From NCBI GenBank assembly GCA_033964015.1, contig CM066924.1, forward strand, positions 25,717,280 to 25,781,279: 64,000 nt of DNA. Direction: 5' to 3'. Below the pieces are notes generated by a model. That model made no database searches, was not told the DNA's origin, and saw only the letters and a list, made by a program, of their open reading frames with translations. A program made the position numbers and the translations under genes. The first letter of the stretch is position 1; each line of letters opens with the position of its first letter. Shown one piece after another: positions 1 through 64,000 of the stretch. The DNA is from Scolanthus callimorphus (lineage: Eukaryota; Cnidaria; Anthozoa; Actiniaria; Edwardsiidae).

Positions 1-428
1 TTACCTAGTTCCTCCTCAAAGTCCGCATCACTGTGTTGTAGAAGATGGAAAATAGCGATGGTGTAATGATTGACACTTACCTAGTTCCTTCTCAAAGTCC
101 GCATCACGGTGTTGTAGAAGATGGAGAATAGCGATGGTGTAATGATTGACACTTACCTAGTTCCTCCTCAAAGTCCGCATCACTATGTTGTAGAAGGTGA
201 ATAGCGATGGTGTAATGATTGACACTTACCTAGTTCCTCCTCAAAGTCCGCATCACTGTGTTGTAGAAGATGAATAGCGATGGTGTAATGATTGACACTT
301 ACCTAGTTCCTCCTCAAAGTCCGCATCACTGTGTTGTAGAAGATGGAGAATAGCGATGGTGTAATGATTGACACGTACCTAGTTCCTCCTCAAAGTCCGC
401 ATCACTGTGTTGTAGAAGATGGAGAAAT
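1..428 (-). repeat. Tandem array of the exon 24 donor, 73-76 bp units
   Basis: Copies of the exon 24 end and its 5' splice site recur at unit starts 1, 77, 153, 226, 299 and 375. Each unit carries about 45 nt of coding sequence ending GAGGAACTAG, a donor, and about 30 nt of intron. The array is cut by the window edge, so the true number is unknown. Confidence 0.95.
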
Positions 429-465
429 TTGCGCACAGTCTTGACTGGAGGATCTTGCATAGAAA
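379..465 (-). CDS. IQGAP: IQGAP exon 24: segment before the GAP-related domain
   Basis: The 87-nt exon encodes SMQDPPVKTVRKFLHLLQHS then DADFEEEL. It corresponds to the IQGAP1 stretch DPPMVVVRKFVHLLDQSDQDF. The acceptor is CTTTCAG. The donor of this copy is GTACGT, whereas most of the tandem copies further left carry the stronger GTAAGT. This is the last exon I can place before the window edge. Confidence 0.9.
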   Translation of the reverse strand, partial: FLCKILQSRLCANFSIFYNTVMRTLRRN

Positions 466-3400
466 CTGAAAGGAGCCGGAAAAATAGGTGCCGAATGACG
501 GTAAATAGAGCAAGTTGGATAGTCTAGTTAAATATGCAAAACACGTCTTTATTTGCTGGTGTGAAAACAAACACTGACAGTCACTCCTAATCTACAGACA
601 GCTATCATTTTAATGGAATGGATTGAATGCTATTGGCTAGATTTCAATGTATAAAGTACAATTGAATGGAAAATGTGGACTAACTGAGTTTTCTGTAGTC
701 GTTCTGCGCCACATTTGCTCTGACCCACGCTTGGATTTTCACAATAGCTGCTTGCTGTGGACATGAATGAAAACATGGATGGTGTGAATAAGTTTTTAAC
801 ATCTGAGGAAAACGAAATTGCCTTAAATACATTCGCTAACCAGAGCTAGTCCCAGATCATGCTAATGCAAGAGCGCACAAATTTCAAAATTACAGATCGG
901 AGAAGGACGTCCAATTATTTATTGCTTAAAATGCTTTAAACACGAAATATTGCAACCTATCAAAAACGTATGCGTTGAAATCCGCTATAGGGCATAACAA
1001 GGGACACAAATGTTTACAAAGTCATAACTTCAAAAGGAATTCGAACTTCCAAGATCTCCGACACGGTTTTTTAGAACACGTCTAAGCCCATGGTAAAATG
1101 TTGCCAAAGAACAAAAATAGTGTATATTCGCGTGCGTGGAACTCTCGAAGCTTGAATTAATGCGTATATTTTGACATGCCAAAAGAACTAAGACGGAACT
1201 TGAATGAAACTATACAATGGTCGATGTGTTGACAAAGGTACGGCATACCAAGAAATACTTTGTTCCAAAGGTAAATTATGCAAAAGTACCCCGGAGGTGT
1301 TCTGTAACCTTAATCACGCAGTCATTACATGGTAATCGCTTCCTTGTCGCCTGCTAAACATGTGTTCTCAGAATGTGCAAGGAAGCTCTCTCGTGCTACT
1401 TGCCTTGCGTGGTATATACGTGTTATTCACGTGTCAGTCACAAGCCACTCACGTGCTACTTGCCTTGCGTGCTATACACGTGTTATTCACGTGTCAGTCA
1501 CATGCTACTCTCGTGCTACTTGCCTTGCGTGCTATACACGTGTACTTCACGTGTCAGTCACATGCTATACTCACGTGCTCTTTAAAGTACTTTTCTCTCT
1601 CCAAGTATTTCTTTCTTGCCAGGCACATTCTCATCCATGACTGGATCTGCAGGAGTGAAACAAGAAAGAGAACACAAAGTTTTATGGATAACCCTCACTT
1701 ATGGATAACCTCGCTTATAGTGTACCTCACTCTTAATCCTGGGGCATTTAAGCACGAATCCGTTGTCCAGACTCGCATTTTTGGAAAAGATTCGCATAAT
1801 ATACAATTGAGCGTACAATCTCGTGCTGTTAAGCAAGACGTTTTTGTTTTTTTGTTCTAAAAGCCAAGTAGTTCTTCTCTGTTTTAGAAGCGTGTAAGTT
1901 TGAACGGTAGTCCAAAACAGATATACGTGCGCGATGAAGATCCAGTATCTGCTTATCCTGTATCAAGACAGCGGCTGATACAACATCAACCAACAAAACA
2001 GGCAGAACGGGCCTAAGATCGGACTACAGCTAACAATGTTTGCTACCTTGATGACATCTTCCTCTGAGTCTTTTAACTCTTTCAACCTCTTACGGTACTT
2101 GGTGCGTTGTACAAATCCACGCACATTCGCCTGAAATAAACAAATTGAATTTATTGGAGAAAGGAAGACTGGCTAATATTATAATGCCGCTTTTGTCATT
2201 CGTCGCACCACCAGTAAAAACAAAGTGACTACAATAAGTTAATGATTGCGGTTGACTGGCAGAACATGGCAAGTATATAATTTTCGCAACTACAGAGATA
2301 AAGTACGAGTTCTTAGTTCTTCCCTCTGTCAGCTTAGTAATTTGAATAAATAAATGGAGCAAGTGTTCCAGTCTCGAAGAAAATAGAAAAACGGGGACCA
2401 CAGCATAGTGATTTCATGTTCAGGTTTAGTGCCATTCGAGTTTATGAGTTAGATATGAATAGTGCAGAGCAATCAAAGGAAAAATGATAATAACAAATAC
2501 TAAGTATATGAGTATATAAGTGAGTTGAAACGTCTAACAAACATACATTGCTTAGTGCCAAGCTGCGGAAAATTCGCAGAATAAACAATTGAACAGATTT
2601 TGAAAACAATGTTGTTGCAAGACTTCAAGATGTTAAATGTTAGTATATTATCACTTACCACTGTTGCTCTAATTTATTTGAGCAAAAAATAAAATATTAT
2701 GAAAAGAAAACCTGCTTGGTAAGCAGGCGAGAGTTCCTTTATTGACCGAATATGGTCATAAACTAGCCATGAATAATCCACAGCTTGGTTCGCAGTTACA
2801 TGTTTCAACTAAGTTATATGTTTCTGCAGCAACTCATTGTTTTCGTGGTTACAATAACTTAACAATAATAATTTAACTTTCGATAACACATTCTTTGCAA
2901 AGCCCAATAAACATTCTTACAATGCATATCTCTAAAAACACCAGCCCAATTATCCACGACACAATATACCAAAACATCAAACTACGCCACATAGTAGTTC
3001 TCGCTTCTCGATCCCTTCTCTCGGCCGTAGCATCGTTGTTGTTGTTATTTCCCAGTGTTTCGTGTATTTGTTTCAAGTACCTGGTTATATACCGTAATGG
3101 AGCATTCCCATTGGTTAGCTAGTATCACGTGACCGCATGTAGTCAAACTACGGGATACGGATTACGAACAGATTAAACGTTTTCACGGTTTTTTTTTTTC
3201 ACGCAATTTTGGAAAAAAAAAATATCTTGGTCTATGTTGATTCCATATTAGAGTAGGTATGACTTCAGAGATATACACCTGTTTCAATTAACGTTGCTCT
3301 GCAAAACGTAAAACCATGAACCATGCTTCATCAGTCGAAATGGTAATTCCTGCCTAAAACGAAGCGGTTCACGCCAAATTGTGTCTCAAAGTAGTAAACA

Positions 3401-6400
3401 AAGTGCCATTGGGTGGTTTTAGTTTAGTTTGGTTTGCCAAACTCGAGGAAAATACAAGAAATAGCGTCTTCATTATGATGCATGGTTTTACGCTTTGCAG
3501 AGCAACGTTAATTGAAATAGGTGTATAAAGCCGGAAGCTTTTCCTGGATGAAAAAAATACCTGGATGTTTGTGCCACATGGAAAGACACTGGATGTTTGT
3601 GCCACAAGGAAACTCCCGTTTGTCAAAATTTCTGGTTACATCCATGAAAACGTCCTTGAATAAAATGATTCTTTTGTTATTCTTAACAGAAGGGATGAAA
3701 CGTTAATATCGACAGAAATTAGTAATGCTCCACTTTATGTGTGTTTGAAATGGCATCAAGCTCGAGGGAGATGTGACAATAGACGCAAATTAAAAAAAAA
3801 ACGTTCTCACCTGTATTTTGATGATAGCTGGTAGTTGTTCTACAGGCCGTCCTATCCTTGTACTATTACATGACAAGGTACCGTTCTCACCTGTATTTTG
3901 ATGATAGCTGGTAGTTGTTCTACAGGCCGTCCTATCCTTGTACTATTACATGACAAGGTACCGTTCTCACCTGTATTTTGATGATAGCTGGTAGTTGTTC
4001 TACAGGTCGTCCTATCCTTGTACTATTACATGACAAGGTACCGTTCTCAACACGACTGCTGTCTCACCTGTATTTTGATGATAGCTGGTAGTTGTTCTAC
4101 AGGCCGTCCTATCCTTGTACTATTACATGACAAGGTGCCGTTCTCAACACGACTGCTGTCTCACCTGTATTTTGATGATAGCTGGTAGTTGTTCCACAGG
4201 TCGTCCTATCCTTGTACTATTACATGACAAGATACCGTTCTCACCTGTATTTTGATGATAGCTGGTAGTTGTTCCACAGGTCGTCCTATCCTTGTACTAT
4301 TACATGACAAGGTGCCGTTCTCACCTGTATTTTGATGATAGCTGGTAGTTGTTCCACAGGTCGTCCTATCCTTGTACTATTACATGACAAGGTGCCGTTC
4401 TCACCTGTATTTTGATGATAGCTGGTAGTTGTTCCACAGGTCATCCTATCCTTGTACTATTACATGACAAGATACCGTTCTCACCTGTATTTTGATGATA
4501 GCTGGTAGTTGTTCCACAGGTCGTCCTATCCTTGTACTATTACATGACAAGGTGCCGTTCTCACCTGTATTTTGATGATAGCTGGTAGTTGTTCCACAGG
4601 TCGTCCTATCCTTGTACTATTACATGACAAGGTGCCGTTCTCACCTGTATTTTGATGATAGCTGGTAGTTGTTCTCTGATGAAGGTTCTCCTGCCATCGT
4701 ATGCCTTCCTGGCGAGGTAGCCTTTCCAGTGAGCCTGAAGCTTGACGATCATGGGCTCGTTAGATTGGAGGTACACCATCCGATCATAGTCGCCCGTCTC
4801 GCGGGACACAACATGCTAGGCACGGGCGAAGAGAATAGAAAGATGGATGTCAATCGTCAGCACGTGAATGGTTCCCTCGTGGGCTCAGGGGCACTAACAA
4901 CAGCGACAGGGGCTGTTTATCGAGTATATATTTTAGATGTATTGTTTTTACGAATATGCCAGTGGTGAAGGCACCTGCACCGAAAACTGGCCACAAATGG
5001 TACCCCTTTTTAATGTACATGACCTACAAAAAAGCAAGCTTGATTTCCGATCCGGTGACAGTGACAATTTGAGAAAAGTACAATTGGGTCTCAAAACCGG
5101 GTTAGATATGATGACAGACTGGATCCTGAAATGTTTTACAACGAGAGCGAGTCGTACTCAGGCCAAGGCGACTCACGAGAATCCGTAGAGCTGGTAGGCA
5201 CTCTAACCATCTACCATAGACTTGACCATATTTGCAAGCTCTAACCTGTATTTCTTCCTTGGTGAGGAGCGCGGAGTTGTTGTTATAGTCGGAGGGAGCT
5301 TTCCAGCAGGTGTCTCCGGATAGGCTGTTATAGTAGAACATGTGACCATGACTTGTCTTCTGGGCAAGCCACGGAGATGTACCACCTGAAACGCAACAAT
5401 CTCGCTTAGATTCCTAACAATGATGCCTAAATAAAAACTGTCCGCGCCTCTGGCTTTAACGCAATGTTGAACCAAGAATCGCACTGAAAATAGCTCATCG
5501 GGCGAAAAGTGCATCCTTCTTTTCACAAATTATCTACGTTTGACTTGAATCGGCCTCATGGTGGCGTTTGTAACCAGAAAGGTCTAAGAATTAAAATTCC
5601 TCATAAAACAGTCCCAATGCAGGATATCTCAGACAGCTGAGTGAGCGCTCTTGTAATTTGCCCGCCATGCAACTTACAGTGTGACCCAGGTATAACTCTT
5701 ACCGCTTCTTTCTTGGCTTGTTTAGCGGCTTGTAGCCTGTTTACATACACCTCAGCACATGCAGATGTGACACTTCGTATGGACGCACCAGGATCACCAG
5801 TGCCGCCATGCAACTTACAGTGTGACCCAGGTATAACACTTACCCGCTTCTTTCTTGGCTTGTTTAGCGGCTTGTAGCCTGTTTACATACACCTCAGCAC
5901 ATGCAGATGTGACACTACGTATGGACGCACCAGGATCACCCAGTGCCGCCATGCAACTTACAGTGTGACCCAGGTATAACACTTACCCGCTTCTTTCTTG
6001 GCTTGTTTAGCGGCTTGTAGCCTGTTTACATACACCTCAGCACATGTAGATGTGACACTACGTATGGACGCACCAGGATCACCCAGTGCCGCCATGCAAC
6101 TTACAGTGTGACCCAGGTATAACACTTACCCGCTTCTTTCTTGGCTTGTTTAGCGGCTTGTAGCCTGTTTACATACACCTCAGCACATGTAGATGTGACA
6201 CTACGTATGGACGCACCAGGATCACCCAGTGCCGCCATGCAACTTACAGTGTGACCCAGGTATAACACTTACCCGCTTCTTTCTTGGCTTGTTTAGCGGC
6301 TTGTAGCCTGTTTACATACACCTCAGCACATGTAGATGTGACACTACGTATGGACGCACCAGGATCACCCAGTGCCGCCATGCAACTTACAGTGTGACCC

Positions 6401-7536
6401 AGGTATAACACTTACCCGCTTCTTTCTTGGCTTGTTTAGCGGCTTGTAGCCTGTTTACATACACCTCAGCACATGCAGATGTGACACTTCGTATGGACGC
6501 ACCAGGATCACCCAGTGCCGCCATGCAACTTACAGTGTGACCCAGGTATAACACTTACCGCTTCTTTCTTGGCTTGTTTAGCGGCTTGTAGCCTGTTTAC
6601 ATACACCTCAGCACATGCAGATGTGACACTACGTATGGACGCACCAGGATCACCCAGTGCCGCCATGCAACTTACACTGTGACCCAGGTATAACACTTAC
6701 CCGCTTCTTTCTTGGCTTGTTTAACGGCTTGTAGCCTGTTTACATACACCTCAGCACATGCAGATGTGACACTACGTATGGACGCACCAGGATCACACAG
6801 TGCCGCCATGCAACTTACAGTGTGACCCAGGTATAACACTTACCCGCTTCTTTCTTGGCTTGTTTAGCGGCTTGTAGCCTGTTTACATACACCTCAGCAC
6901 ATGCAGATGTGACACTACGTATGGACGCACCAGGATCACCCAGGGCGGCAACAAGTTCTTCCGGGTCGCCATTATCAATAGAGTGGTTAATGGCAACCAA
7001 TCCCTCGGCTAGTTGGTGTGTATCGCCCGCATGCTTGTTAGAGTGATCTATACACGTCTGAATCTCGCCGTGCCACAACTCAGCAGAGTCTTCACCAGTT
7101 TTCTTGACAAACAACGGTAATCGAAAGATTTAGAGGTCAATGGTAACACCATTGTGAAATGATCAGGGATTTCAATTGAAGTAATAAATATATCTCTAGG
7201 TGATGTGACCGTACGTGAATTCTGTACTGTGATTGTGTGGTGTAAGGGTTGGGGGCCTTTTTCTCATACCTGTGCCTTAGCGACCTTCGTAGCGTACAAT
7301 ACTGCCTGATAGACCTCCGCATTCGCCTCATCTACCTCAGTCAGCTTAGCTTGGTCCACTGATAGCGCCGCAAGAGTGTTACTCGAGTCACCACTTTCTA
7401 TTGCCTCGTTAATCACCGCGATGGCAGATATTACTATAGATGTAAAGTACAAATGTAAAGTCAACGAGCGTGACAGAGTGTTACTCGAGTCACCACTTTC
7501 TATTGCCTCGTTAATCACCGCGATGGCAGATATTAC

Positions 7537-7572
<36 letters not shown>

Positions 7573-10500
7573 TAATAATAATAAGTCAACGAGCGTGACA
7601 GAGCAGATATTACTATAGATGTAAAGTACAAATGTGAAGTCAACGAGCGTGACAGAGCAGATTTGTTTGGCTCTGAAAGGGCTTACGACATACAACACGC
7701 TTACGGTGCGGAACCGAGACTTACAATAAGCCGTTTGTGGCGTGAGAAACCGCTGATCAACCATCAAAATGTTCCGACGTGTCACGACAGGGCGCGTCAC
7801 GATCACGTCACGGCGCAATACGTGCCCACGTTCGTTCTGTTTATAGCTTTTCTATTTATAGAGATAGATTTGTTACAACGTTTGCTGCAGGCTCAAGAGG
7901 GGCTCAACGACGGCTCAAGAGGGGCTTACATTTTCAGTTGAACGACATGATCTGGAATTAAAAACGATTGGCTTCTTCGGCACCGGCCAATACAAATGAG
8001 TAGTCGTGAGTTATTCCAATTCCACTAACATCCTCATCTCTACTACATCCAGTACTCGAGAGTTTTTGAGTGTTATTTAGAAAGAGTTTTAAGAAAAGCT
8101 AGGAAAAGAATGTAAAAAAATATCATATGCTATTGATGGGATGATTAAAGTCGCTGGTAAAATAACCCTTCATCATGCAACTGATAATACTGATAACAAA
8201 ACCGGTAATAACTATTACATCACTTAATTTATTTATCAGACTGAATATAGATTTTTTGAAGTATATTTATTTAACGTGGTGACAGGCATTGAGGCACGCA
8301 ATACAAGTATTCTGTTATCAGGTTATAGTGTTCTGTTAATTGACTAAAGTGCTATTCAATATCTCACACAAGTGCAGTTCTAATAAAACCTTGACATGCG
8401 GTTTTGTGCTTGCCTGCAACAAAAGAAGGTGACTTTGAACGTATGAGAATCGTCTTTCTGACTCATTGTACCAAGACAAATAACCTTGAATCGCTTTGGC
8501 TATAGCTTTACTTTGTTTTCATTGTGAGCACCAGACTCACTCGTATGAGCGCGCTGGAGACTCAGGGTTGCAGGATAATCACAACCAGACGTGTCACTCG
8601 TATGCGTTTGAATACCAACGCATTACCAACCAAGAAAATCTCACTGCAAGCAACGAGGAAGCTCCTGTCAGAAGTAGCATTCTATACATGCTATTGTGCT
8701 TTACTTCTGTCCCTTCTTTTGCTTAATCTTCTTTTCTTTTAGCGCCACAACAGCAGGATCATCCTTCTTCAAGTTCTTCTTGTGGTACACATCGAACACA
8801 TCGTCACTCTTAATCGCAACCATTTCACCGTAGTCGATATTCCCGTCATTGTCCACGTCTAGAATGTTGACAAGTTTCTTCAGCTGTCGTCTCGTCATGG
8901 GTATGCCAGTTTTCTTGACCCCAGCCATAAACTCAGCGCGAGTGATTTTCTTGCTGCCGTCTTTATCCAACTGGCGGAAGAAGTCAACCATTCGCAGGCC
9001 TCGTAACTCGATATACTCTAGTAGAAGGTTCAGCACGTCCTGAAAGAGAACGCACACGAGAAAATAGTGTAGAATTTAATTTATTGTTCCAACCTCAATA
9101 ATTGTGTTCAGCTGCATCAAGATAATAGATGCTTCACTATTCTCGTCTTTCACAAACCATTTTGACTGTAAACCTCAACAACATCATGTGTCAACAACTT
9201 GGTCATCATTATCGTCAAGAAAATCATCTTCGTTTCCACATAATCGTCACCATCTTCATCTTTATTATTACTAATCATCACTAACCACAAAGTCATTACT
9301 GTTTACCACCATTGTCATTGTTTGCACATCATCAGTATATTCATCACCATCACCACCCTCTCGTCATCATAAGCAACTGCGACAAGATCGCCTTCATCAA
9401 CGTCCCAAACTAACCATTATTAAGATGTCCATCGTCGTTATCCTTACCAACTTCATCAGCAGCATCAGCGACAATATCGCCTTCATCAATAATCACCATT
9501 ACCATCACCAACAATATCTTCAAGGTCATTTCCATTTCGACATCAACATAATGAACACCAGTACAAACAAAAACAACACAATCCCCATAATCACTATGAG
9601 AATTGTCATATAAATGTATAGTATGGTTTATTCAAGCCCATCGCAATAACTATAATGAACGGGTCATCAAAATGACTCATCGTTACTTACCACTTTCTTC
9701 TTCATCTTCTTGACGCGATCTTTCCCTCTCATGGCGGCACCGCATTGCACGCTCAGATTTGGTCTAATTTCCAGTACATCTTCTAAAAGATCTTCAAACT
9801 CGGCAGTGACTGGGATGTCATCAAAACCGAGCTCTTCCATAGCGCTTTCCTCGTTCTTTTGTATAGCAGAGAGGATGTCAAAGGCACCTTGGCTTAACAT
9901 TGGGTTCTTGCCTGTGAATGGTCAAAGCGAAACAACATTCTTAAATATATCCAATACAGTACAGGGGCGGATCCAGAAATTTCAGAAATCGGGGAGGGGG
10001 GAGGATAGTGAAAATATAGGAACCTTAAATTGCAAATTCCCTTTAGCAAATACAGTGTATGGGAAAATCTCCCGAGAAAGGGCGGGGGGCAGCCCCCCTA
10101 GGGTTAGGGTTTTAAGTCCGCACCTGATGAATATAAAGAAGGAAAACTGATTTTGTAATCCGTCAAGATTGACATCAGTGATCTATCATGGGGCCAAAGG
10201 GCTTTGTGTAATGGAAATCTTTACATGAGTGAATACAATTAAAAACATTATTTGGGTAAGCGGTCATCATCAACATAGTCATCCTTCACGCCCTCATCAT
10301 GTTGTTGTCGTTATCATCACTACACCACGAAAAGCAAAACCAACGCAAAACAATAACTATTTCGTGTCTCCGTGCCAGCGCACCAAATTAGTTCTATTTC
10401 TACGTGGTTCAAAAATAAAATAGAGTCCACAACATGTCTTACCTACACGCAGAATTTGTAGTGTAGAATTCTTCAGCAGCCCGCTGGCGATATGTGCCGC

Positions 10501-13500
10501 GCCGATAGTTGAGATTCTGTTATTAGAGATGTCCAATTCCATTAGAGTGTTGTTCAGCACTAACGACTCTCCAACAGCCTTCGCTCCATCGTCAGCAAAG
10601 CCATTCCACGAGATGTCCAGAGATTTTAGGGCGCAGTTGTGACGTAAGCCGTAACCGATGGCAACGGCACCTTTACGACGGATCTGATTCCAGCTAAGAT
10701 TCAAATACTCGAGACCCACATTCGAGTCGATAGCAGGACCTAATAACTGACCGCCAATCTCACAAAAGGAGTTATGGCTCAGATTCAAAGATTTCAATGT
10801 GTAATTTTCCTTCATTGCTTCAACGATCGGCTCGACGTCCTTCTCGAAAAGTTTATTTCCTGATAAGTTTACTTCAAGTATTCCGAATTTTGCCGGAGCA
10901 TTTCTGAGATGGCATAAGCCCCTTGAGATTGTAGATCATTTTGGGTAATATCCAGCTCGGCGATGAAAAAGTTCTCGGTGAGCATTTTTGAGATGTAGAT
11001 GGCTCCTTCCTCCTGGATGTCATTATTGGAGATGTTAAGAGTAAGGACTTTGGTATTTTGCATTAAGGCCACTGCTACAGCCTCAGCGCCTCTAGGTCCG
11101 AGATTATAATGTTTAAGGTTCATTTCTGGTTTGTGGAGCTGTCTAAGAAATGGCGAACATGGTACGAGGCCTAGGTTAGCGCACGCTTTGTAGTAGACAC
11201 CTCTTCCTTGGCTTGTATCCTCATCTGACTGCTCCCCCCGGAATTCGGACTCGATATCGGTATCATATTCAGCATCACTACAGTCATCTTGTTTTACAGG
11301 GGGTTCATTTCGCCATCGGAGTCTGTCTCGCTACCAGCACTGGTTGTTGGGACTTGACGGATACATCCGACCTCAATTTTGGTGGTCGAGTTGGAGGCCA
11401 TTCTGATAGAACGTGAATGATCACTTTTCGCGTGATTGGAAAATAGCTAGAAGTGTTGAAAATTCATGCAACAGCACGTAAAACGCAGGACGTCTTAACG
11501 CAAAAGGAAAACCACGTTGAAAGGTGTAACCGACAGATATTTGCGGCACGTGAAAGGCGCTAACTGCTCATGCGTTTGGGAAACAACTTCACCAACTGTT
11601 CACATGTGAGTGGAAATACTAGAGTACGTCATATGTACATTCCTTTTCAAACGTATTGTTACTCTTGTATAGTGTAGCCGTCCCTTCGCCTTGCAGGTGC
11701 TTGTTGCAAATCCCCGGTACTGTATCAGTATTGGTAACTTCAGCTTGGTAACTTCCTTTTATCTTCGGTGTTTAACCTATTAACTTCCGCAGTTAGAAAC
11801 AGAGAGACTACAACATCCGATACCACTGAAGCATCTTTATCAAATAGCAACTGCTTTTTGACGCAAACTCTTGTTGACGCAAAACAGTTATTTGTTGAGT
11901 GTCTAATTTTACAAAATTAATGATCGACGAATCTGCTTTTCAATTTCCTGTGTTTCTATTCCGAACGAAGTTCGTATGTTTACTGGCGAGCGATCTCAAA
12001 CGTCTCTTGACTCCAGCTCATTCCACGCAAATGTGTTCAAAATATTTCTTGAAAAGTATGAGCATAGATTTCGAATCTCTTGAATTTCGCCAGAAACTCG
12101 TTAAATTGTATTAAGTCGTTAGAAACGCCAAGAAAAATAAGTACTTGAGAAAACAAACTCAGATGCCTTTGGTACAAGTCAGTAATGGCGATACAAAACT
12201 GAGCCCAGTAGTATGTACGTGTCTTGGGATATTTTCAGGTTGCCTTCCTGTTCAATTCTTTCAATTGTAATGAAGCTGTGTAAAATTTGACTTTATACTG
12301 TAATGTCCTTAATTCTCCACAAGAAATTCGTATATCATAAAATCCCCTTAGTGTTAAGACCTTAACGTAAGAAGACGTGAAGTTTAACGACCACCAGACG
12401 TGAATTAAATGGCACAGAATGACAATCTTGATGTTCCCTGTTTTTGACGGCTTGAAATGAGTAACCACAACTCTGAAACCCTGATAAACATAATATATAA
12501 ACATGTCTTGAGAGGCTTGTTGCCTAGCGATGGCAAACTGAATAGCCTCGGGAAATCTCCATTTCAATGTTAATATTTAGAGAAAGCCAATGAGAAATAG
12601 CAATGAATAGTAATTATACATCAGAAACACTCAGTAGGGCTTGAGACAGGCATTAATAAATAATGGCTTCAAGAGGCCATCGTGTTTACGCTTTTTAACT
12701 CATCTTCAATACCAGTCCTCATATATTTGCAGATATATTTTGGCTTTGTGTTTTTAGAACTTACGGATTCAAAATTAAGGTTATTGAAAGATAGACACAA
12801 GATTAAGTATTCTAGAAGAACGTTATTAGATATAAGCTGTTTTAGAGGAAATTCAAAAAAAACTAAATCACAGGCTAATGAGTTTTAGTCAAATCACACT
12901 ACTGTCAATGCTGCGTTCTGATTGGTTTAGCTACTAGTAGGCTATAAGTTATAGCCTACTAGAAGCGAAAAGTCGGATTTGAAAGCCAGAAAATGGCAAA
13001 TGACCAGACCAGAAAACGTTTTTGGCTATACAAATTGGCCTGCTAGTGTGATTTGACTAAAACAATTATTTCTCTCGCCCTCATGGCCTCTATGTCAATA
13101 ACTCATTCTCGAGGAATAATTGTTAAATATATATCCGTGCTATTGAGTCATATACAATCCAAGATGGCGGCCACGCGAACGCAAACTCGGAATTTTCGAC
13201 CTAAAAACTGCTCTCCAACGCCTGCGAACAGGCTACCGTACCGGCAATCATCTGAACTTGCATTCATTTTCCTCCTGTACCATAGTATTGACATGCTACC
13301 GTACCGGCACTCATCTGAACTTGCATTCATTTTCCTCCTGTACCACGGTATTGACATACTACATGCTACTGTACCGGCAATCATCTGAACTTACATTCAT
13401 TTTCCTCCTGTACCATAGTATTGACATGCTACCGTACCGGCAATCATCTGAACTTGCATTCATTTTCCTCCTGTACCACGGTCTTGACATACTACATGCT

Positions 13501-16500
13501 ACCCTACCGGCACTCATCTGAACTTACATTCATTTTCCTCCTGTGCCACGGTCTTGACATACTACATGCTACCGTACCGGCACTCATCTGAACTTACATT
13601 CATTTTCCTCCTGTACCACGGTCTTGACATACTACATGCTACCGTACCGGCACTCATCTGAACTTACATTCATTTTCCTCCTGTACCACAGTATTGACAT
13701 GCTACCGTACCGGCAATCATCTGAACTTACATTCATTTTCCTCCTGTATCACGGTATTGACTTACTACATGCTACCATACCGGCAATCATCTGAACTTAC
13801 ATTCATTTTCCTCCTGTACCACAGTATTGACATACTACATGCTACCGTACCGGCAATCATCTGAACTTACATTCATTTTCCTCCTGTACCACGGTATTGA
13901 CATACTACATGCTACCGTACCGGCACTCATCTGAACTTACATTCATTTTCCTCCTGTATCACGGTATTGACTTACTACATGCTACTGTACCGGCACTCAT
14001 CTGAACGTACATTCATTTTCCTCCTGTACCACAGTATTGACATACTACATGCTACCATACCGGCACTCATCTGAACTTACATTCATTTTCCTCCTGTATC
14101 ACGGTATTGACATACTACATGCTACCGTACCGGCACTCATCTGAACTTACATTCATTTTCCTCCTGTATCACGGTATTGACATACTACATGCTACCGTAC
14201 CGGCACTCATCTGAACTTACATTCATTTTCCTCCTGTATCACGGTATTGACATACTACATGCTACCATACCGGCACTCATCTGAACTTACATTCATTTTC
14301 CTCCTGTATCACGGTATTGACTTACTACATGCTACCATACCGGCAATCATCTGAACGTACATTCATTCTCCCCACAGTATTGACATACTACATGCTACCG
14401 TACCGGCAATCATCTGAACTTACATTCATTTTCCTCCTGTATCACGGTATTGACATACTACATGCTACTGTACCGGCACTCATCTGAACTTACATTCATT
14501 TTCCTCCTGTACCACGGTATTGACATACTACATGCTACCGTACCGGCACTCATCTGAACTTACATTCATTTTCCTCCTGTATCACGGTATTGACATGCTA
14601 CCGTACCGGCAATCATCTGAACTTGCATTCATTTCCTCCTGTACCACGGTCTTGACATACTACATGCTACCGTACCGGCAATCATCTGAACTTACATTTA
14701 TTCCCCCCACAGTATTGACATACTACATGCTACCGTACGGCACTCTGAACTTACATTCATTTTCCTCCTGTATCACGGTATTGACTTACTACATGCTACC
14801 ATACCGGCAATCATCTGAACGTACATTCATTCTCCCCACAGTATTGACATACTACATGCTACCGTACCGGCAATCATCTGAACTTACATTCATTTTCCTC
14901 CTGTATCACGGTATTGACATACTACATGCTACCATACCGGCAATCATCTGAACTTACATTCATTTTCTTCCTGTACCACGGTATTGACATACTACATGCT
15001 ACTGTACCGGCAATCATCTGAACTTACATTCATTTTCCTCCTGTACCACGGTATTGACATACTACATGCTACTGTACCGGCAATCATCTGAACTTACATT
15101 CATTTTCTTCCTGTACCACGGTATTGACATACTACATGCTACTGTACCGGCACTCATCTGAACTTACATTCATTCCCCCCACAGTATTGACATACTACAT
15201 GCTACCATACCGGCACTCATCTGAACTTACATTCATTTTCCTCCTGTACCACAGTATTGACATACTACATGCTACCATACCGGCACTCATCTGAACTTAC
15301 ATTCATTTTCCTCCTGTACCACGGTATTGACATACTACATGCTACCCTACCGGCACTCATTTGAACTTACATTCATTTTCCTCCTGTACCACGGTATTGA
15401 CATACTACATGCTACTGTACCGGCAATCATCTGAACTTACATTCATTTTCCTCCTGTACCACGGTATTGGCATACTACATGCTACCATACCGGCAATCAT
15501 CTGAACTTACATTCATTTTCCTCCTGTACCACGGTATTGACATACTACATGCTACTGTACCGGCAATCATCTGAACTTACATTCATTTTCCTCCTGTACC
15601 ACGGTATTGACATACTACATGCTACCGTACAGGCACTCTCTGAACTTACATTCATTTTCCTCCTGTACCACGGTATTGACATACTACATGCTACTGTACC
15701 GGCAATCATCTGAACTTACGTTCATTTCCTCCTGTACCACGGTATTGACATACTACATGCTACCGTACCGGTAATCATCTGAACTTACATTCATTTTCCT
15801 CCTGTACCACAGTATTGACATACTACATGCTACTGTACCGGCAATCATCTGAACTTACGTTCATTTTCCTCCTGTACCACGGTATTGACATACTCCACAC
15901 ACAGCTGGAGCTCCAACGGAGTGAGGTCATCTTTACCAACACCGCAGTCCTGCACATACCAAGAAAACAATTTACGTTCAATAGTATTTTCGATTTTTCC
16001 CCTTTTTGGGGGGGGGGGGAGTCTTAACAAAATTCAGGCCCACCACCCTCTCTCACCCGGTTCAAGGCCTTATTTTTCAATACAGTAAAAACCCGAATTA
16101 AGAACCTGGAAGCCTCAATTTCCCCATTTTAACTACCCTTTTTATAAGAACCTTACAGTAAACATGAGAGAAATAATTCAAAATGATTTAGCCTAAACCA
16201 AGAAAAAGTAGGTTCTTATACGCGGGTTTTTACTGTATCACAAATTTCAGACTTGAAAAGGATCCATTTGGCACCAATAAATGCGCCATATTTCAATCTT
16301 GAATATCGCTCGCGCCATAAAATGGTTTCCCTTTCAAAAACATTATTACTGTAAAGCGCTTTGGATCCTTGAGAGAAAAGCGCTATAAAAAATAACTAAT
16401 TATTATATATAGACCTTATATTTAGACCTTATATTTTAACAGTATTTATATACTATCATTACATGATCCTTGTATGTATAGAATTATTGTAAAGCGCTTA

Positions 16501-19500
16501 TTGGATCCATAAGAGAAAAGCGCTATAAAAATTAACTTATTATGGTTATTATTGTAGCATGATGAATACTACAACTCGTAAATGTGTACCTATTAGTCTT
16601 ACTTTTTATCTGTAGAGTGTATACTGATGAGTTTACCGTGTGTATAAATAAACGTATGTATATATGTACTACGAATACTACTACGAATACTACTTGTCAT
16701 TATAATATTCGTCAGCCATTTTGACTTTGGGTTAATTTTCTTTGCTGGTTCATTGCACAAGTCAAGACTAAGGAAAGTAAATCCAAAAAGGAACAAAAAT
16801 TTGGCTAGATTATGCTGCTTGTTCCTATCTGTGAAGTATGTGAAACTTCCGAGCTCTGGGTCTGTCAATCAATTAAGTTGTTCTAAAGTAATTAGGCTGC
16901 ATTCATTATGTATACTACAGGGGGGGGGGCAGAGGATTTTTGGGGGGGATCTCAAAATTTAGGAACTGGAAAAGGGGGGATGTCAAGTTTTTTTCATAAC
17001 ATGAAGGGGGATGCATTATTTTTGTTGAGGTATTATATATATTTAAGACAAGGTTGTGCAGTTTGATAGTAAATGAAGGAAGGCTCAATTGTTGAACACC
17101 GAGTTTGAACCTCCTTCCTGAAGAAATATCACTTGCACTACTATTCTCGTGTATTCACCCTCTTTCAACTGATATGTTGAAAAAAAACTGCGCGCTTCGC
17201 GCGCATAAAGAATTATATTAAACTTAAAAGATCGTAAAAGGCCTTCTTGTTTTACTACAATTCCTCAAGGTCCTCTTCAGTGGCTTTCGTCTGCCAGACA
17301 AAACGCCTTTGGACTTTTGATTAATAGTCTTGTAGCTTCATTGTCAAAATTGCGACGCGCTTCGCGCGCACAACGGAAAACATACCAAACAATCAAATAC
17401 AAAATAAATGATACTCAGCCTATGTGTAGTAAGGCTCCAATCGAGGAGCGCACCAGATCACTTGGTAGAAAGTCACTACCGACACAAAAAAGTAAAGCCA
17501 CCTACGATTTTTATTTGCATTTTTACGCTTTGTATTTTTTTTTTTATCATTGAGCCTTGTTCTTTATTTTTTGTAAAATTGATATAAATATAAATTGAAA
17601 AAATTGTCTCCGGGGTGATGGGGGGGGGGGGCATGTTTTTTCCTTTTGACCAAGAGGGGGGATTCGTAAAAAATGTTGTGCCTTGGGGGGATCTGAAAAT
17701 TTTGCATTGTCAAAAAAATTTCCTCTGCCCCCCCCCCTGTAGTATACATAATGAATGCAGCCTTATCCATGCCAGAGCTAGGCAAAACTCTATTGTTCTA
17801 CGACATTGAGGATTCCCCACGAAGAACATGTCCTATTGTTTTAACCACAGGAAAATAAAAGTAAAAAAAAAAAAAATGTTAGATTTCCACTTGCTTTGAG
17901 AAAATAAAGCAATAGAAAGTCTCTAGACCAATCAGATCAAAGAAGAACAAAACAGGTAGAATCAGCATTTTACGCTAGGTTCCCCACATACAAAGTCTTT
18001 AAAAAATGTCCTGTTTGTGAGTACCATATGTGCCCTAACAATCCACAGAAAAGTTCTTTACTGTTTTTTGTGTCTACGCCAATGAAATTGCCTATATTTT
18101 CAATAGAAATTAATTGCATTCCAACATGCTTTTCCGTTGGCTTGCCTAGGTCTTATACGGACCATTACTTAGGGCACGTCCACGCTAACGCGTTTTCGTT
18201 TGAATCCGTATACTTTTTGATACGTTTAGGCATATCGTTTTAGTGTGGACGAATCCGGATAAAAATGAAAACGAATGACGTCAACTGTACCACTTACAGT
18301 GCTGCGCGTGTAACCGTGAACACCCAACAAAGTTTCTTTCAAGTTTTTTTCCAAAAAATATTGTCGCGTCGCAATTTACGATACAAAGGCACAACGATAT
18401 AAAGGCACAACTCTCAACATCGATACGTGCTAATACATGCAACACTGTAACTGATGAGTAACGCATGTGGTGGAATAAGCGGAAGTACTCGACGTATACC
18501 TGCGCCTTTTCTTGTTTGACAGAGACGAAGTGATCGAGATATCTCCCTGCTAATGTTTCATCCACCATGGAGAGCATGGAATGTGGCTTGTTCATCTTAC
18601 GGATCAGTTCATCTGAGTCCTGTTTCTCAATAGCGGCATTGATTGCAGCAGCAACCGATAAAACTGAGAAGGCAAAGTTTCATGTAAATATAGAGAAATA
18701 AGAATAGATCTTCTCTTTTCGAAATGTCTAGTAAGATACGGTACCTGCATGCCAGTATTAAAAGTACGCACCTTTTACTTGTTCATAGATATCTTCATAC
18801 GCTAGGTCCTGGAAAAGCAACGTTTGCATTAGTCCCAACAAGTAACCTATTTGGTTCTCGCCTGAATAAACACTGCACGCGCTTCTTGTCCTTTTTCCAA
18901 ACGGAGAAAATCAAGTTGATTTTCCATAGGCTTGGGTCTGCTTCAGTTAGATGAGCTAGTGTTTTGTCTTGTTTGCCAGCCCGTGTGAGCGTCCAGCTGT
19001 TAGTCTGGTTCCTGTAGACGATATGCCCGTAGCCGATAGACAATGTTACCACCTAACCCTACCTGCTGTAAATTCTGTTTAGTCTTGGAGAGTCCATCAT
19101 GATACATGAATGCACTTCTGTTCTGCACTTTAGGCATCATAGCTTCTGGCTTCATCAATAGGGCATGGGTCTGCTCAGCGTTCTCGGTGTCTAGACTGGC
19201 ATTAATAGCTACTACTACTGATTGCACTGGAAAATGGATTGAAGACAAAACACTTTTACTTCCAAGTACAGATGTTGGTGTCAGTGAATAGTGTTGAAGA
19301 TCTTACTTTGGGTGAACGATTCCGCCTGACTGTTAGCCGCCGTTACTCCCTCCTGGATCTCAGCGTGTATCAGACCAATATTACCAGTTGTCTGAACAAA
19401 AGATTGTGTCAGTAACACAACATTACTTCCTCCTGGATCTCACCGTGTATCAGACCAATATAACCAGTTGTCTGAACAAAAGATTGTGTCAGTAACACAA

Positions 19501-22500
19501 CATATTCTTAAACATAAGATACATGAACGAGAGTAATGGTTGGTTCTTCCTTTACAAAACGTTATACGCTGCGAGCGTCTCACGAAATTAAACTCCCACC
19601 CAAAGGAAGATGGGCTTTTCCCAAAAGAGTGTGAAAGAAAGGGTCCTTCGGATTTAGACGTTTTTCTCGACGTTTAAGGCAAAAAACTGCTATGTAACAT
19701 TTCGTGTCATAGACGCTTTAAAGGTGTGGTCCCTTGAAATTTCTAGGGGTCCCTATTCTAAGCAAGCTGAAAGGTTTTCTAACCTTTCATTTGCATTGTT
19801 GTAGCAGTCGCACCTTGTAGACATTACATAATATAACTTCTGTTCTCAGTAACACTACGTACGTTTTGCAACATCTCTTGCTGAACAAGTGCCAAGGGAG
19901 GCACTAAACTTATTTCTTGGAAACAGGATGTACATTTTGATGAGCGTCTTGAAGCACTTGACAGAACACACGTGACAATTACATGATAAATTAAGGTATA
20001 TGAATAAATGTTAGGTGGTACAAACATAAAAACAGAACACACGTGACAATTACATTATGAATTAAGGTATGGGAATAAATGTTAGATGGTACAAACATAA
20101 AAACAGAACACACGTAACAATTACATTATGAATTAAGGTATGGGAATTAAGTACTATTTAAAACACGAGCAGATTTGTTTATGCCTAGGTATCCTGGTAG
20201 GAGTCTGTACATGGTAATCGCGGGGCTTCAACGGCATTTAGTCGAAAGTGGGAATGGAATTCAACTACTGAATCAAAGCAATGCAAGGTAATAATACAAG
20301 TTCAAGTAATTTTCAATCTGACAACCAATTGTTTGACTTCGAAGTTTCCGATGAATTGCTTGCAAATCTCTGCCAGAGGCTAGTCCAAAAATAGTTATGT
20401 TCAGTATTTACTAACTGTACCTTTAATTTCATCAAATAGTTTGTACGAGTACAGGCTCTATAGAATAACTACATTGTGCATGTATAAATATGTTACTTGA
20501 AGTAAAGTAATAAAACACTTATGACCATATATTTGTGCATTTTATGTGAGATCGAAAATGCATATGAACATGAAGCATTATATAATGTCACTAGTGACAT
20601 TATATAATGCTTCATGTTCATTTGCATTACTTTGTTCTTCTATTTACCCCAAGATTTCCCTGGGGTAGAATTCAATACCCTCCCCTGGGCTTTAGAAATG
20701 TAGAGTATTTTATTGAGAATAAAGTTCATTCACGTGTTCAAAGGAGGTCATCTGATTGGCCAAAACACCTATCGAATATGAATGAGTTTTTTAATGTTAG
20801 ATGGTACAAACTGTATTAAGGTATGGGAATAAATGTTAGATGGTACAAACATTAAAGTGTAGGGCAGAAATAGGTGTTTCTTTTCAAATGGCCAACTCTA
20901 ACCTCCTCGTTGATCCTTCTCCTCTCCAGTAACGCCTGCATGTACCAGTTCATGTTGTGGGGGTCCTGTCCCTTCAGTCGTGCCGCTTTACTCATTATAC
21001 CCTTACGTAACGTGTCAGGATCTTCTGCTGCTAAGGCTTTGTTAATGATGAACACGGCTTCTTCCACTAAAACAACCAAAGATACGAGACACACACTCAG
21101 ATTTACCAGATTCGTTAGTATCAAACATCCATTGAAGTTTATCATTGTGATATTTCTACACTCCAAGGTTTAGTGTAACATTTGGAAATAGTTACTTTCA
21201 CTCATCTTCTAGGGTCTTGCAAACGCTACAGCATTCTGCTATCAAATCTTGCGCTTCAGTTAACAGTGTAAAACGAGAATAGCGCTAAAAAAGCGCGGCA
21301 ATGATATAGTATCATCACTAGGTTTTATCTTCGAAAATGTATCGAAAGAAAAGAAAGGCCTAGCTTCGCAGCCATGGAAGTATTCTCTCACCAGACGCAA
21401 TATGTTCAAAGTATTTAACGTAAGCAAAACAAACAAACAAACAGATAAAACGGCTTACTCGCAGCTTGTGCTCTTCTTCTCCGCACACTCTCGTTGACTT
21501 GGTTGAGGTAGCCCTGGATTTCGGCTTGTGTTAGAAGCTTATCATAGATGTCCTCTTCTCCTTTGCTTCCTGGCGACTAAAATCATACAAAAACAAGCCG
21601 TCGCTTGAATGGAATTTCAAGAAATTAATGCTCCCAACCCATAACAGAAACACAACACCTTTTGTGTGGGATAATGGGGTAGGGAATGGAGTACCCCCAA
21701 AATTGGTCACACGAATGTCTAAACATTTACTATCCTGGTAACATCCTCTGGAGGGGTTACAATCCCCTGTGAGGTCTTATGTGATTTTGTGGGAGCTAGA
21801 GGCAAGGGGTTACAATCCCCTTGACCTCGATCCTCTAACGGGGGTTAAAATCCCCCAATTGAGTCTTAGCCTATCTAGGGTCCCCCTCCATGTAACCATG
21901 GTAACGAAGCTATATGCTGGAGGGGAGGCCCTAGCTTTGTGCGTCTATGGGGCAAAGGGGTGACTAATATGGGAGCACTTTTTCCCACAAATACACAGAG
22001 TGTATCGATAGACCCCATCCCCACATCCCTCGAGTCTATCTGTTGCTTGCATATACGTTAAGGGACCACAGGAATTGGCCCATGCTGTTGTGGATTCCCC
22101 GCCAGATGTTCATGTCTGTCTCGTGATGTGTAATTAGTTTAATATGTTTGTATAATTATTATATTTTCTTTTGTTAATGGCGAAGCAGAATAAATAAATA
22201 AAAAATAACGTCCCGATGGGGTACTCAATACCTTTACTAAAGCCTGTGCAGCCTTGGCTGACTTGGCCTCAAAAAGTGTAACCTGATATTCATCAGCATT
22301 ATCTTGGTCCAGGTCTGACAAGTGAGCATTAGGATTGCGCAATGCCTCAAGAGTGCCGAGGTGGTCCTGATGATCGATAGCTTCATTTATCGCTATCACA
22401 GCAGCATGCACTGAAAACAATGACAATTATGTAATCAGCCACGATTGCAACCAAGTGTTCGTTTATTAAATTCTATGAGTGACTGCTCTCATTGGTAAAC

Positions 22501-25500
22501 AGCTCTTTTAACATTTTCAAATGACCATTTCAACTGTTACTCAATCTGAGGCACTGGCACATTTTAACGCGTTTTCAAAAGTATCCGGATTAGTTTCACC
22601 GAAAACGCATCGATTGGCCCGCGTCCACACTACCGTTTTCATAGCGTTTTCAGCCGTCCACACTAAAACGCTCGAAAACGCTGAAAGGGATGGCGTGACG
22701 TCATTTTGATCATATACGCATGCTCAAAAGAGACGTGCCTGCGGTATTTTCGGTTTCACACCAGTGCGTCTTTGAAATCTGAAATCACGTGGTATAGTTT
22801 ACGTCATCGTTTTCATTTTGATATTTTTCGACCATCCACACTAACACGCTATGCATACGGATTCGTTTTGTCCATTTTCAAGAGGGTTTTCAAACTGATA
22901 CGGATTCCATGAAAACGATCAGCGTGTTAGTGTGGACGGCCTAACGAATCAAAAATTATTTTTATACTCGAAGTAATGTTGAATAAAGTTGATCATTTAC
23001 TAGACTAGACGAAATATCAGAAAATTGCAATATTTAAGGCGCATGAGGCATTTTTAGTAAAAGCTGGCAACAAGAGTTTTCTAATGTAATTTTTCACGCT
23101 GAATCCGATTTTTCTTGTTGCCATTTCTGATTTTGCATTTTAATGGGTGAAAATGACGTCATCATGATTGACAGCTGTTCGCGAACCCCTTAAAATAGTT
23201 TTGTCGCTATATTTCAAATTCGAACGAATATTTAACTTGAACAGGATAGTTTAGAAAGTTCTATACGAAAAATTGTCGTGTTATTCGGATATGGCGCTGC
23301 TGTGATATTCAAAATGGCGGATCAAAGATGGCCGCCATATCGTCAAATTTGATTTTTAGAAACTATCAGTCTGGTACTCAAAAAAGACGGAAATAAATAC
23401 CTGACAATGAATTCAAGGTATCACAGTATGAAATGCAGTGCTGCTGGTCGAATGAAGCCATATTAAATATATAAAAGGCAAATCAATATGAAAAGGTGAA
23501 TCAGATTCACCGCCGCTTGATTTTACGATCTTAACGATATCACCATTTTTCGATGATCATCCTCATTCCCGGCAACAAAACTGTGCCTTTGAAGTCCTTA
23601 TATCAAAAGCTTGTTCAAAACGATCATGCAATCTGCTGCCCCGTGGCATAATCGAAAAATAGCGGAAACCTCAGGATCAGCAGAAAACCTCAATAGGAAA
23701 CCTCAGACAAGAAAGGGGTTGGAAAAGGGCTTTCAAGCATAGAGAGGAAAGCTACTCCGAGGACAAATTAAAGTCTTACATTCGCTACTTTTGCTTATAA
23801 GTTGAAAGTTGCTACCACCAGGCTATAAAAAAAATTCGGAAAAGGCTGGAGCAACGCCTAAATTGCCATAGAATGATTTCCACCTTTATCCCTGCTTTTT
23901 CTTATCATTATTATTCCTGTGTGTGTAAGAGGAATATTAAAAGAATAGTCGTAGATGTAGTTGACTCAGTGATAGGCTTTGGAATCAATAGTCATAGTGA
24001 GAACTTTTACAGTAGGGACGACTAACTTGCTAATTTGTGGATTGCGCTTCCTACCTAAATTCACTAACAACAATCATATATTTACCTATATATTATTCTC
24101 TTTCCACCATAATCGTCAGTTGCTACTTTTTTATGTATTGCAGAATCGTTTAAGTTTTGTCTTTTATTTTTTTTAAGTTTAGCCTTTGAACGTGATGGCC
24201 TCAAACAATCAACAGATATCCAAAATGGCGGCACGGCTGCCATCTTGGATCCGCCATTTTGGATGACGTTCTACGCCCCATCAATCACCCTATCCCATAA
24301 TATAGATACATTTTTTTGAATATCACATTGCCACTTATACATTTGAATTTCACTGGCCGTTAAAATTTGAAAAGAAAAATCGGCGAAAAATTCATTGTAG
24401 AGGTTTGTGTGACAGCTGTCAATCATGACGTCATTTCACCTCTTAAAATGCAAAATCTGCGTTGGCAACAAAAAAATTCGGATTCAGCGTAAAATTTCGC
24501 ATAAGATGGCACTTGTTGCCAGCTTTTACTAAAAAATGCCTCATGATGTACGATTTTCCGAAAGTTCGTCTAGTCTATACAGATCATACGGATTCAGACG
24601 AAAACGCGTTAGTGTGGACGGGCCTAGACAGCTTGACTTTCATTTTTTCATAGTTATCATCTGAGATAAACCCCTTCTGACCTTTCGCCCCAAGCCCCCC
24701 CCCTCCCCCCGCATAAAATACATTGATTGAATTAAAAACGCTAGTAGCTGAGTAGCAGGGACTTCTGTACTGCGCATGCACGAATCTGCTGACCAATTCA
24801 ATGTGGTCCGGGCGCTTTAATTGCCAATTTCCATCGTTTTAGTCGGAATTGACATAATGGCGCGAAGTTTTCAGCTCGCACTTTTCTTTTTTCTCTATTT
24901 TGTAATTCAAAATATTTCTACGATAAGCTCTAGTGTTGTGTGCAACAAACGAGATGTCGACAGGACATGTCCTGACTCCACTTTTAAGCCATGTTACGAG
25001 AGTGTTACGGAAATTGTTTCAAACGACGATGATAGCATGCAGCTTGTACAGCATACGATACAGACGATATACTACCATAGAAAAGCCATTGCTGAATTCA
25101 TAAGAAAACTTAATTTATGATTACAATCTTTTAAAACCTTGAAGACCCCCTCACCCACCCATCGAGGTTTATAGCACTGGACGACTGCCACAATCAGTAT
25201 TACAAAATTTACGACGAACGACAAATTGATTTTGTTTTTGAGTTTATTTCTTGGCAGACAAGTCATTTTTAAGACGCTAGAGAAACACTTCCAATTACAA
25301 GAAGGTATTCACTCAAAACACCCAACCCCTATCCTGCCTAGAGGCCATCCCTACAGCTCTTTAGTTGCATATTCTGTCACAGTTAGAATCACAACATTGA
25401 TGGTGTGAAAATGCCCCTGCTACAATTCAGAAGATCTGGAAAAATAAGATGGATGAAATATGTCAACATTACTGATACTAAAAGTCGTTAAAGACCTGCA

Positions 25501-28500
25501 CGTGTAACAAAAATCACAAAAGTACTACAATGAAAAAAAGTTTTAGTTATGTTAGCGAATTTTGAACACAAGAAAATGTTAACAAATTAACAGCTGGATC
25601 ATTACTGGTTAAAATCATGCTAAAACTAAGATGGAGAAATGAGGTCGATATTTTTCTATAGCACATAAAAGAGGAGCCCACCATTGCAAATTATGCAAGA
25701 AAAATTGATGGCGAAATATTGTTATTTATTACGTATTTAACTCAAAGCGATCTCTGTTTAATCTGCACTCTCAACAACCTTATAGTATTGCGACATCGGT
25801 CAGATACATAAATACGATATATTTGTCATTCTGTGGTGGTATCGGCTTCAATAGTGTTACGCATAATTTGAACAGGTTCAATAGTCATTTGAGTTCAATA
25901 GTATAATTCATATGATCAGCGAATTTTCATGGCTAGTTTAATCGTTTCTTGATGATACCCTTGGTTGGTTGAGAACAATCAATAAAGATTTAACATGGAG
26001 AAATGACCTTGCTGGAATTTTAGCGGGCTCGGAGCATTCAATATAATTTACTTGTAAACTGAAATTACACAGAATTTTCACTGGTGTTCTCGACAATCGC
26101 AAACGCGAATTATCAAGATTGACTTCAAAACATGCCCAATGCTTACCATAGAGAAACTTACCGTATGTGAAATGATTCAGGTTCTCCTTTAAAATGAGCA
26201 AGCAACCTCCAATTACGGGATGTAACAAGACAACATGGCTGCAATATTGACGAAGCTTGAGTTTCTTTGAACGTCCCATGATAACAACTCGAACCTATTG
26301 CATGTTCCTTTCCATAGAATAGGCAGCAAAGACATAGATAAAAACCTTTAGGCGAATTCTGGAGCCAATTCATTTCAATTTCGTTCCACATATCACGGTC
26401 AAATCCCGTAAACATTGAGCTGTCATGACCCTTCTCCGAGGCATGAGGGAGTTCCATAAATCTAAGCCGCGCATGCGTATGCAAATGTCCCTGCTACTTA
26501 GTAGCTGACCAATCTTCAAATAACAAAACACTAGTAGGTGATAAATAACAAAACTATAGGCAAGACAACTTGACAAGGCTCAACATTGCGCCGCCATGGC
26601 GACAAGATTCAGGGTTGGGCGAGTAAACATTTCAACCCAGTAACCAAATGGTGACAAGATTCAGGGTTGGGCGAGTAAACATTTCAACCCAGTAACCAAA
26701 TGGCAACAAGATTCATGGTTGGGCGAGTAAACATTTCAACCCAGTAACCAAATGGCGACAAGATTCAGTGTTGGGCGAGTAAACATTTCAACCCAGTAAC
26801 CAAATGGTGAGAAGATTTGGGGTTTGGCGAGTAAACATTTCAACCCAGTAACCAAATGGCGACAAGATTTGGGGTTTGGCGAGTAAACATTTCAACCCAG
26901 TAACCAAATGGCAACAAGATTCAGGGTTGGACGAGTAAACATTTCAACCCAGTAACCAAATGGCGACAAGATTTTGGATTTGGCGAGTAAACATTTCAAC
27001 CCAGTAACCAAATGGCAACAAGATTTCGGATTTGGCGAGTAAAAATTTCAACCCAGTAACCAAATGGCGACTTTCCATTCTGTAGGTTTTCAAAAGTGTC
27101 TTTCCCAAAATTAGCTGTCAACAGCATTAATTCGGGAGAGAAAGCTGACAACCAGATTTCTATTATGAAGAACAGACCTTTGGTGACTAGATTGATTTAT
27201 AGGCGCCAATGGCCCCCCTCGGAAACATTTAATGTTGCTATAATATAATGAGATGAACCCCTTCTCAACCCCTTCCCTCTCTCTGTATAAAATACATTGG
27301 TTGAATGGGAAATAAGGTGTAATGGCCTCGCAACTTCTTCCAGGATGCTAGAGGATCTGAAACTTTTGATATTGGGATTCTTGATGATCCAAAATTTTTA
27401 CTTATTACATGCCTCCCCTGAAAATTCACGATTCTCAGTTTTAATATCAAAGAATGAATGAATGATGTGTTTATTACTTCCCACTCGTAGGTCATTTTTG
27501 CAACGCTACTTACATGCAGCTTCATCAACAGGAAGCTAGGAACAAAAGAGACAAAATCATTTTCAGCAAATTAACATGATACTAGTATGAAATCCTTATG
27601 GAAAAAAATTCAGCGCACATGTTTGACTGCAAAGCCAACAGCCAAAGCAAATTGCAGCAAAGTAATTTTGCCCTCAATTAAGAAAAATTGCCCTCGCTCT
27701 TAGCCAATCAGCATTGAGTAATTTTGCCCTGTATATTATAAAATAATAACGGGACACATAATATCGTGTATGTAATAGACCTTTTTCCAAAATGGCTGCC
27801 GCAAATTCACATGTCTTAAAATTAAACTGACTGAAAATCAAATACTGGTACTTGAAAATAGTATCCACACATTAGTAATACCTTAAATTTTCGTTAAGCC
27901 AAATGCCATGTCGGCTGAGAAAGCAGAGTCTGAAAAATGAAATTTTACAGAGATTTGTATGACTGGGGGTATGATGCATACCCCCAGTCATACAAACGTC
28001 TGTAAATTTTCAACTTTTCAACGGCCATTTTCTCGGAAGATAATATTGGATATAATGCAATGAAATTTTGTAGTTTTACTAAAGTGATGATGTGTGTTCT
28101 GGTGCTGGTGTTCATTTTTAACAAAAAACGATTTGAATTTTCGGCGGCCATTTTGGAAGAAGGTCTATTACAAAATGATATATTTTATCAAGGAGGTTTT
28201 CTCCTTGCTTTCATTAATTATTTACTGCGACTTTCATAATTCTGCGAATTCTCGCTAATGATTTCCAACCGTCAAACCACCTTCTGTTTTCAGTCAATCA
28301 AACTCCCGAGTCTTTTCATTGTTACTCTTTGTGCTTTTTGATTCGCTAGACGCTGGCCAATCAAAAAGCACAAAGAGTAACAACGAAAAGACTCAGGAGT
28401 TTGATTGACAGATACCAGAAGGCGGTTTGACGGTTGGAAGTCGATAGCGAGAGTTCGCAGAATTATGAAAATTGTCGTAAATGTGTGATGAAAACTACTT

Positions 28501-31500
28501 AACCATAAATCAGCATTGAGTAATTTTGCCCTGTATATTATAAAAATAATAATGGGCCACATCTGACAGGATGACTAGGCTTCTGGAAGAGGGATTCCTT
28601 TCGTGAAACCAGTCGCAAAGTAATTACACCAATTCTGAGTAAAACCTTCTAGGAGTAATTACAAAGTAATTGCGAATTACTCACGACAGTCATCTGAAAT
28701 CCACTCTAATATCATTCATTAATTTAATGTGTGATGAAAACAACCAGGCATTCCTTGATTTGAGGTGGCCTGGCCACAGTAAATTATGTTGACTTAAGTT
28801 TTCTTTCAATCTTAGCTGTATGGCCCCTTTTAAATAGAATATTGGATACTTTAGTGCCAGAACACAAAAGGAGGCTGTATTAATTTTCCTTTTAAATCAG
28901 ATAAAATGGTTTTACCAGCTATTAATTTCCGCACAATTTGGAATTAACAAAAGTTTCTCATAATGGACAAAATGTTCTGTACAATTTGCTCCCAAATTGG
29001 TGCACAATTTCTTTTTTTCATACTCAATCAGATGCCCTGTAATGAACCTTGTTAATACACACAATGCTACCACACAATGCTACCTCACTCTCAAGGATGC
29101 CTCCAATCTTGCTAAAGGCTGGCATCTGGAGTCCATATTTCTCAAGTTCTTTACGCATGGCACTGATTTGTTCCTCTGCAAATTTTTAGGGTAAAGTTAA
29201 ATATATGTATATTATTTAAGCATTAGAGCACAGCTTTCTATGACTTTATTGGCACACAATAATAATAACAATAATAACAAGAAAACAGCCCATCACTTTG
29301 TGACGTCAGAAGACCAAACCTAAGTTCCCCCTTCCATAAACTGCTGATTTACATTACTAATGACCTCCCTTTTTGTGTGTTTCTTTTGCACTGGTCTCCC
29401 TGATTTTGGTGGAGAAAATGACGAACGTGTGTGTGTCTTGGTGAGTCAGTCCGGGTCTCAAATCTGTCTAAGAACCCGCTAAAATTGAAAATGCAGCCTA
29501 TTAAAGAAAAACATTTGACTTCGGAATTGTTTGTATAATGCTTATCAGTAAGGCACGAGAAGAAACAGGTAAAGTTAAACTGTTCTAAGAAATTTCTTAG
29601 TTTATCATAGGAATATTTAGAGAATATCATTCATGACTTAGCGCGCGCTCTGTAGGCAGTGCCAGGTGTAAGTTTGTTCAACCTTGAATGAAATTTTTCT
29701 CAGCTCAAATCTTTCTCGAATTAGAATTATCCCTATGCACAAATGTAAGTAATCTGTAATAGAACCATTTAAGTTTGAATGTCTATGGTGCTATCGGCTA
29801 ATGGAACTGTGTTCTTTTTTAGTTTATGTGGGAGATTTCAACATGGCCGCGATGGCGGCTTTGTCCCTCGCTGAAAAAATCAATTGAATTAGAACTTAGC
29901 CAAAGGTGAATCTTTTCCAACAAAAACACGCCCACTGAAGAGATTTCCTCCTTCTCTTCTGGTTTGTGTCCTTCGTTTTGCGATGCAGCGTCAGGATTTG
30001 CCTTTGCGTGCTTCCAGAAAGCAAGGCGGTGTACGGCGGTGTACGTTTGTTCAAACTTGAATGAAAATTTTTCTCAACGTAAATCTTTCGAATAATAATT
30101 ATCCCTGCACATTCCTGCAAGTAATCTGTGACAGAACCATTTAGGTTTAGATGACTATGGTGATTTCGGCTGTGCGAACTGAGTTCTTTTTTAGTTTCTG
30201 TGGGAGATTTCAAAATGGCGGCGATGGCAGCTTTGTCCCTCGCTTAAGAAATCGCTTGAATTAGAACTTAGCCCAGGGTGAATCTTTTCCAACCAAAACA
30301 CGCCCACTGTGGAGATATCCACTTTCTCTTCAGGTTTGTGAACTTCGTTTGGCGACACAGCTTCAGGGCCAAGCAGAGTGAGTGCGGACGATTTAGCCAA
30401 TCAGAAACGTTTGTGCAGACAACCCGATTATAATAGTATAGATAATAATGGTAGAGGCATGAGAACATTCAAAATGTTTTGAGTGTCCCTCCCAACATCA
30501 CAAGTGCTCTATTGGCTGATAAAGTCAGAGAAAGTTGTGCTCTAATGCTTTTATGACATAGCAGGTGATAGCCATTACTTTATTGGTGAAATAGAGCATT
30601 TTTTTCTGATTTGGACCAATCAGAGTGTGTGTTATATCATAGCTATAGTATCATGTAACATATACAGTAGCTTGTACATTATAATAAAGAAAGGCAAAAT
30701 CACAGAAAATTGACTAAATTTTGATAAAAATTGACTAATTTTATTTCTAACATAAGCATATGAAAACTAATTCCCATGGCTTTGTTTGTTTATTAGCCCA
30801 AGACAATAAAATTACATGTAAGATACTACAGAATAAAGCACCAAGTGGCACTTACTGTATTCAGAACAAATAATTATTCATCCTCCAGTATACAAGCAGA
30901 CAGATTTAGAATGTGACAGATATTTTTGTGTGGGTGTCAGACAGAGCATGTGTTCTTTCATCAGAATTAAATGGATCCTTACTCACAACAGAGGGGCACA
31001 TACCCCAAAACGTTCTCATTTGATCCAACTCTGTTCAGAGCCTCCAGAGTTTTAAAAAGCTTATCTGGTGGTGAAGTGGAGGGACAGCCAAGTATATATA
31101 TCAAGGGTAGGTTAGTTATCAGACTAAAGGATAGCTTTACAACTATCTTTACAGTAATATGTAGTACCTGTAAATTCAGCCTTTCCATACAAATCTTGAA
31201 TCTGGGGTGCAAGGCCAAGCTTGAAAAGGAACAGGCTGTTGAAATACAAACAATTGAACTTTATCATTCATTCTAAATCTCATACATAATTAATGAGCCA
31301 AACGCAAGGGAAATCACAACCGTGAACGACCACTGTATACCTCGATAAAGTCCCGATATAGACACTACATATGGGGTACCATGTTTATATCTATCATACA
31401 GACACTCATGTTTAATAAATGAGATATAGACACAGTACCTATTTCGACACTTGAAAGTGCATAGGGGTGTACAAAGGGTGAATCCTTGCCAACCAGGGAT

Positions 31501-34500
31501 CAGAGCTAGTGCTGGTGTGCACTTTCTGGACCGGCCTTACCCTTTGGTGAAATTACTTTAGGATCATGTCATGAACACTGGTCATCCCAACCGCAACCTT
31601 TATCCATGTGGAATGCTTATTCTGTATCTGCGCATGCTTGAAATTCTACGTCACAGTAATCATGAACATACCTTTTGTCCCAACACAGAAGACATGTCAA
31701 TTATTCGGAATGCCTCTCTAAATACACTACATATCATAATGAAAAGCTCTCATTGTCAATCTTTTGTTTGCCACTTCAAAATAGCTAAACAATAAAACTT
31801 GAAGCCAGTCTATATCAGATTTCTTATATCTCGATTTCAATGAAGTAGTTCTTGCAAATTTATTTCCTTTTTTTAAACTAACTTGGAATTATGAATTATT
31901 ACTGGCAACCGTTTTAGAAGTACATAGTTTACAAAACTCGCTGTCATGTTTTATCGGCAGATAGAAGAAACACTTGGCTTCGCCTTGTGTTTCTATCTGC
32001 CAATAAAACACTCCAGCTCGTTTTGTAAACATTACTTAATAATAATAAACACTTATATCAGCATTCTAAGCAAACAATAATGGTCTATAAAAAGAAAATG
32101 TTATATCTACAATGTGTGGTTCCAGAAAATATCCATACCCCCCATGCTCTGTGTTGTTATTTCAGTATGATTATGTGCTACTACCATTTGCAGCCTTCCA
32201 TGAGGCGTGACGCTACAACTAGGTTTGAAAACATTCTATCACAGACATTTGTCAATCAAAACTTTTTGTTTGGTCCACAAAACTTTGCCAATGAGAATGC
32301 AAATTTCATACTAAACATTTTGAGTTTCTGTCGCGATAATCTTACTTTTCACCACGAGTCATCCTAAGTTGAATATTATCAAAAACATTTAGTACCTTTT
32401 CTTGTCAGAAATGCCCAGATTCTGTAAGTTTGTTTTGATTTTGGTGTGTAACTTCTGTAACTTTAGAGATTCCCACAGGAAACATGAAAGTTTCACATCC
32501 CTGCACGTGCAGTTCAATTAGCAAAACAAAAAGTTTTGATTGATAAACGTCTGCGATACAAACTTTTCAAATCCTAGTTGTCGCATCACACCTCACGGGA
32601 GATTGCAAATGGTAGTATTTTATACATTTTGATGAGATACCTGTGTTTCTCCAGTGTTGAAAAATTGATATCTGTCAAATGTGAAAGATATGATATCTTT
32701 CACATGTGAAGATATCACTGTTGGCATGAAAATTTTGAATTTAATTTGTAAACTTTACATCTTAGCTTGATATGTTTATAACATTTAAAAAAAATTTGTA
32801 TCAAATTCATTAAGCTTACATCAAACTTTGCTTGTTGAGAGTTTCAGTGGCAGAAGCGGTTTGCAGGTTTATCGATTCAGTTTTAATAAAAGGCTCTTAT
32901 TTGTCTTTAAATTGATCTAATCAATATTCATATAATAAACAGAACATTACATGGGCGCTTGGAGATACAAATTATATCTTCGAGTGTTCAACTCAATCTC
33001 TCACCAGTGAGCGCAGCGAAATTTGTATCTTGGGGCGGCCATGTAATATCCTCTATTTATCTGAGATGATTGCAAGTCTCACAATTGCAGATGAAGTGAT
33101 TTCGATCAGGGGTGGCCTTCTATTTTCTTTGTGCTTGTAAAATTGCAGAGGCTTTAACAACTTATGTAGTGTTTCACTTACATAAAATCCCTAGCTTCCC
33201 ACAAACAAGATTGCTAGTCGTTACTTGTCTAAAAGATCGTAAAAAAAATAAACTACAGTAGCACTATCCTCTTTTCACTAATATTTTGCATTAGAATGAG
33301 AAAAAGATGTAAGGATTATCTGAGCAAGTCATAAAAACAGTGATCCTTTATTTAACCACAGAAGATACCATCAACTTGTATGTAGTATAATAATAGAAAG
33401 CAACAGACAACAAGCTAAATTGTCACTACATTACATTATCCAAGATGTGTTTTCATTCAATTTCACTCTTCAGATCAATAACACTTCCAGTTGTGCAAAA
33501 ATATTATTGTGCAGCCATTTTATTCATTGACAAGGTTATGCAAATTATTAACCTGAATTTCAGCATTATTCAATTACTGAGACTTTTATGACAATTTATT
33601 TTATGACTTCTATAAATGATTGACGGTGTGTTGTAATGCACAAGTCATGTATTATATTATTTATGTCTGATATAATCATGAAGCAACAGTTGTTAAGCCA
33701 TTTCGTGACAAACCAAACAATAAAGAAGTGTTTAGGTTCGATGTTCACAAACCTCAGAGCATGAATACAGTAGATGAGTTTTGGCATATTCTTTTTGTCA
33801 TAGATATCAGTTGTTTCTGGGTAGAAGACCTGTTGAGAAAAATATTAAAATAAATAAATACGGAACAATTTCTAATTTGATGCGGTAGTTTTATCACTGA
33901 TGATCAGTTAGAAATCTCTGGGGACATAGATTTTCTACACTCTTTTCATCATTTGTTTGTTCTAGAGTCAACATTCGACGTTTGAATTGATGAACCTTCG
34001 GTTCCGGTTAAAGTTGAAATTCGAATTAATTTGAGTCTGAAATATCTGAAAACACTCAAATAATCCAGCAAGAATGAGCCTGTAAAATATTAATTCATTG
34101 CGCTACAAGTTCCGATATTAATAAAGTGATTTTCAGTTATTTATGCATGTATCGAAATAATATATTATTTCGTGAGAAATGGAGAATTCGGCAATGACCT
34201 GCCAAAACCAAAAAAGCATTAATACAAAGTTGAAGTATTTAATTGTTGGAGGGCAAAATAATAACAGTCTGAAGCGATAAGCTATATCTCAATTTTACCT
34301 GAGGTAAACCGACTTCGTCGCAAGCTTTGAAGAAGTAGTTAATGTTGTCTGTATGTCGAAAATGTAGGCCTTTAGACTTAAAAACAAAAGTACAAATTAA
34401 TAAAACTGGAATTGAACTATAAAACCAAATGGCTTTAGCAATAGCTGAAACTGATCACCAAAAATTCAACAAGTTTCAACAAAACGTGTCCCGGAACAAG

Positions 34501-35080
34501 ACCTTTTCTACTGAAACTATACCAAATATTTGTGTTAAATACTCACGACAAAATGCTTGGAATCTTTGTCGAATATTCTTCTCAGAGGAACCGTTTTAGG
34601 GTCGAAGAAATTTCCTAATTTTGCAAGATGCACTCCACAACGTAATGCCTCTTCCAGTGCAGTAGTTTCTGGCAATTCTTCCTTGAGACATGCTTCCATC
34701 CACCTATGGAATTGACATTCAGATTACATACTGCTAAATTAAAATATTAAGAAAGACACCGTTCAAAGTTTCTTGATGGTTGAGAATGTGCGGTGCTGAA
34801 GTGTTAACTCAACTCCCTTACACTTTAGCTTCTTCCAAGTGACACAGATACTGGTACGCCATGTTTTGCTTTCTTTGCTCATCCATCTCCGATCCTGATG
34901 CCCGTTCAGGGCCATGTTCTATCAGAGAGACAAGAAATAATCTCAGATGCGTATTTCGAATGACTAGAAATGAGGACAAATGTTGAGATCAAGTGCTATC
35001 TCTAGACTATAACCTCCTTCGTCGTAGCCTCCACTTGCTGGATCCCAGTGACCGTCTTCTCTGTCTGTAGCCGCTGCCAT
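379..35080 (-). CDS. IQGAP: IQGAP scaffold protein gene (24 exons, 3' part beyond the window)
   Basis: IQGAP proteins are cytoplasmic scaffolds that bind F-actin, calmodulin and Cdc42/Rac. Exons read on the minus strand (each listed as its low-high coordinates): 35014-35080, 34822-34918, 34547-34703, 34299-34376, 33753-33829, 31168-31235, 29084-29175, 27514-27535, 22232-22410, 21459-21576, 20903-21066, 19307-19391, 19063-19226, 18772-18808, 18500-18663, 15859-15949, 7270-7433, 6844-7102, 5246-5385, 4645-4815, 2047-2130, 1575-1646, 685-754, 379-465. All junctions are GT-AG and phases agree, giving about 902 residues without a stop. Order: CH domain (about 45-160), IQGAP repeats (about 213-694), WW (about 697-731), four IQ motifs (about 765-873), then a stretch like the segment before the GRD in vertebrate IQGAP1. 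The GRD and RGCT domains must lie to the left. The start is the first in-frame ATG before the CH domain. Exon ends are inferred from consensus and homology, not from RNA. Confidence 0.95.
685..754 (-). CDS. IQGAP: IQGAP exon 23: fourth IQ motif
   Basis: The 70-nt exon encodes QAAIVKIQAWVRANVAQNDY then RKL, the last IQ motif. It matches IIKIQAFIRANKARDDYKTL of IQGAP1. Acceptor GTCCACAG; donor GTTAGT in phase 1. Confidence 0.9.
1388..1578 (-). repeat. Three 60-bp tandem units at the exon 22 donor
   Basis: Units of exactly 60 bp start near 1,391, 1,451 and 1,511. They contain CACGTG and a donor-like GCAC-GTGAGT, intact in one unit and changed to GAGAGT in others. Only a few exon bases are included, unlike the other arrays. 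Confidence 0.85.
1575..1646 (-). CDS. IQGAP: IQGAP exon 22: third IQ motif
   Basis: The 72-nt exon, exactly 24 codons, encodes IQSWMRMCLARKKYLEREKY then FKEH. The acceptor is CTCCTGCAG and the donor GTGAGT. It joins exon 23 in phase 0. The donor-adjacent sequence begins a three-copy 60-bp tandem array. Confidence 0.9.
2047..2130 (-). CDS. IQGAP: IQGAP exon 21: second IQ motif
   Basis: The 84-nt exon, 28 codons in phase 0, encodes ANVRGFVQRTKYRKRLKELK then DSEEDVIK. It completes IQ motif 2, joining IIKIQ from exon 20, and opens IQ motif 3. Acceptor ATTTCAG; donor GTAGCA. Confidence 0.9.
2873..2992 (-). CDS. Possible 39-residue membrane microprotein
   Basis: The ORF begins MWRSLMFWYIVSWIIGLVFL and ends CKECVIES, with one long hydrophobic segment (about residues 5-32). 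Upstream on the same strand are a CACGTG box, a CCAAT box and TATATAA with plausible promoter spacing. A short out-of-frame ATG (17 codons) lies between the presumed start site and this ATG. The ORF is in the IQGAP intron between exons 20 and 21. I do not recognise the protein. It could be chance; the promoter context is the main reason to list it. Confidence 0.3.
   Translation of the reverse strand: MWRSLMFWYIVSWIIGLVFLEICIVRMFIGLCKECVIES
3070..3140 (-). promoter_or_regulatory. Candidate promoter: E-box, CCAAT and TATA box
   Basis: Reading the minus strand: GGTCACGTGAT, then AACCAATGGGA, then GGTATATAACC, spaced about 15-25 bp apart. A start site would fall about 25-30 bp after the TATA box, near 3,065. 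It could serve the small membrane ORF. TATA-like strings are frequent in AT-rich DNA. Confidence 0.35.
3272..3527. mobile_element. 256-bp MITE
   Basis: The ends TATACACCTRTTTCAATTAA and their inverted copy extend to about 47 bp with few mismatches. There is no coding capacity. It is inside the IQGAP intron between exons 20 and 21. Confidence 0.8.
3805..4676 (-). repeat. Eleven-copy tandem array of the exon 20 donor, 80/97 bp units
   Basis: The string CTGTATTTTGATGATAGC (plus strand) recurs at 3811, 3891, 3971, 4068, 4165, 4245, 4325, 4405, 4485, 4565 and 4645. Spacing is 80 bp, or 97 bp twice where a 17-bp insert is present. The last copy is the genuine end of exon 20. Each unit reads, on the gene strand, CTGTRG followed by 29 nt of exon ending ATACAG and then GTGAGA. 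It therefore has an AG before and a GT after the exon piece. Confidence 0.95.
4645..4815 (-). CDS. IQGAP: IQGAP exon 20: first IQ motif
   Basis: The 171-nt exon encodes IVKLQAHWKGYLARKAYDGR, a calmodulin-binding IQ motif. It ends REQLPAIIKIQ, which opens the second IQ motif completed in exon 21. The acceptor CCTAG at 4,816-4,820 has a weak pyrimidine tract. The last roughly 30 nt and the GTGAGA donor are copied ten more times between 3,811 and 4,644. Confidence 0.9.
5246..5385 (-). CDS. IQGAP: IQGAP exon 19: WW domain
   Basis: The 140-nt exon encodes SPWLAQKTSHGHMFYYNSLS then GDTCWKAPSDY. The two tryptophans, the aromatic FYYN strand and the closing proline are the WW signature. It ends LLTKEEIQ, matching the IQGAP1 REEIQ that leads into the IQ region. 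In IQGAP1 the WW domain is reported to contact ERK. Acceptor TTTCAG; donor GTTAGA. Confidence 0.93.
5656..6950 (-). repeat. Ten-copy tandem array of the exon 18 donor, about 143 bp units
   Basis: Unit starts fall at about 5662, 5803, 5944, 6087, 6230, 6373, 6516, 6658 and 6801, ending in the real exon. Each unit holds about 100 nt of exon 18 (LGDPGASIRSVTSACAEVYV onward), the donor, and 40 nt of intron. Most units read GCGG-GTAAGT; at least two (near 5,700 and 6,558) lack one G. The units are nearly identical, so the expansion is recent. Confidence 0.95.
6844..7102 (-). CDS. IQGAP: IQGAP exon 18: linker plus last IQGAP repeat, fused
   Basis: The 259-nt exon encodes EDSAELWHGEIQTCIDHSNK and a repeat ending YVNRLQAAKQAKKEA. 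Its length equals a 94-nt linker exon plus a 164-nt repeat exon plus one base, as if an ancestral intron had been lost. The last roughly 100 nt and the donor GG-GTAAGT are repeated nine more times downstream in gene order (5,662-6,843). Confidence 0.9.
7270..7433 (-). CDS. IQGAP: IQGAP exon 17: IQGAP repeat
   Basis: The 164-nt exon encodes LISAIAVINEAIESGDSSNT and continues to KVAKAQ at the donor GTATGA. It has the same size and phase (1 to 0) as exons 11, 13 and 15. About 60 nt of its 5' end and its acceptor recur immediately upstream in gene order (7,476-7,548), so two candidate acceptors exist. Confidence 0.9.
7374..7660 (-). repeat. Duplicated acceptor side of exon 17 with an ATT microsatellite
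   Basis: A 102-bp segment spanning the first 60 nt of exon 17, its acceptor and upstream intron is repeated at 7,476. A run of (ATA)n at about 7,536-7,584 interrupts the second copy. A third partial copy with only intron sequence follows at about 7,605-7,660. Confidence 0.9.
7661..8700. other. No recognised feature
   Basis: Intron sequence between the 3' end of the nested LRRC74-like gene and the exon 17 acceptor. It is AT-rich. ORFs on both strands lack coding character. AATAAA-like strings on the minus strand near 8,230-8,260 could serve the LRRC74-like gene but are not distinctive. Confidence 0.5.
8701..9039 (-). CDS. LRRC74: LRRC74-like exon 3: EF-hand pair and stop codon
   Basis: The 339-nt exon starts DVLNLLLEYIELRGLRMVDF after acceptor CTTTCAG. 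Loop 1 is DKDGSKKITRAE and loop 2 is DVDNDGNIDYGE. Both have acidic residues at positions 1, 3, 5 and 12, or acceptable substitutes. The stop is TAA at 8,701-8,703. Confidence 0.9.
   Translation of the reverse strand, partial: DVLNLLLEYIELRGLRMVDFFRQLDKDGSKKITRAEFMAGVKKTGIPMTRRQLKKLVNILDVDNDGNIDYGEMVAIKSDDVFDVYHKKNLKKDDPAVVALKEKKIKQKKGQK
8701..11401 (-). CDS. LRRC74: LRRC74-like leucine-rich repeat and EF-hand protein, nested in an IQGAP intron
   Basis: Three exons on the minus strand: 10443-11401, 9691-9911 and 8701-9039. Exon 1 has an acidic N-terminus, then ribonuclease-inhibitor-type LRRs with repeated LDISxN/LNLSxN motifs. Exon 2 starts NPMLSQGAFDILSAIQKNEE. Exon 3 has an EF-hand pair (FFRQLDKDGSKKITRAEF; DVDNDGNIDYGEM) and a lysine-rich tail ending KKGQK. 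The length would be about 506 residues, close to my recollection of LRRC74A. Exon 1 contains two apparent single-base losses, near 11,299-11,303 and 10,882-10,895. With one base added at each, exon 1 would leave the phase that exon 2 needs. The gene sits inside the IQGAP intron between exons 16 and 17 on the same strand. The family's role is poorly known; calcium binding is inferred from the EF loops. Confidence 0.85.
9060..9690 (-). repeat. LRRC74-like intron 2 with ATC/CAT-rich low complexity
   Basis: From about 9,170 to 9,640 the plus strand is dominated by imperfect CATCATCACCA-type triplets. Their translations are histidine- or asparagine-rich and have no coding character. I see no gene here. 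Confidence 0.7.
9691..9911 (-). CDS. LRRC74: LRRC74-like exon 2
   Basis: The 221-nt exon runs from acceptor TTCACAG to donor GTAAGT. It encodes the end of the LRR region (NPMLSQGAFDILSAIQKNEE), an acidic segment (EFEDLLEDVLEI) and a basic KKMKKKV end. Phase enters at 1 and leaves at 0, agreeing with both neighbours. Confidence 0.88.
9962..10126. mobile_element. Short G-rich MITE in LRRC74-like intron 1
   Basis: The ends CAGGGGCGGATCCA and TAAGTCCGCACCTG are inverted matches. The interior holds GGGGAGG runs and a GGGTTAGGGTTTT stretch. Short elements starting CAGGGGCGGATCC are common in animal genomes and are usually grouped with hAT-type MITEs. Confidence 0.6.
10443..11401 (-). CDS. LRRC74: LRRC74-like exon 1: acidic N-terminus and LRR array
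   Basis: The ATG at 11,401 begins MASNSTTKIEVG. LRR units include TLNISNNDIQEEGAIYISKM, ELDITQNDLQSQGAYAISEM, SLNLSHNSFCEIGG, YLNLSWNQIRRKGAVAIGYG, SLDISWNGFADDGAKAVGES and ELDISNNRISTIGAAHIASG. The donor is G-GTAAGAC at 10,442. Two frame breaks divide the exon into three open segments. Confidence 0.85.
11402..12882. other. Upstream region of the LRRC74-like gene; nothing recognised
   Basis: This should hold the promoter of the nested gene. I see no clear TATA box, no conserved ORF and no repeat. Confidence 0.5.
12883..13062. mobile_element. 180-bp MITE
   Basis: The termini TTTTAGTCAAATCACACTA and the exact inverse lie at the two ends. A smaller palindrome (TAGTAGGCTATA around 12,935) lies inside. 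Confidence 0.85.
13225..15895 (-). repeat. About 38-copy tandem array of the exon 16 donor, mostly 70 bp units
   Basis: The basic unit is 70 bp, with shorter 62-bp and truncated variants. On the gene strand each unit holds about 34 nt of exon 16 (YVNTVVQEENE) followed by GTAAGTTC and about 28 nt of intron. The only copy joined to a full exon is the rightmost, at 15,859. The array fills 2.6 kb of the intron between exon 16 and the nested LRRC74-like gene. Confidence 0.96.
15859..15949 (-). CDS. IQGAP: IQGAP exon 16: linker segment
   Basis: The 91-nt exon encodes LTPLELQLCVEYVNTVVQEE then NE. It matches the IQGAP1 stretch reading IQACVDHVNLVVQEEHE. Its acceptor is GTGCAG and its donor C-GTAAGT. 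The last 34 nt and the donor seed a 2.6-kb tandem array that starts at this donor and runs leftward through the intron. Confidence 0.9.
16081..16237. mobile_element. 157-bp Tc1/mariner-like MITE
   Basis: The termini TACAGTAAAAACCCG and CGGGTTTTTACTGTA are a well-known pattern of mariner-type MITEs inserted at TA. It lies in the IQGAP intron between exons 15 and 16. Confidence 0.8.
16340..16556 (+). repeat. Two copies of a GTAAAGCGCTTTGGATCC tail repeat
   Basis: A roughly 65-bp segment (TGTAAAGCGCTT, then GGATCC, then AGAGAAAAGCGCTATAAAAA) occurs at about 16,351 and 16,491. Such sequences followed by ATT runs are typical 3' tails of L2/CR1-type retroposons in invertebrates. The assignment is from memory of the pattern. 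Confidence 0.5.
16894..17763. mobile_element. 870-bp inverted-repeat element with G-tract ends
   Basis: The left end AGGCTGCATTCATTATGTAT (then ACTACAG and a G10 tract) is mirrored exactly at the right end. Inside are two GCGCGCTTCGCGCGC hairpins near 17,190 and 17,356. I see no transposase. It is non-autonomous. Confidence 0.85.
18170..18285. mobile_element. Partial MITE of the GTCCACACTAACGCG family
   Basis: The string ACGCTAACGCGTTTTCGTTT and the inverse TTTTAGTGTGGAC are characteristic. Related copies are at 22,555-22,943 and 24,585-24,640. Confidence 0.65.
18500..19391 (-). CDS. IQGAP: IQGAP exons 12-15: middle IQGAP repeats
   Basis: Exon 12 (19307-19391, 85 nt) encodes GLIHAEIQEGVTAANSQAES. 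Exon 13 (19063-19226, 164 nt) encodes QSVVVAINASLDTENAEQTH and the rest of a repeat. Exon 14 (18772-18808, 37 nt) encodes DLAYEDIYEQVK. Exon 15 (18500-18663, 164 nt) encodes VAAAINAAIEKQDSDELIRK and ends KQEKAQ. Long 164-nt repeat exons alternate with short linker exons. The acceptor half of exon 12 is duplicated just upstream in gene order. Confidence 0.9.
19343..19502 (-). repeat. 80-bp tandem duplication of the exon 12 acceptor
   Basis: Positions 19,343-19,422 are repeated at 19,423-19,502 with few differences. Each copy contains the 5' half of exon 12 (TTGNIGLIHAEIQE or TTGYIGLIHGEIQE) and the TTGTTCAG acceptor. The upstream copy can act as a decoy acceptor. It has no donor of its own. 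Confidence 0.9.
19960..20860. repeat. Dispersed 70-bp repeats and a 73-bp palindrome
   Basis: A segment containing GAATAAATGTTAGATGGTAC occurs at about 20,000, 20,070 and 20,830, with a truncated relative near 20,140. At 20,556-20,628 lies a nearly perfect palindrome centred on CACTAGTG. Confidence 0.7.
20903..22410 (-). CDS. IQGAP: IQGAP exons 9-11: first IQGAP repeats
   Basis: Exon 9 (22232-22410) encodes HAAVIAINEAID and then LRNPNAHLSDLDQDNADEYQ, an IQGAP repeat. Exon 10 (21459-21576) encodes the linker EEDIYDKLLTQAEIQGYLNQ. Exon 11 (20903-21066, 164 nt) encodes EEAVFIINKALAAEDPDTLR and the rest of the next repeat. The repeats mediate self-association and partner binding in the family. 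All three junctions are phase consistent. Confidence 0.92.
22555..24645. mobile_element. Nested MITEs: GTCCACACT family with a 1.58-kb inserted element
   Basis: A GTGTGGAC/GTCCACAC-type MITE occupies 22,555-22,943 and related sequence resumes at 24,585. Between them, 23,001-24,576 has long inverted ends (TAGACTAGACGAA; GAGGCATTTTTAGTAAAAGC) and contains GCCATCTTGGATCCGCCATT-type sequence, but no transposase. Confidence 0.75.
24857..25120 (+). CDS. Possible 87-residue secreted protein
   Basis: The ATG at 24,857 opens MARSFQLALFFFLYFVIQNI, a convincing signal peptide with a short basic n-region and a hydrophobic core. The rest has cysteines in VVCNKRDVDRTCPDSTFKPC and no transmembrane segment. 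It is antisense to IQGAP, in the intron between exons 8 and 9. No family is recognised. It may be a single-exon gene, a first exon, or chance. Confidence 0.35.
   Translation: MARSFQLALFFFLYFVIQNISTISSSVVCNKRDVDRTCPDSTFKPCYESVTEIVSNDDDSMQLVQHTIQTIYYHRKAIAEFIRKLNL
25121..26587. other. Intron sequence without a recognised feature
   Basis: AT-rich IQGAP intron. A minus-strand ORF at about 26,158-26,449 is open for nearly 100 codons but has no recognisable domain, signal or family. Confidence 0.4.
26588..27068. repeat. Eight-copy minisatellite, about 60-bp unit
   Basis: Units contain GCGAGTAAACATTTCAACCC and AGTAACCAAATGG. The array lies in the intron between exons 8 and 9 and, unlike the other arrays, contains no exon sequence. 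Confidence 0.9.
27514..27535 (-). CDS. IQGAP: IQGAP exon 8: 22-nt microexon
   Basis: The 22-nt exon encodes LPVDEAA plus the first base of the next codon. It is flanked by CTAG and GTAAGT. It exactly fills the gap between exon 7 (ending ILESE) and exon 9 (starting HAAVIAINEAID), matching the SVDEAALHAAVIAINEAI stretch of IQGAP1. Skipping it would shift the frame. It is too short for ordinary gene finders and is supported by phase and homology together. Confidence 0.85.
27771..28172. mobile_element. 402-bp MITE with an internal palindrome
   Basis: The ends TGTAATAGACCTTTTTCCAA and an inverted copy extend through AAATGGCTGCCG. A perfect palindrome reading ATGACTGGGGGTATGATGCA lies at about 27,953-28,008. 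Confidence 0.85.
28222..28480. mobile_element. 260-bp palindromic MITE
   Basis: The arms contain CAATCAAAAAGCACAAAGAG and its inverse, and the outer flanks TTCTGCGAA/TTCGCAGAA also pair. The two arms nearly meet, so the whole element is one hairpin. Confidence 0.8.
29084..31235 (-). CDS. IQGAP: IQGAP exons 6-7: end of the CH domain and linker
   Basis: Exon 6 (31168-31235, 68 nt) encodes LFLFKLGLAPQIQDLYGKAE, the conserved end of the IQGAP CH domain. Exon 7 (29084-29175, 92 nt) encodes EEQISAMRKELEKYGLQMPA then FSKIGGILESE, the highly conserved linker into the repeats. Donors are GTACTA and GTAGCA; acceptors are CAACAG and TTGCAG. The intron between them holds a roughly 370-bp direct duplication. 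Confidence 0.93.
29660..30370. repeat. Direct duplication of about 370 bp
   Basis: The segment containing AACATGGCCGCGATGGCGGC and AACACGCCCACTG near 29,840-29,930 recurs at 30,210-30,300. The copies are about 85-90% alike by eye. It lies in the intron between exons 6 and 7. Confidence 0.8.
30371..31167. other. Intron sequence without a recognised feature
   Basis: AT-rich sequence up to the exon 6 donor. I see no repeat pair and no coding signal. Confidence 0.5.
31926..32030. repeat. 105-bp inverted repeat
   Basis: GTTTACAAAACTCGCTG and GGCAGATAGAAGAAACAC are mirrored by GTGTTTCTATCTGCC and CTCGTTTTGTAAAC. This is a compact MITE hairpin. Confidence 0.8.
32180..32616. mobile_element. 437-bp MITE
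   Basis: The ends CTACCATTTGCA and TGCAAATGGTAG are inverted. Further inside, AAAACTTTTTGTTT pairs with AAACAAAAAGTTTT. No ORF of note. Confidence 0.75.
32617..33752. other. Intron sequence without a recognised feature
   Basis: AT-rich sequence before the exon 5 donor. It contains a short inverted pair (GATATCTTTCACAT) near 32,690 and nothing coding. Confidence 0.5.
33753..35080 (-). CDS. IQGAP: IQGAP exons 1-5: N-terminus and calponin-homology domain
   Basis: Exon 1 starts MAAATDREDGHWDPASGGYD. Exon 2 carries MDEQRKQNMAYQYLCHLEEA, the entry to the CH domain. Exon 3 has WMEACLKEELPETTALEEAL, then GVHLAKLGNFF. Exon 4 has GLHFRHTDNINYFFKACDEV. Exon 5 has VFYPETTDIYDKKNMPKLIY followed by CIHAL. 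These are near-diagnostic IQGAP CH-domain strings. This domain binds F-actin. Exon sizes are 67, 97, 157, 78 and 77 nt and every phase fits. The short introns in this block contain no other feature that I can see. Confidence 0.95.
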
Positions 35081-35739
35081 TCCTTCTACCTTCTATTTCA
35101 ATCCAAAGCAAATGGCTTTCTCCCTAGAGTAGGGGAACTAGGGCTGTCTTTCGTAGAGTCCAATAAAGGAGGTGGCTTGCTCCGTTTGTTTTCCTGAGAG
35201 TTATTCTGGATTTGGAGGGAATTTCGAACTGTGACGAAGAAATTATGGGATTCGCCACAACTCAAACCCTCCCCTGTAGGTTGACCCCAGTAGCTACTAC
35301 CGTTCAGAGAAAATATCCCTTTCTCCTCCAACAAACAAAAAATGAAAACAGCCATTAAAAAAAAATAATAATAAAAAGTAAGGAATAGTAAGGATAAGTG
35401 ACACTACAGAATGCATGATAAGACATATCTTATAAATGCGATTTGAAGAAAATATTTTCAACCTTCCCCACCCATGTTGGTTGGGTTTTGACAACCGAGT
35501 TGAGTCTGGATTTTCCGTTTTGTTTGTCGTGAAAATTTCTCTTGTGTTATCGAAACCTTTTCGTCGCAAAGAAGTATTCAAATATTGTGAATTTCATTTA
35601 AATCCAGCTATGACAGAAGTCTGATTTCCGCTATCTAAATTGGTTTGCATTTCAGAACTGAGACGATTACTTTTTGAGTACACGACTGTAGTGTAATTGC
35701 CAAAACAACGACTATAGAGCTCAGCAGGAAGGCTATAAA
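35081..35739. promoter_or_regulatory. Divergent upstream region shared by IQGAP and FAM81
   Basis: The two start codons face away from each other with 659 bp between them, so both promoters and 5' UTRs should lie here, possibly with non-coding exons. I see no clear TATA box for either gene. GGCTATAAAA at 35,731 touches the FAM81 ATG and is too close to act as its TATA box. Confidence 0.55.
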
Positions 35740-38700
35740 ATGGAAAGACCAAGTTCTAGGGAGGGCAAGCGACCTTCTCTTCCTGCAATTACGAATGGAG
35801 AAAGCTCATTAATCATGAGGGACGAGACTTTAAGTCGAATGGGCGTACTAGAAGACAGGCTTTTTAATCAGGAGAAAACAACCAGGGCACTTGTGGACAG
35901 GGCTTTGAGAGTGAAAGAAGACATTATCGATAGCCTTAGCATTGCTCAGATGGGCTGGCAGGGCGAGAAAAAAGCTCGAGCTCTGCTTCAAGAGCATATC
36001 CGGACTATTACTTCTGTGGTGAAGCGTTTAAGCCGTGAAATTGAAGTTCTGGAAGGTGAATTGAGGTCCAAAGAAAGTAAAGTTACAAGTAATGCTAGTG
36101 CTTTTAAAAACTTGGAGTTGCATCATGTTGCTGGAGTGACTGATTTGAGGGGGAGGGTTGCTAGATGTGGGCTGCGTGCGCGATGTTGGTGACCAATTTC
36201 AGAGGACATGAAAAATAAGAGTTTTTGTGTAAAAAACAGATGATAACAACCATATTACATTTTGATAATTACGATACCAATTAAGCTGCTGCCGAACCAC
36301 AAGGAAGTTACAATAAACTCAAAGATTTAAAAAAATTACCACCGAAAAATGATAGCTAAAGTCGCAAAAATCGAAAAACAAGCGTAACATATTCCGTACA
36401 CAATTTCAATTCGCGCAAATTTTAAAATAAGCTTTCGTTTGTTTAGAAAAATGAAACCATCATATGGGATGCACATGAGCTGTAGAATGTGAAACAAGAA
36501 TTTGTTTTTTGATTTTTTATGAATAACCACCTGAAAATATGCAAAAACTAGCGTGAGAACAATGTCAGCTTTGTACTTCCTGTAGATGTACACAAGATGT
36601 AAAATTGCTTTAAAAGAGTGCATTCCAGGTCTAAAAAATATATATCTGCGTGGGTATGATGCACATGAAATATACTTTATCCTGCAAAAAAAATCATCTT
36701 TACAACTCCTTTGTTTTTTTCTACGAGAAATATAAAACCACCGTGAGAACAAATGTCCAATCCTCCTTCACAATTTTACACCATGACGATGCCTTTTTCG
36801 TTGCCTTTTATGATGCGTTTTGCAATGCAACTTTGTCAGATGCCTTTTGATGCCTTTTGTGATGCCTTTTTCGTGGCCTTTTATGATGCGTTTTGCAATG
36901 CAGTTTTGTGATGCCTTTTTCGATGCCTTTTGTGATGCCTTTTTCGATGCCTTTATGATGCGTTGTGCAAAGCCTTTTGTTGTGCCATTATTTACGATGC
37001 CTTTTGTGATGCGTTTTCGATGCCTTTCTGTCTGCTTTACAGTGATCTAGCATTAGATTTTACATTCGACCTTACACACAGTCACAGGGTTACTCCTTTT
37101 TAGAACATATTTTTGAGAAGTTTTGAACTGCTCTGCTTTCTGTTATGTTGAAAACCGGTGCCAAGCGCTTATTGAAATCCCGGAAGCGAAATCTTGAGCT
37201 GCAAAATGAGCGAGCAAAACGGTATTACGAGCGAAAAAGAGAAGAAATTTTGGCAAAAAAAAAGGAAAAGAAAAACAGTTCTGGCCCAAAGTCTTCAGAG
37301 CAGGTGAGAGCGAAATGGCGTTTCTATAAGAACACGGAAAGACAGCGAAAGACGAAGGCAAAAAAAACATCCTCGAGTGCTGGTAGTGGTTTCGCGAACA
37401 GGTCATCTCGAAAACGAGCCATCGATAAAGTGCGAGAGGCGCTTCCTCATTCGCCGAGCAAAAAGGCAGCCATCCTTAAGTCGCTAATTGACAGCCCACA
37501 AACTCGCTCCCACCTAGCTGACACTGGTACGCGTGATTATGGGAATACCATTCGTGTATATGGGAATGCTCATAAAGAATATTGCATTGTATTTTTTTTA
37601 TTGGTCTATATAGAATTAAAAGATACAAAACGTGTATAACATTGCGGCTTGGAGATACAGATTTTATTTATATTAACTTATTATAAATATCTCGCGTTTT
37701 TGACATTCTTAAAAATAATATTGGGATGTAGTGCGGGGGGACTCCCATATTTTCGGGAATGATCGTATCTTTTAGGAGGGGTTAAAATAGCTATTGTTTC
37801 TTTAACGCGTCGTTCTTTGATATCTTTTAGGGGTAAAATTCCCGACGATCATCCCGACCAAAAAATATGGAGCCCCCGTCTCCTCTTCCCACCCGGGAGT
37901 TAAATTTGTTTTACCCCTTGCCAATAAGAGCGTTCATTCTTTATTTGTTTTAGAATCTTTTTGTGGTATTGATAAAAAACAGCTCCATGGCGGCGCTTCT
38001 GTTTTCAGATTTGCCTTTCCTTTTATAATCTAATTGCGCAAAAAACATATTTGCCGCCCCTTTTTATTCATAGATATTTTGTGATTGCTGGTCACAGAGT
38101 TTGCAGAGTGAAATGATTGAACGAAGCAACGCAGACCTCACTTCACATGATTTGGTGGCTCTTAAAAGAGCCATTGTATTTTTTAAATTGTTTAATCGCG
38201 GCTCTCATTTAAACAATTTATTGAATCCAATAGAGAGATGGTGCGGCTACGGTGGCCTGACAGGGTGCACATCAGACCTCTTACGTCGGCAAAGAATTCT
38301 CTAATGCGTACCAGCATCAGGACGATTGCTTGTTCCTCGTCTCCAGCATTTAGATTGCCAATGGCAATAGTTGATTTCATGAGAATAAGACGCCTGAAGA
38401 CGGTCTGCATCCTCTCCTCCTGTATTCTTAGCATATAATCAATATACTGTAACTCATCAACTAACCATAAATGTTCATCTGAATTCGTTAACATTCTTAT
38501 TCAATAAAAAGGCAAAATAGGAGACAGCACTGGAACGCCCCGACAGAAAAATCCTCCAAAATATCCAATGTAAAACGCAAAAGGCAGATATATGGCATTA
38601 AAAATGCATCATAAAATGCATCATAAAATGCATCTTAAAAGGCATCAAAAATGCAACGAAAAAGGCATCATAAAAGGCATTGAAAACGCATCATACAAGG

Positions 38701-39555
38701 CATCAAAAATGCATCATAAAAGGCATCAAAAATGCAACGAACATAAAAGGCATCATAAAAGGCACCACAAAACGCATCGAAAAAGGCACCGAAAAGGTAC
38801 CACAAAATGCATCACTGCAAAAGGCATCAAAAACGCATCACAAAAGGTATGTTACGCAATTGATCACCAACTCCATGCACATAGCCTGTGACCATGCTAT
38901 AGAAAGATTAGTTACTGATGTGAGGATCTGTGCTGAGACATTAAACGAAATGAGACAGAAACAGGAAAACTTGGCAAAGGAAAATAATGACAGATTTCAA
39001 GGGCTTCAGTTGTCTATCAATGAACTTGTTATGAAGTTTGAGAAATATCATACGGAAAGCAATACAAGTATGCAAAGAATTAAAGGGGAAGCTGATGATC
39101 AAGTGTGCCAGTTGCACGCAAAAACAAAATCAGTTGTCGAGGACATTAGAGGGAACATTTCATCAACGCGTCAATGGACAGAATCAGAATATTTTAAACT
39201 GACAAGAGAATTTGAAGGCCGACTTGAACGGTTTGAGAAACTTATTATGACCAGACAGGAGAAGCTAGAATTTAAGGTTAACACTTATCTGGCAAAAGTT
39301 GAGAAATTGATAAATGAAGAGAAGGATAAGTATTTCAATCTCTGGGAACTCAGGCTGAAAGATACAATGTCAGAACAGGAAAAACAGCTGAAACATACAT
39401 GTGCCACACTTCGGCATGAATATAAACTGGGCTTTAATACTGTACACGAAAGTGTTACAAGTTTACAGAAAGTACTTGAGGCAAAGCTGAAACTTGTGGA
39501 AGATGACCTTCGCAAGTCTATAAATAATATTTTACGAATGGTGGTTCTGGTGTAA
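35740..39555 (+). CDS. FAM81: FAM81 coiled-coil protein gene (two coding exons)
   Basis: Exon A is 35740-36166 and exon B 38885-39555, joined T-CC in phase (427 + 671 nt, about 365 residues; human FAM81A is about 368 by recollection). Exon A has LEDRLFNQEKTTRALVDRAL, LLQEHIRTITSVVKRLSREI and VTDLRGRVAR, all strong FAM81 signatures. Exon B has CDHAIERL, SSTRQWTESEYFKLTREFEG and the closing VHESVTSLQKVLEAKLKLVE. The protein is predicted to be mostly coiled coil. FAM81A has been linked to synaptic condensates in vertebrates; the function in an invertebrate is unknown. The donor AT-GTGGGC is weak and the exact junction is an inference. The intron is largely a mobile element. Confidence 0.9.
37145..37639 (+). 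CDS. Basic, possibly DNA-binding ORF of the fold-back element
   Basis: The 164-codon ORF starts MLKTGAKRLLKSRKRNLELQ. Its first 110 residues are very rich in Lys and Arg. A segment RSSRKRAIDKVREALPHSPS, then KKAAILKSL, resembles ORFs I recall from repetitive elements in cnidarians and other invertebrates. The C-terminal 35 residues lose this character, which suggests truncation. No transposase catalytic motif is visible. Confidence 0.4.
   Translation: MLKTGAKRLLKSRKRNLELQNERAKRYYERKREEILAKKKEKKNSSGPKSSEQVRAKWRFYKNTERQRKTKAKKTSSSAGSGFANRSSRKRAIDKVREALPHSPSKKAAILKSLIDSPQTRSHLADTGTRDYGNTIRVYGNAHKEYCIVFFLLVYIELKDTKRV
38192..38494 (-). CDS. Unrecognised ORF inside the fold-back element
   Basis: 100 codons starting MLTNSDEHLWLVDELQYIDY. 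Its amphipathic, helix-like composition looks more like a protein than a random frame. It is on the opposite strand to the other ORF of the element. No family was recognised, and it could be a fragment of a larger gene of the element. Confidence 0.3.
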   Translation of the reverse strand: MLTNSDEHLWLVDELQYIDYMLRIQEERMQTVFRRLILMKSTIAIGNLNAGDEEQAIVLMLVRIREFFADVRGLMCTLSGHRSRTISLLDSINCLNESRD

Positions 39556-40342
39556 TTTGCATGCCAAATTACATACTGCCAAATTACATACTGCCAAATT
39601 ACATACTCCTTAAAGGGGCACTCGCATGCTTGCCTGAAAAGCAAATAATTCAAATTGCAATCCAATTCCATCCTCTTGATAATAGATGAAAACACTATAG
39701 TTTTGTATTTATTTAACAGCAGTTAAAAGGTCATTCAACAATCCTGGACTGTTATTTTGGTTATATCCCAGTGAACTTAAATGTATTTTGGTGATTTGAA
39801 TTAGACTTATTTTTTGACAGGAGATAAAGTTACAACTTTTGAAACTGTACAATAGATTATACAAACCTAAGCATTCGACTCTAGCCAAGAGTCTTGATCA
39901 CAGTGTGTTTTGTCAGGTTGTACAATAATTGAGCGTGTGAGTGCCCTTTTAAGCAGGGATCAAATGGCAATGAGTGTTGGTGATGAGAGTTTTCCCGTTT
40001 GATCACGAACTCTCATCGACTCTCATTCACTCTCATCAACTCTCATGCACTTTGAACAATTTGAGTTGTTGACCGTTTGATCGCACAGATGAGAGTTTTT
40101 CAGTCAGCAGCTGCCACTAAAAGAACTACAGGTTCATTTGGTTCCTGAACTGCAGGCTTTCCTCTGTGAACAGGCACTGGTTGCTAGTGCTCACGCTGAC
40201 TCTCATGAACTATCATCACCATTTGATCGCTTCTCGTGAGAGTAGATGAGAGAGGATGATAGTTGGAACTCTCATTAGCTGTCATCAACTCTCATCACCG
40301 TTTGCTCCCTGCTTTAGAGCCTGACATTTTATTATCTTATGC
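39556..40342. repeat. FAM81 downstream region with short tandem repeats
   Basis: Three copies of a 16-bp unit containing CCAAATTACATACT follow the FAM81 stop directly. From about 39,970 to 40,310 the sequence is studded with CTCTCAT/ATGAGAG heptamers in both orientations. No gene seen. Confidence 0.7.
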
Positions 40343-40607
40343 AGGCCCATAGCCAGGGGTTCCCCCCCACCCCCCATGTTACAAAAAGATCCACATTTAA
40401 GGGTTTGGAATTGACTGAAAACACTGTTTTAGTGATTAAATGGGCCAAACAGAAGACTGTGGTCACTTTGGTATACAGCTAGTTTCGTATACTTGCTTGT
40501 TCTAGCGAATTTTCACTAGCGGTTTCTGAATAAAAAATAAATGCATACCACTTTGGTCCGCTTTTTCTAGATTAGCACCCCCCACAAAAATCCCTGGCTA
40601 CGGGTCT
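40343..40607. mobile_element. 265-bp MITE with CAGGCCCATAGCCAGGG ends
   Basis: The left end matches the inverse of the right end CCCTGGCTACGGGTCTG. C- and G-rich runs sit just inside both ends. A second copy at about 41,020-41,830 is split by another element. Confidence 0.75.
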
Positions 40608-41131
40608 GCATAGCAATGGTAAATTATTAAAAATGTGGCCAACTTGTCATCAATTGAAACCCGGATGAGAATTAAATATATTAGTGTCTTAATGCAACTA
40701 AATGTTCCCATAGATGCCCATACTGAGGCCAGTTTCAGACATCAAACTTTTGCAGTGTTGAATCCAATTATTAGAAGTTTCATATGCAGCTTAGAGGACA
40801 TTTTGTCTTGAGCAAAAGGTAAAACCATATGAACGAGGGGGTGCGCAAGCAAGGTAGTTTTTGGTTCGGGGTCGTTAATTAATATAAGAAAAATCTAAAC
40901 TCTGCTAAAATGAACAACTTCATTAGATAGAACAATCTTTTAACTTTAAAACGATAATATAACTGATTATCATAGCATAAATTGCGACGCAACGAGAATT
41001 GTTTTCCGCAAGCGCAGTCACTTTGGCATACAGCCAGTTTCGGATATTTGCTTTCAGTTTTAGTGAATTTTGACTAGCGGCTAATAAATTCATACCACGT
41101 TGGTCCGCTTTTTCTAGATTAGCACCCCCCT

Positions 41132-41793
41132 CAGCACCATTAAGGCATGGCTCACAAACGAATTGTCATAAATGTAGGGGGTGGTCTAACTCCAGTGATT
41201 TCAACTGTTCGGTTATTTAAAGGTTTTTAGCCTGTGTGGGCTTGAAAAATAAGTAAATTTTGGTTGCTGTTTCTATGACAACTTTAAATGTGATCTTTGA
41301 ACTCGAAGGTAACGGTTTTTTTAAAAGTGCTCCTGCGGACAGGGAAAGGCTTTGAATCCTGAAAATGTTTAAGTGCCAATTGACTTAAGTCTGGGTATAT
41401 ATTGTTGATCTAATTGGAAAAGTTGACTTCTTCATTGGGAATCCTATTTAAGGACAATGTGAAATTCGATACCGTTCGATAACTTCTTATCCATATGTGT
41501 TGTGCACCATTTCCAATTAGATTTACAAACACCAAGCTAAGTATTATTTTTTCCACTAATTTATTTTTTTGCCTCTTATGAATTTTTCCTGTCAGCAGGG
41601 GCAGTTTTTAAAATTCCGTTAAAAATGAGGTTCAAAGGTCACACTCCAGGTTGTCATAGAAACGATACTCAAACTTTGTTAAGTTCTGGGTGCTCTGTAA
41701 CATGAATTAAGTTTCGTAAAGAAATGAGTAAATGCATTAAATATAGACCACCCCCTACGCTTTTCCTCCCATAGCCATGCCTTAATAGCACTG
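41132..41793. mobile_element. 662-bp MITE starting CAGCACCATTAAGGCATGG
   Basis: The ends CAGCACCATTAAGGCATGG and CCATGCCTTAATAGCACTG are inverted copies. A truncated second copy, itself interrupted, begins at 45,086 inside the gypsy element. The interior has no ORF. Confidence 0.85.
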
Positions 41794-41959
41794 AGCCCCC
41801 ATCCCCCACAAAAATCCCTGGCTACGGGCCTGGAACTTGATAGTGTATCGTTGGTTTTAACATTACCTTGACTTATTCATGTATTATTGTCTATTCTAGG
41901 ACTCCTTCATTGTTTTGATTAAAGATTTTAATTCAAACGAGGCGGTTAGGAGTCATAAT

Positions 41960-42540
41960 AGTCAACATACAATGCTCGGTACCCGAATGCGTCTTCCGCG
42001 CCACATGCACTTGCGGCCTAGCGGTCGACTACACAGACCACGTCATCCGTGACGTCATCATCAACGGTTTGTACGATACTGACATCAGGAGAGAGGTGCT
42101 AGGAATCGAGAACATCCTCGCGAAACCCATTAACGAAGTCATCGCGCTGGTCGAAGGTAAAGAGATGGCACGTAACGCCTTCCCCTCCTCTGCCATGTCG
42201 TCACTCCAGCCCCAGATATCGCCACGAACTCCAGCCACTACCGCCCCCTCACCTATCGACCGGGCAAGGGAAGCACTATGCCCGGACTGCAATCAGGCAT
42301 TCAAGGTCTTTAGGGAAGGGACCAGGTGATGGAATGAGAAACCACACCAGATGTGCATCGACTGCTATCGAGCCAATCGCCGCAGAAAGCGCCAACAATG
42401 CCAAACCCCACAGCGCCCGCCCCAGGCCCCTAAACCAGCAGTCCATGCAATGGAGCCCGAACCTATCTCTCAAATCGCGTTGCTACAGACCAACAGCCCA
42501 ACGCCTCTCGCGCAGAGAGCCACGCTCAGGCACCAGACAC
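41960..42540 (+). pseudogene. Gag-like segment of the gypsy element
   Basis: The open part reads through YDTDIRREVLGIENILAKPI then NEVIALVEGKEMARN, typical of gypsy Gag in marine invertebrates. It is followed by a cysteine motif (CPDCNQAF) and a frame break at about 42,327, after which a basic tail (CYRANRRRKRQQ) continues in another frame. Confidence 0.7.
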
Positions 42541-42679
42541 CCACGCTACTATCACTAGAATGGATCATCACATCTTCTCTTATAAGGGAGAATGGAGAAG
42601 GGCCCGCCACCGCGACCACCCCCGGGCCGCTGGCGCTACACGAGAGCCCCCCAGGGGTTGCCGTCCTCGGGAGACGGGT

Positions 42680-42995
42680 ACAACCGCAGGTTTGACGCCG
42701 TCTTAGCGGAATTCGAGCGTAAAGAACGCTGTAACGACGACACGGTACACCTACGACAGCGACTAGAGGAACACTGGTGGAGGACGATCGACTTCCTTAC
42801 CCGCGTAGGCCAAGCAGGCATCGTCCTCTACCCCGACAAGTTCCAGTTCGCCGGAGAGGTGTCGACTTTGCCGGCTTCCCGCGAGTAGCAGGCCACACCA
42901 TCGAACCGCTGCCAAAGTGCCTCGACGCAGTCAGAGACTTCCCGTCGCCGAACAGCACCACCGACATCAGAAGCTGGTTTGGCCTTGTAAATCAG
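42680..42995 (+). pseudogene. Reverse transcriptase segment of the gypsy element
   Basis: The thumb-side part of RT is visible: HWWRTIDFLTRVGQAGIVLY then PDKFQF, and in another frame VDFAGF and AVRDFPSPNSTTDIRSWFGL. At least one frameshift (about 42,860) breaks it. The YxDD active-site region is missing. Confidence 0.75.
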
Positions 42996-43925
42996 TTTAT
43001 TGGTTTATCAGTCTTGTTTATTAGCTTTGCCCGAGGGCTGGGAAATCTTCACAGAGCGCGAGGCTCCAATTACGAGGTTCCCTGGTCAGTGTGGTGGGTT
43101 AGTAAGTTGTAAGCCCTGCACTGAGGTTGGGCAACTTCCGACGTCCTCGTGGTTCTTTAACGTCCCTCTGGTTCAGGTAAAGGACGGACCATTTGATACT
43201 TGATGGGGGGGGGGGGGGGGGGGGTGGGGGGGCTGATTCCCCAAAAAAATATCGAGCAAGCCTCTGACCTAGAAAAAAAATAACGCGCAAGCAAAGCTGG
43301 TGCCGAAAAAAAATCGAACAAGCTCACTCTAAAACTCTCTCCTGATTTCTGTTTTTTTAGGGAACCTGATGCCTTTGTAAACAAAGTGTTTTTTGGTCGG
43401 CTCGCGCTGCGCGCTCGCCACCTACAACACTAAATAACTTTACTAGCTTTGGGCGCATAAAAAGCGGATGCTGTGGTGTAGCATTTGCAAACTAAAAATC
43501 GTACTGGGCTATGATTAATTTTGGAAAATTTCTATGATTTTTTTTCAATAAGAATTTCATTGACCTCGTAGTTTGATTTTCAAAATCAGAATCCTGAAAC
43601 CAAACATCTTCATAGTAGCGAAAATCTTTCATCCTGATCGGATGCTATAGCATACCAATTTCGCAAATGCTAACATAACAGGAGATCTTGAAATCGTAAT
43701 TTATTGAAGGGATCAATAGTCGTTTTGACGGCGAAATAATTTAAGTGATATCTCAAATCAAAAAATTAAAAGAAATATCCGGAAAAAAAAAATCGAGCAC
43801 AGTCACGTTCTAGGAAAAAAAATTCGAGCAGCAAGACTGGACGCGAAAAAGTATCGAGCCAAAATAATTAGCCACTCCCCCCATCAAATATCAAATGGTC
43901 CGTCCCTTAGTGTAGTGTATGTGAG
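42996..43925. mobile_element. Insertion splitting the gypsy RT/RNase H region
   Basis: Gypsy sequence stops at GLVNQ and resumes with QLRDVMAP-like coding at about 43,950. Within the insert, 43,179-43,910 is a MITE with ends GGACGGACCATTTGATA, an adjoining G-tract and the inverse. The left 180 bp of the insert is of unknown origin. Confidence 0.75.
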
Positions 43926-43939
43926 TGTAGTGTATGTGA

Positions 43940-44560
43940 GGTCTCCAATTATTCACAGCTGCGCGACGTCATGGCGCCCTCAAGCCATTCCTCAGCCCCG
44001 CCAACAATTCACGTGGTCCCTTGAACTAGAAGACGCTTTTCGAGCTTCAAAGAAGCCATTGTCAAGGTCATCCGCCAGGGCGTTGAGATCTACGACCTCA
44101 ATAAGTGAACCTGCCTCCGCCCCGACTGGTTATGAAGCATGCAGGCTGTCTGACCCCTGTAATGGTCCAAGCGCGGAATCGGCTACTTCCTCTGCAACAA
44201 CATTGCAGTTGCTCCTCGGGCGTCCCTGACTGTTGCGCCGGGGGTTGGCGAATCACAGTGGCTGGCTCGCGGTTCCTGAATTCGGCCGAGCAGCGCTATG
44301 CGGCCATCGAAGGCGAAGCCCTCGCCGTTGCTTGGGGCCTGCAGCAGACGCGCTACTTCACCCACGGTGTGAAGACTTGATTATTGTCACTGACCACAAG
44401 CCCTTGACGAAGATCTTCGGGGACCGCACCCTGGATGAGATCACCAACTCTCGCTTGTTCCTCCTGAAACATACACTACCCTGGAGGTTCGAAATCATAC
44501 ATTTGCCTGGGAAAAGCAACCACACCGCCGATGCAGCCTCCAGGAGTCAAAGGCCCCCCC
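43940..44560 (+). pseudogene. RNase H segment of the gypsy element
   Basis: Recognisable strings are AEQRYAAIEGEALAVAWGLQ, LIIVTDHKPLTKIFGDRTLD and FEIIHLPGKSNHTADAASR, all hallmarks of Ty3/gypsy RNase H. They fall in at least two reading frames. Confidence 0.85.
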
Positions 44561-45085
44561 CCCCCCCCCCCATTGGTTCACCGAGCTTCCCTGACGCCGC
44601 AGAGTCGGCATTGATGGCCACGATACGACGTGGCGCCAAAGAGCTCGGCATCATATCCTGGTCCCTCCTCGCGCACGAGACAGCTGCCGATGCATCCCTA
44701 GGCCGCCTCCTACCATCAATAGATCAAGGAGCACAGCACCTCGACAGCGCAGATGCCGAACTCGGGAGTTCCCGCCGCATATATGAGTCGTACACAGAAG
44801 ACGGAGTCCTCCTGTACAAGGACCGCGTTCTGGCCCCCCCGTCTCTCCGCGATACAGTCCTACAGCACCTCCATGCCGCGCACCAAGGTGCTTCCACGAT
44901 GGAACAGTGCGCCCGTGCCATCGTTTACTGGTCAGCATGTCGAAGGATATCCATGAAGTAAGAAAACCATGTACATGACTGTAACCGGAACGCCACGTCA
45001 CAAGTCGCAACACCCCCATTGCATCCTCGCCACCGGTCCACTCCATTCGAAGAAATCTTCGCCGATTTCTTCGACTACCACGGAT
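44561..45085 (+). pseudogene. Integrase N-terminal segment of the gypsy element
   Basis: Includes HAAHQGASTMEQCARAIVYW from the zinc-binding region, followed after a frameshift by HPRHRSTPFEEIFADFFDYH, the start of the catalytic core. The core is cut off by the MITE at 45,086. A C16 run lies at about 44,554-44,570. Confidence 0.8.
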
Positions 45086-45490
45086 CAGCACCATTAAGGC
45101 AAGCTGACAAAAGAATTGTCATAAAACCTAGGGGATGGTCTAATCCAGTACTTTCAACTGTCATTCTAGTTATTCTAGTTTGTCTAGTATTCCACCGCCT
45201 GTGGGGGGTGGAAAAATAAGTAAATTTTGGATGCTGTTTCTATGACAACTTCAAATGTGACCTTTGAACTCGAAGATGACGTTTTTTTAAAAAGTGCTCT
45301 GTGGGTAGGAAAGGCTTAAATCCTGAAAATGTTTAAGTGTCAAGTGGCTGAAGCCTGGGTATATATTGTTGATCTCATTGGAAAAGTTCGACTTTTATTT
45401 GGAATCCTATTTTAGGACAACCTGAAATTCGATACCCTTCGATACCCTTTTATCCATATGTGTTGTGCACCATTTCCAATTAGACTTAAT
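45086..45490. mobile_element. Second CAGCACCATTAAGG MITE copy, interrupted
   Basis: Collinear with 41,132-41,525 at roughly 85-90% identity by eye. It stops near 45,487, where another element begins. The matching continuation (ACACCAAGGTAAGTATCATT) resumes at about 47,460. Confidence 0.8.
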
Positions 45491-45499
45491 ATAGATTTA

Positions 45500-47456
45500 G
45501 CCACTGGCTAAAAGCGGAGCTCCTGGTTATAAAATTTCTGTGTGAATGAAAGGGATTCCCATGTGTACATGGTTTACATGGTTGCTTTAGAGTCTTCCCT
45601 TCACGAGATATTAATTTTTCAAGCATAGATGACGTCATCGATGACATCATATCACGTGACCACTTCATTTCGCTCATCTAGTGACCTAGACTACACTACC
45701 AAAGTTTGGTTGTTTTATAGCCTGAGTATCAGGACCCTCCCCCTCCTCGAAAAAAAATGAGAGAAGGAGGGAGGAGGGCCTGACACAAATGCATTCAAAA
45801 GTTCATATTCAACATTCAGAATCTGAATGCTGCGCTGATTGGCCAAAAGACAAAGGGACGCGTCACGTGAGTTAAACCGGAAGCGAAACTTGAAGCGTTT
45901 TGCTCGTTCGAGTACAAGCCGCGATGGAGAGAGGAATCTTTCGGGAACACGAACGCAAATATTTAATAAATTCGTCCATTCAAATTCGGAATATGGACGA
46001 AAGAGAGTTTGACGATGATGTAGAGTCTGGAATACAGTTTTTTCCTGCTATACAAGTAAAAGAAGAGCAGACCGCGTGCCTCAAATTCTAGTAGTTTTGC
46101 CAACTGCTTTTGACAAACGCTAATTTATCAACGCCGATGCTGTACGCTAGCTTCTGGCTTTAATTAGAAAGATGAGAGAAGACCCTTGCGAGTATCGTTA
46201 CTAGGCCCGAAAGCAGCAAGTCTCGCTAAAAGCTAAGGGAATTTCGGCATCCCTCGAAGATCAACGATAACAAAGAAATCCTGCTCGGAAGCGCTACATT
46301 TTCTCCTAGCTCAGGCTAAAATTGTTCCCGCAGGATTTCGGCAGCTTTCGCTAGAAAAAACGGTCCTTTGAGCTCGTGATAAGCTTATGCAGTTCTGTAG
46401 TAGAATTTCCTTGCGGAATTCCTGCACACATCGAGACCCGCTCGCCGAAGTTCCCACGCAGTCCACACTTTCAAACAGGTTTCCCAAAATAACCGATCGA
46501 GTTCCAAGCTTTCCAGATACTTTTGTTGGAGAAAATAAGTGTACTGATCCGGATTTGTGCCATATTTAATAAGCTTGATCTTTTACAAACGAAAGAAGCA
46601 AGCAAGCTCGTTTTGGTTTGGTTCAGGGAAACGTACTTGAGCGAGACAATAGGCGATGACAGCTGACGACAATTTTTGATATGATTTGACAGCCGCCTTG
46701 AAGGGGGCGGAATTCTATTTTTCCTCTCTCATTTTTTCACAGAAAAATAAAATTCCGCCTGATACTCAGGCTAGTTGTTTTAGAGTCTTCCCTTCACGAG
46801 ATATAAATTTTCAAGCATAGATGACGTCATCGCTGACGTCATATCACGAGACCATCTCATTTCGCTCATCGGTGACCTAGACTACACCCAAGTTAGTTTT
46901 GGTTGTTTTAAAGTCTTCCCTTCACGAGATATTGATTTTTCAAGCATAGATGACGTCATATCAATGAATCACTTGTCATTTTTGCCGAATGCACTTGGGA
47001 GGACTGGGTCGAGTCGCGCGGGCTAGCTGTGGGCCCAAATCAATGGCGGACAGATCCAGAACTCGAGTCTCTGTGATTCCTGCAAGTTTTCATTCAAGAT
47101 TTCACAGTTTTCTTGCTACATTTGCCGAAATTCTTATCAAAAGAGGATCTCCTGTCACTCCCTTATAAGGTAAATGATTCCAAATATGGTTTGGCCGTGA
47201 GGTGTTGAAAAACGACAATTTTTGGGTTGGAGATTGTTTCATATGTCATCGATGACGTCACATCACGTGTCCGTGTTACAGCACCCCCCTTGTGGCATAG
47301 ACAAAATATCCCAAGTATGGTGTCTTAGCATGTTTCCTTGAGGAGATATATTTTTTTTCTTTGCATGCCACAGGGTTCCCATGTGTACACGGACGGACGG
47401 ACGGCGTACGCTATATAGTATACTATACGTTTTTCCCTTAGGTATGGTGCTCCGCT
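45500..47456. mobile_element. Composite element inserted in the MITE, with a 1.06-kb element inside
   Basis: The outer ends AAAGCGGAGCTCC and GGTGCTCCGCTAAA are inverted. Internally, a roughly 130-150-bp unit (AGTCTTCCCTTCACGAGATA; AGCATAGATGACGTCAT) occurs three times. The first and second units are separated by an element at 45,718-46,773 with ends AGCCTGAGTATCAGG and CCTGATACTCAGGCT. Confidence 0.7.
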
Positions 47457-47589
47457 AAAAACACCAAGGTAAGTATCATTTTTGATTGATTAAAGATTTA
47501 ATGCAAATGAGGAGGTTTTTCTTGATATCTAACAGCTGCACATGATCATATACAAGGGACTTGCTATTTCGGGTACTAACAATGCATCC

Positions 47590-47920
47590 TGGAGCAACTC
47601 ACTTCAATCTTGAAGAAAATGTACAAAGAGACGACTGCCTGAATTCGTGTTGCTGTGATAGTGGGTTAGGGTAACGTTGCGGTGCTGGGAAGATGAGTGC
47701 CATTGAAGTGTTAAAATGGAACTTGTACGCAGATGATGTGGTAATGTCTTGCACAAGTGTTAGTGCATGAAGCCGAGATTCTAACGACGCTGACGAATGT
47801 CATCAATGACACATGCAAAGCGGTTTGGTCTGTTAGGGCTAAGACGAAAACGCAAGTATTCAACTGTAATGTACTGGCGAAATCAACCAACCCTGTTTAG
47901 TAATCTGTTTCCATTGAGAA
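47590..47920 (+). pseudogene. LINE reverse transcriptase fragment with a YADD motif
   Basis: LKWNLYADDVVMSCTS matches the catalytic palm motif of non-LTR reverse transcriptases. In another frame EILTTLTNVINDTCKAVWSV, then RAKTKTQVFN, follows at the spacing expected for the next RT block. Stops and frameshifts show it is dead. Confidence 0.65.
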
Positions 47921-48044
47921 CGTAAGGAGAGGGTCCACAATAGGTTTTTCGGGACTGGGCCTTTTTCGGGAAAGCGACAAAAAAGCAGGCGATCGCGAGA
48001 TTCGGGATTCCGATTGTTCGCGGGATGCGGGATCTTCATAATTC

Positions 48045-48270
48045 AATGCGCGGGGTTAGGGTTAGGTTTTGGTTATTTTGGGTGATCTTAGGTTATCTTG
48101 TGTCCAAGTAACCAGTCACTAGTTACCTTATAGTCACGAATTATATAGAGTCACGAGTAACCTAATTACGACTTATATTAGAGTCACGAGTAACCTTAGA
48201 GTCACGAGTAAACTTAGAGTCACGAGTTACCTACGAGTCACGGGTTATATTAGAGTGTAACATTCAGTGT
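48045..48270. repeat. Telomere-like stretch and GAGTCACGAG tandem repeat
   Basis: GGGGTTAGGGTTAGG occurs at about 48,052, followed by about seven irregular copies of TTAGAGTCACGAGTAACC with spacing of 20-40 bp. A few further copies lie near 48,650. Confidence 0.7.
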
Positions 48271-48340
48271 TATTGTACAGCGGTCATTACCCTTAGTGCG
48301 CATGCTCGTACTGGACATCGTGGTCTGAACGTCCGCCATG

Positions 48341-48563
48341 TCATTCTCGTACCAGAGCTCCCCGGCTCACTCGTCACTTCGCAGGGGAGGCTCTGGGGAC
48401 ATCCAATTGAGGGCCGTCGCTGATTGGCTCATTTTGAACGTTGGAGCATGCGCTGAAAGGTATTTCTCTCAGCGGCTCTGTATCAAATCTCGCGCATGCG
48501 TCAGTGGCTGTCACCAGAGCCCCCCCGCGAGGTTACGAGCCGGGGAGCTCTGGGAAGAGAATG
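48341..48563. mobile_element. MITE with CAGAGCTCCCCGGCTC ends
   Basis: CCAGAGCTCCCCGGCTC at 48,352 is mirrored by GAGCCGGGGAGCTCTGG at 48,537. The interior is GC-rich and non-coding. Confidence 0.8.
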
Positions 48564-48953
48564 CCGCCATGTTGACTTGAGTTGAGTAAATCTATTTGTT
48601 ATGACTAGTTCAGGTCTTCTTTCTGACTTTAATAAGAATATTACATAGAGTCACGAGTTCTCTAAGAATCACGTCGTTCATTTTAGTTAGGCCTACGGCG
48701 AACATCAACGTCGAACTTCAGTCGCTCTTCCTCTGTCGAACCTTCATTTCCTTTTCATAGGCCGCGCTAATTATACTTTATAATCAAAACTTTCTATTGA
48801 ATGAATGAATGACTCGTTTATTATACCTCTTGCAGTGTTTGTGGCACTGAATTGCAGGTACAGGCCAAGTAATTACATATCAACATTTAAATATTGGGCA
48901 AATTTGTTAGTAGCCAGGTGGCAAAGCGGTCAGTATTCGTACTTTTTGTTGTT

Positions 48954-49208
48954 ACAGCCGATTGCGTTTGAGCGTTCTACCCTAACAGTTCGCATGTTGT
49001 GTTTGAACGTTTGAAAGTTGCGTTTCTAGGATGAAACGAGACGTTTCTATGGCGAACCAAGAGTTCTGTTCTCTCTGATTGGTCAGTGAAAAATACACAT
49101 GGTGGTTGCCCTTGGAAACGTCCGACTTTTTGTCTCACAACGCAACTTTCAAACGTTCAACGTAACGTGCGAACTGTTAGGGTAAAACGCTCAAACGCAA
49201 TCGGCTGT
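48954..49208. mobile_element. 255-bp MITE
   Basis: ACAGCCGATTGCGTTTGAGC at the left is mirrored at the right. About 75 bp of each arm pair with few mismatches, including AACGTTTGAAAGTTGCG. Confidence 0.85.
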
Positions 49209-50090
49209 ATCATTATTGTTTCGGATTTGAACGGCGCGACTCTGGCACGACGTTCTGCGTCAAACCGTAGGTTTGTAGAAGCACAGCTTTTTTGTACTTA
49301 CCTTTCATAACAATCGGGGCAAATAGCATAGATTTAAGTTAAGTGCGTGTTATGGGGACATACAGAGAAATAAATTTCTAGAAAACACAGTGCGACGATT
49401 TATGAACATCCAGTGGTGTACTAGGGCACACGCTGCACGATTATGTGCGGTGAGGACTGGGTGCGACTCCCAGCTGGGTTATAAATTGTGGCTGTGAAGG
49501 ATATCTGCTGGCGAGCTGCTATAAAACATTTATCGGCATATATCGGTAATACATGTATATATATATATATAGTATATAGCGAGTTGTAGCGTGGTATTTA
49601 AAAGAGACGATAAGAGATATATGTACTAGGCGTCTTAACACTATTTCGACGTGGATTTAAAGGGTTTATGTCATGATTTTAGGGTTCAGTTAGTTTAAAT
49701 ACAGTCAAATTCATAAGAAATGAGCAAAAAACCGTCTATCTTTTTCAAACAACATTCTACTGCCAGATAAACAAGAAATTGAAGTATTTTTTGTGGTTAT
49801 CGAGCAGATTGGAATTGGATTACGATGTCGATATACTTTTGATTTCTTACCGGGCTGAACAGTTTTCAAACTAAGAAATCTGATAGCATGTGTATACAAT
49901 CTTACGTAAGAGTGTCTATATACACGTATAAAGTGCAAATTAATAGTGAGTATTTAATATATTTCTCAAACCTTTATAGAATTACGAGTAGAATTACTCT
50001 GGAATTTTAGATCCAGTAAAGTTAAGGTAAAGAAGCCGTCAATATACAATCTGTGTTCCTCATCAGAACTAAAATTAGAGCCATCTAAAT
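49209..50090. other. No recognised gene
   Basis: AT-rich sequence. A stretch at about 49,410-49,480 has tRNA-like boxes (GTGCGACTCCCAGC) but does not fold into a tRNA by eye. A TA-dinucleotide run lies near 49,555. Confidence 0.4.
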
Positions 50091-50270
50091 CAGAACTAAG
50101 AAAACACTTGGTGACCGATCGTTCCAAGTAGCGGCACCCGAACTCTGGAACAAACTTCCAGCTGCCATAACAGCAATCTCTAGTTACGAATAGTTTAAAG
50201 GAACAATAATAAAGACTTATCTTTTAAAAAGGCATACGTTTGTTATAACTAGAACTATTCCATTGTATTC
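50090..50270 (+). pseudogene. C-terminal fragment of a LINE ORF2
   Basis: DRSFQVAAPELWNKLPAAIT followed after a stop by FKGTIIKTYLLKR matches the conserved C-terminal block (SFxxxAPxLWNxLP) of CR1/Jockey-type LINE proteins. The AT-rich, ATT-repeat-rich sequence that follows fits a LINE 3' end. Confidence 0.65.
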
Positions 50271-51330
50271 TTAGCATTTTATAGTAATAGTTATTTTAAT
50301 AGTTCCATTTGATTCCTTTTTTAGATTTTTACATTAGTATCTTATAATTACATAACATTTCGAATTTTTAGGCATAAATTGTATAATATTATTAGATTTT
50401 ATGGCATTATGTATGTTGTTTTATATTTATGTGAATCGTTGTTAGGCGCATTTGATCATATTCAATAATAATAATAATAATAATAATTTAATACTTATTA
50501 GGCGCCAAATTATAAATATTTTAATATCATTTTTGTAAATAGCTTGAATTTTATAGTTTTATCAATAAAGTTTATTATTATTATTAGAAAAAAATATATA
50601 TATTATTATTATTATTAATATTAGTGATTTATATTTTGATTGGCAGCGCAGAACCGCCAAACGAAATCGGAATCTTGACTTTGGATCATCGCGATACTAC
50701 GAAACCGGCAGTAATATACTTTGAAAATAATTAAATATAATAACACCACAAGAGAAATTTTGAAATCTTGACTCCACCAATATTTCAACTGTACAAGACA
50801 GCCTTCATCAGGGTGAATGGCTGATAACGCGTTACTTTTGCCATCTGAAAAATCAGATTACTCATTTCTTATAAATAATGAACAAATTTAACATTTTGCG
50901 CTCCCGTTTGAACATTTGAATACAAACCCCAGCAGGTTTTCCCGACAACTCATCCGCTACGAAAAGTCCTTTATCCGCAAACCAGTACTACCAGAGGACA
51001 TGACACACTATTTTCAGCTTGTGGAATGCGTCAAATAAAAGAAACGAAATTCCAACCACTGCCGCAAGTCTGTTACTGTAAGTTGAATAAATCAAGTGGG
51101 ATTTTTTTTTCATTTGAGCATGTTTTACATACATGAATATATTTTATATTCAGTTTTTGTGAAGATCTCAGATCGGATTTACACAAGAAATAATGCTTTA
51201 CCCCTAACATAAACGTTTTTAGTATTTGCGCGTTTTTCGAAAATTCGACATTCCTGCTTTTTATACAATGGTATGACTAGTTTTACGGGAAAACTACAAT
51301 GTAGGTGGTCTGCGTCGGCGGAGACGTGAA

Positions 51331-51532
51331 CATGAACAACAACAACCAAAGGTTGAGATTTATGTTAAACGCCGTGGAAAATGGTGTTTTGCTGACGTTT
51401 CGAGCGTTAGCCCTTCGTCGGAGAAAAGAGAGGCTTTGCTCCGACGAAGGGCTAACGCTCGAAACGTCAGCAAAACACCATTTTTCCACGGCGTTTAACA
51501 TAAATCTCAACCTTTGGTTGTTGTTGTTCATG
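51331..51532. mobile_element. 202-bp hairpin MITE
   Basis: The arms CATGAACAACAACAACCAAA and the inverse pair over about 90 bp with a roughly 20-bp loop. The inner arms contain CGCTCGAAACGTCAGC, a motif I recall as very widespread in invertebrate MITEs. Confidence 0.9.
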
Positions 51533-51557
51533 CTTTTTATACAAATTTGGAATATGG

Positions 51558-53680
51558 ATAGGAACGCCTGACACTTCAGGCTGAATTTTAGTCGAGTTCC
51601 CCAAATATTGAAACCACTGTAATTCGGTCAATAATGATTTGATAAAGTCTATACTTATGTATGTTGTCAAACTTTTCATGCTCTTTCTTATGACATAAGT
51701 TTCGCTTTTATACTTATAAAATTGAAGGACTTGATTTTGCGGCCCAAAAAGCCCGAAAAAATGCTGAATTTAAAAAATGAATAAAATGAAAAATAGCTCA
51801 TGTCAAACTGTTGTGGAAGTAAGACACTATTTCTTGTAAAAATTTGAAATAACTAAGTTCAAATTTGTATAAGTTATAGCTCTGTGAATATTTTTATATG
51901 GAGTTTCGTTAATGAGATCTGATCAGGTCTGCTAGGACTCTCACTCATTGTCTGTTATGAAAATGTTCAGACAGCTATAACTTTATCAAATCTTAACTAA
52001 ATCATATCAGATTTACACGAGAAATAATGCTTTACATGCACGACAGTTTATCCTAATTTTTTTAATGTTTTCGCTTTTTCGAAAATTCAGCATTTTCCGG
52101 CTTTTTGGCCAAAAAGTCAAATCTCTTAATTTATAAGTATCAAAACTAATCTTACATATTGAAAAGAGCGTCAAAAGCTTGACAAAATATGTAAAAAGAG
52201 TCTTGATCAGATGGTTATCGACCGAATTACAGTGATTTGAAATATTTGGGGAACTCGACTGAAATTGAGCCACAAGTGTCAGGCACTCCTGTCTAAATGA
52301 AATGTTTATTATTTTTTCCGAATTCATGATCAATTGGAACATGGTTCTAAAAAAATCCAATAACCAAATATTCTTTTGTGCCACGTTTAAGGCGTGAAAA
52401 TGGTTGCATTCTGGTGTAAATCGGATCAATACTGCCGAGATACAAGTTGAAAAACATTACAGAAACGCATAGACTTCAAGACATTTTGATAGGAACGCCT
52501 GACACTTCAGGCTGAATTTTAGTCGAGTTCCCCAAATATTGAAACCACTGTAATTCGGTCAATAATGATTTGATAAAGTCTATACTTATGTATGTTGTCA
52601 AACTTTTCATGCTCCTTCTTATGATATAAGTTTCGCTTTTTATACTTATAAAATTGAAGGACTTGATTTTGCGGCCCAAAAAGCCGAAAAATGCTGAATT
52701 TAAAAAATGAATAAAATGAAAAATAGTTCATGTCAAACTGTTGTGGAAGTAAGACACTATTTCTTGTGAAAATTTGAAATAACTTAGTTCAAATTTGTAT
52801 AAGTTATAGCTCTGTGAATATTTTTTTATATGGAGTCTTCGTTAATGAGATCTGATCAGGTCTGCTAGGACTCTCACTCATTGTCTGTTATAAAAATGTT
52901 CAGACAGCTATAACTTTATCAAATCTTAACTAAATCATATCAGATTTACACAAGAAATAATGCTTTACATGCACGACAGTTTATCCTAATTTTTTTAATG
53001 TTTGCGCTTTTTCGAAAATTCAGCATTTTCGGCTTTTTGGCCAAAAAGTCAAATCTCTTAATTTTATAAGTATCAAAACTAATCTACATAATTGAAAAGA
53101 GCGTCAAAAGCTTGACAAAATATGTAAAAAGAGTCTTGATCAGATGGTTATCGACCGAATTACAGTGATTTGAAATATTGGGGAACTCGACTGAAATTGA
53201 GCCACAAGTGTCAGGCACTCCTGTCTAAATGAAATGTTATTATTTTTTCCGAATTCATGATCAATTGGAACATGGTTCTAAAAAAATCCAATAACCAAAT
53301 ATTCTTTTGTGCCACGTTTAAGGCGTGAAAACGGTTGCATTCTGGTGTAAATCGGATCAATACTGCCGAGATACAAGTTGAAAAACATTACAGAAACGCA
53401 TAGACTTCAAGACATTTTGATAGGAACGCCTGACACTTCAGGCTGAATTTTAGTCGAGTTCCCCAAATATTGAAACCACTGTAATTCGGTCAATAATGAT
53501 TTGATAAAGTCTATACTTATGTATGTTGTCAAACTTTTCATGCTCTTTCTTATGATATAAGTTTCGCTTTTATACTTATAAAATTGAAGGACTTGATTTT
53601 GCGGCCCAAAAAGCCGAAAATGCTGAATTTTAAAAAATGAATAAAATGAAAAATAGTTCATGTCAAACTGTTGTGGAAGT
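51558..53680. repeat. 931-bp unit in 2.3 tandem copies, each with internal inverted arms
   Basis: ATAGGAACGCCTGACACTTC starts copies at 51,558, 52,489 and 53,420; the last is truncated at about 53,680. Within a unit, the first 150 bp (ACTGTAATTCGGTCAATAAT) is roughly inverted about 650 bp later (GACCGAATTACAGTGATTTG). The junction between copies is therefore the meeting point of two elements. Confidence 0.9.
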
Positions 53681-54317
53681 ATATGGGGTGCCAAATGTAA
53701 AAATATTTATATGTAAGTATTTTCATTATATGCATACATTTCCTTTATATGTCGCAAATGCCTTAGGTAATAAAAATTGTTTTAGAGATATAAGCAATAC
53801 GGTGTAAAATGGTTTTTTGGCATATAACCAAATTAACGAATGCGGTTGTTTGCTAAATAACCAATTCTCTGATATGACTTATCCGCAATGGTTTTATGGT
53901 GGTTTTATCGTGGAATCGAGGCTGGCAGTACTGAAACGAGGCTGTATAAGAATCCAAGATGGCGAACAACATGGAAGAAGATAAGGTATTGACTTTATCT
54001 ATTTTATTTGGTTCTCACGAATTCGACATATTCTATGTTTTAGTCCCATACTTGAAGGATGTTTTGGCTGTTTTTTTTGTGTGCTTTTAAATAAAAGTAA
54101 ATCGACTTTTCAATAGAAATAGACGCTGCTACTTTCGACGGTGCGGATCTCACAGATGAAAAAAGAAATCGCTGCAGTTCTTAGTTTGCTGTACCCATCC
54201 ACAACGCTTTTATGTTTGGTCTCGAATGGCCAAAACGGGCGAGAATAGGAGAAACATGAAGTGGAGTTTATCGAAGCTTGCGGTAACGTACAGGTACAGC
54301 AAGCTGGGCCCCTCATA

Positions 54318-55645
54318 GCCTGCGTTGACAGCCGAACTAAACCTGGGTTGAGTTGAACTAACCCAGGTTTATGCACCAGTCAATTGTAACCACCACCCCC
54401 CTAACCTCGGGAGAGGGTGGGGGCAACGTGGGGCATTTATACGTATCGGTCAGGTTTTGGTCCCGACTACATGGGGGATATTCTTGCCATGGACCCCCTA
54501 CCCCTGAGTGTGGGGGATTAGTTGGGGATTGAACATGTTCCCAATTTCTCTCTTCACTTTGGAAATAAATATCCACCTGTAGCATGATTGCTGACCACAT
54601 ACACGCCAAACGATTGATGTGATTTCCGAGGAAATTTTAGGTCAATGCATTTATAGGTGGGTGCATTTTCCGCCAAATTATAAATTCAAAAAATCTACAA
54701 CGTACAAACTCACGTTCAGCCAGGTTCAGCCTCACAAACTCAGGTTCAGCCTTGCAAACAAACATAAACAAGCCATATTTTTACAGAGGTTCGTAAAAAT
54801 CTTGCCCTCTGGCCCCAACAAATAGAAATATCTATCACTTCGGTCCCTTTTGACGAATTGCCCTGAAACTTGGGATTAAATTGCTTATTGCCGCTATGCG
54901 CTCTTCGAATGGAAGGTTTAGATTTAGATTTTAGCTACAATAGCTTATTAGTTAAAGATATTAGAATTATATTTACGTTTTTATAAAACCGTTTTATTTT
55001 TGACGTGCCATTGTCGGACTTCAACTTTTATTGCTCAAAATTCGTTTTCTGACTAATGGTCAATGTGATCTTTTCCGTGGTATGGATAGATTTTAACTTG
55101 GACACCTTTATCAAAAGTTGAAGATTTCGTGACGTCGCGATGCGCCCACCTAAATAGGCCGCTTTCATAATTTCTCGAACGTGTTCTCCGCAGTGTATAC
55201 TCACAAAAAAAAATATATGATGCAGTGGCCGACTAGAACAATGTCTGATCAAAAACCCCTAATGTCCGGCCAACTTTCCAGTAGAGACAACTAGGAAAAA
55301 GATTGAAGGGTCATATTCTGATCAAGTAAGTTAAAACTTATTTCCAGCACATTAGGTGTGTTACTTTAACATTAACAACATTCCCCAGCAAAAATGGTTC
55401 TGCAGAGGATTCAGGGACAAGAAACACTTTTATTCAGGTGAAAGGACTCAATATATTGGCAGAGTAGCCTCGAATCACTTCAATACTTGCCCACAGGGTG
55501 GAGGAATTTCCAACACATTTCGCCTCAGAGGTGGGGACAAAAATCTAGTATTGCTCAGCTAGGAATCCATGTCCCCACCCTTCCCCGAGGTTGGGGGGTG
55601 GTGGTTACAATTGACTGGTGCATTAGTTCGGCTGTCAACGCATGA
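54318..55645. mobile_element. 1.33-kb inverted-repeat element
   Basis: GCGTTGACAGCCGAACTAA and TGCACCAGTCAATTGTAACC (left) are mirrored near 55,590-55,645. The left arm alone contains a 31-bp palindromic insertion with ACCTGGGTT/AACCCAGGT. No transposase ORF is evident. Confidence 0.8.
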
Positions 55646-57179
55646 TAGGCCCCTCACAGGAAAAAATATTAAGATTCAAGTGATTACACGGCGCCAGTTA
55701 CAGCTCCAGGGACACCCAACGATCATTTTCGTATAAATGTCTGTACATGGATAGCGCTACGCGCGAGAGCTGAAATTTTCGCTTCAGAATTAAAAGCTTA
55801 AAATTTTCGTATAGAGCGGTTTTCATATGACTGTAGTAAACCAATCGCAAAGTAATTACACGAATTCTGAACAAAACCTATAGGAGTAGTTACAGTCACC
55901 TGAAATCCGCTCTATAGATCAGATAGATTATAATTATAACAGATTACTTTAGACGCAGAACAAATCCTTTTCTTCTCATTTGAACATATGGTCCACATTG
56001 AATAAATTCACAGCCATTCTTGTCAAGCCATAGGCTACGGGAAAAAGTTTTAAAAATAGTTAAATCGCTAAATTATTGTGATCAGATTCTCGGTTTTGAG
56101 GGGACGGGGACAATTTGGGTAGATTTTAGTAGAATGGGAGTGAGTGTACATATTTTTTGAGTGACCAGTGGCTTGAAGTTCAGACCCAAATTGCCCCCTC
56201 GAAACTGAGAATGCAATCACAATATACACATGTGGTTGTTGTGAATGACACACCAGTCATAAAATAGCTATTCTTTATTTTGTTTCTTTAAATATTTAAG
56301 ACATTTTTCAAACAATTCAGCTATTTTTCAAACTTTTTCAAGCTTTTATGGGGTGTCGACCATTTTAGGGAGCTTCTTGCAGAGCAGAAGCATCTCTAAT
56401 TTACAATGCTCATCTGAAGAGAACAAATAATCTGTTATTAGGTATGCCTTAAAGAATAACTCTGTTTTATTATCATACAGGAACAAATGATGGACAAAGT
56501 CTCCTCAACCCCAGCAGTATTGGTTTAAACATAGAGGCTCGTACAGCCAATCAACTCAACTTAGTTGGGAAGCAGAAAGAAATCAAAAGCTTGGTTTATA
56601 TACAAGTCCTATGTCTAAAAAGGCCAAGGAAGACAGGACAATATTTCAAGCAGACTCAATAAACCACTGTCTTAGTTCCTTGGAAACTTGTGGTGTCGCA
56701 GTGAACTAAGAGGAGTTCGAATGGATGTGACCTATGAAGGATAATTAGGCCTAGGGCAATCGTCAAATTACAGTCGCATTTAATGCATTTATAACAATAT
56801 ATTTTTTGGAAGTGTAATGAGTCGACATCTTAATTAATACCTTAAATGGACACAACTTGAGTTCGACGTACGGTATGCCCTAGGCCTAAAAATATTAAAT
56901 TTCAAACGCTGAATTTGATACAAAAACGATACATGGTATGACAGAACTAACAAGCAAGCCTTGTAATTTACTTGGTTTTCATGATAACGTTGCTGCTAAA
57001 CACAGATTTTTTTGCAAATCTAACTTTGAAAAAATTGGCGAGCTACTTGACGTAGTAAATTTTAACGTAAGACCTAAAGAAGACATACGGAGTACATTCC
57101 GAAGGAAATTAGCATAACTCTATTATTTTGAAACAATAATGTCACGTCATCTACGTGACCACCGGAAAAACGACAAGCG
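55646..57179. other. No recognised feature
   Basis: AT-rich sequence without convincing ORFs or repeats. A short stretch near 55,845-55,915 resembles 28,610-28,690 (CAATCGCAAAGTAATTACAC) and may be a shared dispersed repeat. Confidence 0.45.
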
Positions 57180-57379
57180 ATGTTTGACTGGAATATGAAT
57201 GAGTTATTTCGAAATTTATGGGAGAATGCGAGAACCCTAGAAGAAGGTCTATGTCGAAATGTTCATTTAGGGCTGAGGCTTAGGGGGGACAAACAAAATA
57301 AAAACATCAATTCCAAATTTAATATATCGAAATTGATCATGGGTCTATATGCTAAAGGAGTAACCACTGGTGATTATTT
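57180..57379 (+). CDS. Possible first exon cut by a MITE
   Basis: The ATG at 57,180 opens MFDWNMNELFRNLWENARTL and stays open for about 66 codons until the MITE begins at 57,379. Upstream are TACGTGACC and ACCGGAA, which resemble CRE/ETS promoter elements. The protein is not recognised and may be chance. No splice donor was identified before the MITE. Confidence 0.25.
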
Positions 57380-57922
57380 CAATAGCGCTGCGCACAGATT
57401 ATAAAATCAGATCACGAAGACTCAGCAACAAACAATTGACCGCTCCCGCTTCATTGTTCTACTCCCTAGTTACTGTTGCTACGTCGGACAAGCCAAAATG
57501 TTACTTTGGCATAGAGCATGAAAAATTACACCGATTGCAGGAAAGTGTTAGAAGTTTGCTCATAGTATATGGGGTTTATATTTTCGTCACGAAAAGCTGA
57601 AGAATTCATTCAAAATCTTCAAATTTCAAGTTTGTTGCTCGGACATTTAGAAATGAAAAGTGAAAACTGCCCATTGTTTGGTAATTAATTAAAGCAAAGA
57701 CGGGATCGATCTATTGCTCTGAAATCCCATTCAGAAGGATCGCGCTCGTAATATGAGCCAGGATAGGAGTACATACAAGCTCTGCTATAATAAGTGGAAG
57801 TACCAGTTTACCAATTCATTTTGTATCATTCTTTAGAGAGAAAACTAAGAAAATGGGAGAAAAGTATATTTGTTTGTCTGAATTTTAATTAGTGTGACGT
57901 AATCTGTGCGCAGCGCTATTGA
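57379..57922. mobile_element. 544-bp MITE with perfect 23-bp ends
   Basis: The termini begin TCAATAGCGCTGCGCACAGA and are exactly mirrored at the right end. No coding capacity. Confidence 0.88.
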
Positions 57923-58083
57923 TTGACGCTAGCGTATCTCTGATCCTTGAACCGCCTCCTCTTTGTTGTGTACATAGGACTGGGGGATAAAAAACTACAG
58001 CCCAAGGACTCACTAACTAATACCTCGTCCACGCAACCAGAAAACCAGAGGGCAACAACAAGCGTAATAAATAGATGCTAAGG

Positions 58084-59047
58084 TGTGGACCATTAGAAAT
58101 TGGGGAGAGGGGTGGCAATTCCCCCAAAAAATTCGTGCAAGGCCAATCCTCCCCCCCCCCCCCCCCAAAAAAAAAAAAATTATGAGAGATTCAATAGAAA
58201 AAATAAATCCTACAAATACATGGCTTGGGCTATCGTTAAAAAGATGTCTGAAGTAGTTATTCCAGCAACTTCTCTATCATGCATTTTTCAATCTTTTCTA
58301 CTTCACTTCACTCAATACTTAGTAAAATTTCGGCGCGCGAGGCTGTGAGAAATCGCGCAACGAAGACACAACCCTCGCGCCATTTACAAGAACAAGTGTA
58401 TTTTGCCGTGCAGTGATAGGCCTGGCAGGCAGTCACTATATTCCAAAGAAGACCACTTAGGTAAGCGTGAATTCGACGTTACAAGCATACAAATTCGTCA
58501 TTTGGACCGCTTCACGCAAATGAATCGTTATTTGCGGCGTGCATAAATGATAAAACCTACAGGCTTTGTTTACTATACACAAAAACGGAATGTTGATCTA
58601 CCCTTCAGTTTGAGGCTTGATGAAATGCGTTTATCAAAATGCGCAACGAAAGAAAAATACGATACCCTCTATCTGAGAATGTCTTCTACTAGGAGAGAAA
58701 ACGTTCAACAGCTTCATATCTTTTTTAACTCAACCAATGTAAATATAGCATAAGAAAATTTGTTGTACATATACATTCAGGAATAGGATTTGGCCTGTAG
58801 AAAACGCACGGGAAAAAGGTCTTGCTCGATGCGCAGTTCTACCCTCTACCCCTCGTGGGTTTACCCTTTCCCACTGTCTATACTTCTCACTCTGACAAGT
58901 TTCGGTATGTACGTATAACGTGTATTACAAGATATTTTGTGCGTGTGTCTACGAAAAAAAAAAAATCTTGCACAACCTGATCCCCGAAAAAAAATCATAC
59001 GCAAAAAAATTGCCAACCCACTCCCCCAATGTCCAATGGTCCACCCC
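58084..59047. mobile_element. 964-bp inverted-repeat element
   Basis: GTGTGGACCATTAGAAATTG (left) and CCAATGTCCAATGGTCCACC (right) are inverted, followed inward by G-rich/C-rich and GGCAATT segments. It is related in style to the element at 43,179-43,910. Confidence 0.75.
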
Positions 59048-60894
59048 TGCAGATGACTAGAAAACGTGTCTTAACAACGACAACTCAGTAGTAATTAGAC
59101 GCTGAGAAAAAGGTTCTAAGCAACAACCATCGTCGAAAACGCGACTTAGTAAAAACAAGTGTAGTAGATAGACGCTGAGAAAACGCGACTTAGCAACTCA
59201 CTAACTAATACCTCGTCCACGCCGCCAGAAAACCAGAGGGCAACAACAAGCGTAATAAATAGACGCTAAGATAATGCGGGTTAGCAACGACAAGCGTAGT
59301 AGATATATAGATGATAAGAAAACGCGACTTAGTAACAACAAGTGTAGTAGTAGATAGACTCTAAGAAAACGTTACTTAGCAACAGAAAGCATAGAAGATA
59401 GACGCTGAGAAAACGCGACTTAGCAAGGACAAGTGTAGAGAGACGCTGAGAAAACGTGACTGATCAACAAGTGTAGTAGATAGACGCTGAGAAAACGCGA
59501 CTGATCAAGAAGGGTAGTAGATAGACGCGGAGAAAACGTGCCTCCTTGCGACAACAAGCGTAGTAGATAGACTCGACTGTAAGAAAACGCCACTTTATAG
59601 CAACAACAAGCGTAGAAGATAGACGCTGAGAAAACGCAACTTAGTGTGAGATGTTCAAAAAGACAATAATTTTTGATAGTTGTTAACTAGATTATTCCTT
59701 ATTTGGACCGCTTCACGCAAATGAATCGTTATTTGCGGCGTGCATAAATGATAAAACCTACAGGCTTTGTTTACTATACACAAAAACGGAATGTTGATCT
59801 ACCCTTCAGTTTGAGGCTTGATGAAATGCGTTTATCAAAATGCGCAACGAAAGAAAAATACGATACCCTCTATCTGAGAATGTCTTCTACTAGGAGAAAA
59901 CGTTCAACAGCTTCATATCTTTTTTAACTCAACCAATGTAAATATAGCATAAGAAAATTTGTTGTACATATACATTCAGGAATAGGATTTGGCCTGTAGA
60001 AAACGCCACGGGGAAAAGGTCTTGCTCGATGCGCAGTTCTACCCTCTACCCCTCGTGGGTTTACCCTTTCCCACTGTCTATACTTCTCACTCTGACAAGT
60101 TTCGGTATGTACGTATAACGTGTATTACAAGATATTTTGTGCGTGTGTCTACGAAAAAAAAATAAAAAATCTTGCACAACCTGATCCCCGAAAAAAAATC
60201 ATACGCAAAAAATTGCCACCCCACTCCCCCAATGTCTAATGGTCCACCCCTGCAGATGATTAGAAAACGTGTCTTAACAACGACAAGCTCAGTAGTTAGA
60301 CGCTGAGAAAAAGTTTCTTAGCAACAACCATCGTCGAAAACGCGACTTAGTAAAAACAAGTGTAGTAGATAGACGCTGAGAAAACGCGACTTAGCAACTC
60401 ACTAACTAATACCTCGTCCACGCCGCCAGAAAACCAGAGGGCAACAACAAGCGTAATAAATAGACGCTAAGATAATGCGGGTTAGCAACGACAAGCGTAG
60501 TAGATAGATGATAAGAAAACGCGACTTAGTAACAACAAGTGTAGTAGTAGATAGACTCTAAGAAAACGTTACTTAGCAACAGAAAGCATAGAAGATAGAC
60601 GCTGAGAAAACGCGACTTAGCAAGGACAAGTGTAGAGAGACGCTGAGAAAACGCGACTGATCAACAAGTGTAGTAGATAGACGCTGAGAAAACGCGACTG
60701 ATCAAGAAGGGTAGTAGATAGACGCGGAGAAAACGTGCCGTCTTGCAACAACAAGCGTAGTAGATAGACTCGACTGTAAGAAAACGCCACTTTATAGCAA
60801 CAACAAGCGTAGAAGATAGACGCTGAGAAAACGCAACTTAGTGTGAGATGTTCAAAAAGAAATTTTTGATAGTTGTTAACTAGATTATTCCTTA
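58501..60894. repeat. 1.2-kb tandem duplication rich in a roughly 40-bp minisatellite
   Basis: Positions 58,501-59,701 are repeated at 59,702-60,894 at very high identity (a few indels). The second half of each copy is an irregular array of units such as GTAGTAGATAGACGCTGAGA followed by AAACGCGACTTAGCAACAAC. Confidence 0.95.
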
Positions 60895-61300
60895 TTTTTC
60901 ACGTTAGCTTAGAGAGCGTTTCATGATATCAAGTGCAAAATCGTTTTTTAGTTACCGCAGCACATATAAAGGCATTTATTGCATGACATGATTTCCTGGA
61001 TTGCATGTGTAATCTGATTGCATTGCACTTCTTTGACTTTGTTGTACAGGAGTTCGTATTAATTTTCCGATATTGTATTGATCCAATTCGTTACTTTGCT
61101 GCATAAAAGGAGCCCAATCCTAGTATTTTCAGCATGTTCTGGAAATCAAGGAAGTGTACAATAACTAAGACGACGAGAAATTTTACGGCAGAAGGAGGGT
61201 ACATGTTGTCGTTCCCGTTTATTAACCAGTTGTAAACTGTGTAGTGTGATTTTTTATATTTGCCTAAGAAATCCGTGCTCCTACTTGACAGCCCATCTCA
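60895..61300. other. No gene; possible LTR sequence
   Basis: AT-rich. It ends ATCCTGTTACACTTGGTGCC followed by AGAAATGG, which looks like an LTR end followed by a primer-binding site. I could not find a partner LTR. Confidence 0.4.
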
Positions 61301-62520
61301 TCCTGTTACACTTGGTGCCAGAAATGGAATCCAAGTGTAAAATCCAAGTGTAAAATTCTGTGGAAATTAACAAGCGTGAAAAATGTCGCTTGAGGATCAA
61401 GATGCCGCTCTGAACGCCAAACTGACTAAGATGGAGACGCTGCTATAGCAGAGTGCCACCCAACCAGACATCAGCCAGGCATCCACCAGTAGCAGTATCA
61501 CATTACCAGCCATCTGTGTGTCAGTGCCAAGGAGAGGAGGTTTGGGAAGTATGAAGCAGAGAGGGCAGTGCGGGGACAGACCGACGCGAGGCAGTTGACT
61601 TCCTTTCCTCCCAACTGGACCAATGAAGAGCTCAAGACACGCCCCAGTTCCCAATAGAGTCTTTCAGATCCTGCGCGAAGTCTTCAGCGAGAAGCTGACT
61701 CCATCCAAGCCATGTAAACGTTTTTCGCAAGGCGGCAGATGGACGTGGAAACCGTACAGGACACTCCCTGGTGGTGCTCCTAGACAGAGTGCTCATAGCC
61801 AGAGTAGAACGGCTGAGCGGAGAACCTGTGGTGGAGAAGGAGAAGCTCCTTAAAGAACAGTTCACTGGAAACTTAAGGGAGCCGCTGCTGTGACGCGACA
61901 TCAAACGCTCTGGCCGCGAACGCCAGGTCACCACCTTCCAAAATGTACGACTAGTGACACAGGCATATGAAGGAGGAACCATCTAAAAGACGGTCAGCAC
62001 CAGTCCGAGAGGCAGCCATAGACGAGGAGGAGGTGTGCACTGAGGTGACTGGGAGGAGGAACAATCAAAAGGTGCTCTCTGGCCGGGACAGAGAGAACTT
62101 GCAGAAGAGATGCAGAGGCAGCAGAAGGTGCTGATGACCCACATCGAGCAGCAGAAAGGGTGTTTAATCGGCAGCACGAAACTCTCAATCAACTGCTGGC
62201 AACAGGACCACGCCCAAGTGGTTGTGGGGAGGATGGCCACTTCGTCCATGATTGTGCAAAGTCTCCACCAGGTCTCCAATAGTCAAGGGGACAGGAGGGT
62301 GGCTCCAAAGAGGTCAGCAAACGAAACACTCCATCACAGTGAGCCGGCGACAGTCCTTAAAGATACAGCGTCCATTTTCAACAAAAGGAGGAGACGAACA
62401 TACTGGCGAAGAAGATCCCAAAGTCGGCAGAGCTGTAGCAGCCGGGAAAGAAAGCGGGTATTGTGCCGGACCTAAACCAAAAACCCAGAAAGCAGAGGCT
62501 AGTCGAAGTTGTGATAGGGT
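61301..62520 (+). pseudogene. Gag remnant of an LTR retrotransposon
   Basis: The reading frame starts MSLEDQDAALNAKLTKMETL after the putative primer-binding site and is soon broken by stops. Near 62,215 the frame reads CGEDGHFVHDC, a CX4HX4C zinc-knuckle core missing its first cysteine. The order (primer site, Gag, knuckle) fits an LTR element. Confidence 0.55.
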
Positions 62521-62759
62521 CAGATAAATTATGCTCGAAGATTCGAGTATTAAGAGCTTTTGATCGTTGCTCCAAAAACATAGCATTATGCTCAAAATTG
62601 TGCTCGAAAAAAATTATAGTTCTGGTAGATATTCTGACCATTTCCGCTTCTTCTCAGGAATGAGTCTACGCAGACAATCGTTTAAGTACGATTAAATCTT
62701 CGCATGACCCATTTTCTTGTATCTTGTTCTTGTATCACGTTACTTTCCAAGTTATTACG

Positions 62760-62975
62760 CCCTTGATCACTGTACTCATCGAATCACTCCTTGACTAGTC
62801 TATCTACAGTTGTTTTGATCAGTCGCGTTTTTACAGCGTCTATTGACTGCGCTGGTTTGTCGCGTTTTCATCGTCGTGCTTACAACGCTTGTTGTTGCTA
62901 AATCGCATTTTCTCAGCGTCTATCTACGCTTGTTGATACCCAGTCGTGTTTTCTCGTCGTCTATATAGGGTTTAG
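62760..62975 (-). repeat. Inverted copy of the 59-60 kb minisatellite
   Basis: TTTTCTCAGCGTCTATCTAC and GCTTGTTGTTGCTAAATCGC are the inverse of the units at 59,060-60,840. About four degenerate units are present. Confidence 0.8.
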
Positions 62976-63226
62976 TGTAGTCAGGATAAGCCAGCACTGG
63001 TGCACTCGTCAGAGCATTGTACGATCCGTGAAATGCTCTCCTCCTCATTGTTCTTTGACGATAGTACCTTGCTTCTTTTTCGCTTTGGCTGAGATTGCTG
63101 CCGTGTAATGGTGTTGCCTGGTACAATTCTTCGGTAGTACGATGCGAAGCCCAAGAATGACCTCAACTCTTTCAGAGTCCGTGGATCCGGCCATTGTGGC
63201 ACCGCCTCTGTCTTTGCTAAGAGCAG
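62930..63226 (-). pseudogene. Gypsy reverse transcriptase/RNase H fragment
   Basis: On the minus strand [20 protein letters not shown] then [14 protein letters not shown] is the classic end of a Ty3/gypsy RT. After a frame shift [18 protein letters not shown] opens the RNase H region. It is unrelated in orientation to the Gag remnant. Confidence 0.8.
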
Positions 63227-64000
63227 TTTCAATACTTTTATAGGAATGATATGCTCAAAGCAGATCACATTGGAGAACATACGGCCCGTATAAGGAGGGC
63301 AGAGGAAAAGGAAGGCAGTGAGGATGACGGAGACCTGGAAGCGGTAGTTGAGCGGAATACTGGGGAGAGCGTCTCAAGCGCAACAGGTGACGCCAGTTGA
63401 TGTGAGCGCAGTCCAGACCTCTGATTGTAGTACGGACCCGGCTGTAGGTGAGCTGGTGATGGAAAATGATGGTGATGCTCCAGTGGCGACAGGTGGCTTC
63501 TCATACGGCTCCGAGATGAGTAGAGAAGGACAGGAGTATGACACAGCTGGTTCTGAGGAAGTCTCTCTGGATGAATACAACGTGATCGATGACAAGGTTG
63601 CAGTGCCCCCGACGTTCTACCCGATCAACAAAGCGCCAATCCTCCAACCCTGGCGGTTAGGGAGATTCAGGCTACATTCATAAATCCACAAGCCTGGACA
63701 GTATTTGAGGTCGTCATGGCAACTATTTTAAGTTGCCACGATGCTAATTTTGACGCGCGCCTTTGTTTTAATCAAATCATTGCGTCAAGCCTCAGAGGAA
63801 AGCAAAGCGCGTCCCGAATGTCGAAATTATCATTCTTTATGTGCGTGAATTAGCGCGGCCAAAATAACAAATCTCCATGCTTGCAGCGTCGAACTCACGC
63901 TTACCTAAGGGTTTTTCGAACATGGCGACTGCCCGCCAGGCCTATCACTGGACGGCTTTTTTTTGGGGGGGGGGAGCTTGTTTCTCCTCGCCAACATGCA
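63227..64000. other. Right edge: unclear coding remnant and G-tract
   Basis: A plus-strand ORF at 63,348-63,683 ([20 protein letters not shown]) is open for 111 codons and acidic, but it has no known domain and may be the antisense of retroelement sequence. The window ends in a T/G run that resembles the edge of another G-tract MITE. Confidence 0.4.

Follow-up and report, generated by a model that had tools for sequence, protein, structure and literature searches.

Minisatellites that lie across exon-intron boundaries have been described in amphioxus under the name of mirages, with examples in Adh3, the globin genes BflGb6 and BflGb9, troponin C, and PGBD5 (PMC3087553, PMC3902484), the PGBD5 case and the mention of troponin C both coming from PMC3902484. 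Mirages are reported to have an unstable copy number and to leave splicing undisturbed (PMC3087553), the evidence for them includes RT-PCR, haplotype comparison, and re-sequencing (PMC3087553, PMC3902484), and it is suggested that they give rise to new introns and may be general in cephalochordates (PMC3087553). Two other systems are related. Intron gain by tandem duplication of AGGT segments is treated in PMC4974935, the model being discussed also in PMC3087553, and variable internal tandem repeats in human segmental duplications are described in PMC2812944 as lying half in coding sequence, with modification of the proteins. Somatic instability has also been reported for the amphioxus Adh mirage. 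Work on mirages was reportedly also published by Canestro in NAR in 2002, as cited through the later amphioxus papers.

We describe here tandem arrays at the exon-intron borders of an IQGAP gene that lies in part within a window of 64,000 nucleotides (C14:25717280-25781279), taken from an assembly of 597 Mb and 302 contigs. Positions are those of the window, with negative numbers lying beyond it. The first-pass annotation of this window knew of no described class like these arrays, a statement that has to give way to the mirages already published in amphioxus (PMC3087553, PMC3902484). No cnidarian mirage report was found in a limited search of the open-access literature.

The IQGAP gene and its border arrays

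The IQGAP gene is on the minus strand, and in our manual model its exons 1-24 lie inside the window (1..35080, with the start codon at 35080), encoding 902 residues with no stops and with 23 internal introns that are all GT-AG. The exons beyond the window were modelled on the next 20 kb downstream with the Nematostella protein as a guide, and the whole model has 40 exons and 1553 codons, also with no stops, and extends to -16460. Pfam identifies a CH domain and IQ motifs in the product. The top protein match among the best 120 of 1386 matches (7999 candidates scored) is Nematostella vectensis IQGAP1, with 78% identity across the full query; among the matches listed, that of Exaiptasia is weaker (65% identity over 58% of the query), and that of the coral Stylophora has 63% identity over 70% of the query. 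By homology, the source of the gene is a sea anemone nearer to Nematostella than to Exaiptasia or Stylophora. An amphioxus source, considered at first on account of the mirages described there, is rejected given the Nematostella match. A 985-bp stretch of the gene searched against the assembly was found once. Two exons of the model are peculiar. At exon 29 (about -2202) one acceptor shifts the frame; moving the acceptor on by 2 bases opens it again and leaves the product with 2 residues fewer than in Nematostella, which is either a genuine variant or an assembly base error. At exon 40 (about -16460) the exon-adjacent donor is GC (AAGG/GCAAGT), and GT is present in three of the four distal copies, which is possibly a GC-AG intron next to better decoys.

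The window contains several other features. A second, distinct gene, whose exons encode EF-hands and leucine-rich repeats (Pfam) and which we take to be LRRC74-like, lies at 8701-11400 within IQGAP intron 16 and on the same minus strand. Head to head with IQGAP is a gene without a Pfam match, presumably FAM81-like, and between two of its coding stretches there is an insertion-like segment (about 36787-38847, its right end near the second stretch) bordered on both sides by GATGCCTTTT-type repeats in inverted arrays and containing a basic open reading frame (37127-37639) with no Pfam match. Degenerate retroelement remains are seen at 41900-45100, where one frame has a weak Integrase_H2C2 match below the cut-off, and, as judged by eye only, at 61300-62500. 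At 58800-60840 two copies that appear similar by eye are situated about 1.2 kb apart, each ending in 44-bp minisatellites (59135-59644 and 60336-60841). Rfam and tRNA scans across the window gave no matches.

The first-pass annotation had reported seven amplified splice sites in the IQGAP gene (the donors of exons 16, 18, 20, 22, and 24, and the acceptors of exons 12 and 17), and all seven are present at those borders (Table 1), with unit lengths that differ among the arrays and agree with the values it gave (73-76 bp for exon 24). For exon 18, TRF finds nine copies rather than the ten or so that it gave. Its total of at least seven proves to be an undercount, with TRF calling five more border arrays downstream of the window, at the donors of exons 27, 33, 36, and 40 and at the acceptor of exon 39; another array lies 1 nt from the donor of exon 34 and was left out of the border count. 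Unit lengths among the border arrays of the gene range from 23 to 143 bp, and the unit sequences differ from array to array. The two copies of the exon 17 acceptor, identical at 40 of 40 compared bases, were not called as an array by TRF and constitute a twelfth border case in addition to the 11 TRF arrays. Exons 1-11 have no border array, and the density along the gene is uneven.

Table 1. Duplicated splice sites of the IQGAP gene inside the window. A slash within a motif marks the exon-intron border. Exonic lengths per unit are from the TRF limits relative to the modelled border; a permissive extension overran and was dropped.
Feature	Extent	Strand	Authentic site	Unit and copies	Splice-site copies	Exonic part of unit
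Exon 24 donor array	1..426, running to -87	-	donor after 379	73-76 bp	7 donor sites	~48 nt
Exon 22 donor array	1388..1579	-	donor after 1575	60 bp x 3.2	GT in 2/3 array donor sites found	~5 nt only
Exon 20 donor array	3802..4675	-	donor after 4645	80/97 bp, 10.5 copies (TRF)	11 sites, all CAG/GTGAGA	~31 nt
Exon 18 donor array	5662..6943	-	donor after 6844	143 bp x 9 (TRF)		~100 nt
Exon 17 acceptor duplication	7374..7545, outer limits approximate	-	acceptor before 7433	102 bp apart	copy before 7535	
Exon 16 donor array	13228..15894	-	donor after 15859	70 bp x 38 (TRF)	39 sites, 35/39 with GT	~35 nt
Exon 12 acceptor duplication	19343..19503	-	acceptor before 19391	80 bp x 2		~49 nt

Within the IQGAP gene as a whole, 11 of the 22 arrays span one of the 79 borders, nine of them at donors and two at acceptors, compared with an expectation of 2.45 (P = 4.6e-6). 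The arrays counted are those called by TRF with a period of at least 20 bp, with overlapping rows merged and shorter periods excluded, and the expectation supposes that each array began as a single unit whose position in the collapsed gene was random, except that it could not fall entirely inside an exon. The excess is similar for arrays with a score of at least 200 (10 of 17 at borders, 2.2 expected, P = 9.8e-6), and smaller when predicted exons and a cruder formula are used (10 of 21, 4.5 expected). Because IQGAP was selected for its pattern, the fair figure is that for the portion of the gene outside the window, unseen when the first-pass annotation was made, where five of 13 arrays are at borders and 1.78 are expected (P = 0.0215). 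These excesses, which are 4.5 times expectation for the gene and 2.8 times for the unseen portion, count against a plain neutral process, and together with the predominance of donors they favor models in which exon-intron borders, or IQGAP itself, form a mutational hotspot where tandem duplications arise far more often than in the interior of introns, through R-loops, a paused polymerase, or a nucleosome edge. We nonetheless regard a hotspot as unlikely, in view of the counts from other genes and from the genome at large.

Border arrays in other genes and across the genome

We sampled 14 other stretches, consisting of seven blocks with RasGAP domains (170 kb) and seven myosin genes. Exons were predicted in the RasGAP blocks with an ab initio scorer trained on IQGAP, which recovered 10 of 20 exons and made a single false call in a half-held-out check at a threshold of 18 and was applied here at a threshold of 16; the myosin exons were guided by Pfam, and the expected values are from a simple length formula. 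In the RasGAP blocks, eight of the 38 arrays inside gene spans are at a predicted border and 4.4 are expected, which counts for a hotspot and against plain neutral duplication. In contrast, none of the 15 arrays in the seven myosin genes, as classified by program alone, is at a border (2.5 expected), and the pooled total for the 14 stretches is eight of 53 compared with 6.9 expected, a count in which two similar pairs of loci (C33/C13a and C9b/C9c) are not independent and in which three hits (a 21-bp array in C9a, a 97-bp array in C9b, and a 25-bp array in C9c) are calls of the predictor alone. Borders outside of IQGAP are thus hit at a near-random rate, which argues against a hotspot and for neutral duplication, and the earlier suggestion that arrays favor exon-intron borders has support in IQGAP but so far none from the other stretches. 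Inspection by eye accepted border arrays in six of the seven RasGAP blocks, all except C9a; in C9b the predictor chose the wrong strand, and an acceptor reading on the opposite strand was adopted, and in C33 the predictor overlooked an acceptor array. The likely cases by eye include a donor array with a 146-bp unit, an acceptor array with five copies of 95 bp, a donor followed by 28 units of 24 bp, and acceptor arrays with units of 48 bp and 39 bp.

Genome-wide, pairs of the strong donor motif CAGGTAAGT spaced 40-70 bp apart occur at 151 places compared with 69 for the reversed motif, but these totals are dominated by individual arrays: one on C14 accounts for 83 of the 100 pairs listed among the 151, and one array likewise accounts for most of the 69 control pairs. 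When tandem clusters are counted, there are at least eight for CAGGTAAGT (from the 100 of 151 places listed) and 10 for the reversed motif (from all 69), even though single CAGGTAAGT sites are about 1.3 times commoner (5337 compared with 4027); probably only about a quarter of the CAGGTAAGT sites are true splice sites. Pairs of a second motif, AAGGTAAGT, number 18 and show no excess over the 29 of its control. Neither motif test against controls is positive for a genome-wide excess of repeats at splice sites, and both weigh against a hotspot.

Three places with donor pairs were examined in sequence, one clear (on C14), one exon-like (on C2), and one ambiguous (on C13). At C14:14861800-14862400 an apparent coding exon ends in a donor and is followed by 64-bp units containing a piece of exon and the donor, in an array that reaches at least C14:14867818 and has about 90 copies as calculated from its span. 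This is probably a very large mirage, and the start of so long a donor array at an apparent coding exon is a further point in favor of a hotspot. The exon-like place, C2:36178500-36179100, has 70-bp units with an open stretch, SDEVFKRTKLMHQ, and with acceptor-like and donor-like ends, so that each unit resembles an entire mini-exon, and neighboring copies are separated by about 28 bp. Border arrays recur in the genome, and a preference for borders is not detectably above chance outside of IQGAP. The broader proposition, that the transcribed borders of some genes are true duplication hotspots in anemones with IQGAP as the extreme, and that mirages are animal-wide and feed new exons and introns, strikes us as unlikely; if the hotspot reading were true, the exon 17 acceptor pair of IQGAP would be a case in transit.

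Origin and consequences of the extra copies

Two RasGAP-gene loci, on C33 (a 1.18-Mb contig) and on C13, share 97.7% identity over 6.5 kb, and the same acceptor is present as one copy in C33 and as five in C13, at exact 95-bp steps and with 0-3 mismatches among the copies. The 95-bp unit in C33 consists of 43 intronic and 52 exonic bases situated between AGTGTAAACC and AGTGTGAACC, which are exactly 95 bp apart, and at this one locus the breakpoints of the array fall at a 10-base direct repeat. The pattern is what slippage or repair involving short direct repeats would be expected to leave behind, and it supports such an origin. The same gene has a second acceptor array, with a 48-bp unit, whose copy number is 19.5 in C33 compared with 31.5 in C13. 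At a pair of similar C9 loci, an acceptor array with a 39-bp unit differs likewise, with 14.8 copies at one locus and 9.8 at the other. The C33/C13 and C9 pairs may be alleles that were assembled separately, or recent duplicates, and the single copy in C33 could be a contraction rather than the ancestral state. C33 and C13 likely provide a before-and-after view of one array, in which its origin, its growth, and its effect on splicing are open to direct testing.

We also considered that repeats were falsely multiplied during consensus building, as the first-pass annotation had allowed. C33 and C13 hint that the assembly may keep two versions of some loci, and the array copy numbers are those of the assembly. 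However, distal units in the exon 16, 18, 20, and 24 arrays, the four that were compared, diverge from one another by 1-6% on average, copy number differs between similar loci, independent arrays are found in several genes, and the IQGAP frame is open over 40 modelled exons; moreover, the amphioxus class is reported to have RT-PCR, haplotype comparison, and re-sequencing in its support (PMC3087553, PMC3902484). An assembly artefact is extremely improbable in our judgment.

Donor-like copies were listed outward from the authentic donor at nine IQGAP donors (exons 16, 18, 20, 22, 24, 27, 33, 36, and 40), the search at exon 18 recovering seven of the nine copies found by TRF. Some copies lack GT, and an in-frame stop is encountered in 69 of the 70 extensions to distal copies; the only open extension, of 23 bases at exon 33, shifts the frame. 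The upstream acceptor copies also give stops at exon 12 (1/1) and exon 39 (3/3), and use of the one at exon 17 would add 34 in-frame codons with no stop among them. Since nearly all of the extra sites lead into stops, a full-length IQGAP very likely depends on splicing at the exon-adjacent site. Every array nevertheless supplies numerous good decoy splice sites, which is a warning for annotation.

A different set of models proposes that surplus splice sites or exons of variable length are maintained by selection, whether as reserve donors, as extra U1 binding for exon definition, or as a source of protein variants. With the authentic site included, GT is kept in 35 of 39 copies at exon 16, seven of seven at exon 18, 11 of 11 at exon 20, and seven of seven at exon 24, and at exon 24 the six distal GTAAGT sites outscore the authentic GTACGT; these properties and the open extension at exon 17 are consistent with selection, and retention of GT in most donor copies also counts against a neutral process. 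However, it could be explained by homogenisation alone. The stops in all but one of the donor extensions make the redundancy of splice sites, raised earlier as a benefit, not likely, and copy number varies between similar loci. Within the exon 16 array, minor bases amount to 3.0% at donor positions compared with 3.5% at exonic and 4.3% at intronic positions, and because the donor positions are about as variable as the rest of the unit, no selection on the distal donors of this array is visible from positional variation. At exon 20, 30 exonic positions are invariant in 11 copies compared with 6.7% in the intronic part, a comparison that involves few variable sites and from which no conclusion is drawn. 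We view maintenance by selection as quite improbable.

The account that we favor as the best, and consider probable, is neutral or near-neutral tandem duplication of the mirage type through short homology, with later change in copy number. A short stretch bounded by chance direct repeats, one exonic and one intronic, would be duplicated in tandem across the splice site, whether by unequal exchange, by slippage during replication, or by microhomology-mediated repair, and unequal exchange would afterwards make the array expand and contract. The arrays would be tolerated because the exon-adjacent splice site survives: the authentic site still adjoins the exon, with extra donors downstream and extra acceptors upstream, both in the intron. 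We infer the mechanism of duplication, the ancestral version, the near-neutrality, and the use of the exon-adjacent site in vivo. The presence of diverse units at the borders of an otherwise intact IQGAP counts for neutral duplication, and the uneven density of arrays counts against it. In its plain form, neutral duplication does not explain the IQGAP excess, unless the gene was lucky.

Relation to known systems

A unit spanning an exon-intron boundary, which defines a mirage, is found in the 11 TRF arrays and in the exon 17 duplication, with respect to modelled borders, and donor and acceptor borders are both affected, with acceptor arrays present also in other genes. By this defining anatomy the IQGAP arrays can be assigned to the mirage class, which is itself already published. 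As in amphioxus, the unit contains a piece of exon, a splice site, and a piece of intron, there are donor and acceptor types, and the units fall in the range of 10-160 bp. Copy number, variable in amphioxus, differs here between pairs of similar loci that may be alleles or recent duplicates. Splicing in amphioxus is reported to be unaffected. Unlike the amphioxus mirages, those described here have a cnidarian rather than a cephalochordate host, are situated at 12 borders in the single IQGAP gene, run to about 39 copies at exon 16 of IQGAP and, in the C14 gene with the 64-bp array, to about 90 as calculated from its span, and include a single-copy version beside a five-copy version, as in C33 and C13.

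Intron gain by AGGT duplication is similar in that a short tandem duplication copies splice signals, but the modelled extra copies in IQGAP sit within introns and no exon is added; IQGAP exon 17 is the closest case to a step of this type. The internal tandem repeats of human segmental duplications are likewise minisatellites that lengthen exons or introns, some of them at exon-intron boundaries, whereas the anemone arrays leave the modelled protein unchanged. What is new here is the cnidarian host, the density of arrays in one gene, and the 97.7%-identical loci with one and with five acceptor copies. The occurrence of mirages in a sea anemone, with many in one gene and others recurring elsewhere, suggests that the process is perhaps much older, or that it takes place wherever minisatellites are active.
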